DNA of 64,000 bases, from assembly GCF_000739655.1 (NCBI RefSeq), contig NZ_BATR01000181.1, positions 62,001 to 126,000 on the forward strand, given 5' to 3'. Position 1 is the stretch's first letter, and each line of letters opens with the position of its first letter. Source of the DNA: Verrucomicrobium sp. BvORR106 (lineage in GTDB: Bacteria > Verrucomicrobiota > Verrucomicrobiia > Verrucomicrobiales > Verrucomicrobiaceae). A program made the translations under genes and the position numbers. This document shows, in pieces, positions 1 to 64,000 of this stretch. Below the pieces are notes generated by a model. The model was not told where the DNA came from and ran no database searches. It was given only the letters and a program-made list of their open reading frames with translations.

Positions 1-95
1 CGTCGGGGGATCATGGCAGACATGCTAGCATGAGACCCGACGCCTTCGCAAAACTTCAAAATTCAAACCTCAAACTTCGCCCCCACGGGCGGAGG

Positions 96-1040
96 TCACT
101 GAGTCGGCATCTTCTTGCGGTTCACGAAGTAGGCCCAAGCGATGAATGCCGCCCCAATCAGAATCATGAACGTGGAATAGAACTGCCCCTTGGTGATGCC
201 CATGATGAGGCTGGAGTCTGGCTCCCGGAAGTTCTCACAAACGATGCGGGCCACCGCGTAGAGGATGAAGAAGATGCCGGTCAGCACGCCGAAGGGAAGA
301 TTCTTCACCCGGGTGCGGATCAGGAACAGCACCGTGAAGAGGAAAGCACCTTCTGCGAAACCTTCATACAACTGGGATGGGTGGACCGGATGCAGGGCGG
401 CTTCCAGCTTTTGCATCCCATCGGGCACCTGCTTCACCAGGGCGATGATGTCCGGGCTGTGCTGGGGAAACACGTCTCCCGGAGCCTGGATGCCCCAGTC
501 GGAGGGGCGGATGTCCATCTGATGAAGCTCGGTGGGGAATTTCATGGCCCAGGCCACGTCCGTGGGCCGACCGTAGAGCTCGCCGTTGATGAAGTTCGCG
601 ATGCGGCCGAACAGGATACCCAGCGGAGCACCGACCACGAGGTTGTCCCCCAGGCCGGTCCAGGAGATCTTGTGTCGCCACGACCAGTAGAGGGTGAACA
701 AAGCCAGTCCCGCAATGCCACCATGGCTGGCCATGCCGCCGTCCCACAGCTTGAAAATGATCAGGGGGTTGCGGATGAACTCGCCGAAATTGTAGAGCAG
801 CATGTACCCCAGACGCCCCCCCAGCACGACGCCGAACAGCGCCGCATAGGTGATGAAGTCCCCCACCTGCTCCGCCTTCAGCTTCCCATACCCCCGGCGG
901 ACCAGCCGCACCATCACCAGGTAGCAGCAGTAGAACCCCAGCACGTACGCCAGCCCGTACCAATGGATGGCCAGGCTCTTGCTGAAGCGGATGACTTCTG
1001 GATTAAGATCGTGAAGGTAGTAGGCGAGCGTCGCGGGCAT
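96..1040 (-). CDS. lgt: Prolipoprotein diacylglyceryl transferase
   Basis: Lgt moves the diacylglyceryl group of phosphatidylglycerol onto the lipobox cysteine of prolipoproteins in the inner membrane. The 314-aa product has several hydrophobic helices, the Lgt signature around GRIANFINGELYGR (about residues 145-158) with its essential Arg and Asn, a GGMASHGG loop, and HPSQLYE near residue 220. The frame could extend to position 1100, but the ATG at 1040 gives the usual Lgt N-terminus (MPATLAYYLHD). The gene lies downstream of the NDH-2 fusion on the same strand. Several proteins in this window (the ApbE protein, the 15.8-kb protein, the S11 peptidase) carry lipobox-like signals and would be substrates. 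Confidence 0.96.
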   Translation of the reverse strand: MPATLAYYLHDLNPEVIRFSKSLAIHWYGLAYVLGFYCCYLVMVRLVRRGYGKLKAEQVGDFITYAALFGVVLGGRLGYMLLYNFGEFIRNPLIIFKLWDGGMASHGGIAGLALFTLYWSWRHKISWTGLGDNLVVGAPLGILFGRIANFINGELYGRPTDVAWAMKFPTELHQMDIRPSDWGIQAPGDVFPQHSPDIIALVKQVPDGMQKLEAALHPVHPSQLYEGFAEGAFLFTVLFLIRTRVKNLPFGVLTGIFFILYAVARIVCENFREPDSSLIMGITKGQFYSTFMILIGAAFIAWAYFVNRKKMPTQ

Positions 1041-1067
1041 TCGGAAAGCGGTTGAAACAAACGCCGG

Positions 1068-1084
1068 GCCGGGTGCAGCCCGGC
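1068..1084 (-). terminator. Possible terminator hairpin after the NDH-2 fusion gene
   Basis: A perfect 6-bp GC stem (1068-1073 with 1079-1084) and 5-nt loop lie between the NDH-2 stop and the lgt start. On the minus strand a T-rich but interrupted tract (GTTTGTTT) follows. It may attenuate rather than end transcription into lgt. The weak T-tract keeps confidence low. Confidence 0.3.
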
Positions 1085-1129
1085 TTAGGCGGTCAGACAC
1101 CCATTAGTCACCCAGCCGGGGAAGGCAAG

Positions 1130-3196
1130 CTACATCGCAGGCACGGCCGCCAGCTCCTCCGGGGATGGGGCGGCCTCGGTGGGAGCGGTGAGCAGGTCAT
1201 AGAGGGTGAGCATACCCACCAGCTTCTGATCCGCATCACACACCACGGCCTTGCTCGCCCCCGTGCGAATCATGAGCTCAAACACTTCCGGCAGCGGCAT
1301 GTGAGTGGCGATCACCATGGCCCGCTTGATCGGCAGATCCTTCACGAGCGTGCCCGGATCCATGGCATTGTGCTTCAGCCATTCGTAGCAGTCGGCCCGG
1401 CGCAACAGCCCACGCACCCGTCCCTCCGCATCCAGCACCGGATAGGTGCTGTGCCGCTCCCGGTGAAAGAGGTCCAACGCTTTGTCCAGGCGATCATCCT
1501 CATTCAGGGAGGCCAGCTGACGCACCATCAGATCCCCGGCCGTGCCGCTGCGTGCCCGCTGGGGCAGCTTGGCCATGACGTGCTCAATCTCCTGCGCACT
1601 GTCATAGGTCTCTGCCGTGCGGCGGAAGAGCGTGCTGAGGGAGCCGATCGAACTGACCAGCTTCTGGAAGGTGCGTTCATCAATGGCCACCAGCGTGCTC
1701 GGTTCCTTGGCCGTCGCCGTGTAGCGCCAGATGTGATCTTCCAACAAGGCCCGCTCGCCAAAGTGATCACCCGCCACCGCAGACTTCACGACCTCGCCAT
1801 TCTCATCGGTGATGTCCACCCTCCCATTCTTCACCGCGTAAAAGGAGAAGGCCGGTTCTCCCCGATGGAACAAGGGGTCCCCGGTCTCCAGGTGCATTTC
1901 CTCCATGGGCGAGGAGTACTGCGGAGTGAGAAGGTTGATATCGCGCGGGAAGAAGAGGTCAAAGGTCCACTCCGACATCACCCTGAGCTTGCGATCCAGC
2001 CCTGGGAGTTTCATCAGATAGATGGTCCGCCACATGAACCAGGCAATGATTCCGGAGAAGTGCCAGCCGAAAATCTCCGCCACCGCCTTCTGGTGACCAA
2101 TGGAAGCCAGTTCCCCCAGCCCAGTAAAAGCGAACGGGGTGAGCGCCCGCCCTTGCAGGCTGGCCACGATGTTGTCCCCTACCAAAAGGCCCTGACGATA
2201 GGCAAACTGTGCCGTCTCCGGGCACTTGCCGCCGCCGGCTTTGGGGAAGGAGGCGCAATCTCCCGCTGCCCACACATGCGTTTTCCCCTTCACCTGGCCG
2301 GTGGCCTCCACCACGACATGGCCTTTTTCCAGAGGCAGGTCCCCCGTTGCCCCGAGGGCCAGAATCTGCGGGTGAGGGGCATTCCCCACGGTGCAGACCA
2401 CCGTGTAGGCATCTATCTTCCTCCCATCGTCCAAGATGACCGTGCGCGCCGTGGCCGCCTTCACCCGGGCTTTGAAGAGGATCTTCACCCCCATGTTCTG
2501 GAGCTGGGTGCCGGTGTAGTCCGCCAGCTTCGCCGAGAGCATGGGCAACACTTTCTCCCCGCTGTGCACCAGCGTGACACTGTAGTCCTCTGGCGTTACC
2601 TGCTCATAAAACCGGCACATGGAGCGCAGCAGGTCGATCATCTGTCCGGCCGTCTCCACCCCAGAATATCCGCCACCCACCACAATAAAGCTCAGCAGTC
2701 GGCGGCGTACTGCGGCATCCGAGATCAAGTTGGCCTCCTCCATCCGGCTGATGATGGTCGCCCGCAGCTTCATGGCATCACCACAGTTCCGCACCAGATA
2801 AGCGTGCTCGCTCATCCCGGGGATGCGAGACAGATCCACCTCCGCCCCCAGGGAAAAGACAATGTGGTCAAACGTGAACTCCACCGTGCCGGCGGTGACG
2901 CCACCGTCCAAGGTGAGCCGTTTTCCCGCCAGATTCACGGATTTCACCAGGCCACGGAAGACATCGGCTCCCTTGCAGATGAGGCGGATGGGGTTCACCA
3001 CGTGCCGGGGGGCCAGCGAGCCACCCACCACCTCAGGCAGCATCGGCTGGAAGACCATGTGGTTCTCCCGTGCGATGACTCCCACGGTTTTACCCGTCCC
3101 CTTTAGCTTTTTGACGAGCCGCTGGGCGCAGTACACCCCCGCGAAGCCGCCGCCAAGAATCAGAACGTCATAGTGCCGTGGGGTAGGAGAACTCAT
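1130..3196 (-). CDS. Type II NADH dehydrogenase-like flavoprotein fused to cNMP-binding and CBS domains
   Basis: This 688-aa protein begins with a pyridine-nucleotide-disulphide oxidoreductase module of NDH-2 type: FAD motif GGGFAGVY near residue 15, NAD motif VVGGGYSGVE near 170, and the second FAD motif AAGDCA near 310. NDH-2 enzymes oxidise NADH and reduce quinone at the membrane without pumping protons. After about residue 420 comes a CRP-like cyclic-nucleotide-binding fold with a phosphate-binding-cassette-like stretch (FGERALL, then WRYTATA), and after about 550 a pair of CBS domains. One uninterrupted frame covers all three, so this is a real fusion. It suggests an NADH dehydrogenase tuned by nucleotide ligands. 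The ATG at 3196 directly precedes the FAD motif. Confidence 0.9.
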   Translation of the reverse strand: MSSPTPRHYDVLILGGGFAGVYCAQRLVKKLKGTGKTVGVIARENHMVFQPMLPEVVGGSLAPRHVVNPIRLICKGADVFRGLVKSVNLAGKRLTLDGGVTAGTVEFTFDHIVFSLGAEVDLSRIPGMSEHAYLVRNCGDAMKLRATIISRMEEANLISDAAVRRRLLSFIVVGGGYSGVETAGQMIDLLRSMCRFYEQVTPEDYSVTLVHSGEKVLPMLSAKLADYTGTQLQNMGVKILFKARVKAATARTVILDDGRKIDAYTVVCTVGNAPHPQILALGATGDLPLEKGHVVVEATGQVKGKTHVWAAGDCASFPKAGGGKCPETAQFAYRQGLLVGDNIVASLQGRALTPFAFTGLGELASIGHQKAVAEIFGWHFSGIIAWFMWRTIYLMKLPGLDRKLRVMSEWTFDLFFPRDINLLTPQYSSPMEEMHLETGDPLFHRGEPAFSFYAVKNGRVDITDENGEVVKSAVAGDHFGERALLEDHIWRYTATAKEPSTLVAIDERTFQKLVSSIGSLSTLFRRTAETYDSAQEIEHVMAKLPQRARSGTAGDLMVRQLASLNEDDRLDKALDLFHRERHSTYPVLDAEGRVRGLLRRADCYEWLKHNAMDPGTLVKDLPIKRAMVIATHMPLPEVFELMIRTGASKAVVCDADQKLVGMLTLYDLLTAPTEAAPSPEELAAVPAM

Positions 3197-3305
3197 GCGC
3201 AGAACACGATAGCAAGAAAGGGGGCAAGGCGAGTGATGTTTTTGTCGCGTTGGGATGCGGCGGTGCCTTCCCCCCGCTCCTTAACATACGGGTGCCGGGG
3301 ACGGC

Positions 3306-4256
3306 TCACGCTGCCACAACCATGCCAATCACTCCCGCCACGGCGATGACCGCGCCGAGGACGCCGCGCCATCCAGGACGATCCTGCTCTAACCAATAAG
3401 AAAGGGGCATCACCAACAACGGGGTCGTGGCAGTGATGGACAGCACCACTCCGCTGCGCAACTCACCCAGCGCCCACTGAAAACAACTGACTCCACCAAT
3501 GGGGCCGCAGCTGGCGGCGGCAAAAAGCCAGAGCCACACGGTCCATTTTCTAACCTTGTTTGCACCTCGAATAAATTTTTGTTCATCTTCCCCTTTTCGC
3601 GCACCTAGCCAAGTGGGTAGTTTCATCGAGAAGTACCAGGTCAGCATGGCAAAGCCCATCCCGGGCAGCACCCGTAGAAAAGCCTGCCCAATGCCGGTGA
3701 TGACCAAACCTTCATGCACGGCTTCTGCTTGTGCCAAGCGACTTAACGCAGCCCCAAAACCCTGCCCGCATCCCGCCAACAAAGCCGACAATACGCCCCA
3801 ACGCACGGCTGAAGCATGCCCCGCACCGCGCAATGCTGGAGGCAATCTGAGCCCCGCGCTCAAGGCCACGGCCACTCCACATAAAATAACCACTCCCATC
3901 AAGGCCTGTTGCCGCGTCAGAAAAGTACCAACCAGCCAAATATCCCCTATGGTTCCGAACAACGGGGCACTGCACAAATACAGGAGCAGGGTAAGGCGAG
4001 CCCCCAGTCTCGGATAGGCAAGAAAAAGCGCGACATCACCCACCCCAAATCCTACAACGCCACTGTAGAACAATCGTTGCGCCGTACCCGTAGTGAGATC
4101 CACCGGACCTGTCCAACCCGCCAAACATCCCAATGCCAAGGTCGCCAGCAACAGCCTCAGGGCGTTGGCTTTCAGCGGCCCCAGACCCACTGCGGCCCGC
4201 TGCCCGCATATGCCTGAACCGGCAAACAAGAAGGCGGTAAGGATGGCGGGGAGCAT
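3306..4256 (-). CDS. DMT/EamA-family permease
   Basis: A 316-aa, very hydrophobic protein with about ten predicted transmembrane helices, starting LPAILTAFLFAGSG. The size, the 10-TM layout and the C-terminal half (GALGELRSG-like turn, a helix ending before the LEQDRPGWRG loop, then a final GAVIAVAGVIGM helix) fit the EamA drug/metabolite transporter superfamily. A charged cytoplasmic loop (GARKGEDEQKF) separates the halves. ATG 4256 begins at the first helix; an upstream in-frame start at 4292 would add 12 residues. The substrate cannot be told from sequence, and the neighbours give no clue. Confidence 0.78.
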   Translation of the reverse strand: MLPAILTAFLFAGSGICGQRAAVGLGPLKANALRLLLATLALGCLAGWTGPVDLTTGTAQRLFYSGVVGFGVGDVALFLAYPRLGARLTLLLYLCSAPLFGTIGDIWLVGTFLTRQQALMGVVILCGVAVALSAGLRLPPALRGAGHASAVRWGVLSALLAGCGQGFGAALSRLAQAEAVHEGLVITGIGQAFLRVLPGMGFAMLTWYFSMKLPTWLGARKGEDEQKFIRGANKVRKWTVWLWLFAAASCGPIGGVSCFQWALGELRSGVVLSITATTPLLVMPLSYWLEQDRPGWRGVLGAVIAVAGVIGMVVAA

Positions 4257-4366
4257 GTGCCCATGCGTTAGCAGTGACGCGGGCACAAGCAAGCTGCATC
4301 ACCCCTCCCCTCTCATGGGCAGAAAGGCCCTGCCATTTTCTCCGACCGGACCTCGCTCGGCCTAAT

Positions 4367-4433
4367 CCAGTTTTTCCGTCCACTACTCCACCACCCTAAT
4401 GCATGATAGGTTTGATCCACCCAGTTTTTCCGT
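4367..4433. repeat. Pair of 13-bp direct repeats upstream of the class IV aminotransferase
   Basis: CCAGTTTTTCCGT occurs at 4367-4379 and again at 4421-4433, 54 bp apart or close to five helical turns. Both copies are in the short intergenic space between the divergent permease and aminotransferase genes, so they could be paired operator half-sites. There is no other evidence for a regulator. Confidence 0.35.
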
Positions 4434-4465
4434 GAACGATGGTTTCGTGCTCCAGTCATAATTTC

Positions 4466-5326
4466 ATGAAGTCATCTGCTGAACCTCTTGTTTGGATTCG
4501 AGGCAAGGTGGTGCCGCAAAGCGAAGCTCGCGTGTCGCCACAGGATCAAGGGTTCTCAGTGGGTGACGGCGTGTTTGAAACCCTAAAGGCCTATAAGGGA
4601 AAACCTTTTTCCCTGATGCGTCATTGGAATAGGCTGGTGAATTCCTGCCAAAAAATATACGTCCAATCTCCTGTTTTCATCGCATTTAAAGACATGATCG
4701 AGCAAACCATCGCTGCCAACCATCTGGAGGATACGGATGCACGTGTGCGTGTGACCGTGACCGCAGGTGAAGGGTCGATGGGAGCGCCGCGAGGCTCAGT
4801 GGAGCCCACGGTGATCTGCACTGCCACACCTGCGGTGGAACGTGCGGTAGCCGAGCGTGTCGCCATCGTCCCCTGGACCCGCAACGAACGCGGAGCACTG
4901 GCCGGGGTGAAATCCACCTCATACGGCGAGAATGTTATCGCCCTGAACCACGCCCGCGCCCACGGAGCGGGCGAACCCATTTTTGCGAACACGGCTGGTC
5001 ATCTTTGCGAAGGGGCCACGACGAATGTTTTTCTCGTTCGCCAGGGCAGCTTGCACACGCCACCACTGAGCTCTGGGTGCCTCCCCGGCATCACCCGTGA
5101 ACTGGTGCTGGAGCTCTGCCGGGAGCACCACATCCCCGTGTTTGAAGACAACCTTCCCGTCTCCGCCCTGCGCGAGGCAGACGAAGCATTTTTGACGTCA
5201 TCCATCCGCGAAATCCATACCATTTCGCATGTGGACGACATTCCCCTTTCCCTATGCCCTGGCCCAAAAAGCCTCCAATTGAGGGGCTTGTTCAGGAAGC
5301 TCATCAGCGCTCACACTGACCCGTGA
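4466..5326 (+). CDS. Class IV PLP aminotransferase (aminodeoxychorismate lyase / branched-chain aminotransferase type)
   Basis: The 286-aa protein has the fold-type IV layout: SVGDGVFETL near residue 31, the PLP lysine in GVKSTSYGENVIALNHA (Lys149), and the conserved Glu in the CEGATTNVF motif (Glu182), followed by LPGITRELVLEL. The length and VGDGVFET motif fit PabC (4-amino-4-deoxychorismate lyase, folate pathway), D-amino-acid and branched-chain aminotransferases; the sequence alone does not settle which. The frame opens at 4439, but the ATG at 4466 (MKSSAEPLVW) gives the usual short N-terminus. The gene stands alone and no pabA/pabB is nearby. Confidence 0.85.
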   Translation: MKSSAEPLVWIRGKVVPQSEARVSPQDQGFSVGDGVFETLKAYKGKPFSLMRHWNRLVNSCQKIYVQSPVFIAFKDMIEQTIAANHLEDTDARVRVTVTAGEGSMGAPRGSVEPTVICTATPAVERAVAERVAIVPWTRNERGALAGVKSTSYGENVIALNHARAHGAGEPIFANTAGHLCEGATTNVFLVRQGSLHTPPLSSGCLPGITRELVLELCREHHIPVFEDNLPVSALREADEAFLTSSIREIHTISHVDDIPLSLCPGPKSLQLRGLFRKLISAHTDP

Positions 5327-5420
5327 AACGCTCGTTCCAAAAACAGGCCCATCTGCCAAACCAAGGCATTGTGGAGAACCCCAGTAAAACAACCAAGAAC
5401 CCCTAACCCACCAACTAACT

Positions 5421-5882
5421 ATGGCCAAAGATCCAAACAACCGTAACATCACCCGGATTGAAAACACCGGTGGTGAAGGCAAGCGCCCCGTGCGCGGCTT
5501 CGAAGTCCGCATCTATCGTCGCGGACAACGCTTCAACCAGTTCTTCTCTGACTCCGCCCATGGCGGCAAGAAGGGCGCCCTGGAGCAGGCTCGCACCGTT
5601 CGCGACAAGATGGAGAAGAAACTCAAGCCCTATACCCGTCGTGAGCTCGCGGAAAAAATCTCCGCCCGCAACACCTCCGGCTACCGTGGCGTCCGCCTCC
5701 GCAAGACCATCGTGACCAAAGACGACAAGAAGTATGTCTATGAGCACGTGGAGGCTTCCTGGAGCCCGGAACCCGGCAAAGTGGTGAAAAAGTCCTTCTC
5801 CGTCGCCAAGCTCGGCCTCGACAAGGCCTGGGAACTTGCCGTCGAATGCCGTAAAAAGGCAGTCTCCAAGATCAAAGGCTAA
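5421..5882 (+). CDS. AP2-domain-like DNA-binding protein
   Basis: This 153-aa, very basic protein (many Lys/Arg) contains NTSGYRGVRLRK followed by WSPEPGKVVKKSFSVAKLG and a helix DKAWELAVECRKKA at residues 83-150. That order (YRGVR strand, Trp-containing strand, strand with basic residues, amphipathic helix) matches the AP2/ERF DNA-binding domain known from plants and from bacterial and phage homing endonucleases. Residues 25-70 (GFEVRIYRRGQRFNQFFSD, then a helix) look like a second, degenerate repeat of the same fold. There is no nuclease motif, so a stand-alone DNA-binding or nucleoid-associated role is more likely than a mobile element. It is monocistronic, with a structured 3' region. Confidence 0.7.
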   Translation: MAKDPNNRNITRIENTGGEGKRPVRGFEVRIYRRGQRFNQFFSDSAHGGKKGALEQARTVRDKMEKKLKPYTRRELAEKISARNTSGYRGVRLRKTIVTKDDKKYVYEHVEASWSPEPGKVVKKSFSVAKLGLDKAWELAVECRKKAVSKIKG

Positions 5883-5891
5883 CCTGCTGCG

Positions 5892-5998
5892 GGCCAGCGC
5901 CTGCGTGCTGGCCTGCCGTGAGTGATCCAGCCGCGATCTGATCGCTGGGATTCCCTCCAAACGCCCTGTGCAAGGGCACCCCCATTGGGGGGAATCCC
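5892..5998 (+). other. Structured 3' region after the AP2-like gene
   Basis: Three perfect inverted repeats follow the AP2 stop codon: 5892-5898 with 5907-5913 (7 bp); 5947-5955 with 5990-5998 (9 bp); and, nested inside the second, 5963-5967 with 5973-5977. None is followed by a T-run. The nested arrangement suggests a folded 3' UTR or a small RNA ending at the terminator at 6041-6089. Confidence 0.35.
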
Positions 5999-6040
5999 GC
6001 ATTCAAACAGAAATCTCTCCAGGCACCTGTCCTGAAGCAA

Positions 6041-6089
6041 ACCCCATCCTCCTCCGCCGCCATCGAGCGACGTCTGGAATGGGGTTTTT
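6041..6089 (+). terminator. Possible rho-independent terminator
   Basis: ACCCCAT at 6041-6047 pairs with ATGGGGT at 6079-6085, and the right arm runs into a short T-run. The loop is long (31 nt), so the hairpin is imperfect. It lies about 160 bp after the AP2-like gene and before the end of the oppositely oriented DUF167 gene. Confidence 0.4.
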
Positions 6090-6145
6090 CATTTTTGGGA
6101 GCCCCCCAACACATCGCTCGGCTTCAGCCCGGCCAGATATAGCGC

Positions 6146-6424
6146 CTACACCTCCTGAAGCCTCTCCTGAGCCGTTGCAGGCACCTGCAGGAGTTTGGTA
6201 CGACTGGTATCCCCTCGCAACAAGCTAACCTCGCCCTTCGCGCAACCCAGCCACTCTGCCAGGAAACGGACCAGCTCCTTGTTGGCCTTCCCTTCCAGCG
6301 CTGGAGCCGCCAGTTTGACCAGCAACACGCGCCTCCCCTGCTCGTCCGCTCCCCAGCCAATGATCTCACTGCGCCGCGCATTTGGCGTCACCTTGCATGC
6401 CACATTCACTGAGTCATCTCCCAT
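6146..6424 (-). CDS. DUF167/YggU-family protein
   Basis: A 92-aa protein that matches the small DUF167 (YggU) family throughout: VACKVTPNARRSEI at the N-terminus, then LVKLAAPALEGKANKELVRFLAE, then the C-terminal GDTSRTKLL. The family is widespread and has a known fold, but its function is not firmly established. The reading frame continues upstream to 6925, where it would overlap the DUF1080 gene; the conserved family sequence begins at the ATG at 6424, so that start is used. In many bacteria this gene neighbours yggS; here yggS is about 57 kb away. Confidence 0.88.
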   Translation of the reverse strand: MGDDSVNVACKVTPNARRSEIIGWGADEQGRRVLLVKLAAPALEGKANKELVRFLAEWLGCAKGEVSLLRGDTSRTKLLQVPATAQERLQEV

Positions 6425-6537
6425 CGGAGGCTGACAGTAGAACGGCCTCCCCCAAGTCTCCAGACCGAATATCGCGCTGAAAGACTGGCCCCGATGAATG
6501 AGCGGCCGATCCGCACTCGGCCACCACTTCTTTCCCC

Positions 6538-6576
6538 ATCTTGTAAATCCTTCAAAAATCTTGTTAATCCTGTCTC
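6538..6576 (+). repeat. Dispersed 39-bp repeat, copy 1
   Basis: A 39-bp element built from two similar halves (ATCTTGTAAATCCTT, then ATCTTGTTAATCCTG). Near-identical copies lie at 12664-12702 and 16749-16787 in the same orientation. This copy is intergenic, between DUF167 and DUF1080. It differs from copy 2 at one base. Confidence 0.8.
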
Positions 6577-6650
6577 CAGTTGCACCCAGCCACGCCTGTC
6601 TCACCGAATTTGGGTGACAACCACCAGCGCTCGTGCAAAATCCGCGTCCG

Positions 6651-7292
6651 ATGAAAACCACGTTTCTCACCCTCCTCAGCGTCGTCGCCATGAGCGCCGT
6701 CGCCCTCGCCGAAGACGGCTGGACCAGCATGTTCAACGGCAAGGACCTCTCCGGCTGGAAGTCCAACGAAGAAGTCCCCGGCTCCTTCACCGTGGAAGAC
6801 GGCAAGCTCAAGGTCTCCGGTGGCCGCGCCCACATCTTCTTCGTCGGTGCCGATGGCAACGCCAAGTTCAAGAACTTCGAGTTCAAGGCCAAGTTCATGA
6901 CCACCCCCGGTGCCAACGGTGGCATCTACATCCACACCACCTACCAGGACAAAGGCTGGCCTGAAAAAGGCTACGAGTGCCAGGTGAACGCCACCCACAC
7001 CGACCGCAAGAAGACGGGCGGCCTCTACGCCGTGCAGGACGTGCTCGACAACGCCCCCAACAAGGACAACGTCTGGTCGGACTACTACATCAAGGTCGAA
7101 GGCAAGCACATCACGATCAAGATCGACGGCAAAACCACCGTGGACTGGACCCAGCCCGATGACTGGGATCCCGCCAAAACCCTCAAAGGCATGCCCGGCC
7201 GCAGCCTGAGCGAAGGCACCATCGCCATCCAGGGTCACGACCCCAAGAGCGTCGCCTTCTACAAGGACCTCGAGATCAAGCCCCTCCCCTGA
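6651..7292 (+). CDS. Secreted DUF1080 protein (3-keto-disaccharide hydrolase-like)
   Basis: A 213-aa product with a clear signal peptide (MKTTFLTLLSVVAMSAVALA). The mature part opens with WTSMFNGKDLSGWKS, the hallmark of DUF1080 (3-keto-disaccharide hydrolase domain, a concanavalin-like fold), and has GGIYIHTTYQ near the middle and the C-terminal SLSEGTIAIQGHDPKSVAFYKDLEIKP. DUF1080 proteins are greatly expanded in Planctomycetes and Verrucomicrobia, usually in polysaccharide use. The ATG at 6651 fits the signal peptide better than the upstream start at 6633. A strong terminator follows, and the gene stands alone. Confidence 0.92.
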   Translation: MKTTFLTLLSVVAMSAVALAEDGWTSMFNGKDLSGWKSNEEVPGSFTVEDGKLKVSGGRAHIFFVGADGNAKFKNFEFKAKFMTTPGANGGIYIHTTYQDKGWPEKGYECQVNATHTDRKKTGGLYAVQDVLDNAPNKDNVWSDYYIKVEGKHITIKIDGKTTVDWTQPDDWDPAKTLKGMPGRSLSEGTIAIQGHDPKSVAFYKDLEIKPLP

Positions 7293-7311
7293 TCGATCAT
7301 CGGCTATGAAC

Positions 7312-7344
7312 AAAAAAGGCAGCCCTTACCGGCTGCCTTTTTTA
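7312..7344. terminator. Bidirectional rho-independent terminator
   Basis: A perfect GGCAGCC/GGCTGCC stem (7318-7324 with 7331-7337), 6-nt loop, flanked by A6 on the left and T6 on the right. It lies between the convergent DUF1080 and FkbM genes and can serve both. Confidence 0.92.
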
Positions 7345-7362
7345 TTGCACGTGTCCCGCCGT

Positions 7363-8118
7363 TCACCGCGCCCGTTTCACAAAAATCGCATCCACCTGCC
7401 GCAGCTGATTATCCCGGGTGAGCGAGGCGTTGTAGAAGTTGTGCAGTTCAAAACCCAGCTCGTAGTAGAACTTCAGCGCTTCATCCAGCCGCTTCTGCCC
7501 CTGATAGGTCGGCCGGGTGATGATCTCAGCATAGAGCACCTCGATATTGCCCAGTTCACAGGCTGCCCTGCCACCTGCCATGACCAGATGCTCAGCCCCC
7601 TGCACATCCAACTTGAGCAGATGGATGCGCGGCACTCCCAGCTCGTGCATCGCCGAATCCAGCGTTCGAATCTCCACCGTCATTGTCCGGGCCGTATTCA
7701 GGAGGCCCTCCCCCCAAGTCCTTGCCCCCTCGCCATCCGTGGGCAGAAGGGAGTTTGTCGCCGCATGCGCATTCACATGAAACGTCTGTGGTCCATTCTC
7801 CTCCCCAAGACCGTAGGGAAGCGCCCGCACCCTGGCATCGTCAGCCACCGCGGCCTTCAGCACTTCAAACGAATCATGGAAGGGTTCAAACGAATAAACT
7901 CGGCTGCCTGGCAGCAGTTCGCGAAATGCGTTGGCCATGAGACCGTGATGCCCGCCCACATCAAAGACCACGGGCTCCGCCACGTCCTTCATCAGGCGTT
8001 TGAGCTCCGCCATCGCTGATTTCCCTCCTGCTTCTGTCTTGCGGGCCTTCGCAATGGAGTAGCCAAAGCGACCCGCCAGCGCCTTAATCACAACTTTCAA
8101 CATGCGCTCCCATTGCAT
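7363..8118 (-). CDS. FkbM-family methyltransferase
   Basis: This 251-aa protein has the SAM-dependent FkbM pattern: VVFDVGGHHGLMA (motif I), VYSFEPFHDSFEVL, and LLKLDVQGAEHLVMAGG, with a C-terminal RQVDAIFVKR strand. FkbM methyltransferases O-methylate sugars or polyketides; the substrate here is unknown and no glycan or polyketide genes adjoin. The start is uncertain: ATGs at 8118 and 8103 both precede a plausible N-terminal helix, and the frame opens at 8187. Confidence 0.85.
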   Translation of the reverse strand: MQWERMLKVVIKALAGRFGYSIAKARKTEAGGKSAMAELKRLMKDVAEPVVFDVGGHHGLMANAFRELLPGSRVYSFEPFHDSFEVLKAAVADDARVRALPYGLGEENGPQTFHVNAHAATNSLLPTDGEGARTWGEGLLNTARTMTVEIRTLDSAMHELGVPRIHLLKLDVQGAEHLVMAGGRAACELGNIEVLYAEIITRPTYQGQKRLDEALKFYYELGFELHNFYNASLTRDNQLRQVDAIFVKRAR

Positions 8119-8224
8119 AGGAGTGCCCGCCTTACAACCGGCGGCTGCAAAGCCATCGCTCACGCCTTCGTTGCACCAACTTCCCACGAACCGACCCTCA
8201 AAGGTACTGCCGGGCTCGCCAAGT

Positions 8225-8698
8225 TCACCGAAGCACCGCTTCCGCCGGCCGCTCTCGAGCCAGGATCTCCAGAAGATTGGACAGGTCCACCCGCTGTTCA
8301 GCCGTCAAGGCCTGATCCGCTTTGCCAGAGGGAGCGAGGATTTGATCTTCCTTGTCATAACCCTTCTCCGGACCCAGCACATAACTCGATACCGTCTTGA
8401 GAGACGGCTCCTTCCCCGCCAGGAGATCCGGCAGTTGCTCCCTGACGCCCTTGAGGTGCGACACCCTCACGGTGCCGCCTTTCATCACATACTCCGTCAC
8501 GGTGGGATCATTCTGCGCGCCTCCGTTCCAAACCCATCTCACCCGCTGCACCATATCCCCCACACAGTACAAGAAGTAGTAGTGCGTACTCGTCGCGTCT
8601 TCGCCCTCCTCCAACAGGTAGACCTTGTCACCATCGGCCGCTCGGGCCACGGACACCTCTGTCAGAGCCATGAACAGCGCTACGACAACCCATTTCAT
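8225..8698 (-). CDS. Secreted hypothetical protein
   Basis: The 157-aa product begins with a signal peptide (MKWVVVALFMALTEVSVARAADG), with likely cleavage after ARA. The mature part contains YYFLYCVGDMVQRVRWVWNGG, a charged middle and a C-terminal amphipathic helix (AEQRVDLSNLLEILARE). I do not recognise a family. ATG 8698 is chosen because it begins the signal peptide; the frame continues upstream to 8794 with no sign of coding. It lies after the FkbM gene's promoter region on the same strand. Confidence 0.65.
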   Translation of the reverse strand: MKWVVVALFMALTEVSVARAADGDKVYLLEEGEDATSTHYYFLYCVGDMVQRVRWVWNGGAQNDPTVTEYVMKGGTVRVSHLKGVREQLPDLLAGKEPSLKTVSSYVLGPEKGYDKEDQILAPSGKADQALTAEQRVDLSNLLEILARERPAEAVLR

Positions 8699-8899
8699 GA
8701 CGCTCAGCCTACCAGCCAGCCCCCTCTGGAGCACGCCTTTTCGAACTCGATCCGGAGTCAGCCCGCCATCAGCCATCACCGGCGACTGCATCATCGTGAT
8801 CCCTCACACCTATGGCGCGGGTGACACACGTTACCCTCCCTCAAACGGGTCTCAATGCGCCTCAGCCCCTCTTACCTTATCCCTTTCCCCTCTACCCTC

Positions 8900-9313
8900 C
8901 TATTCATCATACTCACCCGGTTCGAACCGGATGGCGTGAAGCGCGGTCACTGGACGGGGCTCATCGCTCTGGCCGATGAACAGGTCGTAGGTTTCACCGT
9001 TGTCCGTGGAAATGGAGTCATCCTGCAGCACATCATGCCTTGGCTGGCCCTTGCCAATGCCCTCGGCATGCGCTGCAGGAAGAGCTTCTGAAAGGAATTC
9101 CGCCACCGCATTGGCCACGCCACGGTCACCCTTGGCGCTGAACATGAAGTAGGTCTCCGGCATCGTCTCCTGCGGCTGCTCCCACGTGAAGTAGTGATTC
9201 AGCGTCTCTGCCAGGGCTTCCCGGACATCGGTATCGGTGAGCTCCTCATGATCTTGGGCCAGATCTTCAAGGGCTTGATACAAATGGCCGACGGCGTCTC
9301 TGAGCGAGGTCAT
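8900..9313 (-). CDS. Hypothetical acidic protein
   Basis: A 137-aa, acidic, probably cytoplasmic protein with no signal peptide or membrane segment. It starts MTSLRDAVGHLYQALEDLAQ, has a helical N-terminal half rich in Asp/Glu (DHEELTDTDVREALAETLNHYF), a middle MPETYFMFSAKGDRGVANAVAEFL, and ends TALHAIRFEPGEYDE. No family is recognised. The ATG at 9313 is chosen because the upstream extension has low-complexity Gly/Arg/Ser composition. Confidence 0.6.
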   Translation of the reverse strand: MTSLRDAVGHLYQALEDLAQDHEELTDTDVREALAETLNHYFTWEQPQETMPETYFMFSAKGDRGVANAVAEFLSEALPAAHAEGIGKGQPRHDVLQDDSISTDNGETYDLFIGQSDEPRPVTALHAIRFEPGEYDE

Positions 9314-9566
9314 GGAGGGATTTTTTGATGAAACTATTTGGGGCGATCGCAATAATACCGGGCTGAGCCCGCTGCTCCTGCCCCGACCGCCCCGCCATAT
9401 CACCCGAACTCCCTGTTGTCCACCCCCTCGCGACACTTTTGCCCTTCGGATCCTCCCAAAGGTGGCGTTTTTTCCTTTGCCGTCGTGTTGCCGGCCCCAT
9501 GGCGGGGCCCTTTCTGAAAAAAACTACATCGATGGCTGCCGTCGGTTCATGACCTAACTCCCTCAT
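9314..9566. other. Intergenic region with one GC-rich hairpin
   Basis: About 250 bp between two minus-strand genes. It holds a 6-bp GC hairpin (9493-9498 with 9504-9509) next to an A7 run on the plus strand. The T-run is on the wrong side for a minus-strand terminator. No gene is supported here. Confidence 0.5.
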
Positions 9567-10496
9567 TCAGGCAAGGCATGGGCTGGCGAAAAGATGTTCA
9601 ACCATCATCCGCGTCACGTCCGCCATCGCGTCGTAGTTCAAAGTCTCCGGCAAGTCAGTAGGGAGATGATAGTGTGAATTGCGGAAATTGGAGGTATCCG
9701 TCCACATGAGAGCCGGCAGGCCCGCTTTCCAGAAGGGAGTATGATCGCTCCGCAGCAGGTCGCCAAAGAGTTTTTCCAGACCGAACAACACCTTCAAGGA
9801 TACCATGGGCGTCTGGGTACCGCCTCGGCGCACCGCACGAAGCACCCTGCTGGCGATGGAGTTTGACTTTGAGTTGCTCACCAATCCGATGAAGTTCCCT
9901 TGATCGGGTAGAGCGACCGGCAATCCCTTTGGCTTGGACTGCGACCCCGGACGATTTGTGAAATAACCCACCATCTCAAAAATGTGAGTCTCCCTCAGAC
10001 GCTTCCGCGCTGCGGCATCCAGAGAAGCCACGAACTCAGTACTCCCCATCAACCCATCCTCTTCACGATTGAAAATGGCTATGTCCGGCACCCCAGCCCA
10101 TGAGCCCGCCTTCCAGGCCTCGGCAGCCAGGACGCGGGCCACCTCCAGACAAACCGCGATGGCACTGTTGTTGTCATCTGCTCCTGGCGTGGTGCTGACC
10201 GTGTCATAGTGCGCCCCCAGCAGCACACGCGATCCTGCTGCGGCGCCAGCCTCTCCGGGCGCTTCCGCAATCACATTGTCGTACGCCCCTTGCAACCGCA
10301 CAACGAATCCCAGACTTCGCAACTCTTCCACGAGCCAGTCCCGGGCCCGTTCATTGTCCCTGCGTTGCGCGACATAGTGCCGGGGATAATTCAATGCCTC
10401 AACCGTGGCGCGCAATCGCGCCGCAGACACCGCGGCCACTGCCGGATGGGCGATCGGGAGACTGGCAGAGTCTGCCTTTGCGTGAGTGACCAGCAT
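9567..10496 (-). CDS. M28-family metallopeptidase
   Basis: This 309-aa protein carries the M28 zinc-aminopeptidase ligands in order: His-Tyr-Asp in LLGAHYDTV, the bridging Asp in GADDNNSAIA, the Glu-Glu pair in FNREEDGLMGS, and C-terminal LLRSDHTPFW with NSHYHLPTDLPETLNY. M28 enzymes are co-catalytic di-zinc exopeptidases. No convincing signal peptide is seen from the ATG at 10496 (MLVTHAKADS), so it may act in the cytoplasm, or a longer unseen start may exist. It is followed on the same strand by unrelated hypotheticals. Confidence 0.9.
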   Translation of the reverse strand: MLVTHAKADSASLPIAHPAVAAVSAARLRATVEALNYPRHYVAQRRDNERARDWLVEELRSLGFVVRLQGAYDNVIAEAPGEAGAAAGSRVLLGAHYDTVSTTPGADDNNSAIAVCLEVARVLAAEAWKAGSWAGVPDIAIFNREEDGLMGSTEFVASLDAAARKRLRETHIFEMVGYFTNRPGSQSKPKGLPVALPDQGNFIGLVSNSKSNSIASRVLRAVRRGGTQTPMVSLKVLFGLEKLFGDLLRSDHTPFWKAGLPALMWTDTSNFRNSHYHLPTDLPETLNYDAMADVTRMMVEHLFASPCLA

Positions 10497-10541
10497 GGTA
10501 TCTAGAAATCGAAATTCGCTGACTGCTCCAGCCCAATTTGT

Positions 10542-11084
10542 TCAGGGTCTCAATTCCACGGGCGTGCCGTCAGCCACCGCATCCCAAAGCAAGTCCATCT
10601 CCGCGTTGGTCACCGCCACACACCCCGCCGTCCAGTCCCACCAGCGATGGCACCGTCCCAGCCATCCCCAGCCATTCTTCAGACCATGAATCATGATGTT
10701 GCCACCAGGAGCGCGTCCAGCGGCTTTGGCGGCGGCCTGCTGCTCTGGTGAAGGATAGGAAATCCGCAGTGCCCGATAGCAGGTGCTGTCCACCTTATGC
10801 TGGGAGATGCGGTACACCCCTTCCGGTGTGCGCATGTCGCCCTCACTCGCCTTTGCCCCGACCGGCTGCCGCCCCAAGGATGCCGGGTAGCTCGCCACGA
10901 CTTTCCCACCCTGCATAAGGTCAAGCCTCCTTTGGGACTTGCTGACCACCAGACGATCCAAGCGGGTCCCGGCTGGCAATGCCGATGTCGGCCAATGAGC
11001 CCAGCACAACAAGGCGGCACCAGAGATCAAGGTCGCCCCGACCACCAGCCTCCACCGTCTTCTTCTCCCTCGTCTGTTTCCCAT
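10542..11084 (-). CDS. L,D-transpeptidase (YkuD domain)
   Basis: A 180-aa protein with a very basic N-terminus (GNRRGRRRRWR), one membrane helix (LVVGATLISGAALLCW), and a YkuD catalytic domain: GDMRTPEGVYRIS, NIMIHGLKNG with the His, and DWTAGCVAVTN with the nucleophilic Cys. Such enzymes make or modify 3-3 cross-links in peptidoglycan or attach proteins to it. ATG 11084 follows a GGAG sequence by 8 nt, one of few SD-like sites in this window. The upstream in-frame ATG at 11123 lies only a few bases from the stop of the NlpC/P60-like gene, suggesting co-transcription. Confidence 0.88.
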   Translation of the reverse strand: MGNRRGRRRRWRLVVGATLISGAALLCWAHWPTSALPAGTRLDRLVVSKSQRRLDLMQGGKVVASYPASLGRQPVGAKASEGDMRTPEGVYRISQHKVDSTCYRALRISYPSPEQQAAAKAAGRAPGGNIMIHGLKNGWGWLGRCHRWWDWTAGCVAVTNAEMDLLWDAVADGTPVELRP

Positions 11085-11127
11085 GTCTACCGCTCCATGC
11101 GTTCCGGTGATTCGATGCCCCACCTCA

Positions 11128-11841
11128 TCAAGGTTTCATCAGCACCTGCCACCGATGCAGCGAGACCTTGGACTCGAACCAGTAGTTTGAGTCGTTTCTG
11201 CCATCCAAAGTAGCCACCTTTCCCAATCCAGGATCAGCCTGAATCCAACGTCCATCTCCCAGGTAGCATAACACGTGTGCGCCGCCCTTGGTCACGGCAA
11301 GATCACCTGCCTCAAGTCCCGCATAGTCCATGGCTTTCACTGTACCCGTACGCCCCAGTGAATGAGTCCAGTCACGATAGCCTTCACCCAGGGCTTTTGC
11401 ACTGGAATCATGCCACCACTGCTCCAGAGCCAGCCGTAGCGCCCGCCCATCCGCATGGAGAAGGCCATATGAAATCAAGGCGTTCCTCAGTGCGCGACGC
11501 GGCAGTCCAGAACAATCAATGCCTCGACGGTCCTCCCCGCCCCAATGGTAAGGAGAACCATCGAATCCGGACAGCTCCTTGAGGTAACGGCTCACGAGGT
11601 CATCCTGATTGAGTTCTCTTGCAGGCAGCAGGAGCGGCGTAACGATCAAGATTGGTAGAATCACCAACAGGCACCGAACCCAGACACGTCTCCAAGCGAG
11701 AAACAGCAGGCCCGCCCAGCTCAACCCCAATGCGGCCAGCCAGCCCAGACGCAATCCTCCGCTGCTGACTGGGTTCAAATAGATCAAGACCACCGCCCCC
11801 AGCGCACCAACCGTCATCAAAGTGACAAGTCTTCTCATCAT
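11128..11841 (-). CDS. Membrane-anchored NlpC/P60-like cysteine peptidase
   Basis: The 237-aa product has three N-terminal transmembrane helices (residues about 5-75), then a domain with HWGGEDRRGIDCSGLPR (putative nucleophilic Cys), GLEAGDLAVTKGGAHVLCYLGDGRW (catalytic His) and WIQADPGLG. That order fits NlpC/P60 endopeptidases, which cut peptidoglycan stem peptides. It sits just upstream of the L,D-transpeptidase on the same strand with almost no gap, so the two probably form a cell-wall remodelling pair. The family call rests on the Cys/His motifs only. Confidence 0.75.
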   Translation of the reverse strand: MMRRLVTLMTVGALGAVVLIYLNPVSSGGLRLGWLAALGLSWAGLLFLAWRRVWVRCLLVILPILIVTPLLLPARELNQDDLVSRYLKELSGFDGSPYHWGGEDRRGIDCSGLPRRALRNALISYGLLHADGRALRLALEQWWHDSSAKALGEGYRDWTHSLGRTGTVKAMDYAGLEAGDLAVTKGGAHVLCYLGDGRWIQADPGLGKVATLDGRNDSNYWFESKVSLHRWQVLMKP

Positions 11842-11878
11842 CGCTTAAAGTAATGTCTCCGACGTACAGAACTCATTC

Positions 11879-12571
11879 TCACTGCCCGGCCGCAGCAGGC
11901 TTCTTCTGAGGATCATCTCGGATCACCTTGTTCTTGTCGAGCAGGCGGTTCATCACCTGCTCAACCACCGGGCTGAACATCGGGCTGGCCTGGACATCCA
12001 ATTTAACCGAACCGGGCAGCGATAGTTCACTGCACTTGAAGCAAATCAAAATATCCACCTGGCCGGTTGGCAACACGAAACTCAATCCGTGACGCGGTTC
12101 GAAATCACAAAGGAAACTGGGTCCCGGAATGATCTGGCTCTTCAAGAAGTCACTCCAACGTCCGGCTTCGCCGTCGGCCTCCATATTTACAGAACCCAAC
12201 ACGGGATAGCCGTGAAACTTGGGCAACTTTTCATACTCCTGGACTCGCTCAGGGTAACGCTTCCGTAATGCTTCCCCTTGCGCTGGCACCAAAGAATAAA
12301 GCACGATCTTTGTCGCTACAGGGATGCGGGGTGAAAGCTCCCGGTGAGCCCGGCTAAAAGAAATCGTCTGCTCCATCCCCCACCCTAGCAATACTTTGGC
12401 GACCTTATCACTCCATGGGCCAAAATCCTTCGCCACCTCCTCCTTGGTCAGTGATGGTAAGAGGTCCGGAATCCTCGTCAACAAACCCAGACCACCCTCC
12501 GGCAATTCCGCCGCAGACATCAGACCGCTCAACACGAACGCGAACCACAGTGCATAAAATCTCTTCCTCAT
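11879..12571 (-). CDS. Secreted hypothetical protein
   Basis: The 230-aa product has a signal peptide (MRKRFYALWFAFVLSGLMSAAE). The mature part contains LTRIPDLLPSLTKEEVAKDFGPWSDKVAKVLLGWG, PVATKIVLYSLVPAQG and a C-terminal VEQVMNRLLDKNKVIRDDPQKK. I recognise no family. It heads a minus-strand run of exported proteins. ATG 12571 starts the signal peptide; the upstream extension to 12625 is not convincing. Confidence 0.62.
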   Translation of the reverse strand: MRKRFYALWFAFVLSGLMSAAELPEGGLGLLTRIPDLLPSLTKEEVAKDFGPWSDKVAKVLLGWGMEQTISFSRAHRELSPRIPVATKIVLYSLVPAQGEALRKRYPERVQEYEKLPKFHGYPVLGSVNMEADGEAGRWSDFLKSQIIPGPSFLCDFEPRHGLSFVLPTGQVDILICFKCSELSLPGSVKLDVQASPMFSPVVEQVMNRLLDKNKVIRDDPQKKPAAAGQ

Positions 12572-12663
12572 ACCATTCTTGATCTCAATTATTCGACCCA
12601 TCCACAAAATCGTCACTCCATACAACCTCTCATCTTTTTTAGCTCCATCCCCACCTAATTCCT

Positions 12664-12702
12664 ATCTTGTAAATCCTTAAAAAATCTTGTTAATCCTGTC
12701 TC
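12664..12702 (+). repeat. Dispersed 39-bp repeat, copy 2
   Basis: This copy matches copy 1 at 38 of 39 positions. It overlaps the 3' end of the VOC gene, whose last residues (LRQD) and stop codon are encoded inside the repeat on the opposite strand, so the element probably inserted there and supplied a new stop. Confidence 0.8.
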
Positions 12703-13094
12703 AAGAAGACGCCCTCCCCATACACCGCCACCTCCACCAGGTTCAAATCCGGATCCCTGAAATAAACTGACGTGATCGCCCCTACGGCCCCCGTCCTCGG
12801 CACTGGCCCCTCCGTGACAAACACCCCTTGCTCTTCCAGGTGCGCCAACACCTCCTCCATGGTTGAGGTCGTGATCAAACACAGATCCGCCGAGCCCGGC
12901 GTGGGATGCATCGCATGCGGAGCCACGGGAGCTTCTGCTGGATGCAGATTGATCTTCTGCTGACCAAACTTCAACGCCCGGCGCCCGCCTGCAAAGGTTA
13001 CCACCTCCATACCCAACACACGAGTGTAGAATTCACAGGATGCGTCAACATCACGCACTGTGAGGACGATGTGATCAAGACGGTCGATGGTCAT
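12690..13094 (-). CDS. VOC/glyoxalase-family protein
   Basis: A 134-aa protein with paired betaalphabetabetabeta modules of the vicinal-oxygen-chelate fold: RLDHIVLTVRDVDASCEFYTRVLGMEVVTF at the N-terminus and VYFRDPDLNLVEVAVYG at the C-terminus. The metal ligands His8, the internal His around residue 63 and the final Glu (LVEV) are all in place. The substrate (lyase, dioxygenase or fosfomycin-type resistance) cannot be told. The last codons and the stop come from the 39-bp repeat at 12664-12702. It is a single gene on the minus strand. Confidence 0.88.
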   Translation of the reverse strand: MTIDRLDHIVLTVRDVDASCEFYTRVLGMEVVTFAGGRRALKFGQQKINLHPAEAPVAPHAMHPTPGSADLCLITTSTMEEVLAHLEEQGVFVTEGPVPRTGAVGAITSVYFRDPDLNLVEVAVYGEGVFLRQD

Positions 13095-13124
13095 GGCAAA
13101 TGCGGAGAATCGAGAGGCGTTCTC

Positions 13125-13526
13125 TTACTCTCTGTAGATCGGAGTGGGGAAAGTGCCGCTGGCGAGATGAATGGCCACTTTGGCGAAACCTTGCGCCTTC
13201 AGCCGCGCTTCCAGATCATCTATCGCCGCCTTGAACTTGTCGTCGGGCCACATCCTGGTGACCTTGCTCATGATAACCACGGCGAGTTTCCGCTCCTTGG
13301 TAGCCTTGGCCACCTTGGCGGTGAAGACCTCCAGTGTGAAGGCTTCGCGCTGCCCTTCAGGGCGCTCGATTTGAATCGCATCTGGGCCATCGAAGTACAA
13401 CACCACGTCTGCCTTCAGATACTGTTCTTCTGCGCGCCCAGAGGGAATGAGTTTGTCCTCTGCCCGCAGCGTCGCAGTGCACCCCACGATCAACATCAAA
13501 CACCAGGCAACAATCTTCGTTCTCAT
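13125..13526 (-). CDS. Exported hypothetical protein
   Basis: A 133-aa product with a signal peptide (MRTKIVAWCLMLIVGCTATLRAED); a Cys near the cleavage site (LIVGC) could make it a lipoprotein. The mature part is a small alternating alpha/beta protein (DVVLYFDGPDAIQI, LAVVIMSKVTRMWPDDKFKAAIDDLEARL, VAIHLASG), which could fit an ExbD-like or ferredoxin-like fold, but no family is clear. It lies just after a 222-aa exported protein on the same strand. Confidence 0.6.
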   Translation of the reverse strand: MRTKIVAWCLMLIVGCTATLRAEDKLIPSGRAEEQYLKADVVLYFDGPDAIQIERPEGQREAFTLEVFTAKVAKATKERKLAVVIMSKVTRMWPDDKFKAAIDDLEARLKAQGFAKVAIHLASGTFPTPIYRE

Positions 13527-13539
13527 GGCTCGAAATCGA

Positions 13540-14208
13540 TTACTGGGCTGCTTTCAGCGCTGCTCCTGAAACGCCACTTCTCACTAACACCAGCTCTTTG
13601 TGCCGGGGTTGAATGGTGATGCGCGTGGCCATCGTCGTCGCCTTCGCCTCATGCTTGCTTACCAGCGCCAACTCTCCGCCTCCTTGCGGAAACAAACTGA
13701 TGCTGAACTCCTTTCCTGAGGCCGGATTCTTTCCTTCCTCAAACTGGGGCAGATACGCCACCAGTCCGCGGATCAGAGGCTGCTCATAGGTCACGACAAG
13801 GGCAAACTGCGGGGCGGGTGCGGCCCCCAGAATGAAGCGGCACTGCGCAAGCCTCATCCCCTCAGGCAATGAGGCATCTTCAGTAAATTGAACTCCCTTG
13901 GGGCGATGGACGATTCCCTCGAGCTCCAGGCGGGGATCTACCTCCCGGATCACCTGATCCGGGTCTTGTGCAAGTGCCTTCGGCCAGATCACAGGGACCG
14001 AGAAAAATAGCGGATCCTGCAACGGACCCTTTGCCACGTACCCCACGGCACAAGAAACGGTCGCCGTCTCCGCGCCCACACCGATCAGGCAACGCTCCCA
14101 AGTCTTCTCGACAAGTGCCACTGCAAGGGGATTCGCACGGGCCAGAACGACAGCACCCCATGTGGCGACAGACAGGGTGCTAGTTTTAAGGAAGGTTCGC
14201 CGCATCAT
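13540..14208 (-). CDS. Exported hypothetical protein (possible Tat signal)
   Basis: The 222-aa product starts MMRRTFLKTSTLSVATWGAVVLARA, an Arg-Arg pair followed by a hydrophobic stretch as in Tat signals. The rest contains short beta strands (CLIGVGAETATVSCAVGYV, GVQFTEDASLPEGMRLAQCRFILG, TRITIQPRHKELVLVRSGV). Composition fits a beta-rich secreted domain; I recognise no family. The start choice is ambiguous between two adjacent ATGs. The stop is close to the next secreted gene, so the two may share a transcript. Confidence 0.62.
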   Translation of the reverse strand: MMRRTFLKTSTLSVATWGAVVLARANPLAVALVEKTWERCLIGVGAETATVSCAVGYVAKGPLQDPLFFSVPVIWPKALAQDPDQVIREVDPRLELEGIVHRPKGVQFTEDASLPEGMRLAQCRFILGAAPAPQFALVVTYEQPLIRGLVAYLPQFEEGKNPASGKEFSISLFPQGGGELALVSKHEAKATTMATRITIQPRHKELVLVRSGVSGAALKAAQ

Positions 14209-14329
14209 AGCTCACACAGGGCTCCAAGGAGGATGGATTGACGAGAATCAACAAGCCTATCAAACAGAGAAAAAGACCACAATCCTGATTCATCCCATAC
14301 GCAGCGATTCGGAATCGCTCCGTTCAAGC

Positions 14330-14866
14330 TCAAGGTCCCTTGCTCAAGTTTCGCTGCCCTTGAGGATGAGATCGGTGATAGTTGTGAAAATTGTTTACGA
14401 ACCACCAGCGCCCCGTTCCGTCCCGAAAACAGGCTTCCGTTTTCCAGACAAGGAGTCTCCCAGTCCTGTAGCGTTTCTTTTCCGCAGCAAGTTGCTTCTG
14501 ATAGTCCTGGTTGAACTCGATGAGACACTCCATCTCCGGCACGCCTACACCCTGTGACCAGATCTGGAACGAATAGCACTCGCTGTGTTCACTCGCCAGG
14601 ATACTGGCCAAATACGCCTTCACCTTCTGGTGATCTGCCTCCGGCCAAACTTTGGCATCAACATAGCGTACTTGCACCTTCTCAATGGCATTCCCAAAAA
14701 GCTCCGCCAAAGTGGTCCCTGGCTCCACCTTCACCATCGGCTGATCATGTGCCTCTGGCGGAATGCCCCACTCCGGACGTGGATCAAACTCAATCGCCGG
14801 CTCTGCGGCTCTGAACGAACCACTACAAATCAGCCCCATCAGAGCTGCAGCAAACAATGATTTCAT
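14330..14866 (-). CDS. Secreted hypothetical protein
   Basis: A 178-aa product with a signal peptide (MKSLFAAALMGLICSGSFRAAEP). The mature part contains VEPGTTLAELFGNAIEKVQVRYVDAKVWPEADHQKVKAYLASIL, then ECYSFQIWSQGVGVPEMECLIEF and a Trp/aromatic C-terminus (GRWWFVNNFHNYH). No known family is apparent. ATG 14866 is preferred to 14881 because it starts directly before the hydrophobic segment. Confidence 0.6.
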   Translation of the reverse strand: MKSLFAAALMGLICSGSFRAAEPAIEFDPRPEWGIPPEAHDQPMVKVEPGTTLAELFGNAIEKVQVRYVDAKVWPEADHQKVKAYLASILASEHSECYSFQIWSQGVGVPEMECLIEFNQDYQKQLAAEKKRYRTGRLLVWKTEACFRDGTGRWWFVNNFHNYHRSHPQGQRNLSKGP

Positions 14867-14959
14867 TCTTAAACGAAACACCAGTTACCCCGTCTGTTTG
14901 TAAGAAGATTGTCTATCATTTGTGCAGATGATTCAGAAGACCTTCATCCTGCATCGGCT

Positions 14960-15775
14960 TCAACGTAACCGCACCGATCTCAGCATCTCCATGGTCTGCG
15001 CGACCATTGTGACACCATCCACTCCCGCAGGCCATCGCGCCTGAATTCTTGTGTAGTGCTTGGGCTTCAATTGACACAACGTCTCTAGAACGGTCCCACC
15101 ACCGGCCCCGGCCCGGTCTTCCCTCGACGGGATCTGCATTTGCGCAGCTGGAAGACCGCTGACGAGCAAAATCTCAGTCCTTTCAGGTTCGAAGGGCGCA
15201 GTCCTCAAACACATCCCATACCACATCTGTCGCCACGCCTCGCTGGTGACCGCCCATGATTGAGCCACCTCCGGTTCCATCACATCATCCATGAGCAGAA
15301 TCTGAAAACCCCGGATCTCGACATGCTCCAGCAACACCTGTTCAGGGGATGGCGTTGCGATCCTCCAACTGCCGGGCGGAAAGTTCATCATGGAGTCTAC
15401 GGGCTTCCAATAATAAGGTTTCCCCCCTTCGATCACATCAAGTTGTTCAGATCCACTCATCATGCCCCTCGTGGAATAGAGTGCCGGACTTTGCGTTTGC
15501 CCCCCTCTCACCATGGCGTTCAGAGGTGACACCGCAAACATTCCAACGGCGACAAATACTCCGAGCAGTGCATGTAGCTGAAGGGCTCGGATGCTCCGTG
15601 GCCGACAGAAGCAGGCGGTCAACGCACCAGCCAATCCGCCGCCTGCCAGGGCGAAGCCCAGGTTGTTCGTCTCCCTCATCAAATTCGAAGGGAAAGGATC
15701 AAACCACGCGATCCAGGCAGAAAGGGCAGTCACTGAAACGGTCAAGCCGACAGAAACTGTGATGCGCTGGTTCAT
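14960..15775 (-). CDS. Membrane-associated hypothetical protein
   Basis: The 271-aa product opens with three hydrophobic segments (ITVSVGLTVSVTALSAWIAWF, LGFALAGGGLAGALTACF, LQLHALLGVFVAVGMFAV) and then a soluble domain. No family recognised. The upstream gene ends TAG at 15838-15840 and a GTG at 15836-15838 overlaps it, giving a 292-aa alternative that would be translationally coupled; the ATG at 15775 is preferred because it begins at the first helix. Either way the two genes are probably one transcript. Confidence 0.55.
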   Translation of the reverse strand: MNQRITVSVGLTVSVTALSAWIAWFDPFPSNLMRETNNLGFALAGGGLAGALTACFCRPRSIRALQLHALLGVFVAVGMFAVSPLNAMVRGGQTQSPALYSTRGMMSGSEQLDVIEGGKPYYWKPVDSMMNFPPGSWRIATPSPEQVLLEHVEIRGFQILLMDDVMEPEVAQSWAVTSEAWRQMWYGMCLRTAPFEPERTEILLVSGLPAAQMQIPSREDRAGAGGGTVLETLCQLKPKHYTRIQARWPAGVDGVTMVAQTMEMLRSVRLR

Positions 15776-15837
15776 ACTCAACTCTCGCGAGCCCATGACA
15801 AACTGGTCAACCGCGACTCGCCATGACACCGACTTCA

Positions 15838-16509
15838 CTATTCTTCAACCATTCGTCCCAACCGAATTTTCCCCACGGTTTGACTCGCTCCTTCAGGAAA
15901 CGGTCTGACCTTGCAAGGCGCTTTGATCGCACGGACCTCGGCCGACCATTTGTTTTGGATACGGCCCCACATCAGCGAGTTGACATACCAACCCTCGTAG
16001 GGAATGGCCAAGTTCACTTCCAGTCGCAAGGTGCGCCCACGGGTCTCCAGAACTCTCACCGTGCCAGCCCGTCCCCCGGGCTTAACCGCCGATTCCACTG
16101 CCAGTTCATATCGCCCGAGAGCGACCACATTTCCAGGTAGCAGCGCACCTGGCGAGGCACGATCTGCCCACCTCAGCTCATAGGTGCTGCCAACACTGAG
16201 GGGTGCCGGCAACACCATTACCACCGCCTCAAACTGCAGAAAATTCACGGTTCGAGACTCTGACCATCCTCTAGTCAGAAAGGCCACCGTCCCCGCCCCT
16301 CTCTCGGGGATCAACTCAAAAAAGTACATCCCCCCCTTTGCGGTCAACCTCGCTTGGGAATCTTCAAAAGCGAACCCCTTATTCCATGATGCCAGTGTGC
16401 CGGGCCCGGACGTCACCGTTCTCGCCTTCCTCACCGGCGTCCGGCATGCGCACATACTCAAGAGCAGCAGAACCACCACCTGACGGGCCATCCACCCGTT
16501 TGATTTCAT
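15838..16509 (-). CDS. Putative lipoprotein of unknown function
   Basis: The 223-aa product has a lipobox-like signal (ARQVVVLLLLSMCACRT) after a short N-terminus, so it is probably an envelope lipoprotein. The body is beta-rich (FELIPERGAGTVAFLTRGWSE, VVMVLPAPLSVGSTYELRW, TLRLEVNLAIPYEGWYV). No family recognised. ATG 16509 (MKSNGW) is chosen; further starts exist upstream at 16542 and just inside (MARQ). Confidence 0.6.
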   Translation of the reverse strand: MKSNGWMARQVVVLLLLSMCACRTPVRKARTVTSGPGTLASWNKGFAFEDSQARLTAKGGMYFFELIPERGAGTVAFLTRGWSESRTVNFLQFEAVVMVLPAPLSVGSTYELRWADRASPGALLPGNVVALGRYELAVESAVKPGGRAGTVRVLETRGRTLRLEVNLAIPYEGWYVNSLMWGRIQNKWSAEVRAIKAPCKVRPFPEGASQTVGKIRLGRMVEE

Positions 16510-17041
16510 TGCATCCCTCATAAGAACATCCAGGGCAACCACTCAGTTTTCGCCAACTCTCACTACCAGCTTCCCGTCATCTCTCATCTCCACCCCCGCG
16601 CAATTTTCAAATGCTTCCGAAACGGCTCCGACGTCTTGCACCATGAGTTCAAGGAAACTTCCCGCCTGCATTCACTTCCGAATTCAGAAGATTCCCCCTC
16701 TCTCTTACTTGCCACCGCACAAGCTTCACCCAAAAGCTCCATCACAGTATCTTGTTAATCCTTCAAAAATCTTGTCAATCCTGTCAAATTCAGGCTCCAC
16801 CCGTGCCCACGCAACACAAGCGCAAGCTGCCGCCATCGGTTGCGCTGCCCAGAGGGTCGCAATCGCAAGAGCCCCAACACAGGGCGACTGTGGTTCTACA
16901 GATGCACATCACAACTGGCCCGAACCTCGTGAGGGGTTGATCCAGGACGCTGCGAGAATTTGGTGAAATTCGCCTTGAGACTACCTGACCTCCAGGAATC
17001 ACGCAATTGAATCCACCAAAAGCCCATCAAAGACCAAGCAG
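16510..17041. other. Intergenic region with dispersed repeat
   Basis: About 530 bp with no convincing gene on either strand. The only recognisable structure is copy 3 of the 39-bp repeat at 16749-16787. Small open frames here show no start context or family similarity that I can see. Confidence 0.55.
16749..16787 (+). repeat. Dispersed 39-bp repeat, copy 3
   Basis: Third copy, same orientation as the other two; it differs from copy 1 at three or four positions, including the third A of the first half (TTGTTAATCC) and the tail (TGTCAAA). It lies in an otherwise featureless intergenic region. Confidence 0.75.
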
Positions 17042-18382
17042 TCAATCTCTCAGGAACCCGGCCAATCCCGTCTCCAAGAACTTCCCCCTCCACTCGGCCC
17101 GGGAGAATTTGCCCCGGGCGTTGGGCACCAGGTCCTGGCGCAACCAGTAGCGACGTGGCCTCTGCCAACCCGGGAGACGTTCCCCCATCCAGCGTACCAG
17201 ATCCTCCTGCCGCACGCCGACGGAGGTGTCCACATTCACACAGGCCACCGTTTCCTCGCACCGCACTTCATCCGCGCTGGGCACGCCGAAGACTACGCAG
17301 TGGCGAACCCCCTCGCATGAGAGCAGAGCGGCCTCTACTTCCGCAGGGTTGAGCTTCCTGCCTGCTACGTTGATGGTGTCACTCAGGCGCCCGCGCATGG
17401 TCACCCTGCCGGTCTCGCGGTCGAGGTCCACCACGTCGCTGGTGCGGAAACTTCCGCCGCCCAGGATCGTCCGGTCTTCGGTTTCGGCGGGCCAGTAGCC
17501 CTCTCCCACCGCCTTACTGTGCACGCACAGACACCCATCCCCACCCAGCGTGAGGCTCACGCCTTGCATGGCCTGTCCGGCAAAATTGGCATCGGCGCGA
17601 GGAGCATTGCTGCCGTCATAGGCAATGCCACCGCACTCGCTGGAGCCATAGAAGTTGTGAATTTTGATCCCGGCCTGCGCAAAGACCTCCTCCTCCAGCT
17701 GGAGGGGCAGCGGAGCGCCTGCTGAGATGGCCAGGGCAATGGGTGCATCCTTCAACAACCCCGCCTGGTGCCAGGCCCGCCACATGGCAGGGACGGCAGG
17801 TACCGTGTAGCGAATGCCCAGGGTGTGTGCCTGCCGCTTGGAAGACGGCATGGGATCCGGCACCAACACCATGGGGTGCCCCTGAAGCAGCAATGGGAGA
17901 ATGAGGTTGGAGAACCCGTAGCTGTGCGCCAGGGAGATCACAGCCAGATTGGGGCACGAAGCATCGAGCCCCATGGTCTGCCGAATGTTCTCCGCATCCG
18001 CCGCGAGCTGGTCGCCACGGAAAAACACGCCTCTCGGCTGCCCCGTGGAACCAGAGGTGAACTTCATGTGGCAGATCTCCGGAGCAAACTGGGTACCCCG
18101 GGCCACCGCATCCGCCAGGAGCGGCGGCGTCTCCACCTCCACTGGGCAAAGGACAGCGTCATCCCGCCAGGCCCGCAGACATTCCAATACAAACTGTTGA
18201 GCTCCACCTGCCCCGCGCATGGAGGCCACATGGACCTGCCTGGGTGCCAGCGGGGCGAGCAGGGCCACCTCCTCCTGCAAGGCCGAGAAGGTCCACTGCT
18301 CACCTGTGGCCGCGTCTCGCACCGCCACGGCATCGGCATGCCGGTTCAGCGTTTGCAGCCAGAGTTCGTGGAGAATGGGCAT
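17042..18382 (-). CDS. AMP-dependent acyl/aryl ligase
   Basis: The 446-aa protein is an ANL-superfamily adenylating enzyme: MKFTSGSTGQPRGVFF (A3 phosphate-binding loop), NFYGSSECGGIAYDG (A5), SFRTSDVVDLDRE (A7), MRGRLSDTINVAGRKLNPAEVEAAL (A8) and the C-terminal catalytic Lys in NARGKFSRAEW (A10). The N-terminal domain is shorter than usual (about 446 rather than 500-550 residues), as in aryl-polyene-type ligases. It would activate a starter acid as an acyl-AMP for loading on a carrier protein or CoA. It is divergent from the ketosynthase operon 356 bp away, so it probably supplies that pathway. Confidence 0.85.
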   Translation of the reverse strand: MPILHELWLQTLNRHADAVAVRDAATGEQWTFSALQEEVALLAPLAPRQVHVASMRGAGGAQQFVLECLRAWRDDAVLCPVEVETPPLLADAVARGTQFAPEICHMKFTSGSTGQPRGVFFRGDQLAADAENIRQTMGLDASCPNLAVISLAHSYGFSNLILPLLLQGHPMVLVPDPMPSSKRQAHTLGIRYTVPAVPAMWRAWHQAGLLKDAPIALAISAGAPLPLQLEEEVFAQAGIKIHNFYGSSECGGIAYDGSNAPRADANFAGQAMQGVSLTLGGDGCLCVHSKAVGEGYWPAETEDRTILGGGSFRTSDVVDLDRETGRVTMRGRLSDTINVAGRKLNPAEVEAALLSCEGVRHCVVFGVPSADEVRCEETVACVNVDTSVGVRQEDLVRWMGERLPGWQRPRRYWLRQDLVPNARGKFSRAEWRGKFLETGLAGFLRD

Positions 18383-18737
18383 CAGTGGGGCGGGAAGAAA
18401 GAACAGCACCAGTACCGGGCAACCAGAATAGGTGCGCTCAGAACCAAAGCTTTAACTAGGCCCATCCGCTCCGTTCCGCAAGCAGTCGCCACCGGGAAGC
18501 GGCCCTCACAAGTGCGTCTGCCAGGCCAGGCATTGATCAAGAAGGGCGCCCCATCTGAATTCCCCACTTCTCCCGTCACCAAGCCTTCACACTCAACAAA
18601 CACCTCATGGACGAAACATCCTCTGGAACCTGCCCGCTCCACGGCGCCATGCGAACCTCGAACTCCAACCAAGATCCCCTTGAGCGCCCCGTGCACCCTC
18701 GCTAGAGGTGGAGGTTCATTTCACCCGTCATTCCTCC
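18383..18737. other. Divergent promoter region between ligase and ketosynthase
   Basis: About 355 bp separating two divergent coding units. A minus-strand open frame of 104 codons overlaps it but shows neither a start context nor homology. No clear sigma-70 boxes or operators could be picked out by eye. Confidence 0.45.
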
Positions 18738-20012
18738 ATGCCGTATCCCTCCTCCCCCGCCCCCGGTGCGCCCTTTCGCGTGGTGGTCACCGGCGTGGGC
18801 ATCATTACCTCCATGGGCATCGGCTGGAGACAGAATGCCGACGGCTTCCGCGAGGGCCGGCAGGCCCTGCGCCCCATCACCCTTTTTGATGCCTCCAGCC
18901 AGCGCGTGCAGCAGGCGGGCGAGGTGATCTTTGACCAACCCTTGCCTCAAACGCGGCTGGGGCGCCGGCAGCTCGCCCGACTGGATCGCGCCTCGCGCCT
19001 GCTGATTCATGCCGGAGCAGAGGCATTCACCCAGAGCGGCTGGCAGGCAACGGCAGACGCAGGCAGCACGATCGCGGAAGACATCCCCATCGTGCTCGGC
19101 ACCAGTGCCGGGGCCATGGCCGTGGGTGAGAGCTACTATCGCCAGAAGGTGGAGACCCCGGGCGAGGCCCACACCCTGCCGCACAAGGTGGTGCTGTACC
19201 AACCGCATACTCAAGCGCAGTTCCTGGCCGATGCCCTGGGTGTCCAGGGTCCGGTCACGATGATCTCCAACGCCTGCGCCTCCGGAGCGAATGCCATCGG
19301 CCATGCCTTCCGGCTCATCAAGACCGGCCGTGCCTCCCGCGCCATCGCGGGTGGTTACGATGCCCTGGCCCAGATGGTGTTCGCTGGCTTCGACTCTCTC
19401 CAAGCCCTCAGCACCACCTCCCCACGCCCGTTCGACGCCCAGCGCGACGGGCTCGCCTTGGGAGAAGGAGCGGCCGTCTTCACTCTGGAGCGGTATGAGG
19501 ATGCCGTCAGCCGCGGAGCTAACATCCTGGCGGAAGTCACCGGATACGGCGCGGCGACCGATCTCCATCACCTGACCCAGCCGCACCCGCAGGGGGACGC
19601 CGCGCTCATCAGCATGACGCGTGCCTGCGCGGAGGCCACTGTCGAGCCCAAGCAGGTGCAGTACATCAACTCTCACGGCACGGGCACACCGCTCAATGAC
19701 GTGGCAGAAGGCATGGCCATCCAGCGCTGGGCGGGCCCCCACACTCCTGGCATCATGGTCAGCAGCACCAAGGGAGCCATCGGTCACCTTCTGGGCGGCG
19801 CTGGGGCCGTCGAGGCCGCCATTTGCGTGATCGCACTGAGTGAAGGCTTCGTGCCACCGAACGCCCCTGTATCCACCCCAGACCCGGTCTGCACCTTCGA
19901 CCTGGTGTGCGAGCCCCGCCAGGCACAGCTCGACTGCGTGCTGACCAATTCCTTCGGCTTCGGCGGAGCCAATGCCACCCTGGTCCTCCAGCACCCCACC
20001 TCCAGAGCGTGA
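18738..20012 (+). CDS. Beta-ketoacyl-ACP synthase (KAS II/type II PKS-like KS-alpha)
   Basis: A 424-aa condensing enzyme with all catalytic residues: the nucleophile Cys180 in NACASGAN, His314 in NSHGTGTPLND, and Lys346/His351 in TKGAIGHLLGGAGAVEA. The N-terminal VVVTGVGIITSMG and C-terminal SFGFGGANATLVLQ complete the thiolase fold. It catalyses Claisen condensation of acyl-ACP with malonyl-ACP. ATG 18738 starts a short Pro-rich leader before the domain. A second, inactive KS follows 17 bp later, then FabG and ACP, all apparently one operon. Confidence 0.93.
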   Translation: MPYPSSPAPGAPFRVVVTGVGIITSMGIGWRQNADGFREGRQALRPITLFDASSQRVQQAGEVIFDQPLPQTRLGRRQLARLDRASRLLIHAGAEAFTQSGWQATADAGSTIAEDIPIVLGTSAGAMAVGESYYRQKVETPGEAHTLPHKVVLYQPHTQAQFLADALGVQGPVTMISNACASGANAIGHAFRLIKTGRASRAIAGGYDALAQMVFAGFDSLQALSTTSPRPFDAQRDGLALGEGAAVFTLERYEDAVSRGANILAEVTGYGAATDLHHLTQPHPQGDAALISMTRACAEATVEPKQVQYINSHGTGTPLNDVAEGMAIQRWAGPHTPGIMVSSTKGAIGHLLGGAGAVEAAICVIALSEGFVPPNAPVSTPDPVCTFDLVCEPRQAQLDCVLTNSFGFGGANATLVLQHPTSRA

Positions 20013-20029
20013 CACCGCCGACCTCTCCC

Positions 20030-21136
20030 ATGCCCCCTTCTTCAGGCTCATCCGCCACGATCCACCTCACTGGCTGGGGGGCCGTGTCTCCCGCCGGCTG
20101 GAGCGCCACCGCGCTGGCAGACGCTGTGCTGGCTGACTCGCCCCTACCTCATACCTCTGAGCGCCGTGTCCCGGAGGCCCCGGAACGGATGTTCCGGCGC
20201 GTGCCGCCCATGCCCGCTACGCCGGACTGGATGAAACAACCCCGCCTGCGCCGCACCACCGCGGCCGCCCGCCACGCCGTGCACGCGGCGGTACAGGCCC
20301 TGGGCGAGAGCCACCTTGAGGCGGTCCGCAGCAGCGGTCGCCGTATCGGCACCATCTTCTGCACCATGAGCGGGTGCGTGCAGTTCAGCCGCCGGTTCTA
20401 CGCGGAGGTTCTGGCCAATCCCCTCCTGGCCAGCCCTATTCTCTTCCCTGAGACGGTTTACAATGCCCCGGCCAGCCATGTTTCCTCGCTCCTCGGTTCC
20501 CCGGAGATGAACTACACGCTCGTGGGTGACTCCGCCCAATTCCTCGCTGGCCTGGATCTGGCCGCCCAGTGGCTGGATGACGGCTTGGTGGACGCCTGCC
20601 TCGTCATCGCGGCGGAGGAGCTGGACTGGATCTCAGACGAGGCGCTCCTGCTCTTTGCTCCGCAGGCAGTTTCCGCGGAGGGTGCCGCAGCCGTGCTGCT
20701 GGAGAAAGGCGGCACGTCCCCATCAACGGATTCTGCAATCACCCTGCGCGCGGTGACTGAGGCCTTCACCTACGGTCAGGAGCGCGACCGCCCCCAGGCC
20801 GCCACGGCCGTTCGGCGGGCCCTGGAACGCCACCGCGCTCCAGGAACCGTGTTGTGTGATGGCTCGAACCCCCAAGCCCTGGCCTCCGATGGTACCCGCA
20901 CGCGGGGCGACACCACTGAGCAACAGCTCTGGCAGGACTGGGATGCCCCTTCCTATGGCGTCCGGCCCGTTCTAGGGGAGGGATTTGCCATCACCTCAGG
21001 CTGGCAGACGGTCCTCGCGTGCGAACTGCTTCAGCGCGGCCTCGCCAGCCAGGCCTTCATCAGCGCGGTGGGCCTCACCCAACAAGCTGTGGGCGCCGTG
21101 TTGCAGGGGCCCGCACCGATTCCCAGCCAGCCCTGA
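20030..21136 (+). CDS. Ketosynthase-like protein lacking catalytic residues (chain-length-factor-like)
   Basis: A 368-aa thiolase-fold protein related to beta-ketoacyl synthases (IHLTGWGAVSPAGW at the N-terminus; YNAPASHVSSLLGSPEM; LDDGLVDACLVIAAEELDW). The catalytic Cys position is Ser168 (GDSAQF), and the His-containing HGTGT and KS/GH motifs are absent (CDGSNPQALAS; LGEGFAITSG). This is what is seen in chain-length factors (KS-beta) that pair with active KS-alpha in type II PKS and aryl-polyene clusters. ATG 20030 is 17 bp after the upstream KS stop; the open frame begins further upstream inside that gene. It is probably a non-catalytic partner of the preceding KS. Confidence 0.82.
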   Translation: MPPSSGSSATIHLTGWGAVSPAGWSATALADAVLADSPLPHTSERRVPEAPERMFRRVPPMPATPDWMKQPRLRRTTAAARHAVHAAVQALGESHLEAVRSSGRRIGTIFCTMSGCVQFSRRFYAEVLANPLLASPILFPETVYNAPASHVSSLLGSPEMNYTLVGDSAQFLAGLDLAAQWLDDGLVDACLVIAAEELDWISDEALLLFAPQAVSAEGAAAVLLEKGGTSPSTDSAITLRAVTEAFTYGQERDRPQAATAVRRALERHRAPGTVLCDGSNPQALASDGTRTRGDTTEQQLWQDWDAPSYGVRPVLGEGFAITSGWQTVLACELLQRGLASQAFISAVGLTQQAVGAVLQGPAPIPSQP

Positions 21137-21203
21137 CGCCCGCCCTCCCCGCATCCATCTTCGTTTTACCTCGTTCCCACCTTTTTTCTCCCGCATCTTT
21201 TTA

Positions 21204-21932
21204 ATGCCCACAGTCACTCTCATCACCGGCGGCAATGGCGGCCTGGGCATCGCCCTCGCCACTGCGTTCCTTGAGGCCGCCCCAGACAACGTCGTCTGGC
21301 TGGGCGTTCGCCAGCGCCGGAACAAAGCTGAGGCTCTCGCCGAAACACACCCCAAGCGTTGCCACCTCATTCCGCTGAACGTGACAGTGGATGTCGAGTG
21401 GACCGCGGCCATTGCCGAGATCGTCGGCGCGTCGGGCAAGCTGGACGTCCTGGTGAACAATGCCGGGCACCATGAAGATGCCCTGCTGGCCACCATGTCT
21501 GATTCCATCTGGCAAGATGTCCTACAGAGCAACTTGACCGGCACCTTCCTGGGCTGCCGCGCGGTGGTGAAGCATATGATGGGGCAGCGCTTCGGCCGCA
21601 TCATCAACATCTCCTCCCTCAGCGCTCTCATGGCCCCTGCCGGCCAGACCAACTATGCCGCCGCCAAGGCCGGCATCATTGGCCTGACCCAGAGCTTTGC
21701 CAAGGAAGTGGCCCGCGCTGGCATCACGGTAAATGCAGTTTGCCCCGGCTTTATTGAGACCGATGCCTTGATTCAGATGTCTCCCGAGGAACGCCGGGCC
21801 GCCGCCATGCGGGTGCCCATGCGCCGCCTGGGCAAGCCGGAAGAAGTGGCTGCCGCCGTCCTTTTCCTTGCATCCCAGCCCGCTGCCTATATCACAGGAG
21901 CCGCCCTCAAGATCGACGGTGGCATCCTCTGA
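21204..21932 (+). CDS. fabG: 3-oxoacyl-ACP reductase-like SDR
   Basis: A 242-aa short-chain dehydrogenase/reductase: TGGNGGLG cofactor motif (residues 8-15), LVNNAGHHEDALL, the catalytic Ser138, Tyr151 and Lys155 (ISSLS...NYAAAK), then VCPGFIETDAL and the C-terminal ITGAALKIDGG. Reads as FabG, which reduces beta-ketoacyl-ACP. ATG 21204 is 67 bp after the KS-like gene; the longer frame from 20985 lies inside that gene and is a shadow. In context it would reduce the product of the KS/KS-like pair. Confidence 0.92.
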   Translation: MPTVTLITGGNGGLGIALATAFLEAAPDNVVWLGVRQRRNKAEALAETHPKRCHLIPLNVTVDVEWTAAIAEIVGASGKLDVLVNNAGHHEDALLATMSDSIWQDVLQSNLTGTFLGCRAVVKHMMGQRFGRIINISSLSALMAPAGQTNYAAAKAGIIGLTQSFAKEVARAGITVNAVCPGFIETDALIQMSPEERRAAAMRVPMRRLGKPEEVAAAVLFLASQPAAYITGAALKIDGGIL

Positions 21933-22011
21933 GCCCGCCACCTCCGATCTCTCAGCAAAGCCCCCCACCTGCTTCAGTTTTCCCGTCCAACTCCGATCCG
22001 ACCCCAGCAAA

Positions 22012-22275
22012 ATGGCAGACCTCGACCTCGACGCCCTTCGGCAGCAAATCAAAGAAGCCATGGTGGAAGAGCTCATGCTCCCCCAAGGTGCCGACGAAAT
22101 CGCCAACGATGCCGCCATCTTCAGCCCGGAAGGCCTCGGCCTCGACAGCGTGGACGCCCTGCAGCTCGCCGTCGCCCTGGAGAAGCGCTTCGGCCTGAAG
22201 CTCGCCGATGCCGCCGCCGCCCGCGAGGTCCTGCGCTCCGTGGACACCATCGCAGCCGCCATCCAGGCGAAGTAG
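22012..22275 (+). CDS. Acyl carrier protein
   Basis: An 87-aa acidic protein with the carrier signature GLDSVDALQL, the phosphopantetheine-bearing Ser being residue 46, framed by four-helix acidic segments. ATG 22012 is 79 bp after the FabG stop. It would carry the acyl or polyketide chain made by the upstream KS pair. No phosphopantetheinyl transferase is seen in the window, so the host enzyme would be used. Confidence 0.93.
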   Translation: MADLDLDALRQQIKEAMVEELMLPQGADEIANDAAIFSPEGLGLDSVDALQLAVALEKRFGLKLADAAAAREVLRSVDTIAAAIQAK

Positions 22276-22383
22276 CTTCCCAGTGCATCAGCGGGCGGTG
22301 CGTCAGCGCGTCATGCCCCCAGCCCCTAAAGGTTGGAGGAGCCAAAAGATTCTTATCCCGCTCCGTCGCACTTTCTGAGTTCT

Positions 22384-22589
22384 CCGCCTCCCGAGATAGG
22401 CGGGCTGCATCGGAATGCATCACTCCCGGACCGACCTGTGGCCCCGATGCCGAAGGCATCATACCCCCGGGGATCGGCGAAAACGGCCCCATCCTGAAAG
22501 GATGGCAGCAAGGTGCAGCCTCGGCGTCAACTCCGCCAATCTGGCCCCAACCAGCGCAGCGTCTCAACGATCCCGCCCTAAGCGGGATC
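22384..22589. repeat. Array of short perfect palindromes
   Basis: The ACP-rimO gap holds several perfect stem-loops: 22384-22389/22398-22403, 22406-22410/22415-22419, 22446-22451/22455-22460 (loop GAA), 22490-22495/22499-22504 (loop GAA), and 22569-22576/22582-22589 next to the rimO stop codon. Their shared GAA loops and tight spacing look like a REP-type repeat cluster; the last one could end rimO transcription. Confidence 0.55.
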
Positions 22590-24025
22590 TACTGAGCCAT
22601 CTTCGGCACCCGCTCGCGGAACGCCTCACGGCCCCCGTCACGACCGTTGAGGCCGCCTTGTGCCACGAGGTCATAGCCGCGCCAGTCGGAAATTGTCACC
22701 TCCGCGAACTCGCCCACTGGGAGTGCCGGATCGACAAATACGACGCCGTCGATGTCGATGGAGTCCATGTAGGAGCGGCCTTCTCCGGGGTTCTCCACCA
22801 GCACGCGGTAGGTCTTGCCCAGCTGGCTGGCGTTGAACTCCTCTGCCCGATGCTGCAAGACGCGCATGGCCTCGTTCCACCGGCGCTTGCGGGTGGAGTG
22901 GTGCAGATGGCCCTCCATCTTGTCGGCACGCGTGCCCTCCTCACGGGAGTAGTTGAACACGCCCGCGCGCTCGAATTTGGTCTCCTCGATGAACTGCACG
23001 AGCTCCTCGAAGTCCTCCTCTGTCTCACCGGGGAAGCCGACGATGAACGTGGTGCGGATGGCGATATCAGGGATGCCGGCGCGCATGCGCTGGATGAGCT
23101 CACGGATGTACGCACCATTCGTCTCACGCTTCATCAGCGTCAGCATGTTGTCGCTGATGTGCTGGAGCGGGATATCCACGTACTTCACCACCTTCTCGCT
23201 CTCTGCCACGGCCTGGATGAGCTCATCGCTCCAGTGAGCCGGGTGGGTGTAGAGCAGGCGGATCCAGAAGTCGCCCTCCAGGGCATTCAGTTCGCGGATC
23301 AGGGTGGCCAAGCTCTCGCCACGGCTGCTGTCCACGCCGCTGCGCGGGTTCGGGCGCTGCCCTTCCCACTTGTCCATGCCAAAGTAGGTCGTGTCTTGGG
23401 AGATCAGGTTGATCTCCTTCACCCCGCTCTTGATGAGCGCCTTGGCCTCGAAGACCACGCTCTCCTGCGTGCGGCTGCGGTGCTTGCCGCGGATTTTCGG
23501 GATGATGCAGAAGGAGCAGGGATGGTTGCACCCCTCAGCGATCTTGATGTAGGCGGTGTGCTTCGGCGTGAGGCGGAAGCGCGGGGTGTCGTAGTCCGGG
23601 ATGTACTGCGGCTTCTCCGTGACGTGGTTTTCCGGGGCCTCGTCTTCCTCCCGCTTCTTGCCCATGAGCCCCTCGATGATGGGGGCCACCTTGGTGAGTT
23701 GGTCCAGACCGATGAAGGCATCCACCTCAGGCATGAGGTTCGGCAGTTCCTGGGCAAAGCGCTGGGCCATGCACCCCGCCACGATGATCTTCTGCTTGGC
23801 CCGGGTTTTCCCGCCCTCCGCACGGCCGTCCACGGCCTCGTGCACGCTGGCGATGCTCTCCTTCTTGGCCATGTCGATGAAGGAGCAGGTATTGATGATC
23901 AGCACATCTGCCTCCTCCGCCTGCGGGGTCATGGCCATCCCTGCCTGCTGCAGGTGCCCAATCATGATCTCAGAATCGATGAGATTCTTCGCACATCCGA
24001 GGGAAACGAGGCCGACTTTGGTCAT
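22589..24025 (-). CDS. rimO: Ribosomal protein S12 methylthiotransferase
   Basis: A 478-aa radical-SAM methylthiotransferase: N-terminal MTTase module starting VGLVSLGCAKNLIDSE with the cluster Cys residues, central CNHPCSFCIIPKIRGKHRSR (CxxxCxxC), and a C-terminal TRAM-like domain. The VSLGCAKN start and SRT motif mark RimO, which adds a methylthio group to Asp of ribosomal protein S12, rather than MiaB. ATG 24025 yields the canonical MTKVGLVSLGCAKN; the upstream ATG at 24034 would add three residues. Confidence 0.95.
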   Translation of the reverse strand: MTKVGLVSLGCAKNLIDSEIMIGHLQQAGMAMTPQAEEADVLIINTCSFIDMAKKESIASVHEAVDGRAEGGKTRAKQKIIVAGCMAQRFAQELPNLMPEVDAFIGLDQLTKVAPIIEGLMGKKREEDEAPENHVTEKPQYIPDYDTPRFRLTPKHTAYIKIAEGCNHPCSFCIIPKIRGKHRSRTQESVVFEAKALIKSGVKEINLISQDTTYFGMDKWEGQRPNPRSGVDSSRGESLATLIRELNALEGDFWIRLLYTHPAHWSDELIQAVAESEKVVKYVDIPLQHISDNMLTLMKRETNGAYIRELIQRMRAGIPDIAIRTTFIVGFPGETEEDFEELVQFIEETKFERAGVFNYSREEGTRADKMEGHLHHSTRKRRWNEAMRVLQHRAEEFNASQLGKTYRVLVENPGEGRSYMDSIDIDGVVFVDPALPVGEFAEVTISDWRGYDLVAQGGLNGRDGGREAFRERVPKMAQ

Positions 24026-24192
24026 GGGGCGCAAAGTCTAGCACAAATGGCAAGGGAAGAAAGAAATTACAGCAACCCGGGACCATTCGCCCGCATATAA
24101 GGAGAATCCCGATGTCTTTGGATAGACGTCTTCAGAGCTTTTTGGCATAACCCAATATCGCCCAAAAACCTCTCCCGAAGGGTGCCCCCCCT

Positions 24193-25698
24193 ATGACGTC
24201 CGTGCCACCCGATTCCTCTCCATTCGACCCCGACTTGGACAAGCGGCAGATTCAAAAGCAAACTCGCCGCGCCTTGTTGCTGATCTTGGGCTTCATTTTG
24301 GCACTGATGATCACCTTCATCGGTCTGCTGCTTTTTTACGACGTCCCAATGCCGGACGACTCCTCCCTCTCGGTGACAACCCAGGAGCTACAACTGCCTG
24401 CCGTAACATCGCAGGCGGCGAAAAACCCCTTGGCCGACCTGGTCAATGCGCTGAAAGCCGCCAAAATGGAGAGAGTGGAGGAGCTCCCTTCCCGGGCGCG
24501 CACGCTTGAGCCTGGAACCGAAGCCGAAGTTCGCACGTTCCTCGCCACTCAGGGCCAGGCCTTTGCCGCCTTCGACACTCTGCTCCACTCGCCCCAGGCT
24601 GGACAGTGGCGCTGGCCAGAGCTGGGCACGGAGCCCGCCACCAGGTGGACGGGTGAGTCCATCTCCTCAATTCAGAATATAGCCAACCTCATCCGTCTCC
24701 GCTACCGCTTGGAGCTTGCGGACGGTGAATGGGAAAAGTGCCTCTACAGCCTCACCTCCCTCATTCAGTTCGGATCAGCCCTGCAACGTCGCCCGGGCAC
24801 ACTCATCCATCTCCTGGTGGCCGGCAACGCCCAACGGATGGGTGAATCCGGCCTGGAAGCAGCTCTCACACTCCAGACCGTTCCTGCCGACCGTCTCGCC
24901 GTCTTACAGCAGCTGCTCACTGGCCTTGAGCAAGATCGTACCAACTACGAACTCAGCCTCCGCATTGAATATGCCATCTTCAAAGAGATGATCCCACTGA
25001 TGGTCGATGCGGCCGACCTACAAGCATACCACGGCACAAAGCTCCTCGAACCCTTCGCCCCGTTGCTGCTGAAGCCAGGCATGTCCTGCACGGTTCGCGC
25101 CCAACACGACCAGGCAACCATCGCCACACTCCATCAAGGGTGGAAGGAAGGCTTGCTCCTGCAGACAACCCTGGCAAATGAGTTCGAGGCAAAAACCCAA
25201 TCGCAGATCCGCCGCCTGCTCAGCGCCAACCCTGTAGGCGACTACCATCACCTCCAGTATACAGGGTCAGCCAAAAGCATTCTGGGCCGCCAACTCACCG
25301 ACATCGCGCTCCACCGCCAGACCGTTCTCCAGCTCGCCCTGCGTCGCTATGAACTCGACCACGGTCAAGTACCCGATCAACTAACCATCCTCGTCCCGCA
25401 GTACCTACCCGAGGTTCCTCTCGATCCCTTCACCGACCTTCCTATGACGTGGCTCCCCGCCACTCAGGTACTCTACTCCATCGGCGAGGATTTCACGGAC
25501 AACGGTGGCACCTTCACCAAGCCCGCCAGCCGCAGGGGCCCCGATCTCGCCATGCACTACTGGTGGAGCGATGCCGCGGCGAAATGGCGCGAGGAGCAGC
25601 GGCTCGAGTCGCAACGCAATAGCGCTGGTCGCAAAAGCACCAAAAAGAAGAGCGCATCTTCCAAGCCCGCTCCACCGCAAGCCGCGACGGGTCCTTAA
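24193..25698 (+). CDS. Paralogue family member 1 (anchored protein with GspG-like C-terminus)
   Basis: A 501-aa member of a tandem family of unknown function. It has a short cytoplasmic leader, one transmembrane helix (about 27-48), then DVPMPDD (50-56), WRWPELG (139-145), LLLKPG (291-296), LALRRYELDHGQVPDQL (381-397), LPEVPLDPF (405-413), YSIGEDFTDNGG (428-439) and a final YWW (456-458), followed by a Lys-rich tail. The C-terminal motif order resembles the globular part of the GspG pseudopilin (inferred). Membership is clear from the shared motifs; no known function is suggested. It heads the run. Confidence 0.85.
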   Translation: MTSVPPDSSPFDPDLDKRQIQKQTRRALLLILGFILALMITFIGLLLFYDVPMPDDSSLSVTTQELQLPAVTSQAAKNPLADLVNALKAAKMERVEELPSRARTLEPGTEAEVRTFLATQGQAFAAFDTLLHSPQAGQWRWPELGTEPATRWTGESISSIQNIANLIRLRYRLELADGEWEKCLYSLTSLIQFGSALQRRPGTLIHLLVAGNAQRMGESGLEAALTLQTVPADRLAVLQQLLTGLEQDRTNYELSLRIEYAIFKEMIPLMVDAADLQAYHGTKLLEPFAPLLLKPGMSCTVRAQHDQATIATLHQGWKEGLLLQTTLANEFEAKTQSQIRRLLSANPVGDYHHLQYTGSAKSILGRQLTDIALHRQTVLQLALRRYELDHGQVPDQLTILVPQYLPEVPLDPFTDLPMTWLPATQVLYSIGEDFTDNGGTFTKPASRRGPDLAMHYWWSDAAAKWREEQRLESQRNSAGRKSTKKKSASSKPAPPQAATGP

Positions 25699-25825
25699 GT
25701 CGTCTCCTTTTCGTCTGCCCACCCACTCATTTCGATTAGCCTTCCCGAGCCCCCTGATGCACTGGAACAATCACATTCAGGCCATCCATCCCGTCGCCCC
25801 TCCAAGAGTCCATACACACTCACAC

Positions 25826-27190
25826 ATGTTCCACAACTTAGCATGCCTTTGCTTCGCGTCCCTGTTGCTCTCCGGGTTGCCTCATGTGTACGGACAGGCG
25901 TGGGACCTGCCCATGCCGGATGACTCCACCTACTCCATCACGGCCAAAGAGCTTGTTTCACCAAGAGCGACAAAGAAGGCCCCCAACCCCTTGGCAGCAT
26001 TCCTGGCCATTCCTGAGATCACCCAGGTGATCAGTGTGCCTGAGACACCGTCACGTGACTATGGCGACGATGCAAGGTTCGTCGTCACTTCACAGAACAG
26101 TCAGATTCTCCTGCAGGCATTTGACCACCTCGTGAATCAGACTCGACCGGAGGACTGGTATTGGGCGGAACTGGGCATCGGTCCGGCCAACGATTGGACG
26201 ACAGGATCACCAGCCGCCGTCAGAAAGGCGCTGCAGGCGGTCAATCTTTGCGCCATTTCGGCGATGCTATCTGGAGATCAGGATCTGGCTTTGGCGACAT
26301 TCACCAGCCTCGCCAAGTTCTCTGAGATCATTCAGCGCCAGCCATGCGGTCTGGCGCATCTGGTGATCAGCACCACCGCACTGCGCATGAGCCAGGCCCA
26401 ACTGGAAAGGACCCTCGTCTTGCGTCACCTGGGACCCCACCGACTCTCGGAACTCCAGCAACAGCTCACCATTCGCGAGTTGGGCGTCAGCGACATTCAA
26501 CGAGCCCTGCGAATCGACTACACGCAGTTCAGCGCATCCCTTCCTCAACTGGCCGATGCTGATGACCTTACCGAGTATCAAGGCACAACACGGCTCGACC
26601 CCTTTGCCTCGCTCCTGCTCAAGCCGGGCATTACTTGCACGATGCGACTGGAGTATGACCAGGTTCTCCTGGCAGCTCTTGGCCGAAGCTGGAAAGAAGG
26701 CCTCCAGATAGCAGCAAATACGAACAGGGAGTTTATCTTTGCCACGCGACACCTGGCCCAACGCAGGTTGAATCCAAATCCGTTGGGGGAATACCATCAT
26801 CAGCAGCATTTGAGCAAGATGCCCGTCCTGCTGGATGAGTTTGCCCAGTGCATCACCGCTCATCGGCTGACACTGCTTCAGATCGCGATCAGGCGCTATG
26901 AGCTCGACCAAGACAAACTTCCAGCCCAATTGGACGAACTGGTGCCCAAGTATCTTCCAGCAGTCCCCACCGACCCCTTTGCCAACGCTCCCATGCGGTG
27001 GAACCCAAACAAACAGGCACTCTATTCCGTTGGACTCGATTTCATCGACGACGGCGGCAAATTCTGGCGTCCCGCAGCGCCCGGTGAATCAGACATGGGC
27101 ATGCTCTACTGGTGGGGAGAGCCCGGTGGGAGGCGGAGACACACCGCCTCCGATACCACCGTCCTCTGCGTGCCCTTGCCGAGAAAATAG
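25826..27190 (+). CDS. Paralogue family member 2
   Basis: A 454-aa family member: DLPMPDDS, WYWAELG, LLLKPGITCTMR, LNPNPLGEYHH, IRRYELDQDKLPAQL, LPAVPTDPF, YSVGLDFIDDGG and YWWGEPGG are all present. It differs at the N-terminus: instead of a basic leader plus a long anchor it has a short hydrophobic signal-like segment (FHNLACLCFASLLLSGL), which may be cleaved. ATGs at 25757 and 25826 are both possible; the shorter keeps the usual family length. The C-terminus extends past YWW with a short basic tail (LPRK). Confidence 0.78.
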   Translation: MFHNLACLCFASLLLSGLPHVYGQAWDLPMPDDSTYSITAKELVSPRATKKAPNPLAAFLAIPEITQVISVPETPSRDYGDDARFVVTSQNSQILLQAFDHLVNQTRPEDWYWAELGIGPANDWTTGSPAAVRKALQAVNLCAISAMLSGDQDLALATFTSLAKFSEIIQRQPCGLAHLVISTTALRMSQAQLERTLVLRHLGPHRLSELQQQLTIRELGVSDIQRALRIDYTQFSASLPQLADADDLTEYQGTTRLDPFASLLLKPGITCTMRLEYDQVLLAALGRSWKEGLQIAANTNREFIFATRHLAQRRLNPNPLGEYHHQQHLSKMPVLLDEFAQCITAHRLTLLQIAIRRYELDQDKLPAQLDELVPKYLPAVPTDPFANAPMRWNPNKQALYSVGLDFIDDGGKFWRPAAPGESDMGMLYWWGEPGGRRRHTASDTTVLCVPLPRK

Positions 27191-27250
27191 CTGCATCCCT
27201 CCTGCCATCACCTTCCCCACACCTGCCTCCAACCCGACATCACGCGCACC

Positions 27251-28552
27251 ATGGAGTCCCGAAAACATGCCCGGAGCGTCTTCCTGACTTTCGCGGGATT
27301 GTTTCTGTTGTCGCTCGGAGTGCTCGCATGGTTGGTGTTCCGCGATGGTCCGCCACCCGACGATGCGCACTTGCTACCACAAGCGGATGAGACAACAGAG
27401 CTCCCCAATCCGCTGTCCATCTACTTGCGGACAGTTGGAATCACCGGATACCCCATAGAGTTCGATCCCCCTCACTCCCCCATCCCTCCAAAGAGCACGG
27501 AAGAGGACCTGGCAGCTTATCGAGACCTCCTGAACAGCAACAGTGCCTCCTGGCGCTGGCCGAAGAAACACCTCACGGATGGAGCTGCCTATGCCTTCCA
27601 TCGCGAGATCAATCTGCCGCTCACCGACACCCTTCATCGAAGCCTCAAACACGCGCGCTCTGGCGCAAACGAAGAGGCCATCCGGCTCGCTTCGCATACT
27701 TTCCAGCTTGGCCATGGGATGACCAGGGCGGGCGGCGACACATTCCTGTTTGATGCTGGCTCGTCCATCTACACTCAGGGTCTCCACCATTTGGGCAACC
27801 TTGCCAAGCTTCAATCCTGGACGGCAACAGACCTCCGCCAATGGCTTGGCCGACTGTCAGACCTTCCTCCCCCAGGAATCCCAGAATTCATCTCAGTCCG
27901 GAAAATGGACTACCTCAAGTTCCGGCTGACACTCGATGAAGTGTTCGAGCCCGGCATAGGTCCTTTCGTCCGAAGCGACCCCTTTATTCCGAGTGGTTTC
28001 GCTTCGAACGGCGGATTCCAAAGCACTTTCAAACGCAATCAAACCCTTCAGTTGCGGTGTCTGTGGGAGAACGCCACTCTTGAACACCTGAAGCAAGGCT
28101 GGCTCGCTGCTTATCAACAAGAGGCCATGCGCTGGGAACGTTTGGATGCGAACTCAACACGAAGACAGGCGCTCTACACTTGCAACATCCTTGGCTGGCA
28201 GATCCTGCGAAATCATACACGCACCAATCGGGACAGCCTGCGCGATGCCATGTCGCTACAGGCCCTCTACGAGGCAACTCGTGTGACGCTCGCGCTGCGG
28301 ATTTACGAACTCGAACAAGGGCGACTTCCCGATCAACTCTCTGATTTGGCCCCAGGGATCCTACAAGACACACCCAACGATGTCTTTGCCAATGCTCCAT
28401 TGGTTTGGAACCGCGAAAAGAACGTTGTTTACTCCATCGGCCCAGATCTGATCTCCAACAACGGGGATGTCTCAGACGAGGAGGATGACTCGCGACACCC
28501 TCCAGACATCGGAGTGAAGTACTGGTGGCCCCCTTCCAGTCAGACTCAGTGA
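27251..28552 (+). CDS. Paralogue family member 3
   Basis: The 433-aa product has an N-terminal anchor (VFLTFAGLFLLSLGVLAWLVF), DGPPPDD, WRWPKKH, then FKRNQTLQLR in place of the usual LLKPN, LALRIYELEQGRLPDQL, LQDTPNDVF, YSIGPDLISNNGD and YWWPPSSQTQ. The central segment is the shortest of the family. It starts 60 bp after member 2. Function unknown; membership is from motif order, not global identity. Confidence 0.83.
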   Translation: MESRKHARSVFLTFAGLFLLSLGVLAWLVFRDGPPPDDAHLLPQADETTELPNPLSIYLRTVGITGYPIEFDPPHSPIPPKSTEEDLAAYRDLLNSNSASWRWPKKHLTDGAAYAFHREINLPLTDTLHRSLKHARSGANEEAIRLASHTFQLGHGMTRAGGDTFLFDAGSSIYTQGLHHLGNLAKLQSWTATDLRQWLGRLSDLPPPGIPEFISVRKMDYLKFRLTLDEVFEPGIGPFVRSDPFIPSGFASNGGFQSTFKRNQTLQLRCLWENATLEHLKQGWLAAYQQEAMRWERLDANSTRRQALYTCNILGWQILRNHTRTNRDSLRDAMSLQALYEATRVTLALRIYELEQGRLPDQLSDLAPGILQDTPNDVFANAPLVWNREKNVVYSIGPDLISNNGDVSDEEDDSRHPPDIGVKYWWPPSSQTQ

Positions 28553-28686
28553 CGCCTTGCTTGCCGTTTAGCCAGGGGGATCAATACCCTCCGCTCAGAA
28601 CACTGATCACTCCCCCCACTGACTCACCATTCACAAAACCTGCTCAGGATGACTGTTGAGTTCAACTCATAACCGTGCCCTTCCCC

Positions 28687-30084
28687 ATGTCAGCAATCTC
28701 AAATCCCAACACCACTCAGGCACACTCCAGTCGCCGTGCACTGATCGTCGTGGTTGCTTTGGCACTTTCGCTCGTCACCGCCCTCATCGCCTTCTTGGCG
28801 ACTTATGACATCGAACCACCTGATGCCAGCGACATGGCCCCGGCCGTGTCCGCGGAATCGTCAGAATTCAATCAGACCAATCCTCTGAGGAAATTTCTCA
28901 CAGTCCTCCAGCAACACCCTGTAGAAGCCTCACCTCTGCAGAAGAAAACTCCGAGAGCAGCAGGGCCTTCACCCCAGGAAACTGCGCTGAACAACCGCCC
29001 GGTGGTCCTCAAGGCGTACGAGGAGCTTTTACAAACCAACCCCGACTCCTGGCGATGGCCGACGGAACCTGGCGAGTCCCTTGAGACATCGCTGGATCAT
29101 CAGTTGAAACACCTGATGCCAGTTGCCAATCTAATCCGGGTGCAAGCTGGCCTCGACGAATCCACCTCTCCGGAAGAATCCGCCCTAACCACTCTTTCTC
29201 TTGCAAAGTTCGCTCATGGGCTAAACAACGCCGGAGGTCTCTTGATTCACAACATGATGGCTTCTGCCATCCAGCGCACCGCCGTTCTCCAGTTGGAACG
29301 CCCGCTCGCTCTAAATGCCATCTCTTCGGCCAGCTTGATGAAAATCCAGAAACAGCTGGAGGATCTTGACCCTTCCCTCATCGGTTTCATCGCCACTCTT
29401 AAGGCCGAATACTTGTTTACCGCCGAGGCCTATCGAGCCACGAAGAGCGGCGTGGCCCTAGCGGTCGATCCTCGAAAACTGGACCTCAAAGGTTACCCAG
29501 AGCCCTTGAAGGGCATGCTGCTCAAGCCCAATCTCACCCTCGCCACACGCCTGGAAATGCATCGGCAGCTGATCAAGGGGCTTGAAACCAGTTGGAAGGC
29601 AGCATTCGACGCCCATCAGACAACCAAGCAGAATCTCGGCAAGATCTTCCAGTCACCCGTGCGATTCTGGCTCAATCCCAACACCACCGGCATCGCCTTC
29701 AGCGTGCTGGATGCCCAAGACCTCCAGGACTCCCTGATCCGCCAGATCGGTCACGCAACCATCCACAGACAAGTCATCCTGCAAGTCGCCCTGCGCCGCT
29801 ACGAACTGGATCACCATCGGTTGCCTGATGACCTGAGTGAACTCTCGCCTGCCTATCTATCCTCAATCCCCCAGGATCCCTTCACCGACCTCCCCATGCG
29901 TTGGAACCCCAGCACGCAAGTCATCTATTCCGTTGGCGTGAATGGCTCCGATGACAGTGGATTCTTCCGCATTCCCGCCACCATTGATGAGCCTGACATC
30001 GGTCAATACTACTGGTGGAGCAAGCCAGCCTTCAAGGCGCGGGATGCCCAGCGGCTGGCACCGCCAGAGGCAAGAGGGCGGTGA
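28687..30084 (+). CDS. Paralogue family member 4
   Basis: The 465-aa product has a basic leader, a membrane helix (IVVVALALSLVTALIAFLA), DIEPPDASD (a variant of D-x-P-x-P-D-D), WRWPTEP, MLLKPNLTLATR, LNPNTTGIAF, ALRRYELDHHRLPDDL, LSSIPQDPF, YSVGVNGSDDSG and YYWWSKPA. ATG 28687 is preferred to the GTG at 28675. No known family. Confidence 0.83.
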   Translation: MSAISNPNTTQAHSSRRALIVVVALALSLVTALIAFLATYDIEPPDASDMAPAVSAESSEFNQTNPLRKFLTVLQQHPVEASPLQKKTPRAAGPSPQETALNNRPVVLKAYEELLQTNPDSWRWPTEPGESLETSLDHQLKHLMPVANLIRVQAGLDESTSPEESALTTLSLAKFAHGLNNAGGLLIHNMMASAIQRTAVLQLERPLALNAISSASLMKIQKQLEDLDPSLIGFIATLKAEYLFTAEAYRATKSGVALAVDPRKLDLKGYPEPLKGMLLKPNLTLATRLEMHRQLIKGLETSWKAAFDAHQTTKQNLGKIFQSPVRFWLNPNTTGIAFSVLDAQDLQDSLIRQIGHATIHRQVILQVALRRYELDHHRLPDDLSELSPAYLSSIPQDPFTDLPMRWNPSTQVIYSVGVNGSDDSGFFRIPATIDEPDIGQYYWWSKPAFKARDAQRLAPPEARGR

Positions 30085-30127
30085 TCAGCTTAATTCGTAA
30101 TCGCAACGGACTACTGGCCCTCCCCTC

Positions 30128-31510
30128 ATGCTCTGGAGCCCCCATCAGCTCTACCGGAACCCACTTCTCCTAGGCGCAGGCTTTTTCCTTCTCCTGTCAG
30201 GATCAACAGCATGGCTGTTCATCTTCCACGATGCGCCCGATCCCGATGATGCGCACATGTTGCCTGCACCCACTCTGATTCACGTCGAATCCAATGCCCT
30301 GGCGCAGTATGTCGCCGCAACAAATCACATGCCGATAAAGGGCATGGAAGCCGTGGTCAGCTCTCCTGCCGATCCTTTTGCCGAACCCAACCTTCATGAC
30401 CCGGAGAAGCTGAAAGAACACTTTCTCCGCACTGACTTGGAGGAGGCCGGTGCCATCGCGGCATTTCGGGCGCTGTCTGACTCAGACGTTTCCACATGGG
30501 AGTGGCCTTATCCCCAATTTGACCCACCACCAGCCCGACGAATGGCCCGAATTAGCGCACTGGACGTGACTTCAGGTTATCTCCTCGCAAAGTGCCCGCT
30601 GCTGGTAGCATCAGGCAAAACAGCCGAGGCAACAGAGTTGGCGCTACTTGTCTTTCGAGTGAACCACCGCGCCGCAATCGCAAAACTTACCTCAGACCAG
30701 TATGTTTCGAGTCTGGGAACACAACATCAGTGCCTGGAAGTTCTGTCAGAAATCCTGAGCGGCTCCGAGGCCACGCCAGAATTGCTGCGCACGACGCTGG
30801 CCACCCTCACCACTCATGTTCCCGCCAATCTTGACGCATACACTCATGCTCGCAAATCAGCGTATGAGCACTTCAAACGCTTGATCAAAGATGCCGTCGC
30901 CCGCGATACTTTGGAGTACCATCTTCGTATTTCCTGGTACGCACCGCTACGTGCTCGATTCACCCCTTTGACACTGACCCTCAAGCCCAATGCCACTCTG
31001 CATCTGCGACTGGAAATAGAGGACAGGATGTCCGATGCCCTGAAGACAGGCTGGCCGAGCGCCGTCCAGAGCGCCTTGATTGAAATCCAACGGTCACGGG
31101 AGGTTCTGGGTTCGCTCGGTAACTGGCGCGCCTACATCGATGGCAATCACGGAGGGAAATGGGCCCACCATCGCTGTATTCAAGAAGACCTCGACACGCT
31201 GTTTGACCTGCTCTGTCTGCAGGATGCCTACGAAGTCACCCGCATCAATCTCGCCCTGCGACTCTTTGAGTTGCAATCGGGGACTCTCCCAAATGATATT
31301 GCAGCGCTGACACCTGACACCCTTTCTTCCACTCCCATCATTCTTTCGACCGGGGATGTACTCCGGTGGAACCGAAACAAGGGCATCATTCATCTGCCCG
31401 GAGCGGATTTACATCCAACCAAGGCAGAGATTCGAAAACTGCCGTACTCCCACCCCGACGCCTATGAAATCACATCCACGTACTGGTGGGCAAATGTCAA
31501 AGCTGAGTAA
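30128..31510 (+). CDS. Paralogue family member 5
   Basis: A 460-aa member with anchor (LLLGAGFFLLLSGSTAWLF), DAPDPDDAHML, WEWPYPQ, TLKPNATLHLR, YIDGNHGGKW, LALRLFELQSGTLPND, LRWNRNKGIIHL and a final TYWWANVKAE. It is the most divergent in the C-terminal module: the YSVG and DDGG motifs are degraded. It ends in a short tail after YWW. Starts 43 bp after member 4. Confidence 0.8.
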   Translation: MLWSPHQLYRNPLLLGAGFFLLLSGSTAWLFIFHDAPDPDDAHMLPAPTLIHVESNALAQYVAATNHMPIKGMEAVVSSPADPFAEPNLHDPEKLKEHFLRTDLEEAGAIAAFRALSDSDVSTWEWPYPQFDPPPARRMARISALDVTSGYLLAKCPLLVASGKTAEATELALLVFRVNHRAAIAKLTSDQYVSSLGTQHQCLEVLSEILSGSEATPELLRTTLATLTTHVPANLDAYTHARKSAYEHFKRLIKDAVARDTLEYHLRISWYAPLRARFTPLTLTLKPNATLHLRLEIEDRMSDALKTGWPSAVQSALIEIQRSREVLGSLGNWRAYIDGNHGGKWAHHRCIQEDLDTLFDLLCLQDAYEVTRINLALRLFELQSGTLPNDIAALTPDTLSSTPIILSTGDVLRWNRNKGIIHLPGADLHPTKAEIRKLPYSHPDAYEITSTYWWANVKAE

Positions 31511-31533
31511 CAAGCAAACCTCGTTCAAGCAGG

Positions 31534-32910
31534 ATGTCGTCGTCTGACAATACCATTCTCGTTCACAGCGCGGAACCCAAACGCCAGACCCGTCGCGCCT
31601 GGTGGCTTGCCTCCGGCGCATTGGTGGCCGTCCTCGGCGTTGCCGTGGGAGTGCTCCTGTTCTTCGATGTGCCTCCAGTTGATGACTCGGCCCTTTCCCC
31701 TTCGGCAGAACTTCCCTCTTCCATTCCCAATCCTCTGGCAGAGTTTCTGGCGACCGTGCCTGCTGCACTCCAGGACGATTTCCTGAAACTTCCTGAAGAG
31801 TCACGCAAGCTCGTTCCAGGCCACGAGGCAACCATCCGGACCTTTCTCGACGAGCAAGCCTCAACACTGGACTCATTGGACAAGCTTCTCTCCACAGATT
31901 CTGTCGTGTGGCGCTGGCCCGGCGTACGCGATCCAGCCACGCTGGACTCTGCATGGAAAAATACTCGCGTTTTCCCCTTTCTTGCCAAATTCCTCGACCT
32001 TCGCTCGAGCTTGCGGCAGCAGGATGGAAGTGCCGTAGGCGCGCTGGATGACTGCCTTCGCATCTATCAACTGGCCGCAGGCCTGGCCCGGACGGATGGA
32101 GAAGTGGAATTTCAGATCATTTCCAACCGAATGCTCTCCTCCGCGAATGGCGTGTTGGAGCGCGTCATTGTCGCTCACGAGTACGGACCGGAGCATCTCA
32201 AGAACGTTCAGAACAAACTGACCGAATGCACCATCCGTCCCACAGATCTAATCCAGGGCATCAAGCTGGAGCATCAGCGTTTCAAGCAAGTCGTGGAGAT
32301 CCCTCGAGTCCGAAACGCAGACTGGGCATGGTGCCTGAGCACCCGGCCTCTGGAGAGAGCCTTGGCACCTTATCTGTACAAGCCCAACATGACCTTGGCA
32401 ACGAGACAGGCATTTGTCCTCCCCATCGTGCGGAACCTTGAGTTGGGATGGCTTCCTGCCCGTCGTGCTGCGCAAGATGCCGAGGCAGAAATGACCCGAA
32501 TCAACAGGAATCCTTTTCGCAAAAGCTTCAACCCCAATGCAGGTGGCTACGTCCTGGTCAAAGGCTCCATCGGGTCAACAATCGGATGCATTGGCAGCGG
32601 GGCCTACGCTGCCGCCTTGCACCAAGTTACCATCCTGCAACTCGCCTTGCGCCGTCATCAACTTGAGACGGGGACCCTGCCAGCGAAACTCAGCCAACTC
32701 GTGCCGAAGTATCTTCCTGAGGTGCCACTTGACCCCTTGGACGGCCACCCCCTCAGATGGAGTGCTAAAAATCAGGCCATCTATTCGGTGGGACAAAACA
32801 ACCTCGATGACGGAGGCAAACTAAACCCGCCCGGAAAGATCTATTCCACGGACCTCGGTCAATTTTATTGGTGGGGACAAGAGGCTCGCAAGCACCGCAT
32901 AGCCCCCTGA
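31534..32910 (+). CDS. Paralogue family member 6
   Basis: A 458-aa member: basic leader with RRAWW, membrane helix (GALVAVLGVAVGVLLFF), DVPPVDD, WRWPGVR, LYKPNMTLATR, FNPNAGGYVL, LALRRHQLETGTLPAKL, LPEVPLDPLDG, YSVGQNNLDDGGK and FYWWGQEARKHRIAP. The tail after YWW is strikingly like that of member 8 (YYWWGEEARKHPIER), more than the rest of the two proteins would predict. Starts 23 bp after member 5. Confidence 0.84.
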   Translation: MSSSDNTILVHSAEPKRQTRRAWWLASGALVAVLGVAVGVLLFFDVPPVDDSALSPSAELPSSIPNPLAEFLATVPAALQDDFLKLPEESRKLVPGHEATIRTFLDEQASTLDSLDKLLSTDSVVWRWPGVRDPATLDSAWKNTRVFPFLAKFLDLRSSLRQQDGSAVGALDDCLRIYQLAAGLARTDGEVEFQIISNRMLSSANGVLERVIVAHEYGPEHLKNVQNKLTECTIRPTDLIQGIKLEHQRFKQVVEIPRVRNADWAWCLSTRPLERALAPYLYKPNMTLATRQAFVLPIVRNLELGWLPARRAAQDAEAEMTRINRNPFRKSFNPNAGGYVLVKGSIGSTIGCIGSGAYAAALHQVTILQLALRRHQLETGTLPAKLSQLVPKYLPEVPLDPLDGHPLRWSAKNQAIYSVGQNNLDDGGKLNPPGKIYSTDLGQFYWWGQEARKHRIAP

Positions 32911-32924
32911 CGACACCCCTCACC

Positions 32925-34334
32925 ATGACTACGGCTGAACAAGCGGCGGCATCCGTCTCCTCCCGTCGGGTATGGAGGATAGGGCTGGGCCTTCTGACAC
33001 TCCTGCTCGCCATCGTCGGCTGGCTCATCATCTTTCTCGACGGCCCGCCACCTGACGACGCTGACATAATTCCCCAGTGGTCCACTCAGACCACGGACAG
33101 CAACCCTCTGGCGGTCTTCTGTGCTGATATCAAGAAGACTTCCGTAGAGGAAGTGTTCACGATACCCGAATCCACTCGCTACCTGCACAAGGGAAGTGAG
33201 GCCGAGGTCCAAGCTTTTCTCGACAGCCAGTCGATGGCCTTCACCCTCTTTGATCACCTGATGGCTACCGATCCCGCCACCTGGCAATGGCCAGGCGGGA
33301 TTCAGGTGACCGACATCATGGCCCCACCGGACTACTTCGCAAAGATTAGAGAAATGTCGTTCACGATGCGAATGAAGGTTCAACAACTTTCCCGACAAGG
33401 CCATCACGAAGAAGCCTTGCAACATTGCCTGTCGTTGGTGGCATTCGGCCATCGGCTTCACGGATCAAAGGGGACCATCATTCACCAAATGGCGGCCAGC
33501 ACCACATTTACCACCGCTCTCAGTTTGATCGAAGAGGTCATGGCAAATGGAGCCTTCACCGAAGGCCAGCTGCAACAGATCCAAATGGATCTCGAGCCGT
33601 TGATCGGATGCAGCCCGACTGACTATGCATTCGCCCTACGCGGTGAGTATCTCAGCCTCAAGCGCTGCCTTCCTGAAGCCCGCCAGAAGGGCTGGGGAGT
33701 GATGTACGATGGCTCCACGCCCTTGCCCGGTATCCTGGGGCGCATGGTGAAGACAAATCACACCATGAGCCTTGATCTCGCCCTGATGCGCCCCGTCGTC
33801 GCTGCCCTCACACGGTCCTGGCACGAAGCCCTGATCGCAAACGAACAGCTATCCCGCGATATTCAACATCTGCAAAGTCAAATCCATAAGCCCCGGTTCT
33901 ATCTTGACGGAAATTACGGCGGCAAGGTCCTCGTGATTCAAACTCACACCATGACGAACTTCCTCCCTAGAATCCTTGCTACCAATTCCCAGTATCAGGA
34001 AGTGCTCACTATGCTCGCGCTCCGTCGGTTCGAGTTGCAACACGGCCGTCTGCCTGCCACCCTTGACGAACTTGTACCGACCTATCTCGCCGCCCCGCCC
34101 ATCGATCCATTCAGCGATGCGCCCCTGCGGTGGGACGCCTCGCGCAAGATCCTCTATTCCGTAGGCCCCAACCTCACGGACGACGGCGGGGCCATTGACC
34201 CCGGCAAGCGCCGTCGGGGCGAAGACGCAGGGAACTTGTATTGGTGGAGCCCTGAAGCCATCAGAGAGCGCGAGGAACAATTGCAGGAGAAGAACACTTC
34301 CAGCCCAGGCAAACGGAAGACCAGATCATTGTAG
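32925..34334 (+). CDS. Paralogue family member 7
   Basis: A 469-aa member with membrane helix (IGLGLLTLLLAIVGWLIIFL), DGPPPDD, WQWPGGI, MVKTNHTMSLD in place of LLKPN, YLDGNYGGKVLV, LALRRFELQHGRLPATL, LAAPPIDPF, YSVGPNLTDDGG and LYWWSPEAIREREEQ. ATG 32925, 14 bp after member 6, follows the stop closely and supports co-transcription. The longer frame from 32868 overlaps member 6 and is rejected. Ends in a basic/Ser-Lys tail. Confidence 0.84.
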   Translation: MTTAEQAAASVSSRRVWRIGLGLLTLLLAIVGWLIIFLDGPPPDDADIIPQWSTQTTDSNPLAVFCADIKKTSVEEVFTIPESTRYLHKGSEAEVQAFLDSQSMAFTLFDHLMATDPATWQWPGGIQVTDIMAPPDYFAKIREMSFTMRMKVQQLSRQGHHEEALQHCLSLVAFGHRLHGSKGTIIHQMAASTTFTTALSLIEEVMANGAFTEGQLQQIQMDLEPLIGCSPTDYAFALRGEYLSLKRCLPEARQKGWGVMYDGSTPLPGILGRMVKTNHTMSLDLALMRPVVAALTRSWHEALIANEQLSRDIQHLQSQIHKPRFYLDGNYGGKVLVIQTHTMTNFLPRILATNSQYQEVLTMLALRRFELQHGRLPATLDELVPTYLAAPPIDPFSDAPLRWDASRKILYSVGPNLTDDGGAIDPGKRRRGEDAGNLYWWSPEAIREREEQLQEKNTSSPGKRKTRSL

Positions 34335-34420
34335 CAGGCCCCGTTCCGCGCCCTCGCCCACTGAGGTTCACCTTCAGTTCTTCAAAAATACCTAACGCCC
34401 GTCAATCAACAAACCTGCCA

Positions 34421-35806
34421 ATGGCCAAGAAGCCTGAACATGTCGTGCCGGATGCCCGGCGTCAGTCCCGAGCTGTCTGGAGCGTCGCACTCAGCCTCCT
34501 GGCCCTTACCATGATCGGCCCAGTCGTGTTCCTCGCGATATACGATGGCCCCGCCCCTGATGACACCCTCATGAAACCAGACTGGACTTCGGTCGGCAAG
34601 GGAACCGATCCATCTCCTCTCGCGAAGTTTATTGAAGCCCTCCGTATCCCGACAGACCCATCGTCTGAGCCTTTCTGGATGCTGGTGCCCCTCACCCCAG
34701 AGCAAGAGCAGTTTCAGGCTGACCATTCGTCCGCTTTCGCAGCAGTAGATGCACTTCTTGACACTGACCCGTCCACATGGATCTGGCCGGACGCCGGACT
34801 CCCGCATGATTTCAAACTCTTTTTTGGTTCACCGGTACAACTCCACCTTCTCGAGAGTTTTCTAGAGCAGCGTCTGCTTGATCATCGCAAGTCAGATCGG
34901 CTTGATCTCGGCATTGCCGACTGCCTCAAACTGATTCGGCTGGGTTGTCACCTCAGCCGCGTCAAACAAAGCCTCCAACGGATGGAACAGGCTCTTGAAC
35001 TTCAAGCCTATGCTGAAAAGTCCCTTGAAAAATTACTGACTCACCCAGGCACTTCCGAATCACAGATTCAGTCTTGCTTGGAAACCTTGCTCGCACTTGA
35101 GGGACCGGATCGCGAGCACTTGAGATTTGCCATCCAAGTCCACCATGAGTGGGTCACGCAATTCATCAGCGATCATGCAAACCAGGATACATTCTTTAAA
35201 AGCAACTGGCCGGGTGACAGACCGGTACTCGCCGATGAAATCAAGGTCAATCAATGCCTCACTATGTGGCTTTCCCGGGCCAAGCCCCTGTTTGAAGGAC
35301 TTGCGGTTGACTGGAACACCGGACTATCCATAGCAAATCGGCAACCTCCCCAGCCATCCGCAACATTCGCTAGGCTGACTCGGATTCGCCTCACTCTGTC
35401 CCGGAATCGCTTCGGAGCCGAAGAGACGGAACAGTTTTCCGAACGTCTTTGTACTCAGCCAAACAATGTCATGGATCACGCTGCCGTGCATGACATCATC
35501 GTCCAAATCCTTGCCCTACGTCTCTACGAGCTTCGCCAGGGTCGCCTGCCTACTCACCTGGAGGAACTGACATCCAGTATCCTTCCCTCGCTTCCCACTG
35601 ACCTCTACAGTAAACTCCCCTACCGCTGGAATCAAACCACTCAGACCCTCTACTCCATAGGAGCCGATGGCACAGACAGTGACGGAAACATCAACCACGT
35701 CTCTCCGATCCCTAAGTCCAGCGAAGGCTTTCGTTTCAATCGAAAAGATGTTGGTCAATACTACTGGTGGGGCGAAGAAGCACGCAAGCATCCCATAGAA
35801 CGGTGA
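34421..35806 (+). CDS. Paralogue family member 8
   Basis: A 461-aa member: basic leader (ARRQSRAVW), membrane helix (SVALSLLALTMIGPVVFLAI), DGPAPDD, WIWPDAG, IKVNQCLTMW in place of LLKPN, LALRLYELRQGRLPTHL, LPSLPTDLYS, YSIGADGTDSDGN and YYWWGEEARKHPIER. ATG 34421 gives a short basic leader like the others. The GADGTDSDG stretch is the one most like the GspG calcium loop (GADG-x-x-GG). Confidence 0.84.
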   Translation: MAKKPEHVVPDARRQSRAVWSVALSLLALTMIGPVVFLAIYDGPAPDDTLMKPDWTSVGKGTDPSPLAKFIEALRIPTDPSSEPFWMLVPLTPEQEQFQADHSSAFAAVDALLDTDPSTWIWPDAGLPHDFKLFFGSPVQLHLLESFLEQRLLDHRKSDRLDLGIADCLKLIRLGCHLSRVKQSLQRMEQALELQAYAEKSLEKLLTHPGTSESQIQSCLETLLALEGPDREHLRFAIQVHHEWVTQFISDHANQDTFFKSNWPGDRPVLADEIKVNQCLTMWLSRAKPLFEGLAVDWNTGLSIANRQPPQPSATFARLTRIRLTLSRNRFGAEETEQFSERLCTQPNNVMDHAAVHDIIVQILALRLYELRQGRLPTHLEELTSSILPSLPTDLYSKLPYRWNQTTQTLYSIGADGTDSDGNINHVSPIPKSSEGFRFNRKDVGQYYWWGEEARKHPIER

Positions 35807-35971
35807 GGGTGCATCCGGGAACAAGGAGCTGAAGCGTGCACAAGATGCCCCTTCTCTCCGATCCCACCAAGCATCGACTGACACCACGGATCCCTGGCAG
35901 ACGGCGGAACCGACCCACGCAAAGCGACCCGCCCACTCGGTGATTGCCCTGCGAATTCACGCCTAATTCAC

Positions 35972-36457
35972 ATGCCCTTCCTAGATCCTTCACACGGTAC
36001 AGCAAGAATGCGGAGAGTCACGTCCCACCGCGCAAGTCCGCCAACCGAACACGCCCGCCACACTCCCCCACTCGTGAAAAGGCCCTTCCTCGTTATCCTT
36101 CTCCTCGCAGTACTGCTCTTCGGGTTCGTGATCTGGCGAGCCCAGGGCATTGTTCTTGCAGAAGCAAACGCCCCTCAGGGAGTCGGCGTGGTCACCGTAC
36201 GTAAAGTCTTCTGGCATCCTTGGTCGATTGGAGCCCTGCTGGGGCAAGGTGAGTCCTTCATTTGCGCCGACTATCGGCGGAATGCGGGAGGCCCCATCTT
36301 CAGCAGTTTCGGCTTCTATGGTGAAAGCTTCTATCCGAAAAACGTGGAGATCCACTGGAGTAGCGCCGGGCGCGCCAAGGTCATCATGGACGGTGTTGCC
36401 TACATGCACCTTTCTGAAGAAAACTGGTTATGGTCTGAACCTGGCAAGCCGGGCTAG
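35972..36457 (+). CDS. Single-pass membrane protein of unknown function
   Basis: The 161-aa product is unlike its neighbours: a basic leader, one membrane helix (PFLVILLLAVLLFGFVIW, about residues 39-56), then a short extracytoplasmic domain with several aromatic residues (VRKVFWHPWSIGALLG, FGFYGESFYPKNVEIHWSSAGRAKVIMDG, and ENWLWSEPG). No family recognised. It interrupts the tandem family between members 8 and 9 in the same orientation and may work with them. ATG 35972 gives the full length; ATG 36008 (MRRVTSHR) is an alternative. Confidence 0.65.
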   Translation: MPFLDPSHGTARMRRVTSHRASPPTEHARHTPPLVKRPFLVILLLAVLLFGFVIWRAQGIVLAEANAPQGVGVVTVRKVFWHPWSIGALLGQGESFICADYRRNAGGPIFSSFGFYGESFYPKNVEIHWSSAGRAKVIMDGVAYMHLSEENWLWSEPGKPG

Positions 36458-36528
36458 GAGGTTCGCCCACAGCTATTCAACATCCAGCTCATCCTTTGTG
36501 TCGTCGATGGCACCCCACCCCTGCGCCT

Positions 36529-37874
36529 ATGTCCGAAGAACCAGCCATCCTCAAGTCGGCAGAAGCTGATGGTTTCGATGACCGCCCTTCAAGCGCTCAG
36601 AAGGTCCGCTTCGGTTGTGCCATTCTCTTGCTACTGCTGCTATGGCTCACCGTCACACTCTATTTGGTGGATGTGCCGGCACCTCACGATCAGGATCTTA
36701 GTCCCCAGTGGTCTGAAATCTCTGAGGACAAAAATCCGCTGGTCAAGTTTGTCCTAGAGTACCGAGCCGTCAGAGTCCGACGACCTGCGCCCTACCTCAC
36801 CAAAAGCAGTCATTCCGGCAGCGCCGCCGCACACGCAGCGGCAACATACAACCTTGAAATCAACCAACACGCCCTGTCGGCTTTTGACAAACTGCTCGCC
36901 AGCAGTCATTCCTCGTGGCGCTGGCGGGGCATAGGACCCGACGTCGGCTCCAACTACTTGGAGGACAAGACTCACTCTCTCCTTCCTGCCCAGAATGAAG
37001 TCATCACGATGGCGGAGATTGTGCAGATGCGAGGGATGCATCTCGCCGCCAGCGGAGAGCCAGAAAAGGCTGTCCGTCAGTTTCTGGATCTACTTCTGTA
37101 TTTCCAGCGTCTGGACGCGGCCGAAGGGCAACTCCCGCAACAGATGCTCGTAATGGATTTGCGCCGCAGAGCGTTGCTCCAACTGGATGCCCTTTTGCGA
37201 AACTCCACGGTCCACCTGTCTCCGGAGACGTTCCCCCTCCTTGTCAACCGCCTTCAGACTCTGGAACCATCACGCTCCGGTCTACAGTTTATGCTTCACG
37301 CAGAGTACGAACTGTGGTCCCACAGAATGGGTCAATGGTTCACGATCCACGGTTTCCAGGCAGCGTTTTGGATCGACCACGGGCCCTGTATCCCGAAGCC
37401 CAGTTCAAACCTAACTTGACGCTCGTCGCCTACGGGTGGCGGATTCGACCTTTGCTTTTGGCACTGCAAGATGGATGGCCTTCCGTGCATCAACGTTTGC
37501 GTCATGAACCACCGCTTGCTGCGAAAACTGGGGTCACCAACTCCCTGCCCAGACTGGGCATCAACACCACTGGCGCCCAGGTCCTTCATCTCGTAGAAAC
37601 GGGCTCCGAGGTCTTGGTGGAGGATCTGCTTGAACAGGTGGTCTCCCTGCGGCTCATGACTTCTCATCTCGCCCTACGTCAGTTCGAGCTCCAATTCCAA
37701 CATCTCCCGAAAGAACCGGCTGAACTCTCTCCCTCCATTCTTGCCAGCCTTCCCATCGACCCTGGCACAGGCAAACCCATTCAATGGGACCCCGCATCCC
37801 GGCAGCTCTGTGTCAGGAACTTGAAGGGCGTCTTCACTTTGCACCCGTACTGGTGGAATTCTGAGACCAATTAG
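36529..37874 (+). pseudogene. Paralogue family member 9, frameshifted
   Basis: The first part keeps the family pattern (membrane helix CAILLLLLLWLTVTLYLV, DVPAPHDQDL, WRWRGIG) but stops in one frame after about 37420. The rest continues in another frame from about 37370: FKPNLTLVAY, LALRQFELQFQHLPKEP, LASLPIDPG and HPYWWNSETN. Adding one T to the TTTT run at 37366-37369 joins the two into a 448-aa protein of normal family length and order. It is either a one-base deletion in the consensus or a recent pseudogene; all other members read through. Confidence 0.75.
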
Positions 37875-37934
37875 CCTTCAGTGGCCCAACCTATTAAGGG
37901 AGGGGATCGAGCAAGTTCACCTCAATCCCGATGG

Positions 37935-38384
37935 TCACGGTTCCTGCTTTCTTGAGAGGTAACCCTGTGTTTGCGGACCTGCCATGACCCGCGCAAATCC
38001 GGGAAGATGGCGGTGAAACCAACGTGGATACGCGAGATAGAGCAGGACAAAAAACGCGCAGAGCGGCACCAACACACAGAGAACGACGGAGGCCAGATCG
38101 TAGCTGATGCCCACGTGACGGAACCACTGGAGAAAATCCACCGATGCATCAAACATTCTCTCAGCAAACATCGTCCAGTTGCTCACCGTCAGATATAACA
38201 CTGCTAGAAATACAGAGAACAAACTCAGGCAAACCGCCTTCCCCAGAATCTTGTCGATGAGGAGGAAAAACGCCATGGGCACGATCCCATAAAACACCAC
38301 GATGTTGATCTCCTTGTAGGTGAGTCCGGTCACCGAAGCCATCCACTCCAACGCCTGATAGACGATGTAAAACGTGAAGCTCAT
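37935..38384 (-). CDS. Small polytopic membrane protein
   Basis: A 149-aa product with about four hydrophobic helices (IVVFYGIVPMAFFLLI, AVCLSLFSVFLAVLYLTV, LASVVLCVLVPLCAFFVLLYLA) and a charged C-terminus (GPQTQGYLSRKQEP). It starts MSFTFYIVYQALEW and contains a Trp-rich segment between helices. No family recognised. It is convergent with the last member of the tandem family and precedes a second small membrane protein. Confidence 0.6.
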   Translation of the reverse strand: MSFTFYIVYQALEWMASVTGLTYKEINIVVFYGIVPMAFFLLIDKILGKAVCLSLFSVFLAVLYLTVSNWTMFAERMFDASVDFLQWFRHVGISYDLASVVLCVLVPLCAFFVLLYLAYPRWFHRHLPGFARVMAGPQTQGYLSRKQEP

Positions 38385-38582
38385 ATTGTGCGTGAGCCAG
38401 CAGCCCATTGTGGGGACCGCTCCACTCACCACAACAGTGACACTTACTCGGAGCCTTGCAACGTGGATCTCCTCGGCTCAAAGCCACTCCGCTTTCTCAG
38501 AAGAGATGGCCCACTCCCCCCCTCACAGGAAAGCTACGAAGTGGCAAGATCAAGCTGGCTCCAGAGCGAGGCAGACACTCCG

Positions 38583-38798
38583 TTACAACTCTTTGCCAAA
38601 GAACTCCGGCGCGCTCAGCATACAGATGGCTGTCAAAACGCCCAGCCCTGCGATGCCCCAGTAGCCTAAGTGCCAGACCCAAATGCCGGCGTGCACTAGT
38701 CCTCCCAGCAATCCCACGGCGATGGGCAGGACCCGACGCCCAGAATATAGGGACAATGCAATCGCAATTGCCCAAAGAGAATTAATTCCGTAGTACAT
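38583..38798 (-). CDS. Very small two-helix membrane protein
   Basis: A 71-aa product: MYYGINSLWAIAIALSLYSG, then VLPIAVGLLGGLVHAGIWVW, LGYWGIAGLGVLTAICML and a short SAPEFFGKEL tail. The strongly hydrophobic composition in a window of GC-rich code supports coding. No family recognised. It lies upstream of the 149-aa membrane protein on the same strand. Confidence 0.55.
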   Translation of the reverse strand: MYYGINSLWAIAIALSLYSGRRVLPIAVGLLGGLVHAGIWVWHLGYWGIAGLGVLTAICMLSAPEFFGKEL

Positions 38799-38852
38799 TA
38801 GTCGTAACTAGTTCAGATCAAGACCCGACGCGGGCCACCCCAGTGTCAAAGC

Positions 38853-39767
38853 TCACCCTTTGACCGGCAGCATACCGAAGGCCTCCAACACCACACGGGC
38901 CGCCGCAGCGATCACCTCATTCTGCCACTTCGCATCCGCCGCCTTTTGCGTGTGATATATTGCGAGCACAATCGGCTTGCGCCCCGGTGGCCAAAGGATT
39001 GCAACGTCATTGGCCGTGCCGTAGTCCCCTGATCCTGTCTTGTCGCCCACCTTCCAGTCAGGAGGCACCGCCACCCGGATCCTTTTGTCCCCGGTGGTAT
39101 TGCCTTGCAGCCACTCCACCAGCTTCGCACGCTGCGTCTCTGGCAGTCCGTCGCCCAATGCCAGCTTCCGCAAGCTGTGCCCCATCGCTGCCGGGCTCGA
39201 GGTATCACGCGGATCACCTGGCAACGCCGTGTTCAATTCTGTCTCCCATCGATCCAGGCGGAACTGCGAGTCGCCGATTGATCGCGCAAACGCCGTCACC
39301 GCGCCAGGCCCACCCAGGATCTTCATCAGAAGATTCGCCGCTGTATTGTCACTGTACTGCATGGCGGCCGCGCACAACGCCTCCACCGTCATCCCGTCTT
39401 TCACATGCTTCTCCGTGACAGGTGAATAGGTCACCAGTTCCTCTTTCGCATAGGAGATACGCCGCGTCATCAACCCTGCATCCTGCACACTCTGTTTCAG
39501 AATCGCCGAGGTCAGGATCATCTTGAAGGTGCTGCACACGGGGAACCGCTCTTCCGACCGGTGCTTTACTTCCATGCCGCTCTCGATATCAAGTGCATAC
39601 ACACCCAGTCGGGCGCCATCCGGGCCTTCTATTCCCTCAAGCTTGCTGATGGCAGCAGCCAGCGTCGCGACCGACTCTTGAGCAGACAAGGTTGCCATTC
39701 GGGGTGCCACCACTCCAGCCACGCCAAGCAGCCAAACGGTTCTACAAAAAGAAGAGCGAGTCATCAT
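38853..39767 (-). CDS. Class A beta-lactamase
   Basis: A 304-aa product with a signal sequence and every class A active-site motif: Ser79-Thr-Phe-Lys82 (SxxK; consensus Ser70/Lys73), Ser139-Asp-Asn141 (SDN), Glu175 in WETELN (consensus Glu166, with the following Asn), and Lys243-Thr-Gly (KTG). A Cys precedes the nucleophile (VCSTFK), as in CTX-M-type enzymes. It would hydrolyse beta-lactams in the periplasm. No ampR-like regulator is adjacent. The ATG pair at 39767 gives the normal signal peptide; the frame upstream is longer. Confidence 0.92.
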   Translation of the reverse strand: MMTRSSFCRTVWLLGVAGVVAPRMATLSAQESVATLAAAISKLEGIEGPDGARLGVYALDIESGMEVKHRSEERFPVCSTFKMILTSAILKQSVQDAGLMTRRISYAKEELVTYSPVTEKHVKDGMTVEALCAAAMQYSDNTAANLLMKILGGPGAVTAFARSIGDSQFRLDRWETELNTALPGDPRDTSSPAAMGHSLRKLALGDGLPETQRAKLVEWLQGNTTGDKRIRVAVPPDWKVGDKTGSGDYGTANDVAILWPPGRKPIVLAIYHTQKAADAKWQNEVIAAAARVVLEAFGMLPVKG

Positions 39768-39895
39768 GCTTAAATCAGATCTTACTGTGCGGCAAACCAT
39801 CCGGCAAGACCAGGCCGTTGTCCCGAGGCATTCGGAGCCATCCCGCAGTTCCACGCGCTGACGATAGTATATGTCAGTCCCTGGAAAGCGCCGGA

Positions 39896-41098
39896 TTACC
39901 TCTCCGGTGCCACTGGCATGCCCAATACCTTGCGCAGCACCGGCTCCAGCCCCCTCGCATAGAGGAACATGCCGTAGCTGTTCGCATGGCGGGCGTCCGA
40001 CAATGCATCCGCTTGCTCTGCGGAGATCAACGTCAAGCCATCCACGTAATGGATGTTCTTGTCCCCCGCCTTTTGTTTCTCTTCCACCAGCTTGGGAATG
40101 AGCAGACGTTTTGCCAGCTGATACTGCCCCATGCGACTGCCAAACACTTCTGACGGATTGTAGTACGGTCCCGTCACCACGATGGGGGTATCAGGAAACT
40201 TCACCCGGATGATGGCGATGAACTCGGGAAAGGTCTTCTCATACACCTCCGGTGCGGGATTGGCCCAGTAGTCGATGACAAACACCGCTGCGGGAATCTC
40301 CGCCACCGCCCGGGCCAGGGCCGGCTCCCCCATCCCGTTGCCCGAGAACCCCAGGTTCACGAAGTCCGTGTCCAGCCAACGTCCCAGCAGACAGGGAAAT
40401 GTTCCTCCGGGATTCGTGGCCTGAGCCCCCTGGGTGATACTGGACCCGTAGTACACGACCGGCTTGTCTCGCGAATACGGCTTGCCCGCTTCCAGCCTGG
40501 CCCCTTGATCCAAGACAAGACTCTCCACTGTGGCCGGGCTGCCCATGGGCAGATAAATTTCCACGTCCCGCATCACGCGCTCTGTCCCCAGGGTCCACTC
40601 CTTCTTGAGGACCGCATTTTCATCCGGCAAAGCACTGCCCAGATAGCGCCCCTCGCTGTACAGATCCATGCCGATCAGAGCCATGGGTGGTGAAGGGGCC
40701 AGCTTGTACTTTCCCGTCACCGCATGGATCCCCACGTTCAGAGAATCCGTTCGAAACCGGAGCCTGGCCCCCGCAGGACTTTGGGAAAGCTGCCACACCT
40801 TGGGCGGCACGGACGCCTTCAGCCTGTCTGGTAATCGCTTCAGTTTGGCCTCCTCCTTCCACCACGCCAAACCAGACACCGTGATTCGCGGATCAGGGAA
40901 CGCCATCACCTGTCTTGCTGTCGCGACCGCGCCCGACTCCGGCTGACCGGCAGGCTTCCCGGGTGTAACCTCGTTGGGTGCAGCTGCCGTCAGATTCCCC
41001 CACGCCACAAGGCCCAGCAACGAAGGAATCATCCCTGTCCAAAGGCGCCATTTGAGGAAGGACAGGTTGTGAGCGGGATCTGACGATGAAGTCACCAT
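39896..41098 (-). CDS. SGNH/GDSL-type hydrolase with GxDLY domain
   Basis: A 400-aa secreted esterase. N-terminal part: signal-like helix and a domain with the ALIGMDLYSEG (GxDLY) motif; C-terminal SGNH hydrolase: YYGSSITQGA (block I Ser), NLGFSGNGMGEP (Gly/Asn), VTGPYYN, and DARHANSYG (Asp-x-x-His). The pair GxDLY + SGNH is a known architecture of bacterial carbohydrate-ester hydrolases. The frame extends upstream to 41653 over the start of the glycosyltransferase gene; that part is a shadow. Likely start is the ATG at 41098, with 41032 also possible. Confidence 0.85.
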   Translation of the reverse strand: MVTSSSDPAHNLSFLKWRLWTGMIPSLLGLVAWGNLTAAAPNEVTPGKPAGQPESGAVATARQVMAFPDPRITVSGLAWWKEEAKLKRLPDRLKASVPPKVWQLSQSPAGARLRFRTDSLNVGIHAVTGKYKLAPSPPMALIGMDLYSEGRYLGSALPDENAVLKKEWTLGTERVMRDVEIYLPMGSPATVESLVLDQGARLEAGKPYSRDKPVVYYGSSITQGAQATNPGGTFPCLLGRWLDTDFVNLGFSGNGMGEPALARAVAEIPAAVFVIDYWANPAPEVYEKTFPEFIAIIRVKFPDTPIVVTGPYYNPSEVFGSRMGQYQLAKRLLIPKLVEEKQKAGDKNIHYVDGLTLISAEQADALSDARHANSYGMFLYARGLEPVLRKVLGMPVAPER

Positions 41099-41236
41099 TC
41101 TCACAAGACGTTGCGAATCCGGCAGATGCTTCACCCGACTCACCCATGAAGGAACGACGCAGGCAGCAATCATCACTTTCTGGGTGCATGCCGCGCCCCA
41201 GCCCGTTAGTCTCACGCTCAGCCCCCAGTCCTCCCC

Positions 41237-42517
41237 ATGGCCCACTTCCTCCTCGTTCCATTTGGCAGCGCCGGTGACGTCAATCCGTTCATCTGGATGG
41301 GCCGCCTGCTCAAGGCGCGCGGACACGATGTGGAGCTGATCACCTCCCCGCTCTTCGACGATGCGGCCCGTCGGGCGGATCTCCGCTTCACCGGCGTGGG
41401 CAACAAAGAAGAATACGAGAAGATCCTGAGCCACCCCGATCTCTGGAAGCCCTACAAGGGCACGGCACTGGTCTTTGAGATGGCCGGCAAGCTGCTGCGC
41501 CCGTTCTATGAAACTATCGCCGAACGCATCCGCCCCGGCGAGACCGTCCTGGCCGCGCCTTTCACCATGATGGCCGCTCGCGCTGCGCGGGAGAAGTTCA
41601 AGTGCCCCCTGGTCACCGTGCACCTGCAGCCCGTCTGTTTCCTGAGCGTGCACGACACCCCCATCATCATGCCAGGCACTGAGTGGATGCTGAAGCTGCC
41701 GGTGTGGGCCAAGAAGATCCTCTTCTCCCTGCCGAACCCTTCAGATTTCAAGCTCACGCCCCAGGTCAAAGCGATGTGCCGGGAGATCAACATCCCGGGA
41801 CCTCGGCGCGTGGTGCCCGACTGGATGCATTCCCCCGATGCCAATCTGGCACTGTTCCCGGAGTGGTTCGCCGCCCCCCAACCCGACTGGCCGGCCAACA
41901 CCCACACCGTCGGCTTCCCGCTCGCCGACCTCCGAACGCTTTTCGAGCTCCCGCCCGATCTCGCCGCCTGGCTTCAGGAAGGCACCAAACCGGTCCTCTT
42001 CACTCCAGGGACTGGCAACACTCAGGCCAGGGCTTTCTTCCGCGAAGGACTGGCGGCGTGCGAAAAGCTGGGACTGCGCGCCCTGCTGGGCACGAGCTTC
42101 CCGGAGCAGCTTCCCACCCCACTGCCTTCGTTTGCCCGGCACTTTGCCTACCTGCCATTCAGTGAGGTGCTCCCTCACGTCTCCGCGTTTGTGCACCATG
42201 GCGGCATTGGTACGCTCTCCCAGGGACTGGCCGCCGGGGTGCCCCAGCTCATCATGCCCATGGGACACGACCAACCGGACAACGTGATGCGCCTGCAGCG
42301 CCTGGGCACCGGCGATTACCTTGAACCCAAACACTTCAAGGCCGAAGCCGTGGCGGCGAAGCTCGGCCATCTGGTTCGGGACGCCACGGTCAAGGAGGCC
42401 GCAGCACGTGCCTCGACACTCTGCCGTGCCGATGAACCCGCCGCCAAGGCGGTCGCCGTGATGGAGTCCGCAGGCGCTGCGGCACGTTCAGGGCGCTACC
42501 TGTTCCAGTGCCCGTAG
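41237..42517 (+). CDS. GT1/GT28-type glycosyltransferase
   Basis: A 426-aa protein with a GT-B fold: N-terminal FLLVPFGSAGDVNPFIWMGRLLKARGHDVELIT (acceptor-binding half) and C-terminal FVHHGGIGTLSQGLAAGVPQLIMPMGHDQPDN, the nucleotide-sugar-binding motif of UGT/RhlB-like enzymes. It would transfer a hexose or rhamnose to a small lipid or phenolic acceptor. ATG 41237 gives the standard start. It is divergent from the SGNH hydrolase. Confidence 0.88.
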   Translation: MAHFLLVPFGSAGDVNPFIWMGRLLKARGHDVELITSPLFDDAARRADLRFTGVGNKEEYEKILSHPDLWKPYKGTALVFEMAGKLLRPFYETIAERIRPGETVLAAPFTMMAARAAREKFKCPLVTVHLQPVCFLSVHDTPIIMPGTEWMLKLPVWAKKILFSLPNPSDFKLTPQVKAMCREINIPGPRRVVPDWMHSPDANLALFPEWFAAPQPDWPANTHTVGFPLADLRTLFELPPDLAAWLQEGTKPVLFTPGTGNTQARAFFREGLAACEKLGLRALLGTSFPEQLPTPLPSFARHFAYLPFSEVLPHVSAFVHHGGIGTLSQGLAAGVPQLIMPMGHDQPDNVMRLQRLGTGDYLEPKHFKAEAVAAKLGHLVRDATVKEAAARASTLCRADEPAAKAVAVMESAGAAARSGRYLFQCP

Positions 42518-42529
42518 GTTGCCTCATTT

Positions 42530-43594
42530 TCAGTCACCCCGTTGGGGGCCATCCTTGGCAGGCCGTGCCCCCCAATTCATCAATTGGGTCTTGAACCCTC
42601 CCTCCTGATCCTCCTGCCACGTCATGCGCACCTGCATCTGAAGTGCTGGATTCGATTTCAAAAACGCCTCCGTCTTCTTCACTCCCATGACGCAGAAGGC
42701 CGTGGCATAAGCGTCTGCAGTGGTGGAATCAGGAGCCACCACGCTACAGGCAATGCGGTCCGTCAATCCCAGCCCGGTCTTCGGGTTCACGATATGCGAG
42801 TACCGCCTGCCGCCGAGTTCAAGGATTTGATGCAGGTCCCCGGAAGTGGAGCACCCACAGTTGCTCAGCGTCACGTGCTCAAACCGGTCGGCATCCTCCG
42901 CGTTTTCAAAAGTGCGCAACGCCACATCCCAGCCGGGTTTCCCAGGGGGCGGATCCCCAAAGGCGAGATCCCCGCTTGCAGCCACGACCGCCCGGGTGAA
43001 GCCATGCTCTCGCAGCACCTTCAGTGCAGCGTCCGCAGCGTACCCTTTGCCGATGCCGCCCAGGTCGATCAGCACCTTCCCGGCCAACTTCGTGACACTC
43101 CTTTGCTCCTCATTCATCTGCACCTTGCGCCAGTCGGCCATGGCCACCGCCTTTTGCGTCTCCGCTTCATCCGGCAGTTGTTTCCTCCGTTTCGCCCGGC
43201 GCCACTGCTGCACCGCGTACGCCGCCGTTATGTCGAAGGCTCCTTCGGTCAGACGCGAGGCCTCCGCTGATCTGGCCAGCAAAGCGAACAGATCATCGCT
43301 CACCTTCACCGCCTGGCCTGCCGGGGCCCGATTCAGACGGCTCAGTTCACTCTCTGGCAGATAGTCCGAGACAGCGGCATTGATCGCCTCCACTCTCTTG
43401 TAGGCAGCCTCCACCGCCACCCCAGCCTTTGCCTCATCTTCAGCGTACAGCGTAATGTAGAAGACAGAGCCCATCTGGGGGCGTGAGTACTGGTACCGCT
43501 TCAGCGCAGCATCCTCTTCAGCATGCGCCTTGCAGCCCAAGCTCCATGCCAGGAGCCCAACAACCAAGAAAGCAATCCTCCTGTGCATACGCAT
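42530..43594 (-). CDS. apbE: FAD:protein FMN transferase
   Basis: A 354-aa ApbE-type flavin transferase: RPQMGSVFYITLYAED at the N-terminal part, AAVSDYLPESELSRLN, DLGGIGKGYAADAALKVL and the C-terminal SGDLHQ, YSHIVNPKTGLGL and TTADAYATAFCVMG. It attaches FMN to a Thr of target flavoproteins. The signal peptide ends in LLAWSLGCKA, a lipobox, so it should be an exported lipoprotein. Three near ATGs (43600, 43594, 43588) make the start uncertain. No NqrC/RnfG gene is in the window. Confidence 0.92.
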   Translation of the reverse strand: MRMHRRIAFLVVGLLAWSLGCKAHAEEDAALKRYQYSRPQMGSVFYITLYAEDEAKAGVAVEAAYKRVEAINAAVSDYLPESELSRLNRAPAGQAVKVSDDLFALLARSAEASRLTEGAFDITAAYAVQQWRRAKRRKQLPDEAETQKAVAMADWRKVQMNEEQRSVTKLAGKVLIDLGGIGKGYAADAALKVLREHGFTRAVVAASGDLAFGDPPPGKPGWDVALRTFENAEDADRFEHVTLSNCGCSTSGDLHQILELGGRRYSHIVNPKTGLGLTDRIACSVVAPDSTTADAYATAFCVMGVKKTEAFLKSNPALQMQVRMTWQEDQEGGFKTQLMNWGARPAKDGPQRGD

Positions 43595-43682
43595 CCTCAT
43601 GAGCCAAAGTAAAAGAGGCGACGCTTCCGCAGGAAACGCCGCCGCCTTCATCAACTCACAAATCTAAAATCCAAGCTGCCTC

Positions 43683-45444
43683 TTACTCTTTTTCCACGCC
43701 GTTGTTCCAGTAGTGGAACATTTCTTCGGCACTGGGAATCTCCAGAGGACGCACAATACGGAAGCCGAGGAACTTGGCGTCCGTGAGGTACCAGATGCTC
43801 TTGGGGAGCTGGGGATCCTGCTGCTTCCAGTCGGGGTTGGAGCCACGACGCACCGCGGCGCGGAGGCCGACAGCGTCATCGTCATAGGAGCCACCACGAG
43901 CCGTCTGGGGATAGGGCTTCTTGGACTTCACATAGAAGCCCACGGACTTGTCACCCAGAGTAGCGAGGTTCTTGTAGTAGTCGGGCTCGTACTGGTCGAT
44001 CGTCCACTCGCACACGTTGCCGAGGATGTCATACAGACCCCAAGGGTTGGCCTTCTTCTTGCCCACCTGGGAGTATTGGAAGTTCGGTGCGTTGTCGTAG
44101 TACCACTCGTACTCCTTGGCCTGGCTCGCCTCATTGCCCCAATAATAGGCGGTCGTCGTACCAGCGCGAGCGGCATACTCCCACTCCTGCTCGGTCGGCA
44201 GGCGGTAGAAGTGGCCCGTCTGAGCGCTCAGCCACTGGCAATACTTGTTGGCCGCGTGCTGCGTCATGCAAATGGCGGGATAGCCATCCGTACCCATGCC
44301 GAAGCTCATCTCGGTATAGGGGGTCGTGGGCTGGGAAATAACATCCGCAATCCCGTCCGCCGGGTTTGGCTTCTGTTTGGAGCCGTTCTTGTTGCGGCCC
44401 ACATCCGTGATCATGAAGGGGAGGTACTCATCCCAGGTCACTTCGTGCACCCCCATCCAGAAGGGTTTCACTTTCGCCTTCACCTGGGGCCCCTCGTCAT
44501 CCTTTCGACCCTGCTCGGACTCCGGGCTGCCCATGAGAAACTCACCACCTTTGATCGCGGCCATTTTGTAGCCGATGCCCGTCTTGGGCACCTTGCTGTC
44601 ATAGGCCTTCATCTCCCCTTCGGCTTTCTCCTTGGAAGTCTGCACGATGAAATCGTGGATCTTCTTCGCCAGCTCCATGTTGTCGAGGCTCTCGGTGGTC
44701 GGGCCTTTCTTTTCCTTGGCCTTCAGCGTCACCCCTTCAGGCCACACCGCCCCTTGGTCGATCCAGCCCCGCAGCAGATCAAGCTGCTCTTTCTTCAGAG
44801 GGCCACCACTCTTGGCGGGCGGCATGAGGTCATCGTGGTCCGCCGGCAGAGATGCCAGGGAGTACACGGAACTCTTGGCAGAGTTGAAAGCAATGATCGT
44901 CGGCGCATTCTCACCCGTGGTGAAGGCGTCCTTCTTCGTCGCGAGATTCAGGTCGCCCTTGGCCTTGTCGGCATTGTGGCAGGAGAGGCAGTTCTCCTCC
45001 AGGATGGGCTGGATGTGCTTCTCGAAGCTGACGCGCACGGTCTGCTCCAGCTTCACCTCTTTGGGCCAGTTGGCTCCCTGCTGCACCCAGAGCTTCAGGA
45101 TCTCTGCCTGCTCCGGAGCCAGCAGCCCTTCCTTCTTGGGAGGCATGACCGCATCTTCATCCGCCGCCAGCACCGTTGTGGTATACAGGGGACTCTTGGC
45201 GGGATCACCCGGCACCAAGGCCGTCCCATTGTCGCCGCCTTTCACCGTCAGATCCAGCGTCGTCACATTCAGGCCGCCTTTGTCGGACTTGTCGTTGTGA
45301 CAGTGCACACAGGCCGCCTCAAGGATCGGCTTCACATGTTGCTTGAAATCTGGTTTCTCGATCTTGGGGGGCCGCTTCAGCAAACACTGAAGCCCCGCCC
45401 AGAGGAAGAATGGAAGCGATGGCAAGTAGGGATGTCGGTCGCAT
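43683..45444 (-). CDS. Double planctomycete-type cytochrome c domain fused to a formylglycine-generating-enzyme-like domain (frame break near the start)
   Basis: The mature part has two CxxCH heme sites (CVHCH and CLSCH) in the two PSCyt-type domains, then an FGE/SUMF1 domain (GGEFLMGSPESEQG, RLPTEQEWEYAARAG, GLYDILGNVCEW, RGGSYDDDAVGLRAA). This architecture is typical of Planctomycetes and Verrucomicrobia. The ATG at 45444 starts an excellent signal peptide (MRPTSLLAIASILPLGG, ending VFAEAAP) but in another frame; removing one C from the C6 run (45366-45371) joins it to the mature protein for a 586-aa product. A GTG at 45464 starts the long frame but gives no signal. Probably a consensus error. 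Confidence 0.83.
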
Positions 45445-45651
45445 GGGAACCAATGGCTTAGCACAGGGCGGGAGGGAGGAAACCCGAAAGTTCAGAGATC
45501 GAGTCTCAACTACGGACCTTCTCCCCCACCGTCAGTTTTTACGATGAGTGTTGAAAGAATGACGTTCTGATGACGGGTGCCGAAAGGCGGTTCACACCAC
45601 CTCCCGACTCCCCATGAGGTTGTTCTCAGCAGGAGAGAACAGCACACAGCC

Positions 45652-46950
45652 TCAGGCCTTGATCAGACCTGGGCGCGCGATCGGGCCTGGATCAAACTTG
45701 TCCCCCCACTTCAGCGTGGCCTCAGGGGCCAGGTCTTCGTCGCTGGCAATGGCTTCCTGCCAGGTGATCTTCTTGCCTGAGTAGGCAGACATGCGGCCCA
45801 TGATGCCCACCATCGTGCTGTGCAGCATCCAGGTGCCGTCGTTGAGCATCTCGCCCTTGCGAATCGCGGCGAAAAGCTCGTCGTGCTCCACCTGATACAT
45901 GTTTTTCTCTTCACCACGGAAACGCCAGCGGTCCTCACCGTCGATGAAGGGCTTGTCCCCACGGCCGATGATCAGGGCACCTTTGGTGCCCCGGATGTAG
46001 TCCGCATTCTCGTTGTAGCAGCCTTTGATCTGGCGGCAGCCGAGGTGGGCCATCACATTGTTCGGGAATTCGTAAGCCACGTGGAAGTGGTCAAAGATGT
46101 TGCCGCCCTCATTCGGCAGCTGACGGCCGCCCGTCGCCACGCAGGAGATCGGGTCCGCGTCCTTGAGCGCCCAGCAGAGCTTGTCCACGCTGTGGATCGC
46201 CTGCTCCACCAGACCATCGCCACTCAGCCATGCGAAGTTGTACCAGTTGCGCACCTGCCACTCCACATCGCTCCACTCCGGCTTGCGGGCAGAGGCTTCT
46301 GGCATGGGCTTCACTGGGCCGGTGTAGTAGGTGGAAAAGACGGAGGTCAGGTCACCAACCTGGCCATCGTGCAGCCGCTTGAAGGCTTCCACACGGGAGG
46401 CACTGCGACGCCAGCAATAACCGGCCACCACGCTGAGCTTCTTCTCCTGGGATTTCTTGATGGCATCCAGTGCCACGCGATAGCCAGCCGGATCCACCGC
46501 CATGGGCTTCTCGCAGAAGATATGCTTGCCCGCTTCCACCGCAGCCGCCAGATGAGCCGGACGGAATCCGGGAGGGCTCGCGAGAATCACCACGTCACAG
46601 ATCTCGATCAGCTTCTGGTAAGCATCGAGCCCGATGAACTGACGCTCTTTAGGCACGTCCACCCGGTTGGCAAAGCTGTCACCCAGCATCTTCACGCTGG
46701 CCTCAGCTTTCTCAGCAAAGGCATCCGCCACTGCGTAGAGGCTGGTGTTGTAGTCTGCACTCAGCGCCTGCTGGGCCGCACCCGTGCCACGGCCGCCGCA
46801 ACCAACCAGACCGATTTTCAACGTATCCGCGTTCTTCGCGTCAGCGCCCGTCGCCCCCTTCAGGACGAAAGGAAACAACACCGGGGTGAAGGCGGCGGTG
46901 CGGCCCAGGAACGAACGGCGGTTGAGCGCTTGCAGTGTAGTGGGATTCAT
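45652..46950 (-). CDS. Gfo/Idh/MocA-family oxidoreductase with Tat signal
   Basis: A 432-aa product: Tat-type signal (NRRSFLGRTAAFTPVLFPFVL), NAD-binding LKIGLVGCGGRGTGAAQQAL, then the EKP motif in HIFCEKPMAVDPAG and a C-terminal domain. Proteins of this kind are abundant in Planctomycetes and Verrucomicrobia and are thought to act on sugars or inositols in the periplasm; the substrate is unknown. ATG 46950 is correct for the Tat leader. Confidence 0.9.
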   Translation of the reverse strand: MNPTTLQALNRRSFLGRTAAFTPVLFPFVLKGATGADAKNADTLKIGLVGCGGRGTGAAQQALSADYNTSLYAVADAFAEKAEASVKMLGDSFANRVDVPKERQFIGLDAYQKLIEICDVVILASPPGFRPAHLAAAVEAGKHIFCEKPMAVDPAGYRVALDAIKKSQEKKLSVVAGYCWRRSASRVEAFKRLHDGQVGDLTSVFSTYYTGPVKPMPEASARKPEWSDVEWQVRNWYNFAWLSGDGLVEQAIHSVDKLCWALKDADPISCVATGGRQLPNEGGNIFDHFHVAYEFPNNVMAHLGCRQIKGCYNENADYIRGTKGALIIGRGDKPFIDGEDRWRFRGEEKNMYQVEHDELFAAIRKGEMLNDGTWMLHSTMVGIMGRMSAYSGKKITWQEAIASDEDLAPEATLKWGDKFDPGPIARPGLIKA

Positions 46951-47130
46951 ACGAAGGAAGTTTGACGATGCACAACGAAGTTCGCGCCAGCGACGCTACT
47001 TCTTTCCGTCAAATGGCCACGCCCTAAAAGGTGTGACACGCTTCCTGCAAAAATCCCCCCCTCTTCCCGGCGCAGCCTTCAATGGGCCGCCCGGGCCATC
47101 CCGCCTCCAGAACCCCCACTCACGGGCGGC

Positions 47131-47592
47131 TCAGGACACTACGTTTGTCAGATTGGGATCCAGACGCGGCGGCTGGGGCAGCCAGTTCTCCTCGTCATCT
47201 CCCCCGACCGTTTCGCCATTGCTTGGGCTCAGTGCCGCCGCGACCAGCAGCTGGGCATCATTGAGGAAAGTCTTTACCACGCCGGTGAGGAAGTCAGCCT
47301 CCTCCTGGCGAGTGTGCAGCAACACCACGCTGATATCGCCAGCGAAGACCACCAGGGCATGCACATCCGGGAACCCCAGCCAGAGGGAGTCCACCAGACG
47401 GGTCCCGCCACTTTGGAAATGATCCCGCCCATCGTTGAGCACCTGCACGAGTTGCTCTACCCGGAAATCCTCATACGGCATGAGGCTCACCAGGATCTGG
47501 CGACGCCATGAAAGACAGAGCCCGTTGACGGAGCCCGCGTGCTTGAGGCGCTCAAGGCTCGCGCGGAGGGAAGGAGTGATGGGATTGGCCAT
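47131..47592 (-). CDS. Small protein, possible Roadblock/LC7 fold
   Basis: A 153-aa soluble product. SLERLKHAGSVNGLCLSWRRQILVSLMPYEDF, then DVHALVVFAGDISVVLLHTR and QEEADFLTGVVKTFLNDAQLLVAAAL look like the alphabeta-betaalpha pattern of the Roadblock/LC7 superfamily (MglB-like), which regulates small GTPases. No GTPase gene is near. The next small gene (47684) may have the same fold. The call is tentative. Confidence 0.5.
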   Translation of the reverse strand: MANPITPSLRASLERLKHAGSVNGLCLSWRRQILVSLMPYEDFRVEQLVQVLNDGRDHFQSGGTRLVDSLWLGFPDVHALVVFAGDISVVLLHTRQEEADFLTGVVKTFLNDAQLLVAAALSPSNGETVGGDDEENWLPQPPRLDPNLTNVVS

Positions 47593-47683
47593 GGAGGTAG
47601 GATTGCGGGAGGAAGTTGTGATCAGAGCCAGTAGGCATCGAAGTGCCTGAAGGCCTTTCAGTCATCTGGGTGGGAGAAGAGGG

Positions 47684-48007
47684 TCACACTCCCTGCTGCC
47701 GCAGGGTCACCAGCAGCTCATTGTTGGAGACATTGGCATCCACCATGGCACCCACGGCTTGCGTGGAAGGTTTGTCCGTGCCCACTGGGAGCAAAAACAT
47801 CATGGAAAACTCAGGCTCATGGATCGCGGCATACAGCGAGCCTCCCAGTTCCAGCGCACCGCCCACGCGATCTGCGAAGTGGCGCAGCCCCTGATAGTCC
47901 GCGGCAAAGTCATCCGCATCCTGTTGGCCGGATTCACTGATCACCAGGCCATTCTGAATCTCTAAAACCCGCAGTGAGGGCGCCGTCGCAGGAGAGGAGT
48001 CGTACAT
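47684..48007 (-). CDS. Small protein, possible Roadblock/LC7 fold
   Basis: A 107-aa product: LEIQNGLVISESGQQDADDFA, GALELGGSLYAAIHEPEFSMMFLLPVG, then VGAMVDANVSNNELLVTLRQ. The alpha/beta pattern is like the neighbouring 153-aa protein, though similarity between them is weak. The two lie 91 bp apart on one strand and could be partners. No known function can be assigned. Confidence 0.45.
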   Translation of the reverse strand: MYDSSPATAPSLRVLEIQNGLVISESGQQDADDFAADYQGLRHFADRVGGALELGGSLYAAIHEPEFSMMFLLPVGTDKPSTQAVGAMVDANVSNNELLVTLRQQGV

Positions 48008-48247
48008 GATGGCAGATGTAATTTGTTGCTATCCTCTTTCCTCTCAAAAAAGACCCAGCGAGGCAAGAACAAAGCACTGGAGGGGACAGAAAGTGAGCGG
48101 GTTGCTGGATTTTAGAATCTTCATTAACATCGCATCTCCTCACTCCCAGCAGCATTACTTTTTCGTGGTTTCCGCATCATCAAGAAGGGAAAGCACTGGC
48201 CCGAGATGACTGACGGATTGCGGCCTCATCTCACGTATGCCCTCCCC

Positions 48248-49381
48248 ATGAAGATCTGTTGCACCGCCCTTCTTCTATTGTTCGCCCTAACACCCGGCAC
48301 TCAGGCCCAAGTCGCGTCCTCTGCTGAAGCGAGACCGGCCTCAGTCCCGACGCCAGTCCTATCCCCAGAGATCAAGGATGACCACAGTGTCACCTTTCGC
48401 CTGAAGGCCCCCAATGCCAAGACTGTCACTCTGCGTGGTCAGTGGGACAAGAACCCGCTCCCCCTCACCCGTGCGGAAGACGGCATCTGGTCAGGCACCT
48501 TTCCAACGGTGCCCCCGGGAGTCTGGGAATACAGCTTCGATGTCGACGGACTTTATCTCCTGGACCCTGGCAACCCTGCCATCAAACCCTCTCGGGAACC
48601 CAGGTCCAGCATCCTTCACATCCCCTCCAGCCCACCTGCCGCATGGGACTTCCAGGACGTGCCACACGGCACCGTGCATCAGCACACGTATTTCTCCAAG
48701 GCGCTGGGCCGCCCGCGCGAACTCGTCGTCTATACGCCCTCCCGCCACATCCCCAACACAGCGGGCCCGCTGCCCCTACTGGTTCTCCAGCATGGTTCAG
48801 GTGATAACCAGCAGACCTGGGTCACCCACGGGAAGGCTCACTGGATCCTCGACAACCTCATCGCTTCTGGAAAGGCCCGCCCCATGATCGTGGTCATGCT
48901 CGATGGCCATCCTCTGGGGAGAACCAGCCCTCAAGATCCCAACCGTCGAGCCGCCGCTCTTGACGCCTTCCGCCGTGAACTCTTTGAAGACGCCCTGCCG
49001 CTGGTGGAGACAGAATATCCAGTTTCCAAGGAACCCTCCAGCCGCGCCATCGCCGGTCTGAGCATGGGCGGAGGGCAGGCTCTGAGCATCGGCTTGAGCC
49101 ATCTCGACCGCTTTGCCTGGGTGGGAGCCTTCAGCGCCGGCCCAGCCGATGAGAAAGTCACCGCCACGCTCCTGGCGGATGTTGCCTCCACGAATGCGAA
49201 ACTGCGCCTGCTCTGGATCGGATGCGGCGTGGATGACAGGGCGCTGCTCAGAAACGAAGCCTTTGTCACCCAACTGAAAGCTGGTGGGATTGAGCATGAA
49301 TGGCACGCCACTCCGGGAGCACACACCTGGCCACTCTGGCGCACCTACCTGGCGGATTTTCTGCCCAGGCTTTTTCAGTGA
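48248..49381 (+). CDS. Secreted esterase with N-terminal CBM48-like domain
   Basis: A 377-aa product: signal peptide (MKICCTALLLLFALTPG), an immunoglobulin-like E-set domain (SVTFRLKAPNAKTVTLRGQW, then GVWEYSFDVDGLYLLDPGNP), and an esterase-D-type alpha/beta hydrolase: LLVLQHGSGDN, the nucleophile Ser in IAGLSMGGGQAL, Asp in WIGCGVDD and His in GAHTWPLWR. This arrangement is typical of acetyl-xylan/feruloyl esterases and trilactone hydrolases. ATG 48248 starts the signal peptide; the ATG at 48206 is farther away. Confidence 0.88.
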   Translation: MKICCTALLLLFALTPGTQAQVASSAEARPASVPTPVLSPEIKDDHSVTFRLKAPNAKTVTLRGQWDKNPLPLTRAEDGIWSGTFPTVPPGVWEYSFDVDGLYLLDPGNPAIKPSREPRSSILHIPSSPPAAWDFQDVPHGTVHQHTYFSKALGRPRELVVYTPSRHIPNTAGPLPLLVLQHGSGDNQQTWVTHGKAHWILDNLIASGKARPMIVVMLDGHPLGRTSPQDPNRRAAALDAFRRELFEDALPLVETEYPVSKEPSSRAIAGLSMGGGQALSIGLSHLDRFAWVGAFSAGPADEKVTATLLADVASTNAKLRLLWIGCGVDDRALLRNEAFVTQLKAGGIEHEWHATPGAHTWPLWRTYLADFLPRLFQ

Positions 49382-49385
49382 CCAG

Positions 49386-50102
49386 CTAGCCCGCCTTACG
49401 AGCGTGATACAGGGACGCGATGCCGAAGCTCAGCGCAGCGGCGTCGCTTTTCTCAAAACCATTCTCGCAGATCATCGCGTTCATCTTCTCCCCGCTGGGG
49501 AAGGCCTCGATGGTGCCACACAGGTACTCATACGCAGCACGTTCTCCGGTGAGCCAGCCCGCCACGCGAGGCATCACATGACGGAGATAAAAAAGGTGTC
49601 CCGCCCGGATCAGCCCTGACTTGGGCAACGAGAAATCCAACACGAAAAGGTGCCCACCTGGTCGCAGGATGCGCGACATCTCTCTCAACGCATCGGGCCA
49701 GGAAGCCATGTTGCGAAGACCGAAGGCCACGGTGACCACATCAGCGCAGGCATCCTGCAGAGGCAGATTCATCCCATCCCCCACGACCAACTGGGTCAAC
49801 CCTCGTTTCCGGGCCTCCATCAGCATGGGCTGGGAGAAATCCACCCCAAGAACCGCGGCGTCGGGACACCGACGCTGAATCTCCGCAGCTAGATCCCCAC
49901 TGCCTGTGGCCAGATCAACCACCTGCTGCGGCTGGCACGCGGCGACTTCCCGCCCGGTGCGCCAACGCCAGATCACATCAATGCCCAGGCTCAACACATG
50001 GTTCGTCAGCACATAGCGACTGGCGATGGAGGCGAAGGCCTTCCGTACGAAGCTGGCGTCTTGCCCTTTCTTTGTGCCGCTGTCACTTGCTACTGTCTGC
50101 AT
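49386..50102 (-). CDS. ubiE: Demethylmenaquinone / ubiquinone-type C-methyltransferase
   Basis: A 238-aa SAM-dependent methyltransferase: VVDLATGSGDLAAE (motif I), VLGVDFSQPMLMEAR, GDGMNLPLQDACADVVTVAFGLRNM (motif with the FGLRN signature of UbiE/MenG) and LRPGGHLFVLDFSLPKSG. The MenG/UbiE signature suggests the last step of menaquinone (or ubiquinone) synthesis, feeding the NDH-2 dehydrogenase of this genome. ATG 50102 gives the standard start. Confidence 0.92.
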   Translation of the reverse strand: MQTVASDSGTKKGQDASFVRKAFASIASRYVLTNHVLSLGIDVIWRWRTGREVAACQPQQVVDLATGSGDLAAEIQRRCPDAAVLGVDFSQPMLMEARKRGLTQLVVGDGMNLPLQDACADVVTVAFGLRNMASWPDALREMSRILRPGGHLFVLDFSLPKSGLIRAGHLFYLRHVMPRVAGWLTGERAAYEYLCGTIEAFPSGEKMNAMICENGFEKSDAAALSFGIASLYHARKAG

Positions 50103-50136
50103 GCCACCGCTTTCGATTTAAAAAATAGAATAGTGA

Positions 50137-50221
50137 TGGTGCTCACGAGAGGACTCGAACCTCCACAGGTCTCCCTACAAGATCCTGAATCTTGCGCGTC
50201 TACCAATTCCGCCACGTGAGC
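50137..50221 (-). tRNA. tRNA-Leu(CAG)
   Basis: A class II tRNA on the minus strand. The acceptor stem pairs GCTCACG (from 50221) with CGTGAGC; the anticodon stem CAAGA/TCTTG frames the loop TTCAGGA with anticodon CAG. The T-loop is GTTCGAGTC. The long variable arm (TAGGGAGACCTGTGG) fits leucine. The 3' CCA is encoded (50137-50139). Confidence 0.95.
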
Positions 50222-50314
50222 ATTTTCATTGCGGCCGGGTCGTGAACATGGACGGGGCACCAAACTTCTCAACTAGAATTTTACACTTTTCACATCTTCT
50301 TTGTTCGGTCGTCT

Positions 50315-52142
50315 TCACTCCATGGGAAACAACCAGGGAACCACGAGTACCGTTACCAGAAGCACCAGCACGGTGAAGGGCACCCCCACCCGCACGAAGT
50401 CTCCAAACCGATAGCGTCCCGGAGCCATGATCAATGTGTTCACCGGGGAGGAGACCGGCGTCATGAAGGCTGCGGAAGCCGCAATCGCAACCGTCATACC
50501 GAACGCATGGGGTGCCACATGCAGCCGTTCTGCGAGCCCCAGCGCAATGGGTGTCATCAGGACGGCCGTTGCAGTGTTGGAAATAAAGAGCCCTATCATC
50601 GCCGTGAGGGCGAACACTCCCGCCAGGATCGCCCGGGGACCCGCATCTCCAAGAGCAGCCGTCAGCCCATTCACCGCCATTTCCACCCCACCTGTGGATT
50701 CCAGCGCTCTGGCAAAGGGCATCATCCCCGCAATGAGCACCAGACTCTGCCAGTGGATGGAACGGTAAGCGCTCTTGAAGTCAACACAGTGAAACGCCCC
50801 CATCACCAGGCAGGCGATCAATGCCGCAGTCACATTCGGCACCGCCCCAGTAATCATGAGCGCCATCATGATTCCCAGCGCCATCAGGGCATAGGGAGCC
50901 CGGCTGGCCGCCGGGGCCACTTCGTCCATCTCTGCAGGCAGGCTGAGGACCAGGAAGTTCTGAATCTGACCACGGAGCCGACGAATGGCCTTCCATGGGC
51001 CCGCGACCAGCAACACATCCCCATCTTCAGTTTTCTTCCAACACCCCACCCGCCAAGGCGGCACCGTTCCGCCGCAAACCCACGACGCTCACCCCATGCT
51101 GCGTCCGGAACCGTTGTTCCAGAACCGTCTTCCCAATCAAGGATGACTCCGGCGGGACTGCCACTTCCGCCATCCCGACTTCATTAAACCGCTCCATGAA
51201 ATAGTGACCGCGCAGCGCCAGCCTCTTCAGTCCCATTTTCTCACCAAAATCCGCAGCATTGTCAGCGGCAAAGAAGTCCACGAGCAACACGTCCCCCTCC
51301 ATCAACACCGTCTTGCCTACGGGCTGAAGCAATTCCGAACGCAATCGACCGGGCCTCTCGACAGAGATCAAGTTGGCCCCATGCGTCTGGCGGAGATTCA
51401 AGGTCTCCAGCTTTGCGCCCACCAAAGGGGAACCCGCTGCCACCCTGAAGCGGCAGCCACGGTTTTGGAGTTTGTACTCCTCAATGAAGTGGGACAGGCC
51501 GCGCCGACTGACACCCGTAGCCCCTCCGCTCGGGTCAGTTACCAGCCAACGCCGGACCAGCAGCATGTACCCCAGGCCCAGGCCCAGCACCGATAGCCCC
51601 AGCGGAGTGAACGAGAAAAAGGAGAATCCTCCGTACCCCCTCTGCTTCAGCGCCGCATCCACCACCAGGTTCGGTGGCGTCCCCACCAACGTCATCATCC
51701 CGCTCGTCAGCCCGGCAAAACACAGAGGCATCATCAAGCGACCAGGGTGAATCTTGAGCTTTCGGCTCACGCCCAGCACTACCGGGATGAAGACTGCCAC
51801 CACACCGGTGGAGCTCATCACTGATCCCAGCCCCGCCACCACCATCATCAGCAAGATCAGCAGTCGTGTCTCGCTGCTTTCCGCCTTCTTCAGCAGCCAC
51901 TCACCCACTTGATAGGTGACACCAGTCCGCACCAACCCCTCACCGACCACAAAAAGTGCCGCGATGAGAATGACGCTGGGGTCTCCAAATCCTGCGAACG
52001 CCTCCGGCACCGACATCAGCCCCATCATGGGCAAAGCCATCATCGCCAGGAGCGCCACCACATCCATCCGGGGCTTGTCGCGCACCAGCATCACCACGCA
52101 TGCAGCCAGTGCGAGAAGAACCTTGATCAGATCAGCATTCAT
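50315..52142 (-). pseudogene. SLC13-type transporter with TrkA-C domains, frameshifted
   Basis: Two overlapping minus-strand frames together make one transporter: residues 1-371 from 52142 (membrane helices, STGVVAVFIPVVLG, GTPPNLVVD and two TrkA-C-like domains GSPLVGAKLETLN and ESSLIGKTVLEQ) and 51064-50315 (EDGDVLLVAGPWKAI, then the C-terminal membrane half with SNTATAVLMTPIALG and MTPVSSPVNTLIM). The break is at the TTTT run at 51031-51034; removing one T joins them as ALAGGVLEETEDGDVLLV. The 608-aa product would be a SLC13/DASS anion transporter of the SLC13-TrkA_C2-SLC13 layout. Confidence 0.8.
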
Positions 52143-52217
52143 AGGGGAGCGCCCGACTATCCCGAGCTAAAACCCCTTCATCAACCTTAGGGTGAACCTT
52201 TGAGGCCACCAGCCTGA

Positions 52218-53480
52218 TCAATCCCCCACGCGACCGGAGGCCCCAGTTGAGAGCCTGAAAAGATAATTCGTCACGGGCACCTCCGGCGCCGTCAGCGAGG
52301 CGGTCACAGTCTCCCCTGCCCGCCCCTTCCTCGAGTTGGTGAAGAAGTACAACTTCCCATCCGTGCCAAAACACAATCCATCCGGCCAGGACACCCGGGA
52401 GTCCGTCGCAAGCACACGATACTGCTTGGTGCCCGCAGCAATCATCCCCACCCCTTTGGCCCCCACGTCAGAAACATAGATGTTGCCTTTGGAATCGAGG
52501 CTGATGCCGTTGCACACGGGCTTGCTCGCATACTCCTCCACCAGCCCGGCCAGCTTCTCCGGGGCCAGTGCGGCATTACGAAGATGCTCCGTGCGAATGC
52601 GATATAGTCGGCGTGACCGCATGGGCCCGAAATAGAGCCACTCCCCTTTCCGATCCAGCGCCAGCGCACTCACGCCCCCTTGAGTATTGGCCACACTGCC
52701 ATCGAGACGCCGGGTCTGATGACGCTGCCCGTCGATCTCGAGCTGGGTCCCCTCCTCCGGAACCACGGAAGGGTGCCCCTGGAGGACCCGCCGAGCAAGC
52801 CCGGTGCCGATGTCCACGACAATCAATGCCGCATCCGAACCATTGGCAGGGTCGCTGAGGTACGCAAAGGGGTCCTCGGGATCCAGTGCCAGATCATGCA
52901 ACAGCGAGTCCGGCAGCACGGCTGGAGGAGCCAGATGGATGACGCGCTGCAGCTTGTTGTGATCAAAATCCCATGCCACCAGCTTGGGCGGCAATTCACT
53001 GCGTCGGCCATTGTCCACCATCCAGACCGTTCCGCTCTTGTCCGTATGCAGGCCCTCCACCGCATCCAGGAGCAACGGCTCATCTTTAGAGGCCTGACTG
53101 ATGGTCGCGGTGGGAAAGGGGCGGGACTCCCCCTTCTTGTTTACCGCCACCACCCGGTTCTGCGGTTTCTCCTGGAAATTGATGCTCAACAGGAAGGCAC
53201 CATCCGGAGCCACCGTCAGACCTGCCGGTGCCAGAGGCAGTTGAAACACCACCTCCAGCGGCGGGGCCTCAGACGCTGCCGGAAGCGATAGCGAAAGAGA
53301 CGAAAGCAAGCACCCTCCCAAAGTCGCACTCCGCACGCCCGCTGGAATCCATCGACTCAAACGAGCGCCTTGGGAGAACGACCGGTAGAATCCACAGACC
53401 GTTGGCACCTCTCTTGTCCCGCCCCCCCTCGCCGTACCTTCAGACTGGCTGCTGACGTCAGGGGAGTTCATGGTGCACAT
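52218..53480 (-). CDS. Secreted yellow/major-royal-jelly-like protein (L-dopachrome tautomerase-related)
   Basis: A 420-aa product with an internal hydrophobic segment after a long leader (LGGCLLSSLSLSLPAASEAPP) and a beta-propeller body. LLDAVEGLHTDKSGTVWMVDNG, LHDLALDPEDPFAYLSD, GSDAALIVVDIGTG and NGISLDSKGNIYVSDVGAKG match the bacterial MRJP/yellow family (PF03022). ATG at 53480 and 53471 are both possible. The biochemical activity in bacteria is unknown. Confidence 0.78.
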   Translation of the reverse strand: MCTMNSPDVSSQSEGTARGGGTREVPTVCGFYRSFSQGARLSRWIPAGVRSATLGGCLLSSLSLSLPAASEAPPLEVVFQLPLAPAGLTVAPDGAFLLSINFQEKPQNRVVAVNKKGESRPFPTATISQASKDEPLLLDAVEGLHTDKSGTVWMVDNGRRSELPPKLVAWDFDHNKLQRVIHLAPPAVLPDSLLHDLALDPEDPFAYLSDPANGSDAALIVVDIGTGLARRVLQGHPSVVPEEGTQLEIDGQRHQTRRLDGSVANTQGGVSALALDRKGEWLYFGPMRSRRLYRIRTEHLRNAALAPEKLAGLVEEYASKPVCNGISLDSKGNIYVSDVGAKGVGMIAAGTKQYRVLATDSRVSWPDGLCFGTDGKLYFFTNSRKGRAGETVTASLTAPEVPVTNYLFRLSTGASGRVGD

Positions 53481-53489
53481 TCTTCAATC

Positions 53490-53861
53490 TCAAGCCTGCT
53501 TCCGCGCCACGCGCGCCTGGATAAAAGAACGTACACAGAGCACCAGAAAAACAAGGCAAAGAACACCCAAACTTCCCTGCGTCACAATCTTAAGCCAATG
53601 CGGCTCTCCCAGCAGGCCTTTGATTGCCATCGTGAGCCCACCAGCCGTACCAAGCAGAGCCACAAGAGCGGCCACATGCATGACATGCTTGTTGGCCCCA
53701 GGATACTTTGCCCCCACCAGCCCACAGAGGATCAGTACACCGCCGAAGGCCGACGGAATGATGAGCGCCGTCTTGGCGGCAGCAGTTGCGCCTGCAGCTA
53801 CCCAGCCGCCCACGCCCAGAAGAACCATCAGAATGCCGAAGAGAATCGAGTATCGTGCCAT
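53490..53861 (-). CDS. Small four-helix membrane protein
   Basis: The 123-aa product has four membrane helices: FGILMVLLGVGGWVAAG, ALIIPSAFGGVLILCGLVG, VMHVAALVALLGTAGGLTMAI and VLCLVFLVLCVRSFIQA. The Gly-rich pattern resembles the TMEM14 superfamily; the assignment is weak. It starts just upstream of the yellow-like gene and may be co-transcribed with it. Confidence 0.65.
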   Translation of the reverse strand: MARYSILFGILMVLLGVGGWVAAGATAAAKTALIIPSAFGGVLILCGLVGAKYPGANKHVMHVAALVALLGTAGGLTMAIKGLLGEPHWLKIVTQGSLGVLCLVFLVLCVRSFIQARVARKQA

Positions 53862-53892
53862 AGTGCGGGCACGATAACCAGATCCTCCGCGT

Positions 53893-54540
53893 TTACCAGT
53901 TTTTGATCCAGGTTGCCGTCTTCTGGGGGTCCTTCTTGGTGGCGAGATCTCGATTCACCGTTGTCGACTTTTCATCTGCATAGGACCAGACGTCATATGT
54001 CGAGTTCACCGCCTCCACATGCCCACCCTTCGTGTATTGGAATGGGCGTCCGTACCCATCGACCAAACAGCGAAGACCGGGCACCTCTTTGGATTTGCTC
54101 ATAGAGAAGATCATGAAAGGAGGGAGGTTTGAGTTGATCGAATTGACCACCTCCTGCGCATCCACCGTTCCATCTGACGGCGTTCCTTTTGACTCAGCTT
54201 TGACATAGTCCGAGCCATCCCCAGTGATTGCCTGATAGAGCATCGCCGCACCCCCGCGATTCATCGTGACCCCGTCAAAAGTCTCGCTGTCGCCCTCAGC
54301 CTCCTCCGTGGGCTCGGGGTAGCGCCCGTATTTTTCATAGTACTGCTCCAGACCGGATTTGATCACCGCCAGAGACGCTGTGGTTCTGTTGCGACCTGTC
54401 GCTTGGTGGGAACCCGGGAGTCTACCCACCGTCAAATAGACGAGAAGTCCCGCAAGGCCTATGATCCACAACAGGCCCCTCAATGCGCCTCCGCCATTCC
54501 GCTGAACATTCCGGCATCGTATTCTGATCGCTTGTTTCAT
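53893..54540 (-). CDS. Pseudopilin paralogue lacking a prepilin cleavage motif
   Basis: The 215-aa product is a clear paralogue of the next protein: shared TTASLA, IKSGLEQY, RGGAAMLYQA, NSINSNLPP, GRPFQYTKGG and TATWIKNW. At the N-terminus, however, the GAFTLIE prepilin signature is replaced by GGGALRGLLWIIGLAGLLVYLTV, which has no Glu5 and no cleavage site, so it is probably a fixed membrane anchor rather than a pilin subunit. ATG 54540 is chosen; the longer frame from 54648 is not convincing. Confidence 0.82.
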   Translation of the reverse strand: MKQAIRIRCRNVQRNGGGALRGLLWIIGLAGLLVYLTVGRLPGSHQATGRNRTTASLAVIKSGLEQYYEKYGRYPEPTEEAEGDSETFDGVTMNRGGAAMLYQAITGDGSDYVKAESKGTPSDGTVDAQEVVNSINSNLPPFMIFSMSKSKEVPGLRCLVDGYGRPFQYTKGGHVEAVNSTYDVWSYADEKSTTVNRDLATKKDPQKTATWIKNW

Positions 54541-54629
54541 AGAATCAATGCAGCGACTTGAATCGACAGCATAAAGGCCTCGCGTCAGACAACCGACACG
54601 AGGCCTCCAATCAAATTCACCAACGCGAA

Positions 54630-55283
54630 CTACCAGTTTTTGATCCAAGTCGCAGTTTCCGTGGCGCTCTTTTTGGCATTCAGATCATCCTTGGGCTTGG
54701 TGCCGGAGTCCAAGTGCCCATACGACCAGATGTCATAGGTGGGGTTGATGGCATTCGGATCGCCACCCTTCGTGTATTGGAAGGGCCGACCAAAACCATC
54801 GATCAGAAAGCGCAGCCCATCGGTCCCCTTTTTCACACCGCTGGCAAAAATCATCTGGGGAGGCAGGTTGCTGTTGATGGAGTTGGGGATCTCTTCGGCA
54901 CTGACCTCCCCATCGGACAACGCTGCTGCGGCACCGTTTAGCTTGATGTAGTTGTTGCCGTCTCCGCTCAACGCCTGGTACAGCATAGCTGCGCCACCAC
55001 GCTTCACGTCCACGCCGCCATACGTCCCCGAATCCGAACCCAGATCATCTGGGACCGCCGGATACTCACCAAACTTTTCTTTGTACTGTTCCAGGCCAGA
55101 CTTGATGGCTGCGAGCGAAGCGGTTGTCTTGTTACGGCCTGCCGCCTGCTGGGCGTATTGGAAGCCCCCCAGAGTCAGCGCCGCCAGAAGTGCGATGATG
55201 GCGATCACCACCAGCAGTTCAATCAGAGTGAAAGCACCTGCCAGACGGCGGTTCAGGTGACGGGAAACGGTGCGAATTTTCAT
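54630..55283 (-). CDS. Type II secretion major-pseudopilin-like protein
   Basis: A 217-aa product with the prepilin signature RRLAGAFTLIELLVVIAIIA (Glu5 present; the position before Phe1 is Ala rather than Gly, as seen in other PVC bacteria). The C-terminal body has KSGLEQYKEKFGEYPA, GFGRPFQYTKGG and TYDIWSYGH, a GspG-like layout, and ends ATWIKNW. It would be cleaved by a prepilin peptidase and assemble into a pseudopilus. It sits at the head of a gspF/gspE block. Confidence 0.9.
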   Translation of the reverse strand: MKIRTVSRHLNRRLAGAFTLIELLVVIAIIALLAALTLGGFQYAQQAAGRNKTTASLAAIKSGLEQYKEKFGEYPAVPDDLGSDSGTYGGVDVKRGGAAMLYQALSGDGNNYIKLNGAAAALSDGEVSAEEIPNSINSNLPPQMIFASGVKKGTDGLRFLIDGFGRPFQYTKGGDPNAINPTYDIWSYGHLDSGTKPKDDLNAKKSATETATWIKNW

Positions 55284-55384
55284 GGCAGTTTACGGGGCAG
55301 TTGGGGTTTTTGAAGGAAGCCCCGGCCAGCGCACGTCAGACGGCACCGACCGGGGCATGAATTTCGTCTTCGAGTGCGGTTGAA

Positions 55385-56665
55385 CTAGGTGTTCTGGTTG
55401 ATGCCCTGGATGATCTGGATCAGCGGCATGAAGAGTGCCAACACGATAACACCGACCACCACGGCGAGAATCACGATCATCAACGGCTCCAACATTGAGG
55501 TGAGCGCGGAAACTGAGTTGTCCACTTCATCCTCATACACGTCTGCCACCTTGAGCAGCATCTCTGGAAGCTGACCGGTTTCCTCACCCACGTCCACCAT
55601 GCTGATGACCATCGGCGGGAAGACCTTGCTGGCCTCCAGCGGCGCAACCATGCTTTCCCCTTCCTTCACCGCGTCATGCACCTTGTTGATGGCGTCGGAC
55701 ACGACCACGTTACCAGCAGTTTCCCGGGTAATATTGAGCGCCTGCAGAATTGGCACACCGCTGGTGACCAGGGTGCCCAGCGTACGGGTAAACCGTGAGA
55801 TGGCGCTCTTGCGCTGAACATCGCCAAAGAGCGGCATTTTCAGCTTCAGCTGGTCAATGATGCGACGTCCGCCTTTGGTAGATTTCACGATCTGCCAGAG
55901 CACAATCAGCCCTGCGGCGATGGCCGCGAGAATGAGCAGGTTGCCCTGAATCCAACGGCTTGTGTTGATCACCCACTTGGTGAGCTCAGGAAGCTTGTCA
56001 CGGGAACCGAGCATGTCTTCGAAGATCTTCTCGAACTTCGGCACGATGACGGTCATGAGGAAGATCATGATGCCCACGGCGATGATCATCACGATCAACG
56101 GGTACACCATGGCGGCCACAATCTTGTTCTTGAGCTTCTGGGCCTTCTCCTGGTACTCAGCAAGACGGTTGAGCACAAGCTCAAGCACACCACCCAGCTC
56201 CCCGGCTTTCACCATGTTGATGTAAAGCTTGTTGTAGATGCGCGGGAACTGCTGAAGACTCTCCGAGAACGTGCTGCCGGTCTGCACCGAGTCTGCAAGC
56301 GTGTTGATCGTGCGCTTCATGATCGGGTTCGGCTCCTGCCGGCCCAACACCGTCAGACCACGCAACAGCGGAAGACCGGAGTCAATCAGTGTCGCGAGCT
56401 GGCGGGTGAAAATCATGAGCGTCTTGCCCGCCACCTTGGCGGAGGCAGAGGCTTTCCCCCCGACTTTCGTCTTGCCCTTGGCAGTTGTGCCGCGCGCACG
56501 GCGCTTGATGGCGGCAGCGTCCCCCTTGCCTTCTTCCACGACCTGTGTCGGGTAGAGCTGGCTCCGGCGCAACTGTCCGATGGCTTCCGCCTCATTCGGG
56601 GCGTCAATGTCTCCGGCAGTCTCCTGACCGTTCTGGTCGAGGGCGATGTAGTGAAACTTCGGCAT
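55385..56665 (-). CDS. gspF: Type II secretion / type IV pilus inner-membrane platform protein
   Basis: A 426-aa GspF/PilC protein with two GspF domains: FTRQLATLIDSGLPLLRGLTVLG and FTRTLGTLVTSGVPILQALNITRE, each followed by membrane helices (MVYPLIVMIIAVGIMIFLMTVIVP; LMIVILAVVVGVIVLALFMPL). The N-terminal cytoplasmic part has a Lys-rich linker (KRRARGTTAKGKTKVGG). ATG 56665 is standard. It is the membrane platform on which the GspE ATPase acts. Confidence 0.95.
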   Translation of the reverse strand: MPKFHYIALDQNGQETAGDIDAPNEAEAIGQLRRSQLYPTQVVEEGKGDAAAIKRRARGTTAKGKTKVGGKASASAKVAGKTLMIFTRQLATLIDSGLPLLRGLTVLGRQEPNPIMKRTINTLADSVQTGSTFSESLQQFPRIYNKLYINMVKAGELGGVLELVLNRLAEYQEKAQKLKNKIVAAMVYPLIVMIIAVGIMIFLMTVIVPKFEKIFEDMLGSRDKLPELTKWVINTSRWIQGNLLILAAIAAGLIVLWQIVKSTKGGRRIIDQLKLKMPLFGDVQRKSAISRFTRTLGTLVTSGVPILQALNITRETAGNVVVSDAINKVHDAVKEGESMVAPLEASKVFPPMVISMVDVGEETGQLPEMLLKVADVYEDEVDNSVSALTSMLEPLMIVILAVVVGVIVLALFMPLIQIIQGINQNT

Positions 56666-56789
56666 GGCTGGGGTTCGTCAGTGAATCAGGATTGTATTAA
56701 CTCTGGGGAAAAGCTTACTGGTTCCGGCGTCAATTTGTCCACTCTGAAAAAGACGGTTTTTCGCCGGGGGCCAGGAGATGGAGGCGCTA

Positions 56790-58460
56790 CTAGGTGTATT
56801 TCAGCACTTCTTCGATGGTCGTAACGCCGTCATAAATATTGCGCAGACCGTCTTCGCGCAGGGTTTGCATCCCCAGTTCGATGGCCTTTTGTCGGAGCAC
56901 CAGGGTGGGAGCCTTCTGGGTGATCAGTTCCCGGAGGGGATCATTGATGTCCAGAAGCTCGTAGATGCCTTTTCGGCCTTTGTATCCGCTGGTGCCGCAG
57001 ACGCCGCAGCCAGCTCCCGTGAAGAATTTCTTGTCCCCAATGTCGCTCTGGGACAGCCCCAGCTGGTTGAGCACAATCGGGCTGGGGGTGTACGGGGTGA
57101 CGCACTCCTTGCAGATGGTCCGCAGAAGACGTTGCGCCAGGATGCCTTCCAAGGTGGCGGCCACCAGGAAGGGCTCCACCCCCATGTCAATAAGACGGGT
57201 GACCGCACCGGCGGCATCGTTCGTATGCAACGTACTCAGCACCAAGTGTCCCGTCAGCGACGCCTGAATGGCGATCTGCGCCGTTTCCACGTCACGCATT
57301 TCTCCCACCATGATCCGGTCCGGATCCTGACGAAGGAAGGAGCGCAGGGCTTTTCCGAAAGTCAGACCCACCGCCTCATTGATCGGCACCTGCATGATGC
57401 CTTCAATGTCGTATTCCACCGGATCTTCTGCCGTCAGCAGCTTCGCATCGATGGTATTGATTTCTTTAAGCGCGGCATATAGCGTCGTGGTCTTGCCTGC
57501 ACCAGTGGGACCCGTCACAATGAAAATGCCGTTGGGCTTGTGAATCGTGTCCTGAATGTAGTCGTAGAGATACGGAGGCATCCCCAGCGCGGAAAGCGTC
57601 AGGTTCACGGAAGAACGGTCCAGCACGCGCAGCACCACGCTCTCCCCGTACTGGGTCGGCAGGGTGGAAACACGCATGTCCACCGGGCGGCCATCCACCA
57701 CGGTCATGATACGACCATCCTGAGGCACACGGCGCTCAGCGATGTTCATGTTGGACATCACCTTGATACGGGAAATCACCGACATGGCCAGATGCACCGG
57801 AGGTGGGGCCATTTCGTAGAGCGAGCCGTCCACCCGGTAGCGGATCTTAAACTCGTGCTCGAACGGTTCGAAGTGAATGTCGGAGGCCTTCTCTTTGATG
57901 GCCTGCTCAAGCACCAGATCCACAAAGCGGACGATCGGGGCGCTGTTGGCCTCCGCTTCGACGCTCGCCCTGTCACCTGGCTTGGAGTTGATGCCCAACT
58001 GGCCGAAAATGTCCTCAATGCTCTGCGTGCCGCTGCCGTAGTGCTTGTCGATCAGCGCCTGGATCTGCTCCTTCCGGGCCACCACGGGCACGATGCTCTT
58101 GCCCAGACCAAACCGGAGGTCTTCCAGCAACTGGGGATTGAGGGGATCCGTGAGGGCCACGTACAAACCATCCGGCCCCAGCTGGATCGGCAGCGCGCCA
58201 CAGAGACGCGCCATGCCAGCAGGGATCAGCTCCAAGGTGTCCCGGCTTGGCTCGAAGGTCGTCAGATCATAGTGTTCAGCACCAATTTCCTCCGCAACCA
58301 GGGCCCAAAATTCGTCCTCGTTGTTGAAGATGCCGTATTCCACCAGGAGATCCACCGGGTCTTTCCCCGTCGTCTTGTGGTCCGACAGGATGTCCGACGC
58401 CTGCCCTTCGTCGAGCATGCCCCGGTTGGTCAGCATTTCCACCACGCTTTGCGCTGTCAT
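56790..58460 (-). CDS. GspE/PilB-type secretion ATPase (copy 1)
   Basis: A 556-aa AAA+ ATPase: N-terminal GspE_N domain, Walker A TGPTGAGKTTTLY, Walker B RIMVGEMRD, His box GHLVLSTLHTN, and a zinc-binding tetracysteine element (CKEC, CGVC). It powers pseudopilus or pilus extension. ATG 58460 gives the normal start. It is followed by another full-length ATPase of the same family. Confidence 0.95.
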   Translation of the reverse strand: MTAQSVVEMLTNRGMLDEGQASDILSDHKTTGKDPVDLLVEYGIFNNEDEFWALVAEEIGAEHYDLTTFEPSRDTLELIPAGMARLCGALPIQLGPDGLYVALTDPLNPQLLEDLRFGLGKSIVPVVARKEQIQALIDKHYGSGTQSIEDIFGQLGINSKPGDRASVEAEANSAPIVRFVDLVLEQAIKEKASDIHFEPFEHEFKIRYRVDGSLYEMAPPPVHLAMSVISRIKVMSNMNIAERRVPQDGRIMTVVDGRPVDMRVSTLPTQYGESVVLRVLDRSSVNLTLSALGMPPYLYDYIQDTIHKPNGIFIVTGPTGAGKTTTLYAALKEINTIDAKLLTAEDPVEYDIEGIMQVPINEAVGLTFGKALRSFLRQDPDRIMVGEMRDVETAQIAIQASLTGHLVLSTLHTNDAAGAVTRLIDMGVEPFLVAATLEGILAQRLLRTICKECVTPYTPSPIVLNQLGLSQSDIGDKKFFTGAGCGVCGTSGYKGRKGIYELLDINDPLRELITQKAPTLVLRQKAIELGMQTLREDGLRNIYDGVTTIEEVLKYT

Positions 58461-58568
58461 TGTAAGTGTAAAAGTAAAACTAGTGTCTGTCGTTGTGCTC
58501 GATCCAGGGTCTTGCGGGCGTCCGTTTTTCAGACCGGCACCGCCCGGGTCCCTGTGTTCTTCAAATCA

Positions 58569-60224
58569 TCAATTCGCGTCAGACATGGTGGCCTCGATGA
58601 CTTCCTCGGCGGTGGTCATGCCCGCCAGCACCTTGCGCACGCCGTCTTCACGCAGCGTCCGCATGCCCAACTCACGAGCCTTGCGACGCAGCACCGGAGC
58701 CGGCAGCGACTGGTTGATCATGCCGCGAACCTCATCGTCCATCTTGAAGATTTCCACGATGGAGAGACGACCGCGGAATCCATTGCCGCGGCATTTCGGA
58801 CAACCTGTGGCATCCATGATGGTCGCCCCATAGGCCTGGGAAGCATCCAGCTGGAGAGAGCGCAGTTCCTTCTCGGTCAGCGCGCCCGGTGTCTTGCACT
58901 CCGGGCAGAGTTTACGAACCAGACGCTGGGCTTCAATGGCCCGCACCGAGGAAGCGATCAAGAAGGGCTTGATGCCGATGTCCACGAGACGGGAAACGGC
59001 GCTTGGCGCATCGTTGGTGTGCAGGGTACTGAAGACCAAGTGGCCCGTGAGGGAGGCGTTAATGGCGATGCTCGCCGTCTCCATGTCTCGAATTTCCCCC
59101 AGCATGATGATGTTGGGCGCCTGGCGGAGCATGGCGCGGAGGGCGGCGGCGAAAGTCATGCCGATGTCCTCCTTAACCATCACCTGGTTGATGCCGGGCA
59201 GCTCATATTCAACCGGGTCTTCCACCGTGATGATCTTCCGGTCAGGCCGGTTGATGTAGTTCAAGCACGCGTACAGGGTCGTCGTTTTTCCTGAACCCGT
59301 GGGACCCGTCACCAGAATGATGCCGTCTGGCAGGGTGATGAGCTTCTCAAACACCTCCTGGTCATCAGAAAGGAAGCCAAGGTCGCTCAAGCCCAAGCGC
59401 AGCGAGGACTTGTCAAGAATACGCATGACTACGCTCTCGCCGTTGCTCGTGGGGATGATGCTGACGCGCAGATCCAGCTCCTTGTCCTGGAACTTCATCT
59501 GAATACGACCGTCCTGCGGGACGCGCTTCTCATCGATGCTCATCGTTCCCGTCATGATCTTCAGACGGGCGATGATCGAGGAGTGCAGCTTCTTCGGATG
59601 ATGCTCCACATCGTGCATCACGCCGTCAATGCGGTAGCGAATGCGGAGATCCTTCTCCATCGGCTCGATGTGAATGTCCGAGCCGCGGTTTTTGAAAGCC
59701 TCCATCAGGGTGTTCGTCACGAGGCGGATGATCGGCGCATCCGTGTCCGACCCGCCCTCCATCCCCTTCACCACCGTACCCGCCATGTCACCTTCGTTTC
59801 CGTAGATGGTGCTGGTCAGCGTGCGAATGGAACCCGGCGTGCTGCAAATGAAATCGATCTCCGTGGAAAGCACGTGGGGCAGTGCATCCAGGGTCTCAAA
59901 GTTGTTGGGATCGCTGATCGCGATCTGGAGACGACCATGCTCGAAGCCGATGGGCACCACCTTGTAGCGTCTGGCCACATCCTCGGGCACCACGTTTTTC
60001 AGGTCGGGTGACACGGCGTACCCCGTGAGGTCAATAAACTCCATCCCGGAGTTCACGGCCATCGTCTGCGCCACGTCTTCTTCAGAGAGCACCCCTCCTT
60101 TGATCAGCCCCTCCATGAGAGTCTCGGAAGCTTTCTTGGTGGTGCGGGCGTGGTGGAGATCCTGCTCGTTCACCATCCCGGATTCCCGGAGAAGTTCGAG
60201 CAAAAAGTCTTCGTTGGAATACAT
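58569..60224 (-). CDS. GspE/PilB-type secretion ATPase (copy 2)
   Basis: A 551-aa paralogue of the preceding gene: Walker A TGPTGSGKTTTLYACL, Walker B IIMLGEIRD, GHLVFSTLHTN, and a zinc motif (CPEC, CPKC). The open frame continues to 60329, but ATG 60224 (MYSNEDFLLELLR) matches the family start. The two ATPases may serve different directions or assembly types. Confidence 0.95.
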   Translation of the reverse strand: MYSNEDFLLELLRESGMVNEQDLHHARTTKKASETLMEGLIKGGVLSEEDVAQTMAVNSGMEFIDLTGYAVSPDLKNVVPEDVARRYKVVPIGFEHGRLQIAISDPNNFETLDALPHVLSTEIDFICSTPGSIRTLTSTIYGNEGDMAGTVVKGMEGGSDTDAPIIRLVTNTLMEAFKNRGSDIHIEPMEKDLRIRYRIDGVMHDVEHHPKKLHSSIIARLKIMTGTMSIDEKRVPQDGRIQMKFQDKELDLRVSIIPTSNGESVVMRILDKSSLRLGLSDLGFLSDDQEVFEKLITLPDGIILVTGPTGSGKTTTLYACLNYINRPDRKIITVEDPVEYELPGINQVMVKEDIGMTFAAALRAMLRQAPNIIMLGEIRDMETASIAINASLTGHLVFSTLHTNDAPSAVSRLVDIGIKPFLIASSVRAIEAQRLVRKLCPECKTPGALTEKELRSLQLDASQAYGATIMDATGCPKCRGNGFRGRLSIVEIFKMDDEVRGMINQSLPAPVLRRKARELGMRTLREDGVRKVLAGMTTAEEVIEATMSDAN

Positions 60225-60401
60225 GTATGACGAGGCGGTGGCAGTGAATAATTCGAAAATTGGCCCTAAGGCGCGCCAGATTACCCCGCTGCGAGATTTC
60301 GTGTCAATACTCTCAGGTTTTTTTGACAAAATCTTGAGAAATAACGCGCTACGAAGCCGTTCGAGTCAGCCGCGAGCACTGTCCGCATCCTCCGTCACCC
60401 T

Positions 60402-61461
60402 ATGTCACTCCGCCGCTCCCTGACCACCCTCGTTGCCCTGGGCTGCCTGTCAGCCACCTTCACCCCCTCCCTCCTCCCGGCCCACGAGGCCGGCCAGCAG
60501 ATGGTGGATACCGCCACCGCCCTGCTGAAGGCGCTGCCGGCTGAATCCCGCACGAAGGCCCAATACCCCTTTGAGTCAGAGGAGCGCTTCAACTGGCACT
60601 TCGTCCCCAAGGAACGCAATGGCCTCTCTTTCAAGGAGATGCCACCAGAGGCCCGGCTCTTGGGACACGCCCTGCTCACCACGGGGTTGAGCTATCGCGG
60701 CTACGTGAAGGCCACCACCATCATGAGCCTGGAAGAGGTTCTGTTTGGCATTGAGGGCGCAGATCCCACCAAAAGGGGACGCCGCCCGCGCCCGTCGTGA
60801 TCCCGAGAAGTACTTCATCAGCATTTTTGGTGAGCCCACGATGAAGGGAACCTGGGGCTGGCGCTTGGAGGGCCACCATCTGGCCCTGAACTTCACGGTC
60901 AAGGATGGCAGCCTGTTCCGGAGCACCCCTTGCTTCTTCGGCTCCAACCCGGGTGAAATTCGCCAAGGCCCCCGTACCGGCATCCGCCCGCTCTCTGCTG
61001 AGGAAGATCTGGGGCGCGCGCTGGCCAAGTCCCTCAACGACGACCAGTGGAAGAAGGCTCTGATCCAGGAGACCGCCTTTAAGGACATCCTCACCGAAGC
61101 CAAACGCCAGGTCAGCCCGCTCACACCTGACGGCCTCAGCGACGCCGACTTGACCGCCGACCAGAAGGCCCAGCTTCAGACCCTGCTTAAAGAGCACCTC
61201 TTCCGCATCCGCCCCGAGGTGGCAGATGCCGCCTGGCAGGAGATCCTGGCCGGCGGCCCCATCCACTTCGCCTGGGCAGGCAGCCGGGAACCCAACCAAG
61301 GGCACTACTACCGGATTCAGGGCAAAAGCTTCGTAGTGGAGTACGACAACACGCAAAACAATGCCAACCACGTCCATACGGCTTGGCGCGACTTCGACTC
61401 TGACTTCGGCCTAGACCTGCTCAGCGAGCATCTCAAGACCGCCCATCAGCCAGTGAAGTAA
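60402..61461 (+). pseudogene. Secreted DUF3500 protein, frameshifted
   Basis: The first frame encodes a signal peptide (LTTLVALGCLSATFTPSLLPAH) and the N-terminal part with ERFNWHFVPKERNGLSFKEM; the second continues from about 60775 with RRDPEKYFISIFGEP, WGWRLEGHHLALNFTV and SREPNQGHYYRIQG. Together they match the DUF3500 family. A one-base extra in the AAAAGGGG run (60771-60778) breaks the frame; removing one base gives a 352-aa intact protein (DPTKGDAARARRDP). Function of the family is unknown. No membrane anchor or partner is evident. Confidence 0.82.
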
Positions 61462-61491
61462 GCCCCGCCACAGCTCCCGGCCAGATCTTCC

Positions 61492-61530
61492 AAAAAGAAG
61501 AGCCCTCTCATCAGAGGGCTCTTTTCGTTT
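61492..61530. terminator. Bidirectional rho-independent terminator
   Basis: A perfect 10-bp stem (61499-61508 with 61513-61522) with a 4-nt loop, an A-run to the left and TTTT followed by CGTTTTG to the right. It lies between the convergent DUF3500 and parvulin genes. Confidence 0.92.
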
Positions 61531-61567
61531 TGAAAACTGGAGATCACAGACGCCTGACAGGCAGGCC

Positions 61568-62467
61568 TCAGCAGTGGCCCCCGCCGCAGCCGCACTCCTC
61601 TTCCGGCTCGGTGTCTTCAATCTTAGCTCCATCCTTGAGGGTCTCGAGGAATTCGTTGAATTTACCATCCCGAAACTCCTCCAGGATGCGGGCGACCACC
61701 GCCTCACGCACTTCAGCCAGAGGCTTGGGCACCGCAGGCTTGCGTTCAGCAAGGCGGCAGATGTGGAAACCCAGCTGGGTGGTGAACACCGGGCTGATCT
61801 CCCCATCCCGCATGGAGAAGGCGATGGCTTCGAACTCCTCCATAAACTCCCCCTTCTTGAACCAGCCGAGATCGGGCGACATGTCCTTGTTGGAGTTGTG
61901 CTCAGCCCCCAGGGCGTTGAAGTCAGCCCCGGCCAGGGCCTGCTCCCGCAGCTCCCTCATGTTCTGGTAAACCTCCGCCCGGCTCCGAGCACCGCTCAGG
62001 TTCAAGGAAATGTGCGAAACGCGGATCTGCTCCTCCGTGAGAAAATGCTTCACATTCGCCTCGTAGTAAGCCTGAATATCCGCCTCGGCGGGCTCAGGCT
62101 CGGGCGAGTACACATTCTTGAGCATCTTGTCCATCCGCACCCCGTTCGCCAGGTTGTCCTGGAGCAGACTTTCATCCTTGAACGGCATGCCGATGCTCAT
62201 GTAAAACTGCTCCTCACCCCCCGACTGCTCGATGAGCTTTTCCAGCCTCGCCTTGGTCTCCTCCTCGCCAATTTCTGGGAATCGACGCCGCGACTCCTGC
62301 TGGAGCAGTGCCCGGGAGGCGAGATTGTCCTTGGCCATGCCCCGGAATTCCGGGTCTCGCTCACAACACGAAACCTGAAGCGCCCGTTCATAGTGCCCCT
62401 TGATGTGACGGAATTCTTCTTCAATAATCTCGTCGTCAATTGTCTCGCCGTTGATGATCAAAGCCAT
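61568..62467 (-). CDS. Parvulin-type peptidyl-prolyl isomerase with Cys-rich tail
   Basis: A 299-aa SurA/PpiC-like protein: a long helical N-terminal part and a rotamase domain (QIRVSHISLNLSGARSRAEVY, FNALGAEHNSNKDMSPDLGWFKKGEF, EISPVFTTQLGFHICRLAER). It ends CGCGGGHC after an acidic stretch, a possible metal-binding tail seen in some PPIases. No signal peptide is evident, so it is probably cytoplasmic. ATG 62467 gives MALIINGETI. The terminator 61492-61530 closes it. Confidence 0.88.
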   Translation of the reverse strand: MALIINGETIDDEIIEEEFRHIKGHYERALQVSCCERDPEFRGMAKDNLASRALLQQESRRRFPEIGEEETKARLEKLIEQSGGEEQFYMSIGMPFKDESLLQDNLANGVRMDKMLKNVYSPEPEPAEADIQAYYEANVKHFLTEEQIRVSHISLNLSGARSRAEVYQNMRELREQALAGADFNALGAEHNSNKDMSPDLGWFKKGEFMEEFEAIAFSMRDGEISPVFTTQLGFHICRLAERKPAVPKPLAEVREAVVARILEEFRDGKFNEFLETLKDGAKIEDTEPEEECGCGGGHC

Positions 62468-62558
62468 GGCATGAAGTGTGCGTGTCTGGTGAGAAAGAGC
62501 AACGGAAATCCCGGTTGTGTATACGCTCCGCTCCCGCCATCGTGATCAAGCTTCTCTC

Positions 62559-63620
62559 ATGAAAACCCCGATCAAGGTGAACCTGGCCGTCCTCGCCTCT
62601 ATTTTCCTCGTTCAGTGTGCCGACAAACCGGCACCGACACCCGCCTATGGGTACCGGACTGGCACGGGCCTGACGAATCCTGCAGCGGGCTATGCCGCCC
62701 CGGCGGCCCCGTCCTACCAGCTGGCTACCTACTCCCAGCCGGCGGCACGGCCGCCCCAGATGCCGCCGCCCCACCCTGTCTCCCTCTCCGTTCCCCAGCA
62801 GGGTCCTGGTTACCCCTTCCCCTATGGTGGACCGAACTACGGGGCTCCGCAGGCGATGCTGTTTTCCAGCGGGTCCAACGTCGGCAGCGCCCCTCCCATC
62901 CGGGCGGAATCCTTCATCCTCGTGAATGCAGATACCGGCGCCGTCATTGCCGCCCGGAATGCCGACGACCAAAGAGGAGCCGCCAGCACCCAGAAGATCC
63001 TCACCGCCCTGATCGTGGCCGAGGCGGGAAATCTCGATCAAAGAGTGAGGATCGCCCCCAGTGATGTGGTGGTGGAGCCCTCCAAGCTGGGCGTGAGACC
63101 TGGCGAAGTCTACACCCGGCGGGATCTCCTGATTGCGTTCCTGGTGAAGAGCTCCAACGACGTCGCCAACGTGCTGGCCCGCGACAACGCCGGCAGCGTG
63201 GAAGCCTTTGCCAGGAAGATGAATGCCCGCGCCCGCTCCCTCGGCGCGGTCAATTCCTACTTCACCAACCCCCACGGGTTGACCGGAGGCGGCCAACACT
63301 CCACCGCGCGCGACCTCTCCCGCATCGCTTGGGCCGCTTACAACAACCCGGTCGTCCGCGATGCAGTACGGCGGAAATACTACACCTTCACCTTCAACAA
63401 CGGTCGCCGAGTCACGCTGGAGAACACGAATGAGATCCTCGGCAAGATGGCGGAGTGCAACGGCATGAAGACGGGCTACACCGTCGCCGCTGGCCGCTGC
63501 CTCATCTCCACCGCACACTCCGGTCGCAAGGACGTGATCCTGGTCCAACTCGGCACCAGGACCAAGTACATCTGGGACGATGGGATGATCATGATGCGCT
63601 GGGGCCTCCAGCGCTCCTAG
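62559..63620 (+). CDS. D-alanyl-D-alanine carboxypeptidase (S11)
   Basis: A 353-aa penicillin-binding protein: lipoprotein-like signal (VLASIFLVQCADK), a Pro/Tyr-rich linker (residues 22-115), then an S11 domain with the SxxK motif Ser143-Thr-Gln-Lys146, the SxN motif Ser198-Ser-Asn200 and KTG in MKTGYTVAAG. It trims the terminal D-Ala from stem peptides. ATG 62559 fits the signal. The -1 residue of the lipobox is Gln, so lipidation is uncertain. Confidence 0.9.
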   Translation: MKTPIKVNLAVLASIFLVQCADKPAPTPAYGYRTGTGLTNPAAGYAAPAAPSYQLATYSQPAARPPQMPPPHPVSLSVPQQGPGYPFPYGGPNYGAPQAMLFSSGSNVGSAPPIRAESFILVNADTGAVIAARNADDQRGAASTQKILTALIVAEAGNLDQRVRIAPSDVVVEPSKLGVRPGEVYTRRDLLIAFLVKSSNDVANVLARDNAGSVEAFARKMNARARSLGAVNSYFTNPHGLTGGGQHSTARDLSRIAWAAYNNPVVRDAVRRKYYTFTFNNGRRVTLENTNEILGKMAECNGMKTGYTVAAGRCLISTAHSGRKDVILVQLGTRTKYIWDDGMIMMRWGLQRS

Positions 63621-63627
63621 TTCTCTG

Positions 63628-63654
63628 GCCTCCTCTATATAGATTAGAGGAGGC
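63628..63654. terminator. Perfect hairpin between convergent genes
   Basis: A perfect 10-bp stem (63628-63637 with 63645-63654) and 7-nt loop between the S11 carboxypeptidase and yggS genes. No T-run follows, so intrinsic termination is uncertain; it may be a factor-dependent or mRNA-stabilising element. Confidence 0.45.
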
Positions 63655-63677
63655 AGGATGCCGCGTGCGGAGGTCGG

Positions 63678-64000
63678 TCAGCGCCCACCAAAGATGGCGC
63701 TGCCCACCCTCACGATGGTCGCACCCTCCTCAATCGCGGTCTCATAGTCGCCGCTCATGCCCATGCTCAACCCGGGCAGAGACTTGCCCCCCCGGGTCTC
63801 CAGCCGATCTCTCAACTCCCGAAGCGCCGCAAAGTGACGCCGGCTTTCCTCCCCTGACTCCCCGATGGGAGGGACCGTCATGAGGCCCACGACGTTAACT
63901 TTGTCGAGCCCGAGCAACTCCTCCAGCTCCGCTTCCAGACGGGCGGGCTCAAAGCCGTACTTGCTCGCCTCGCCGGAGACGTTCACCTCGAGGTAGATCT
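63678..64000 (-). CDS. YggS-family PLP-binding protein, partial
   Basis: The C-terminal 107 or so residues of a YggS/PLPBP protein: LEVNVSGEASKYGF, VNVVGLMTVPP, LSMGMSGDYETAIEEGATIVRVGSAIFG. These are the family signature; the protein binds PLP and balances PLP levels. The gene continues past the end of the window. It is convergent with the S11 carboxypeptidase. Confidence 0.93.
   Translation of the reverse strand, partial: IYLEVNVSGEASKYGFEPARLEAELEELLGLDKVNVVGLMTVPPIGESGEESRRHFAALRELRDRLETRGGKSLPGLSMGMSGDYETAIEEGATIVRVGSAIFGGR

Follow-up and report, generated by a model that had tools for sequence, protein, structure and literature searches.

A tandem array of membrane-anchored proteins with predicted GspG-type pseudopilin heads beside rimO in Verrucomicrobium sp. 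BvORR106

Introduction

What might a bacterium gain from a row of diverged copies of one anchored protein that no curated family describes? The question is raised by a 64,000-nucleotide stretch of the 8.69 Mb genome of Verrucomicrobium sp. BvORR106 (contig NZ_BATR01000181.1, positions 62,001 to 126,000; hereafter the window). A preliminary description, made from the sequence alone, listed nine tandem paralogues of an unnamed family with one N-terminal membrane helix and an ordered set of motifs, and proposed that repeated duplication had produced recognition or adhesion proteins, or envelope parts under diversifying selection. Here we ask what these proteins are built from, how the array has changed among related species, and which role is the most probable.

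Results

Gene content of the array

The array occupies positions 24193-37874 on the + strand, head to tail, and lies between rimO on one side and a short - strand ORF at 37935 on the other. The features are as follows.

22589-24034, - strand: rimO, ribosomal protein S12 methylthiotransferase, divergent from the array (Pfam UPF0004/Radical_SAM/TRAM)
24193-25698, + strand: family gene 1, 501 aa; predicted GspG-type head at about 25270-25608, for which a head model was made
25826-27190, + strand: family gene 2, 454 aa if started at 25826 (25757 is an alternative start); predicted head at about 26819-27157
27251-28552, + strand: family gene 3, 433 aa; predicted head at about 28226-28549
28675-30084, + strand: family gene 4, 469 aa; intact in each of the three Verrucomicrobium species, as no other copy is; the recombined segment is the body, about codons 115-325
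30128-31510, + strand: family gene 5, 460 aa; degenerate head, long branch
31534-32910, + strand: family gene 6, 458 aa; orthologue in BvORR034 truncated by a deletion
32925-34334, + strand: family gene 7, 469 aa, in an ORF that begins at 32868; modelled over its full length with AlphaFold
34421-35806, + strand: family gene 8, 461 aa
35972-36457, + strand: ORF of 161 aa with one hydrophobic segment, between copies 8 and 9
36496-37874, + strand: family gene 9, broken by a frameshift into the reading frames 36496-37419 and 37314-37874; head degenerate

Hence eight of the nine reported paralogues are intact, while the ninth is split by a frameshift, has a degenerate C-terminus and is probably a decaying gene, i.e. 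a pseudogene. The gaps between copies are short, as reported (14 to about 130 bp), except for the 165 bp before the 161-aa ORF, which itself interrupts the run. This ORF is unrelated to the family and had no match in a Pfam scan; it is conserved in BvORR034 (57-60%). Consensus sigma-70 and terminator-like sites were no commoner in the array than in shuffled sequences, which makes co-transcription of the array plausible. The neighbours identified by Pfam are rimO, a beta-lactamase gene (bla), a glycosyltransferase gene (41237-42517) and ApbE.

Repeated duplication is borne out: the eight intact paralogues can be aligned over their whole length, 27 columns being invariant, and with gene 4 as query the best paralogues gave E = 3e-60 to 2e-27. 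The ordered motifs are likewise real (PDD after the membrane helix, WxWP, LxKPN-T, RRYEL...LP, PxDPF, YSxGxDxxDDGG and YWW) and are retained in most copies, but they are degenerate in the broken gene 9 and in gene 5, from which DPF and YSxGxDxxDDGG are missing.

The C-terminal head resembles the GspG pseudopilin domain

Scans of the window members against Pfam, NCBIfam, PADLOC and PHROGs (the latter two at E 0.01) gave no match, nor did the GspG models PF08334 and TIGR01710, so that the family is indeed unnamed as far as curated families go. Most of the reported motifs fall in the last approximately 100 residues (the head), and these nevertheless belong to a recognisable fold. When an alignment of the heads from the window and BvORR034 (A3) was compared using hhalign with GspG of Verrucomicrobiota of the same order, the probability was 94.8% (E 5e-8, score 48.5), and a wider head alignment gave 96.6% (E 6e-10, score 56.1). 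As controls for A3, 60 column-shuffled GspG alignments scored 12.1 on average and 21.4 at most, a reversed alignment 11.2 and a GspH-like alignment 10.7. The family profile matched the GspG of its own genome weakly (E 0.046), and one divergent relative (L118) stayed below threshold with both Pfam T2SSG (E 0.032; 14.7 bits versus a cut-off of 21) and TIGR01710 (E 0.085; 12.9 versus 88.85 bits).

The head alone was modelled by AlphaFold with a pLDDT of 92. Foldseek placed EpsG, GspG or PulG entries of the PDB at all of ranks 1-12 (probability 0.87-0.98, E 0.04-0.35); no match reached E 0.001, and such weak E-values are usual for so small a domain. In VIA-align six entries of the GspG type (PulG, GspG and EpsG) reached Z 8.2-10.4, with PulG at 10.4 and EpsG at 9.8 (2.0 A over 84 residues), while type IV pilins ranked lower (Z 6.6 and less). 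The globular pilin head packed on alpha1C is present in the model. As to a possible calcium site, such as GspG has in its C-terminal loop, all intact copies but gene 5 (seven of eight) retain Asp or Asn after YSxGx and Asp before the YWW end; in gene 5 the latter residue is Glu. The head profile matched no sequence in the PDB and the Foldseek E-values stay above 0.001, and the link to GspG therefore rests on the profile comparison together with the consistent structural matches. Taken together, there is good evidence, from sequence profiles and predicted structure, that the head is homologous to the globular head of GspG, the major pseudopilin of the type II secretion system (T2SS).

Anchor and body

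Modelled over its full length (pLDDT 84, pTM 0.83, 13 sequences), the gene 7 protein starts with a transmembrane helix (residues 3-37), which is followed by a helical body (61-344) and then by the head (347-440). The charges around the clear hydrophobic segments follow the positive-inside pattern, N-in/C-out, and hydropathy revealed no second membrane segment in the window members. The N-terminal membrane helix ascribed to every copy is present in most, but in gene 2 it is weak and signal-peptide-like (hydrophobicity 1.57 versus 1.8-3.0 in the other copies), and this protein may be without a firm anchor. Three modules are thus well supported: an N-in/C-out anchor, an all-helical body of about 300 residues, and a GspG-type head without a prepilin N-terminus.

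The last point concerns the class III signal, searched for as a leader, G-F-x-x-x-E and a hydrophobic alpha1N, which is absent from the first 90 residues of every window member and of the member on contig C127 of the same genome. Since prepilins are defined by this N-terminal signal (PMC10191384), the family represents pilin-headed membrane proteins rather than pilins.

In contrast to the head, for which structure prediction gave a GspG-type pseudopilin, the helical body has no convincing relative in the PDB, and a Foldseek search with the full-length model gave no significant match. For the same model VIA gave Z up to 9.6, but to designed repeat proteins and large helical assemblies, and such scores mean little for helical models. 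Mean identity among paralogues is 40% in the head and 20-21% in the body.

Distribution in the phylum

A search of the genome collection with one family protein found only BvORR034, whereas a 29-row head profile, run on a sample of 195 genomes from across the phylum, detected members in 75 of them; the family thus extends beyond this strain. Among the matches listed, a hand count gave tandem runs in about 10 of the 38 genomes having at least two matches (e.g. G103, G039, G042, G051, G058 and G150). In the BvORR106 genome, apart from the array, contig C127 holds a single copy, C190 two copies in tandem and C144 a short match; a plasmid search for the family gave no match. True GspG genes are encoded in this genome on other contigs than the array (C73 and C200). 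GspG was detected in 180 of the 195 genomes and is thus nearly universal, which makes its co-occurrence with the family uninformative; in two incomplete genomes with family members, G153 and G210, no protein matched GspG at 1e-10. In the open-licence literature, as far as its text was searchable, we found no description of this architecture in Verrucomicrobia or Planctomycetes; within that literature the architecture and the array are undescribed, while the domain itself is already known.

Turnover of the array next to rimO

Family members adjoin rimO in three genera, namely in BvORR034 (G001), G003, G004, G014 and G008. On this side BvORR034 carries five intact copies and one truncated copy, G003 (8,220,857 bp in one contig) one intact copy and fragments, G004 five, G014 three and G008 one. 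In G008 a further copy lies just upstream of the gene orthologous to the glycosyltransferase gene of the window, a gene that in the window stands across the array from rimO; this suggests an older array spanning both positions.

In the tree, orthologues are g1/b1, g4/b3/v3, g8/b6 and the truncated g6/b5 (g, window; b, BvORR034; v, G003). The BvORR034 orthologue of gene 4 is 87% identical. The slot between g4 and g6 is filled by g5 in the window, by b4 in BvORR034 and by a b4 fragment in G003. BvORR034 joins what are positions 32042 and 34372 of the window, so that, compared with the window, 2.3 kb comprising the rest of gene 6 and gene 7 have been deleted. Decay and internal deletion of the array across the three species are thus well supported. 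A clean genus-specific expansion was rejected for the Verrucomicrobium array (monophyly, p-AU 0.0145), so some duplications may predate the genus, although deep branches are weak; monophyly was not rejected for the sister genus (p-AU 0.224).

Selection and recombination

Diversifying selection in its simple form, as proposed in the preliminary description, was not seen: whole-gene dN/dS of intact orthologue pairs is 0.14-0.20, i.e. purifying, without gene-wide positive selection in these pairs, and the intact orthologues are thus maintained. Elevated dS was considered as a sign of old alleles and set aside, as other neighbouring genes reach similar values.

Gene 4 of BvORR034 is a mosaic. Its body (about codons 121-330) sides with the window strain, while the anchor side (codons 1-120) and the head side (from about codon 331) side with G003 (188 versus 128 informative sites, permutation p 5e-5), placing the breakpoints in the early body and near the head. 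The same test on the flanking genes revealed no pattern (rimO p 0.18, bla p 0.54); some uneven synonymous divergence is seen in other nearby genes as well. Body cassettes may thus be exchanged between species; as this was traced in a single gene across three species, it is best taken as a lead and not as a general rule.

The g8/b6 pair, compared between two genomes, has an N-terminal pS of 0.23 versus 0.5-0.87 further on. The likeness of the anchors in this pair hints at a possible second breakpoint.

Discussion

Proteins that would have been annotated as hypothetical thus acquire a defined architecture that annotators can recognise. While the architecture is well supported, the function is something that we infer. 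Head and anchor are the constant parts and the body the variable part, with bodies multiplied and lost in the tandem array by rimO and, in the one gene traced, exchanged by recombination. We infer that the constant head would dock on a shared partner, most simply the pseudopilus, the platform that assembles it or a further family member, and each body would bind a different ligand or substrate, so that the array would equip the periplasm with a range of interchangeable adaptors or receptors. We tentatively favour this reading, in which inner-membrane adaptors or receptors keep the pseudopilin head constant while exchangeable bodies bind the ligands, at somewhat short of even confidence. Gene turnover and body swapping in one gene fit the earlier idea of recognition proteins without proving it.

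As to the partner, the T2SS pseudopilus or its platform is the most economical candidate, since the subunits of this filament themselves carry the domain, but packing of like heads against each other, or a structural role alone, is nearly as probable. The array lies outside any gsp cluster and no neighbouring gene ties it to the T2SS. A bolder version, in which the locus is hypervariable and encodes periplasmic receptors that plug into the T2SS by the GspG-type head and, by means of recombining bodies, load cargo or partners onto the secretion filament, is in our judgement decidedly unlikely; if true, it would add a "socket and interchangeable tool" layer to type II secretion in Verrucomicrobiota. 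To our knowledge, cargo choice by the T2SS is still poorly understood, and a family that is common in a phylum, turns over fast and carries a major pseudopilin head on a non-pilin anchor provides a testable lead.

That the proteins are structural or adhesive parts of the envelope, the head being a stable cap without link to a secretion filament, the bodies forming or decorating the envelope and turnover being near-neutral, is possible though on balance unlikely. The many decayed copies, a helical body unmatched in the fold search and the lack of a T2SS gene neighbourhood at any locus examined agree with this; near-neutral turnover accords poorly with purifying selection on the intact copies, and the exchange of a body between a head and an anchor of another history suggests a conserved task for the head.

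Signal reception, where the extracytoplasmic body and head would sense the envelope and the N-terminal tail report inwards, e.g. to an ECF sigma/anti-sigma pair, appears improbable. The dispersed single copy on C127 does adjoin an ECF sigma factor and an RskA-type anti-sigma gene, and similar ORFs were judged by eye to be present in G003, G004 and G006, but no such gene stands beside the window array and the cytoplasmic tails are short, variable and without known domain. Phage pressure could also explain why genes turn over in one fixed place and why a body is mosaic, the proteins being receptors or decoys with diversified bodies or the array serving in defence; we consider this quite improbable, given the empty PADLOC and PHROGs scans and a predicted site in the inner membrane rather than at the surface. 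Finally, genuine if odd pseudopilins, processed by prepilin peptidase and entering the filament, are hardly credible despite the GspG head fold, as the N-terminal motif that defines prepilins (PMC10191384) is missing from every member, which contradicts the idea at the sequence level, and 300 residues of body separate anchor from head.

Comparison with known systems

The adaptor or receptor reading that we favour can be set against three kinds of known proteins. With GspG/PulG/EpsG (PF08334, TIGR01710) the family shares the fold and profile of the C-terminal approximately 90 residues, including the helix, P-x-x-L, a DPF/DPW turn and the YSxGxDG loop, and its D-[IL]-G...W ending resembles DDIGNW of GspG. 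It differs in having neither the class III signal peptide nor alpha1N, in the 300-residue helical body that keeps anchor and head apart, and in that even the best divergent relative falls short of the curated cut-off (14.7 of 21 bits). The modular minor pilins of type 4 filaments (PMC10191384) likewise combine a pilin-type head and an extra domain in one protein; there a foreign domain sits on a complete pilin, whereas here a pilin head follows a non-pilin anchor and a body.

Arrays of envelope proteins with constant and variable parts, as generally known, are similar in their tandem paralogues, in decay and in the exchange of a variable part, here in one gene, between conserved flanks. In the present family no switching machinery was noticed, and the variable part is internal, held between the anchor and the pseudopilin-type head.

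Genes within and adjoining the array

Three further genes lie within or beside the array of tandem paralogues:

35972-36457, + strand, within the array: ORF of 161 aa with a single hydrophobic segment
37935-38432, - strand: ORF with multiple hydrophobic stretches
38853-39854: beta-lactamase-family gene (Beta-lactamase2, E 5e-44)

The 161-aa ORF had no family matches and is conserved at 57-60% in the congener Verrucomicrobium sp. BvORR034; it may be linked in function to the array. The minus-strand ORF, for which there were no Pfam matches, is conserved at 68% in BvORR034, and the beta-lactamase-family gene keeps its position adjoining the array in both BvORR034 and a second compared genome, G003.

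Family members and pseudopilin-like genes in other loci and genomes

In genome G008, copies of the family adjoin orthologues of rimO and the glycosyltransferase gene, the two genes flanking the window array, on different contigs (L060:6763-9439 and L061:4516-7438), and these copies possibly represent an older array that has since split. The dispersed single-copy relative on contig C127 of the strain's own genome lies near genes for an ECF sigma factor and an RskA-type anti-sigma factor (L062:6106-10701), and ORFs resembling this pair are also found at loci L064, L065 and L067. In G103, G039, G045, G047 and G042, genomes grouped as family f18, the GspG (major pseudopilin) model gave 139-281 first-look candidates per genome, counts pointing to very many predicted pseudopilin-like genes.

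Other genes in the window

At 43683-45464 a planctomycete-type cytochrome c (PSCyt1) is fused to an FGE-sulfatase (formylglycine-generating) domain. A pair of adjacent ketoacyl-synthase-like ORFs (18708-21136) has an arrangement resembling that of a fatty-acid or aryl-polyene type cluster.
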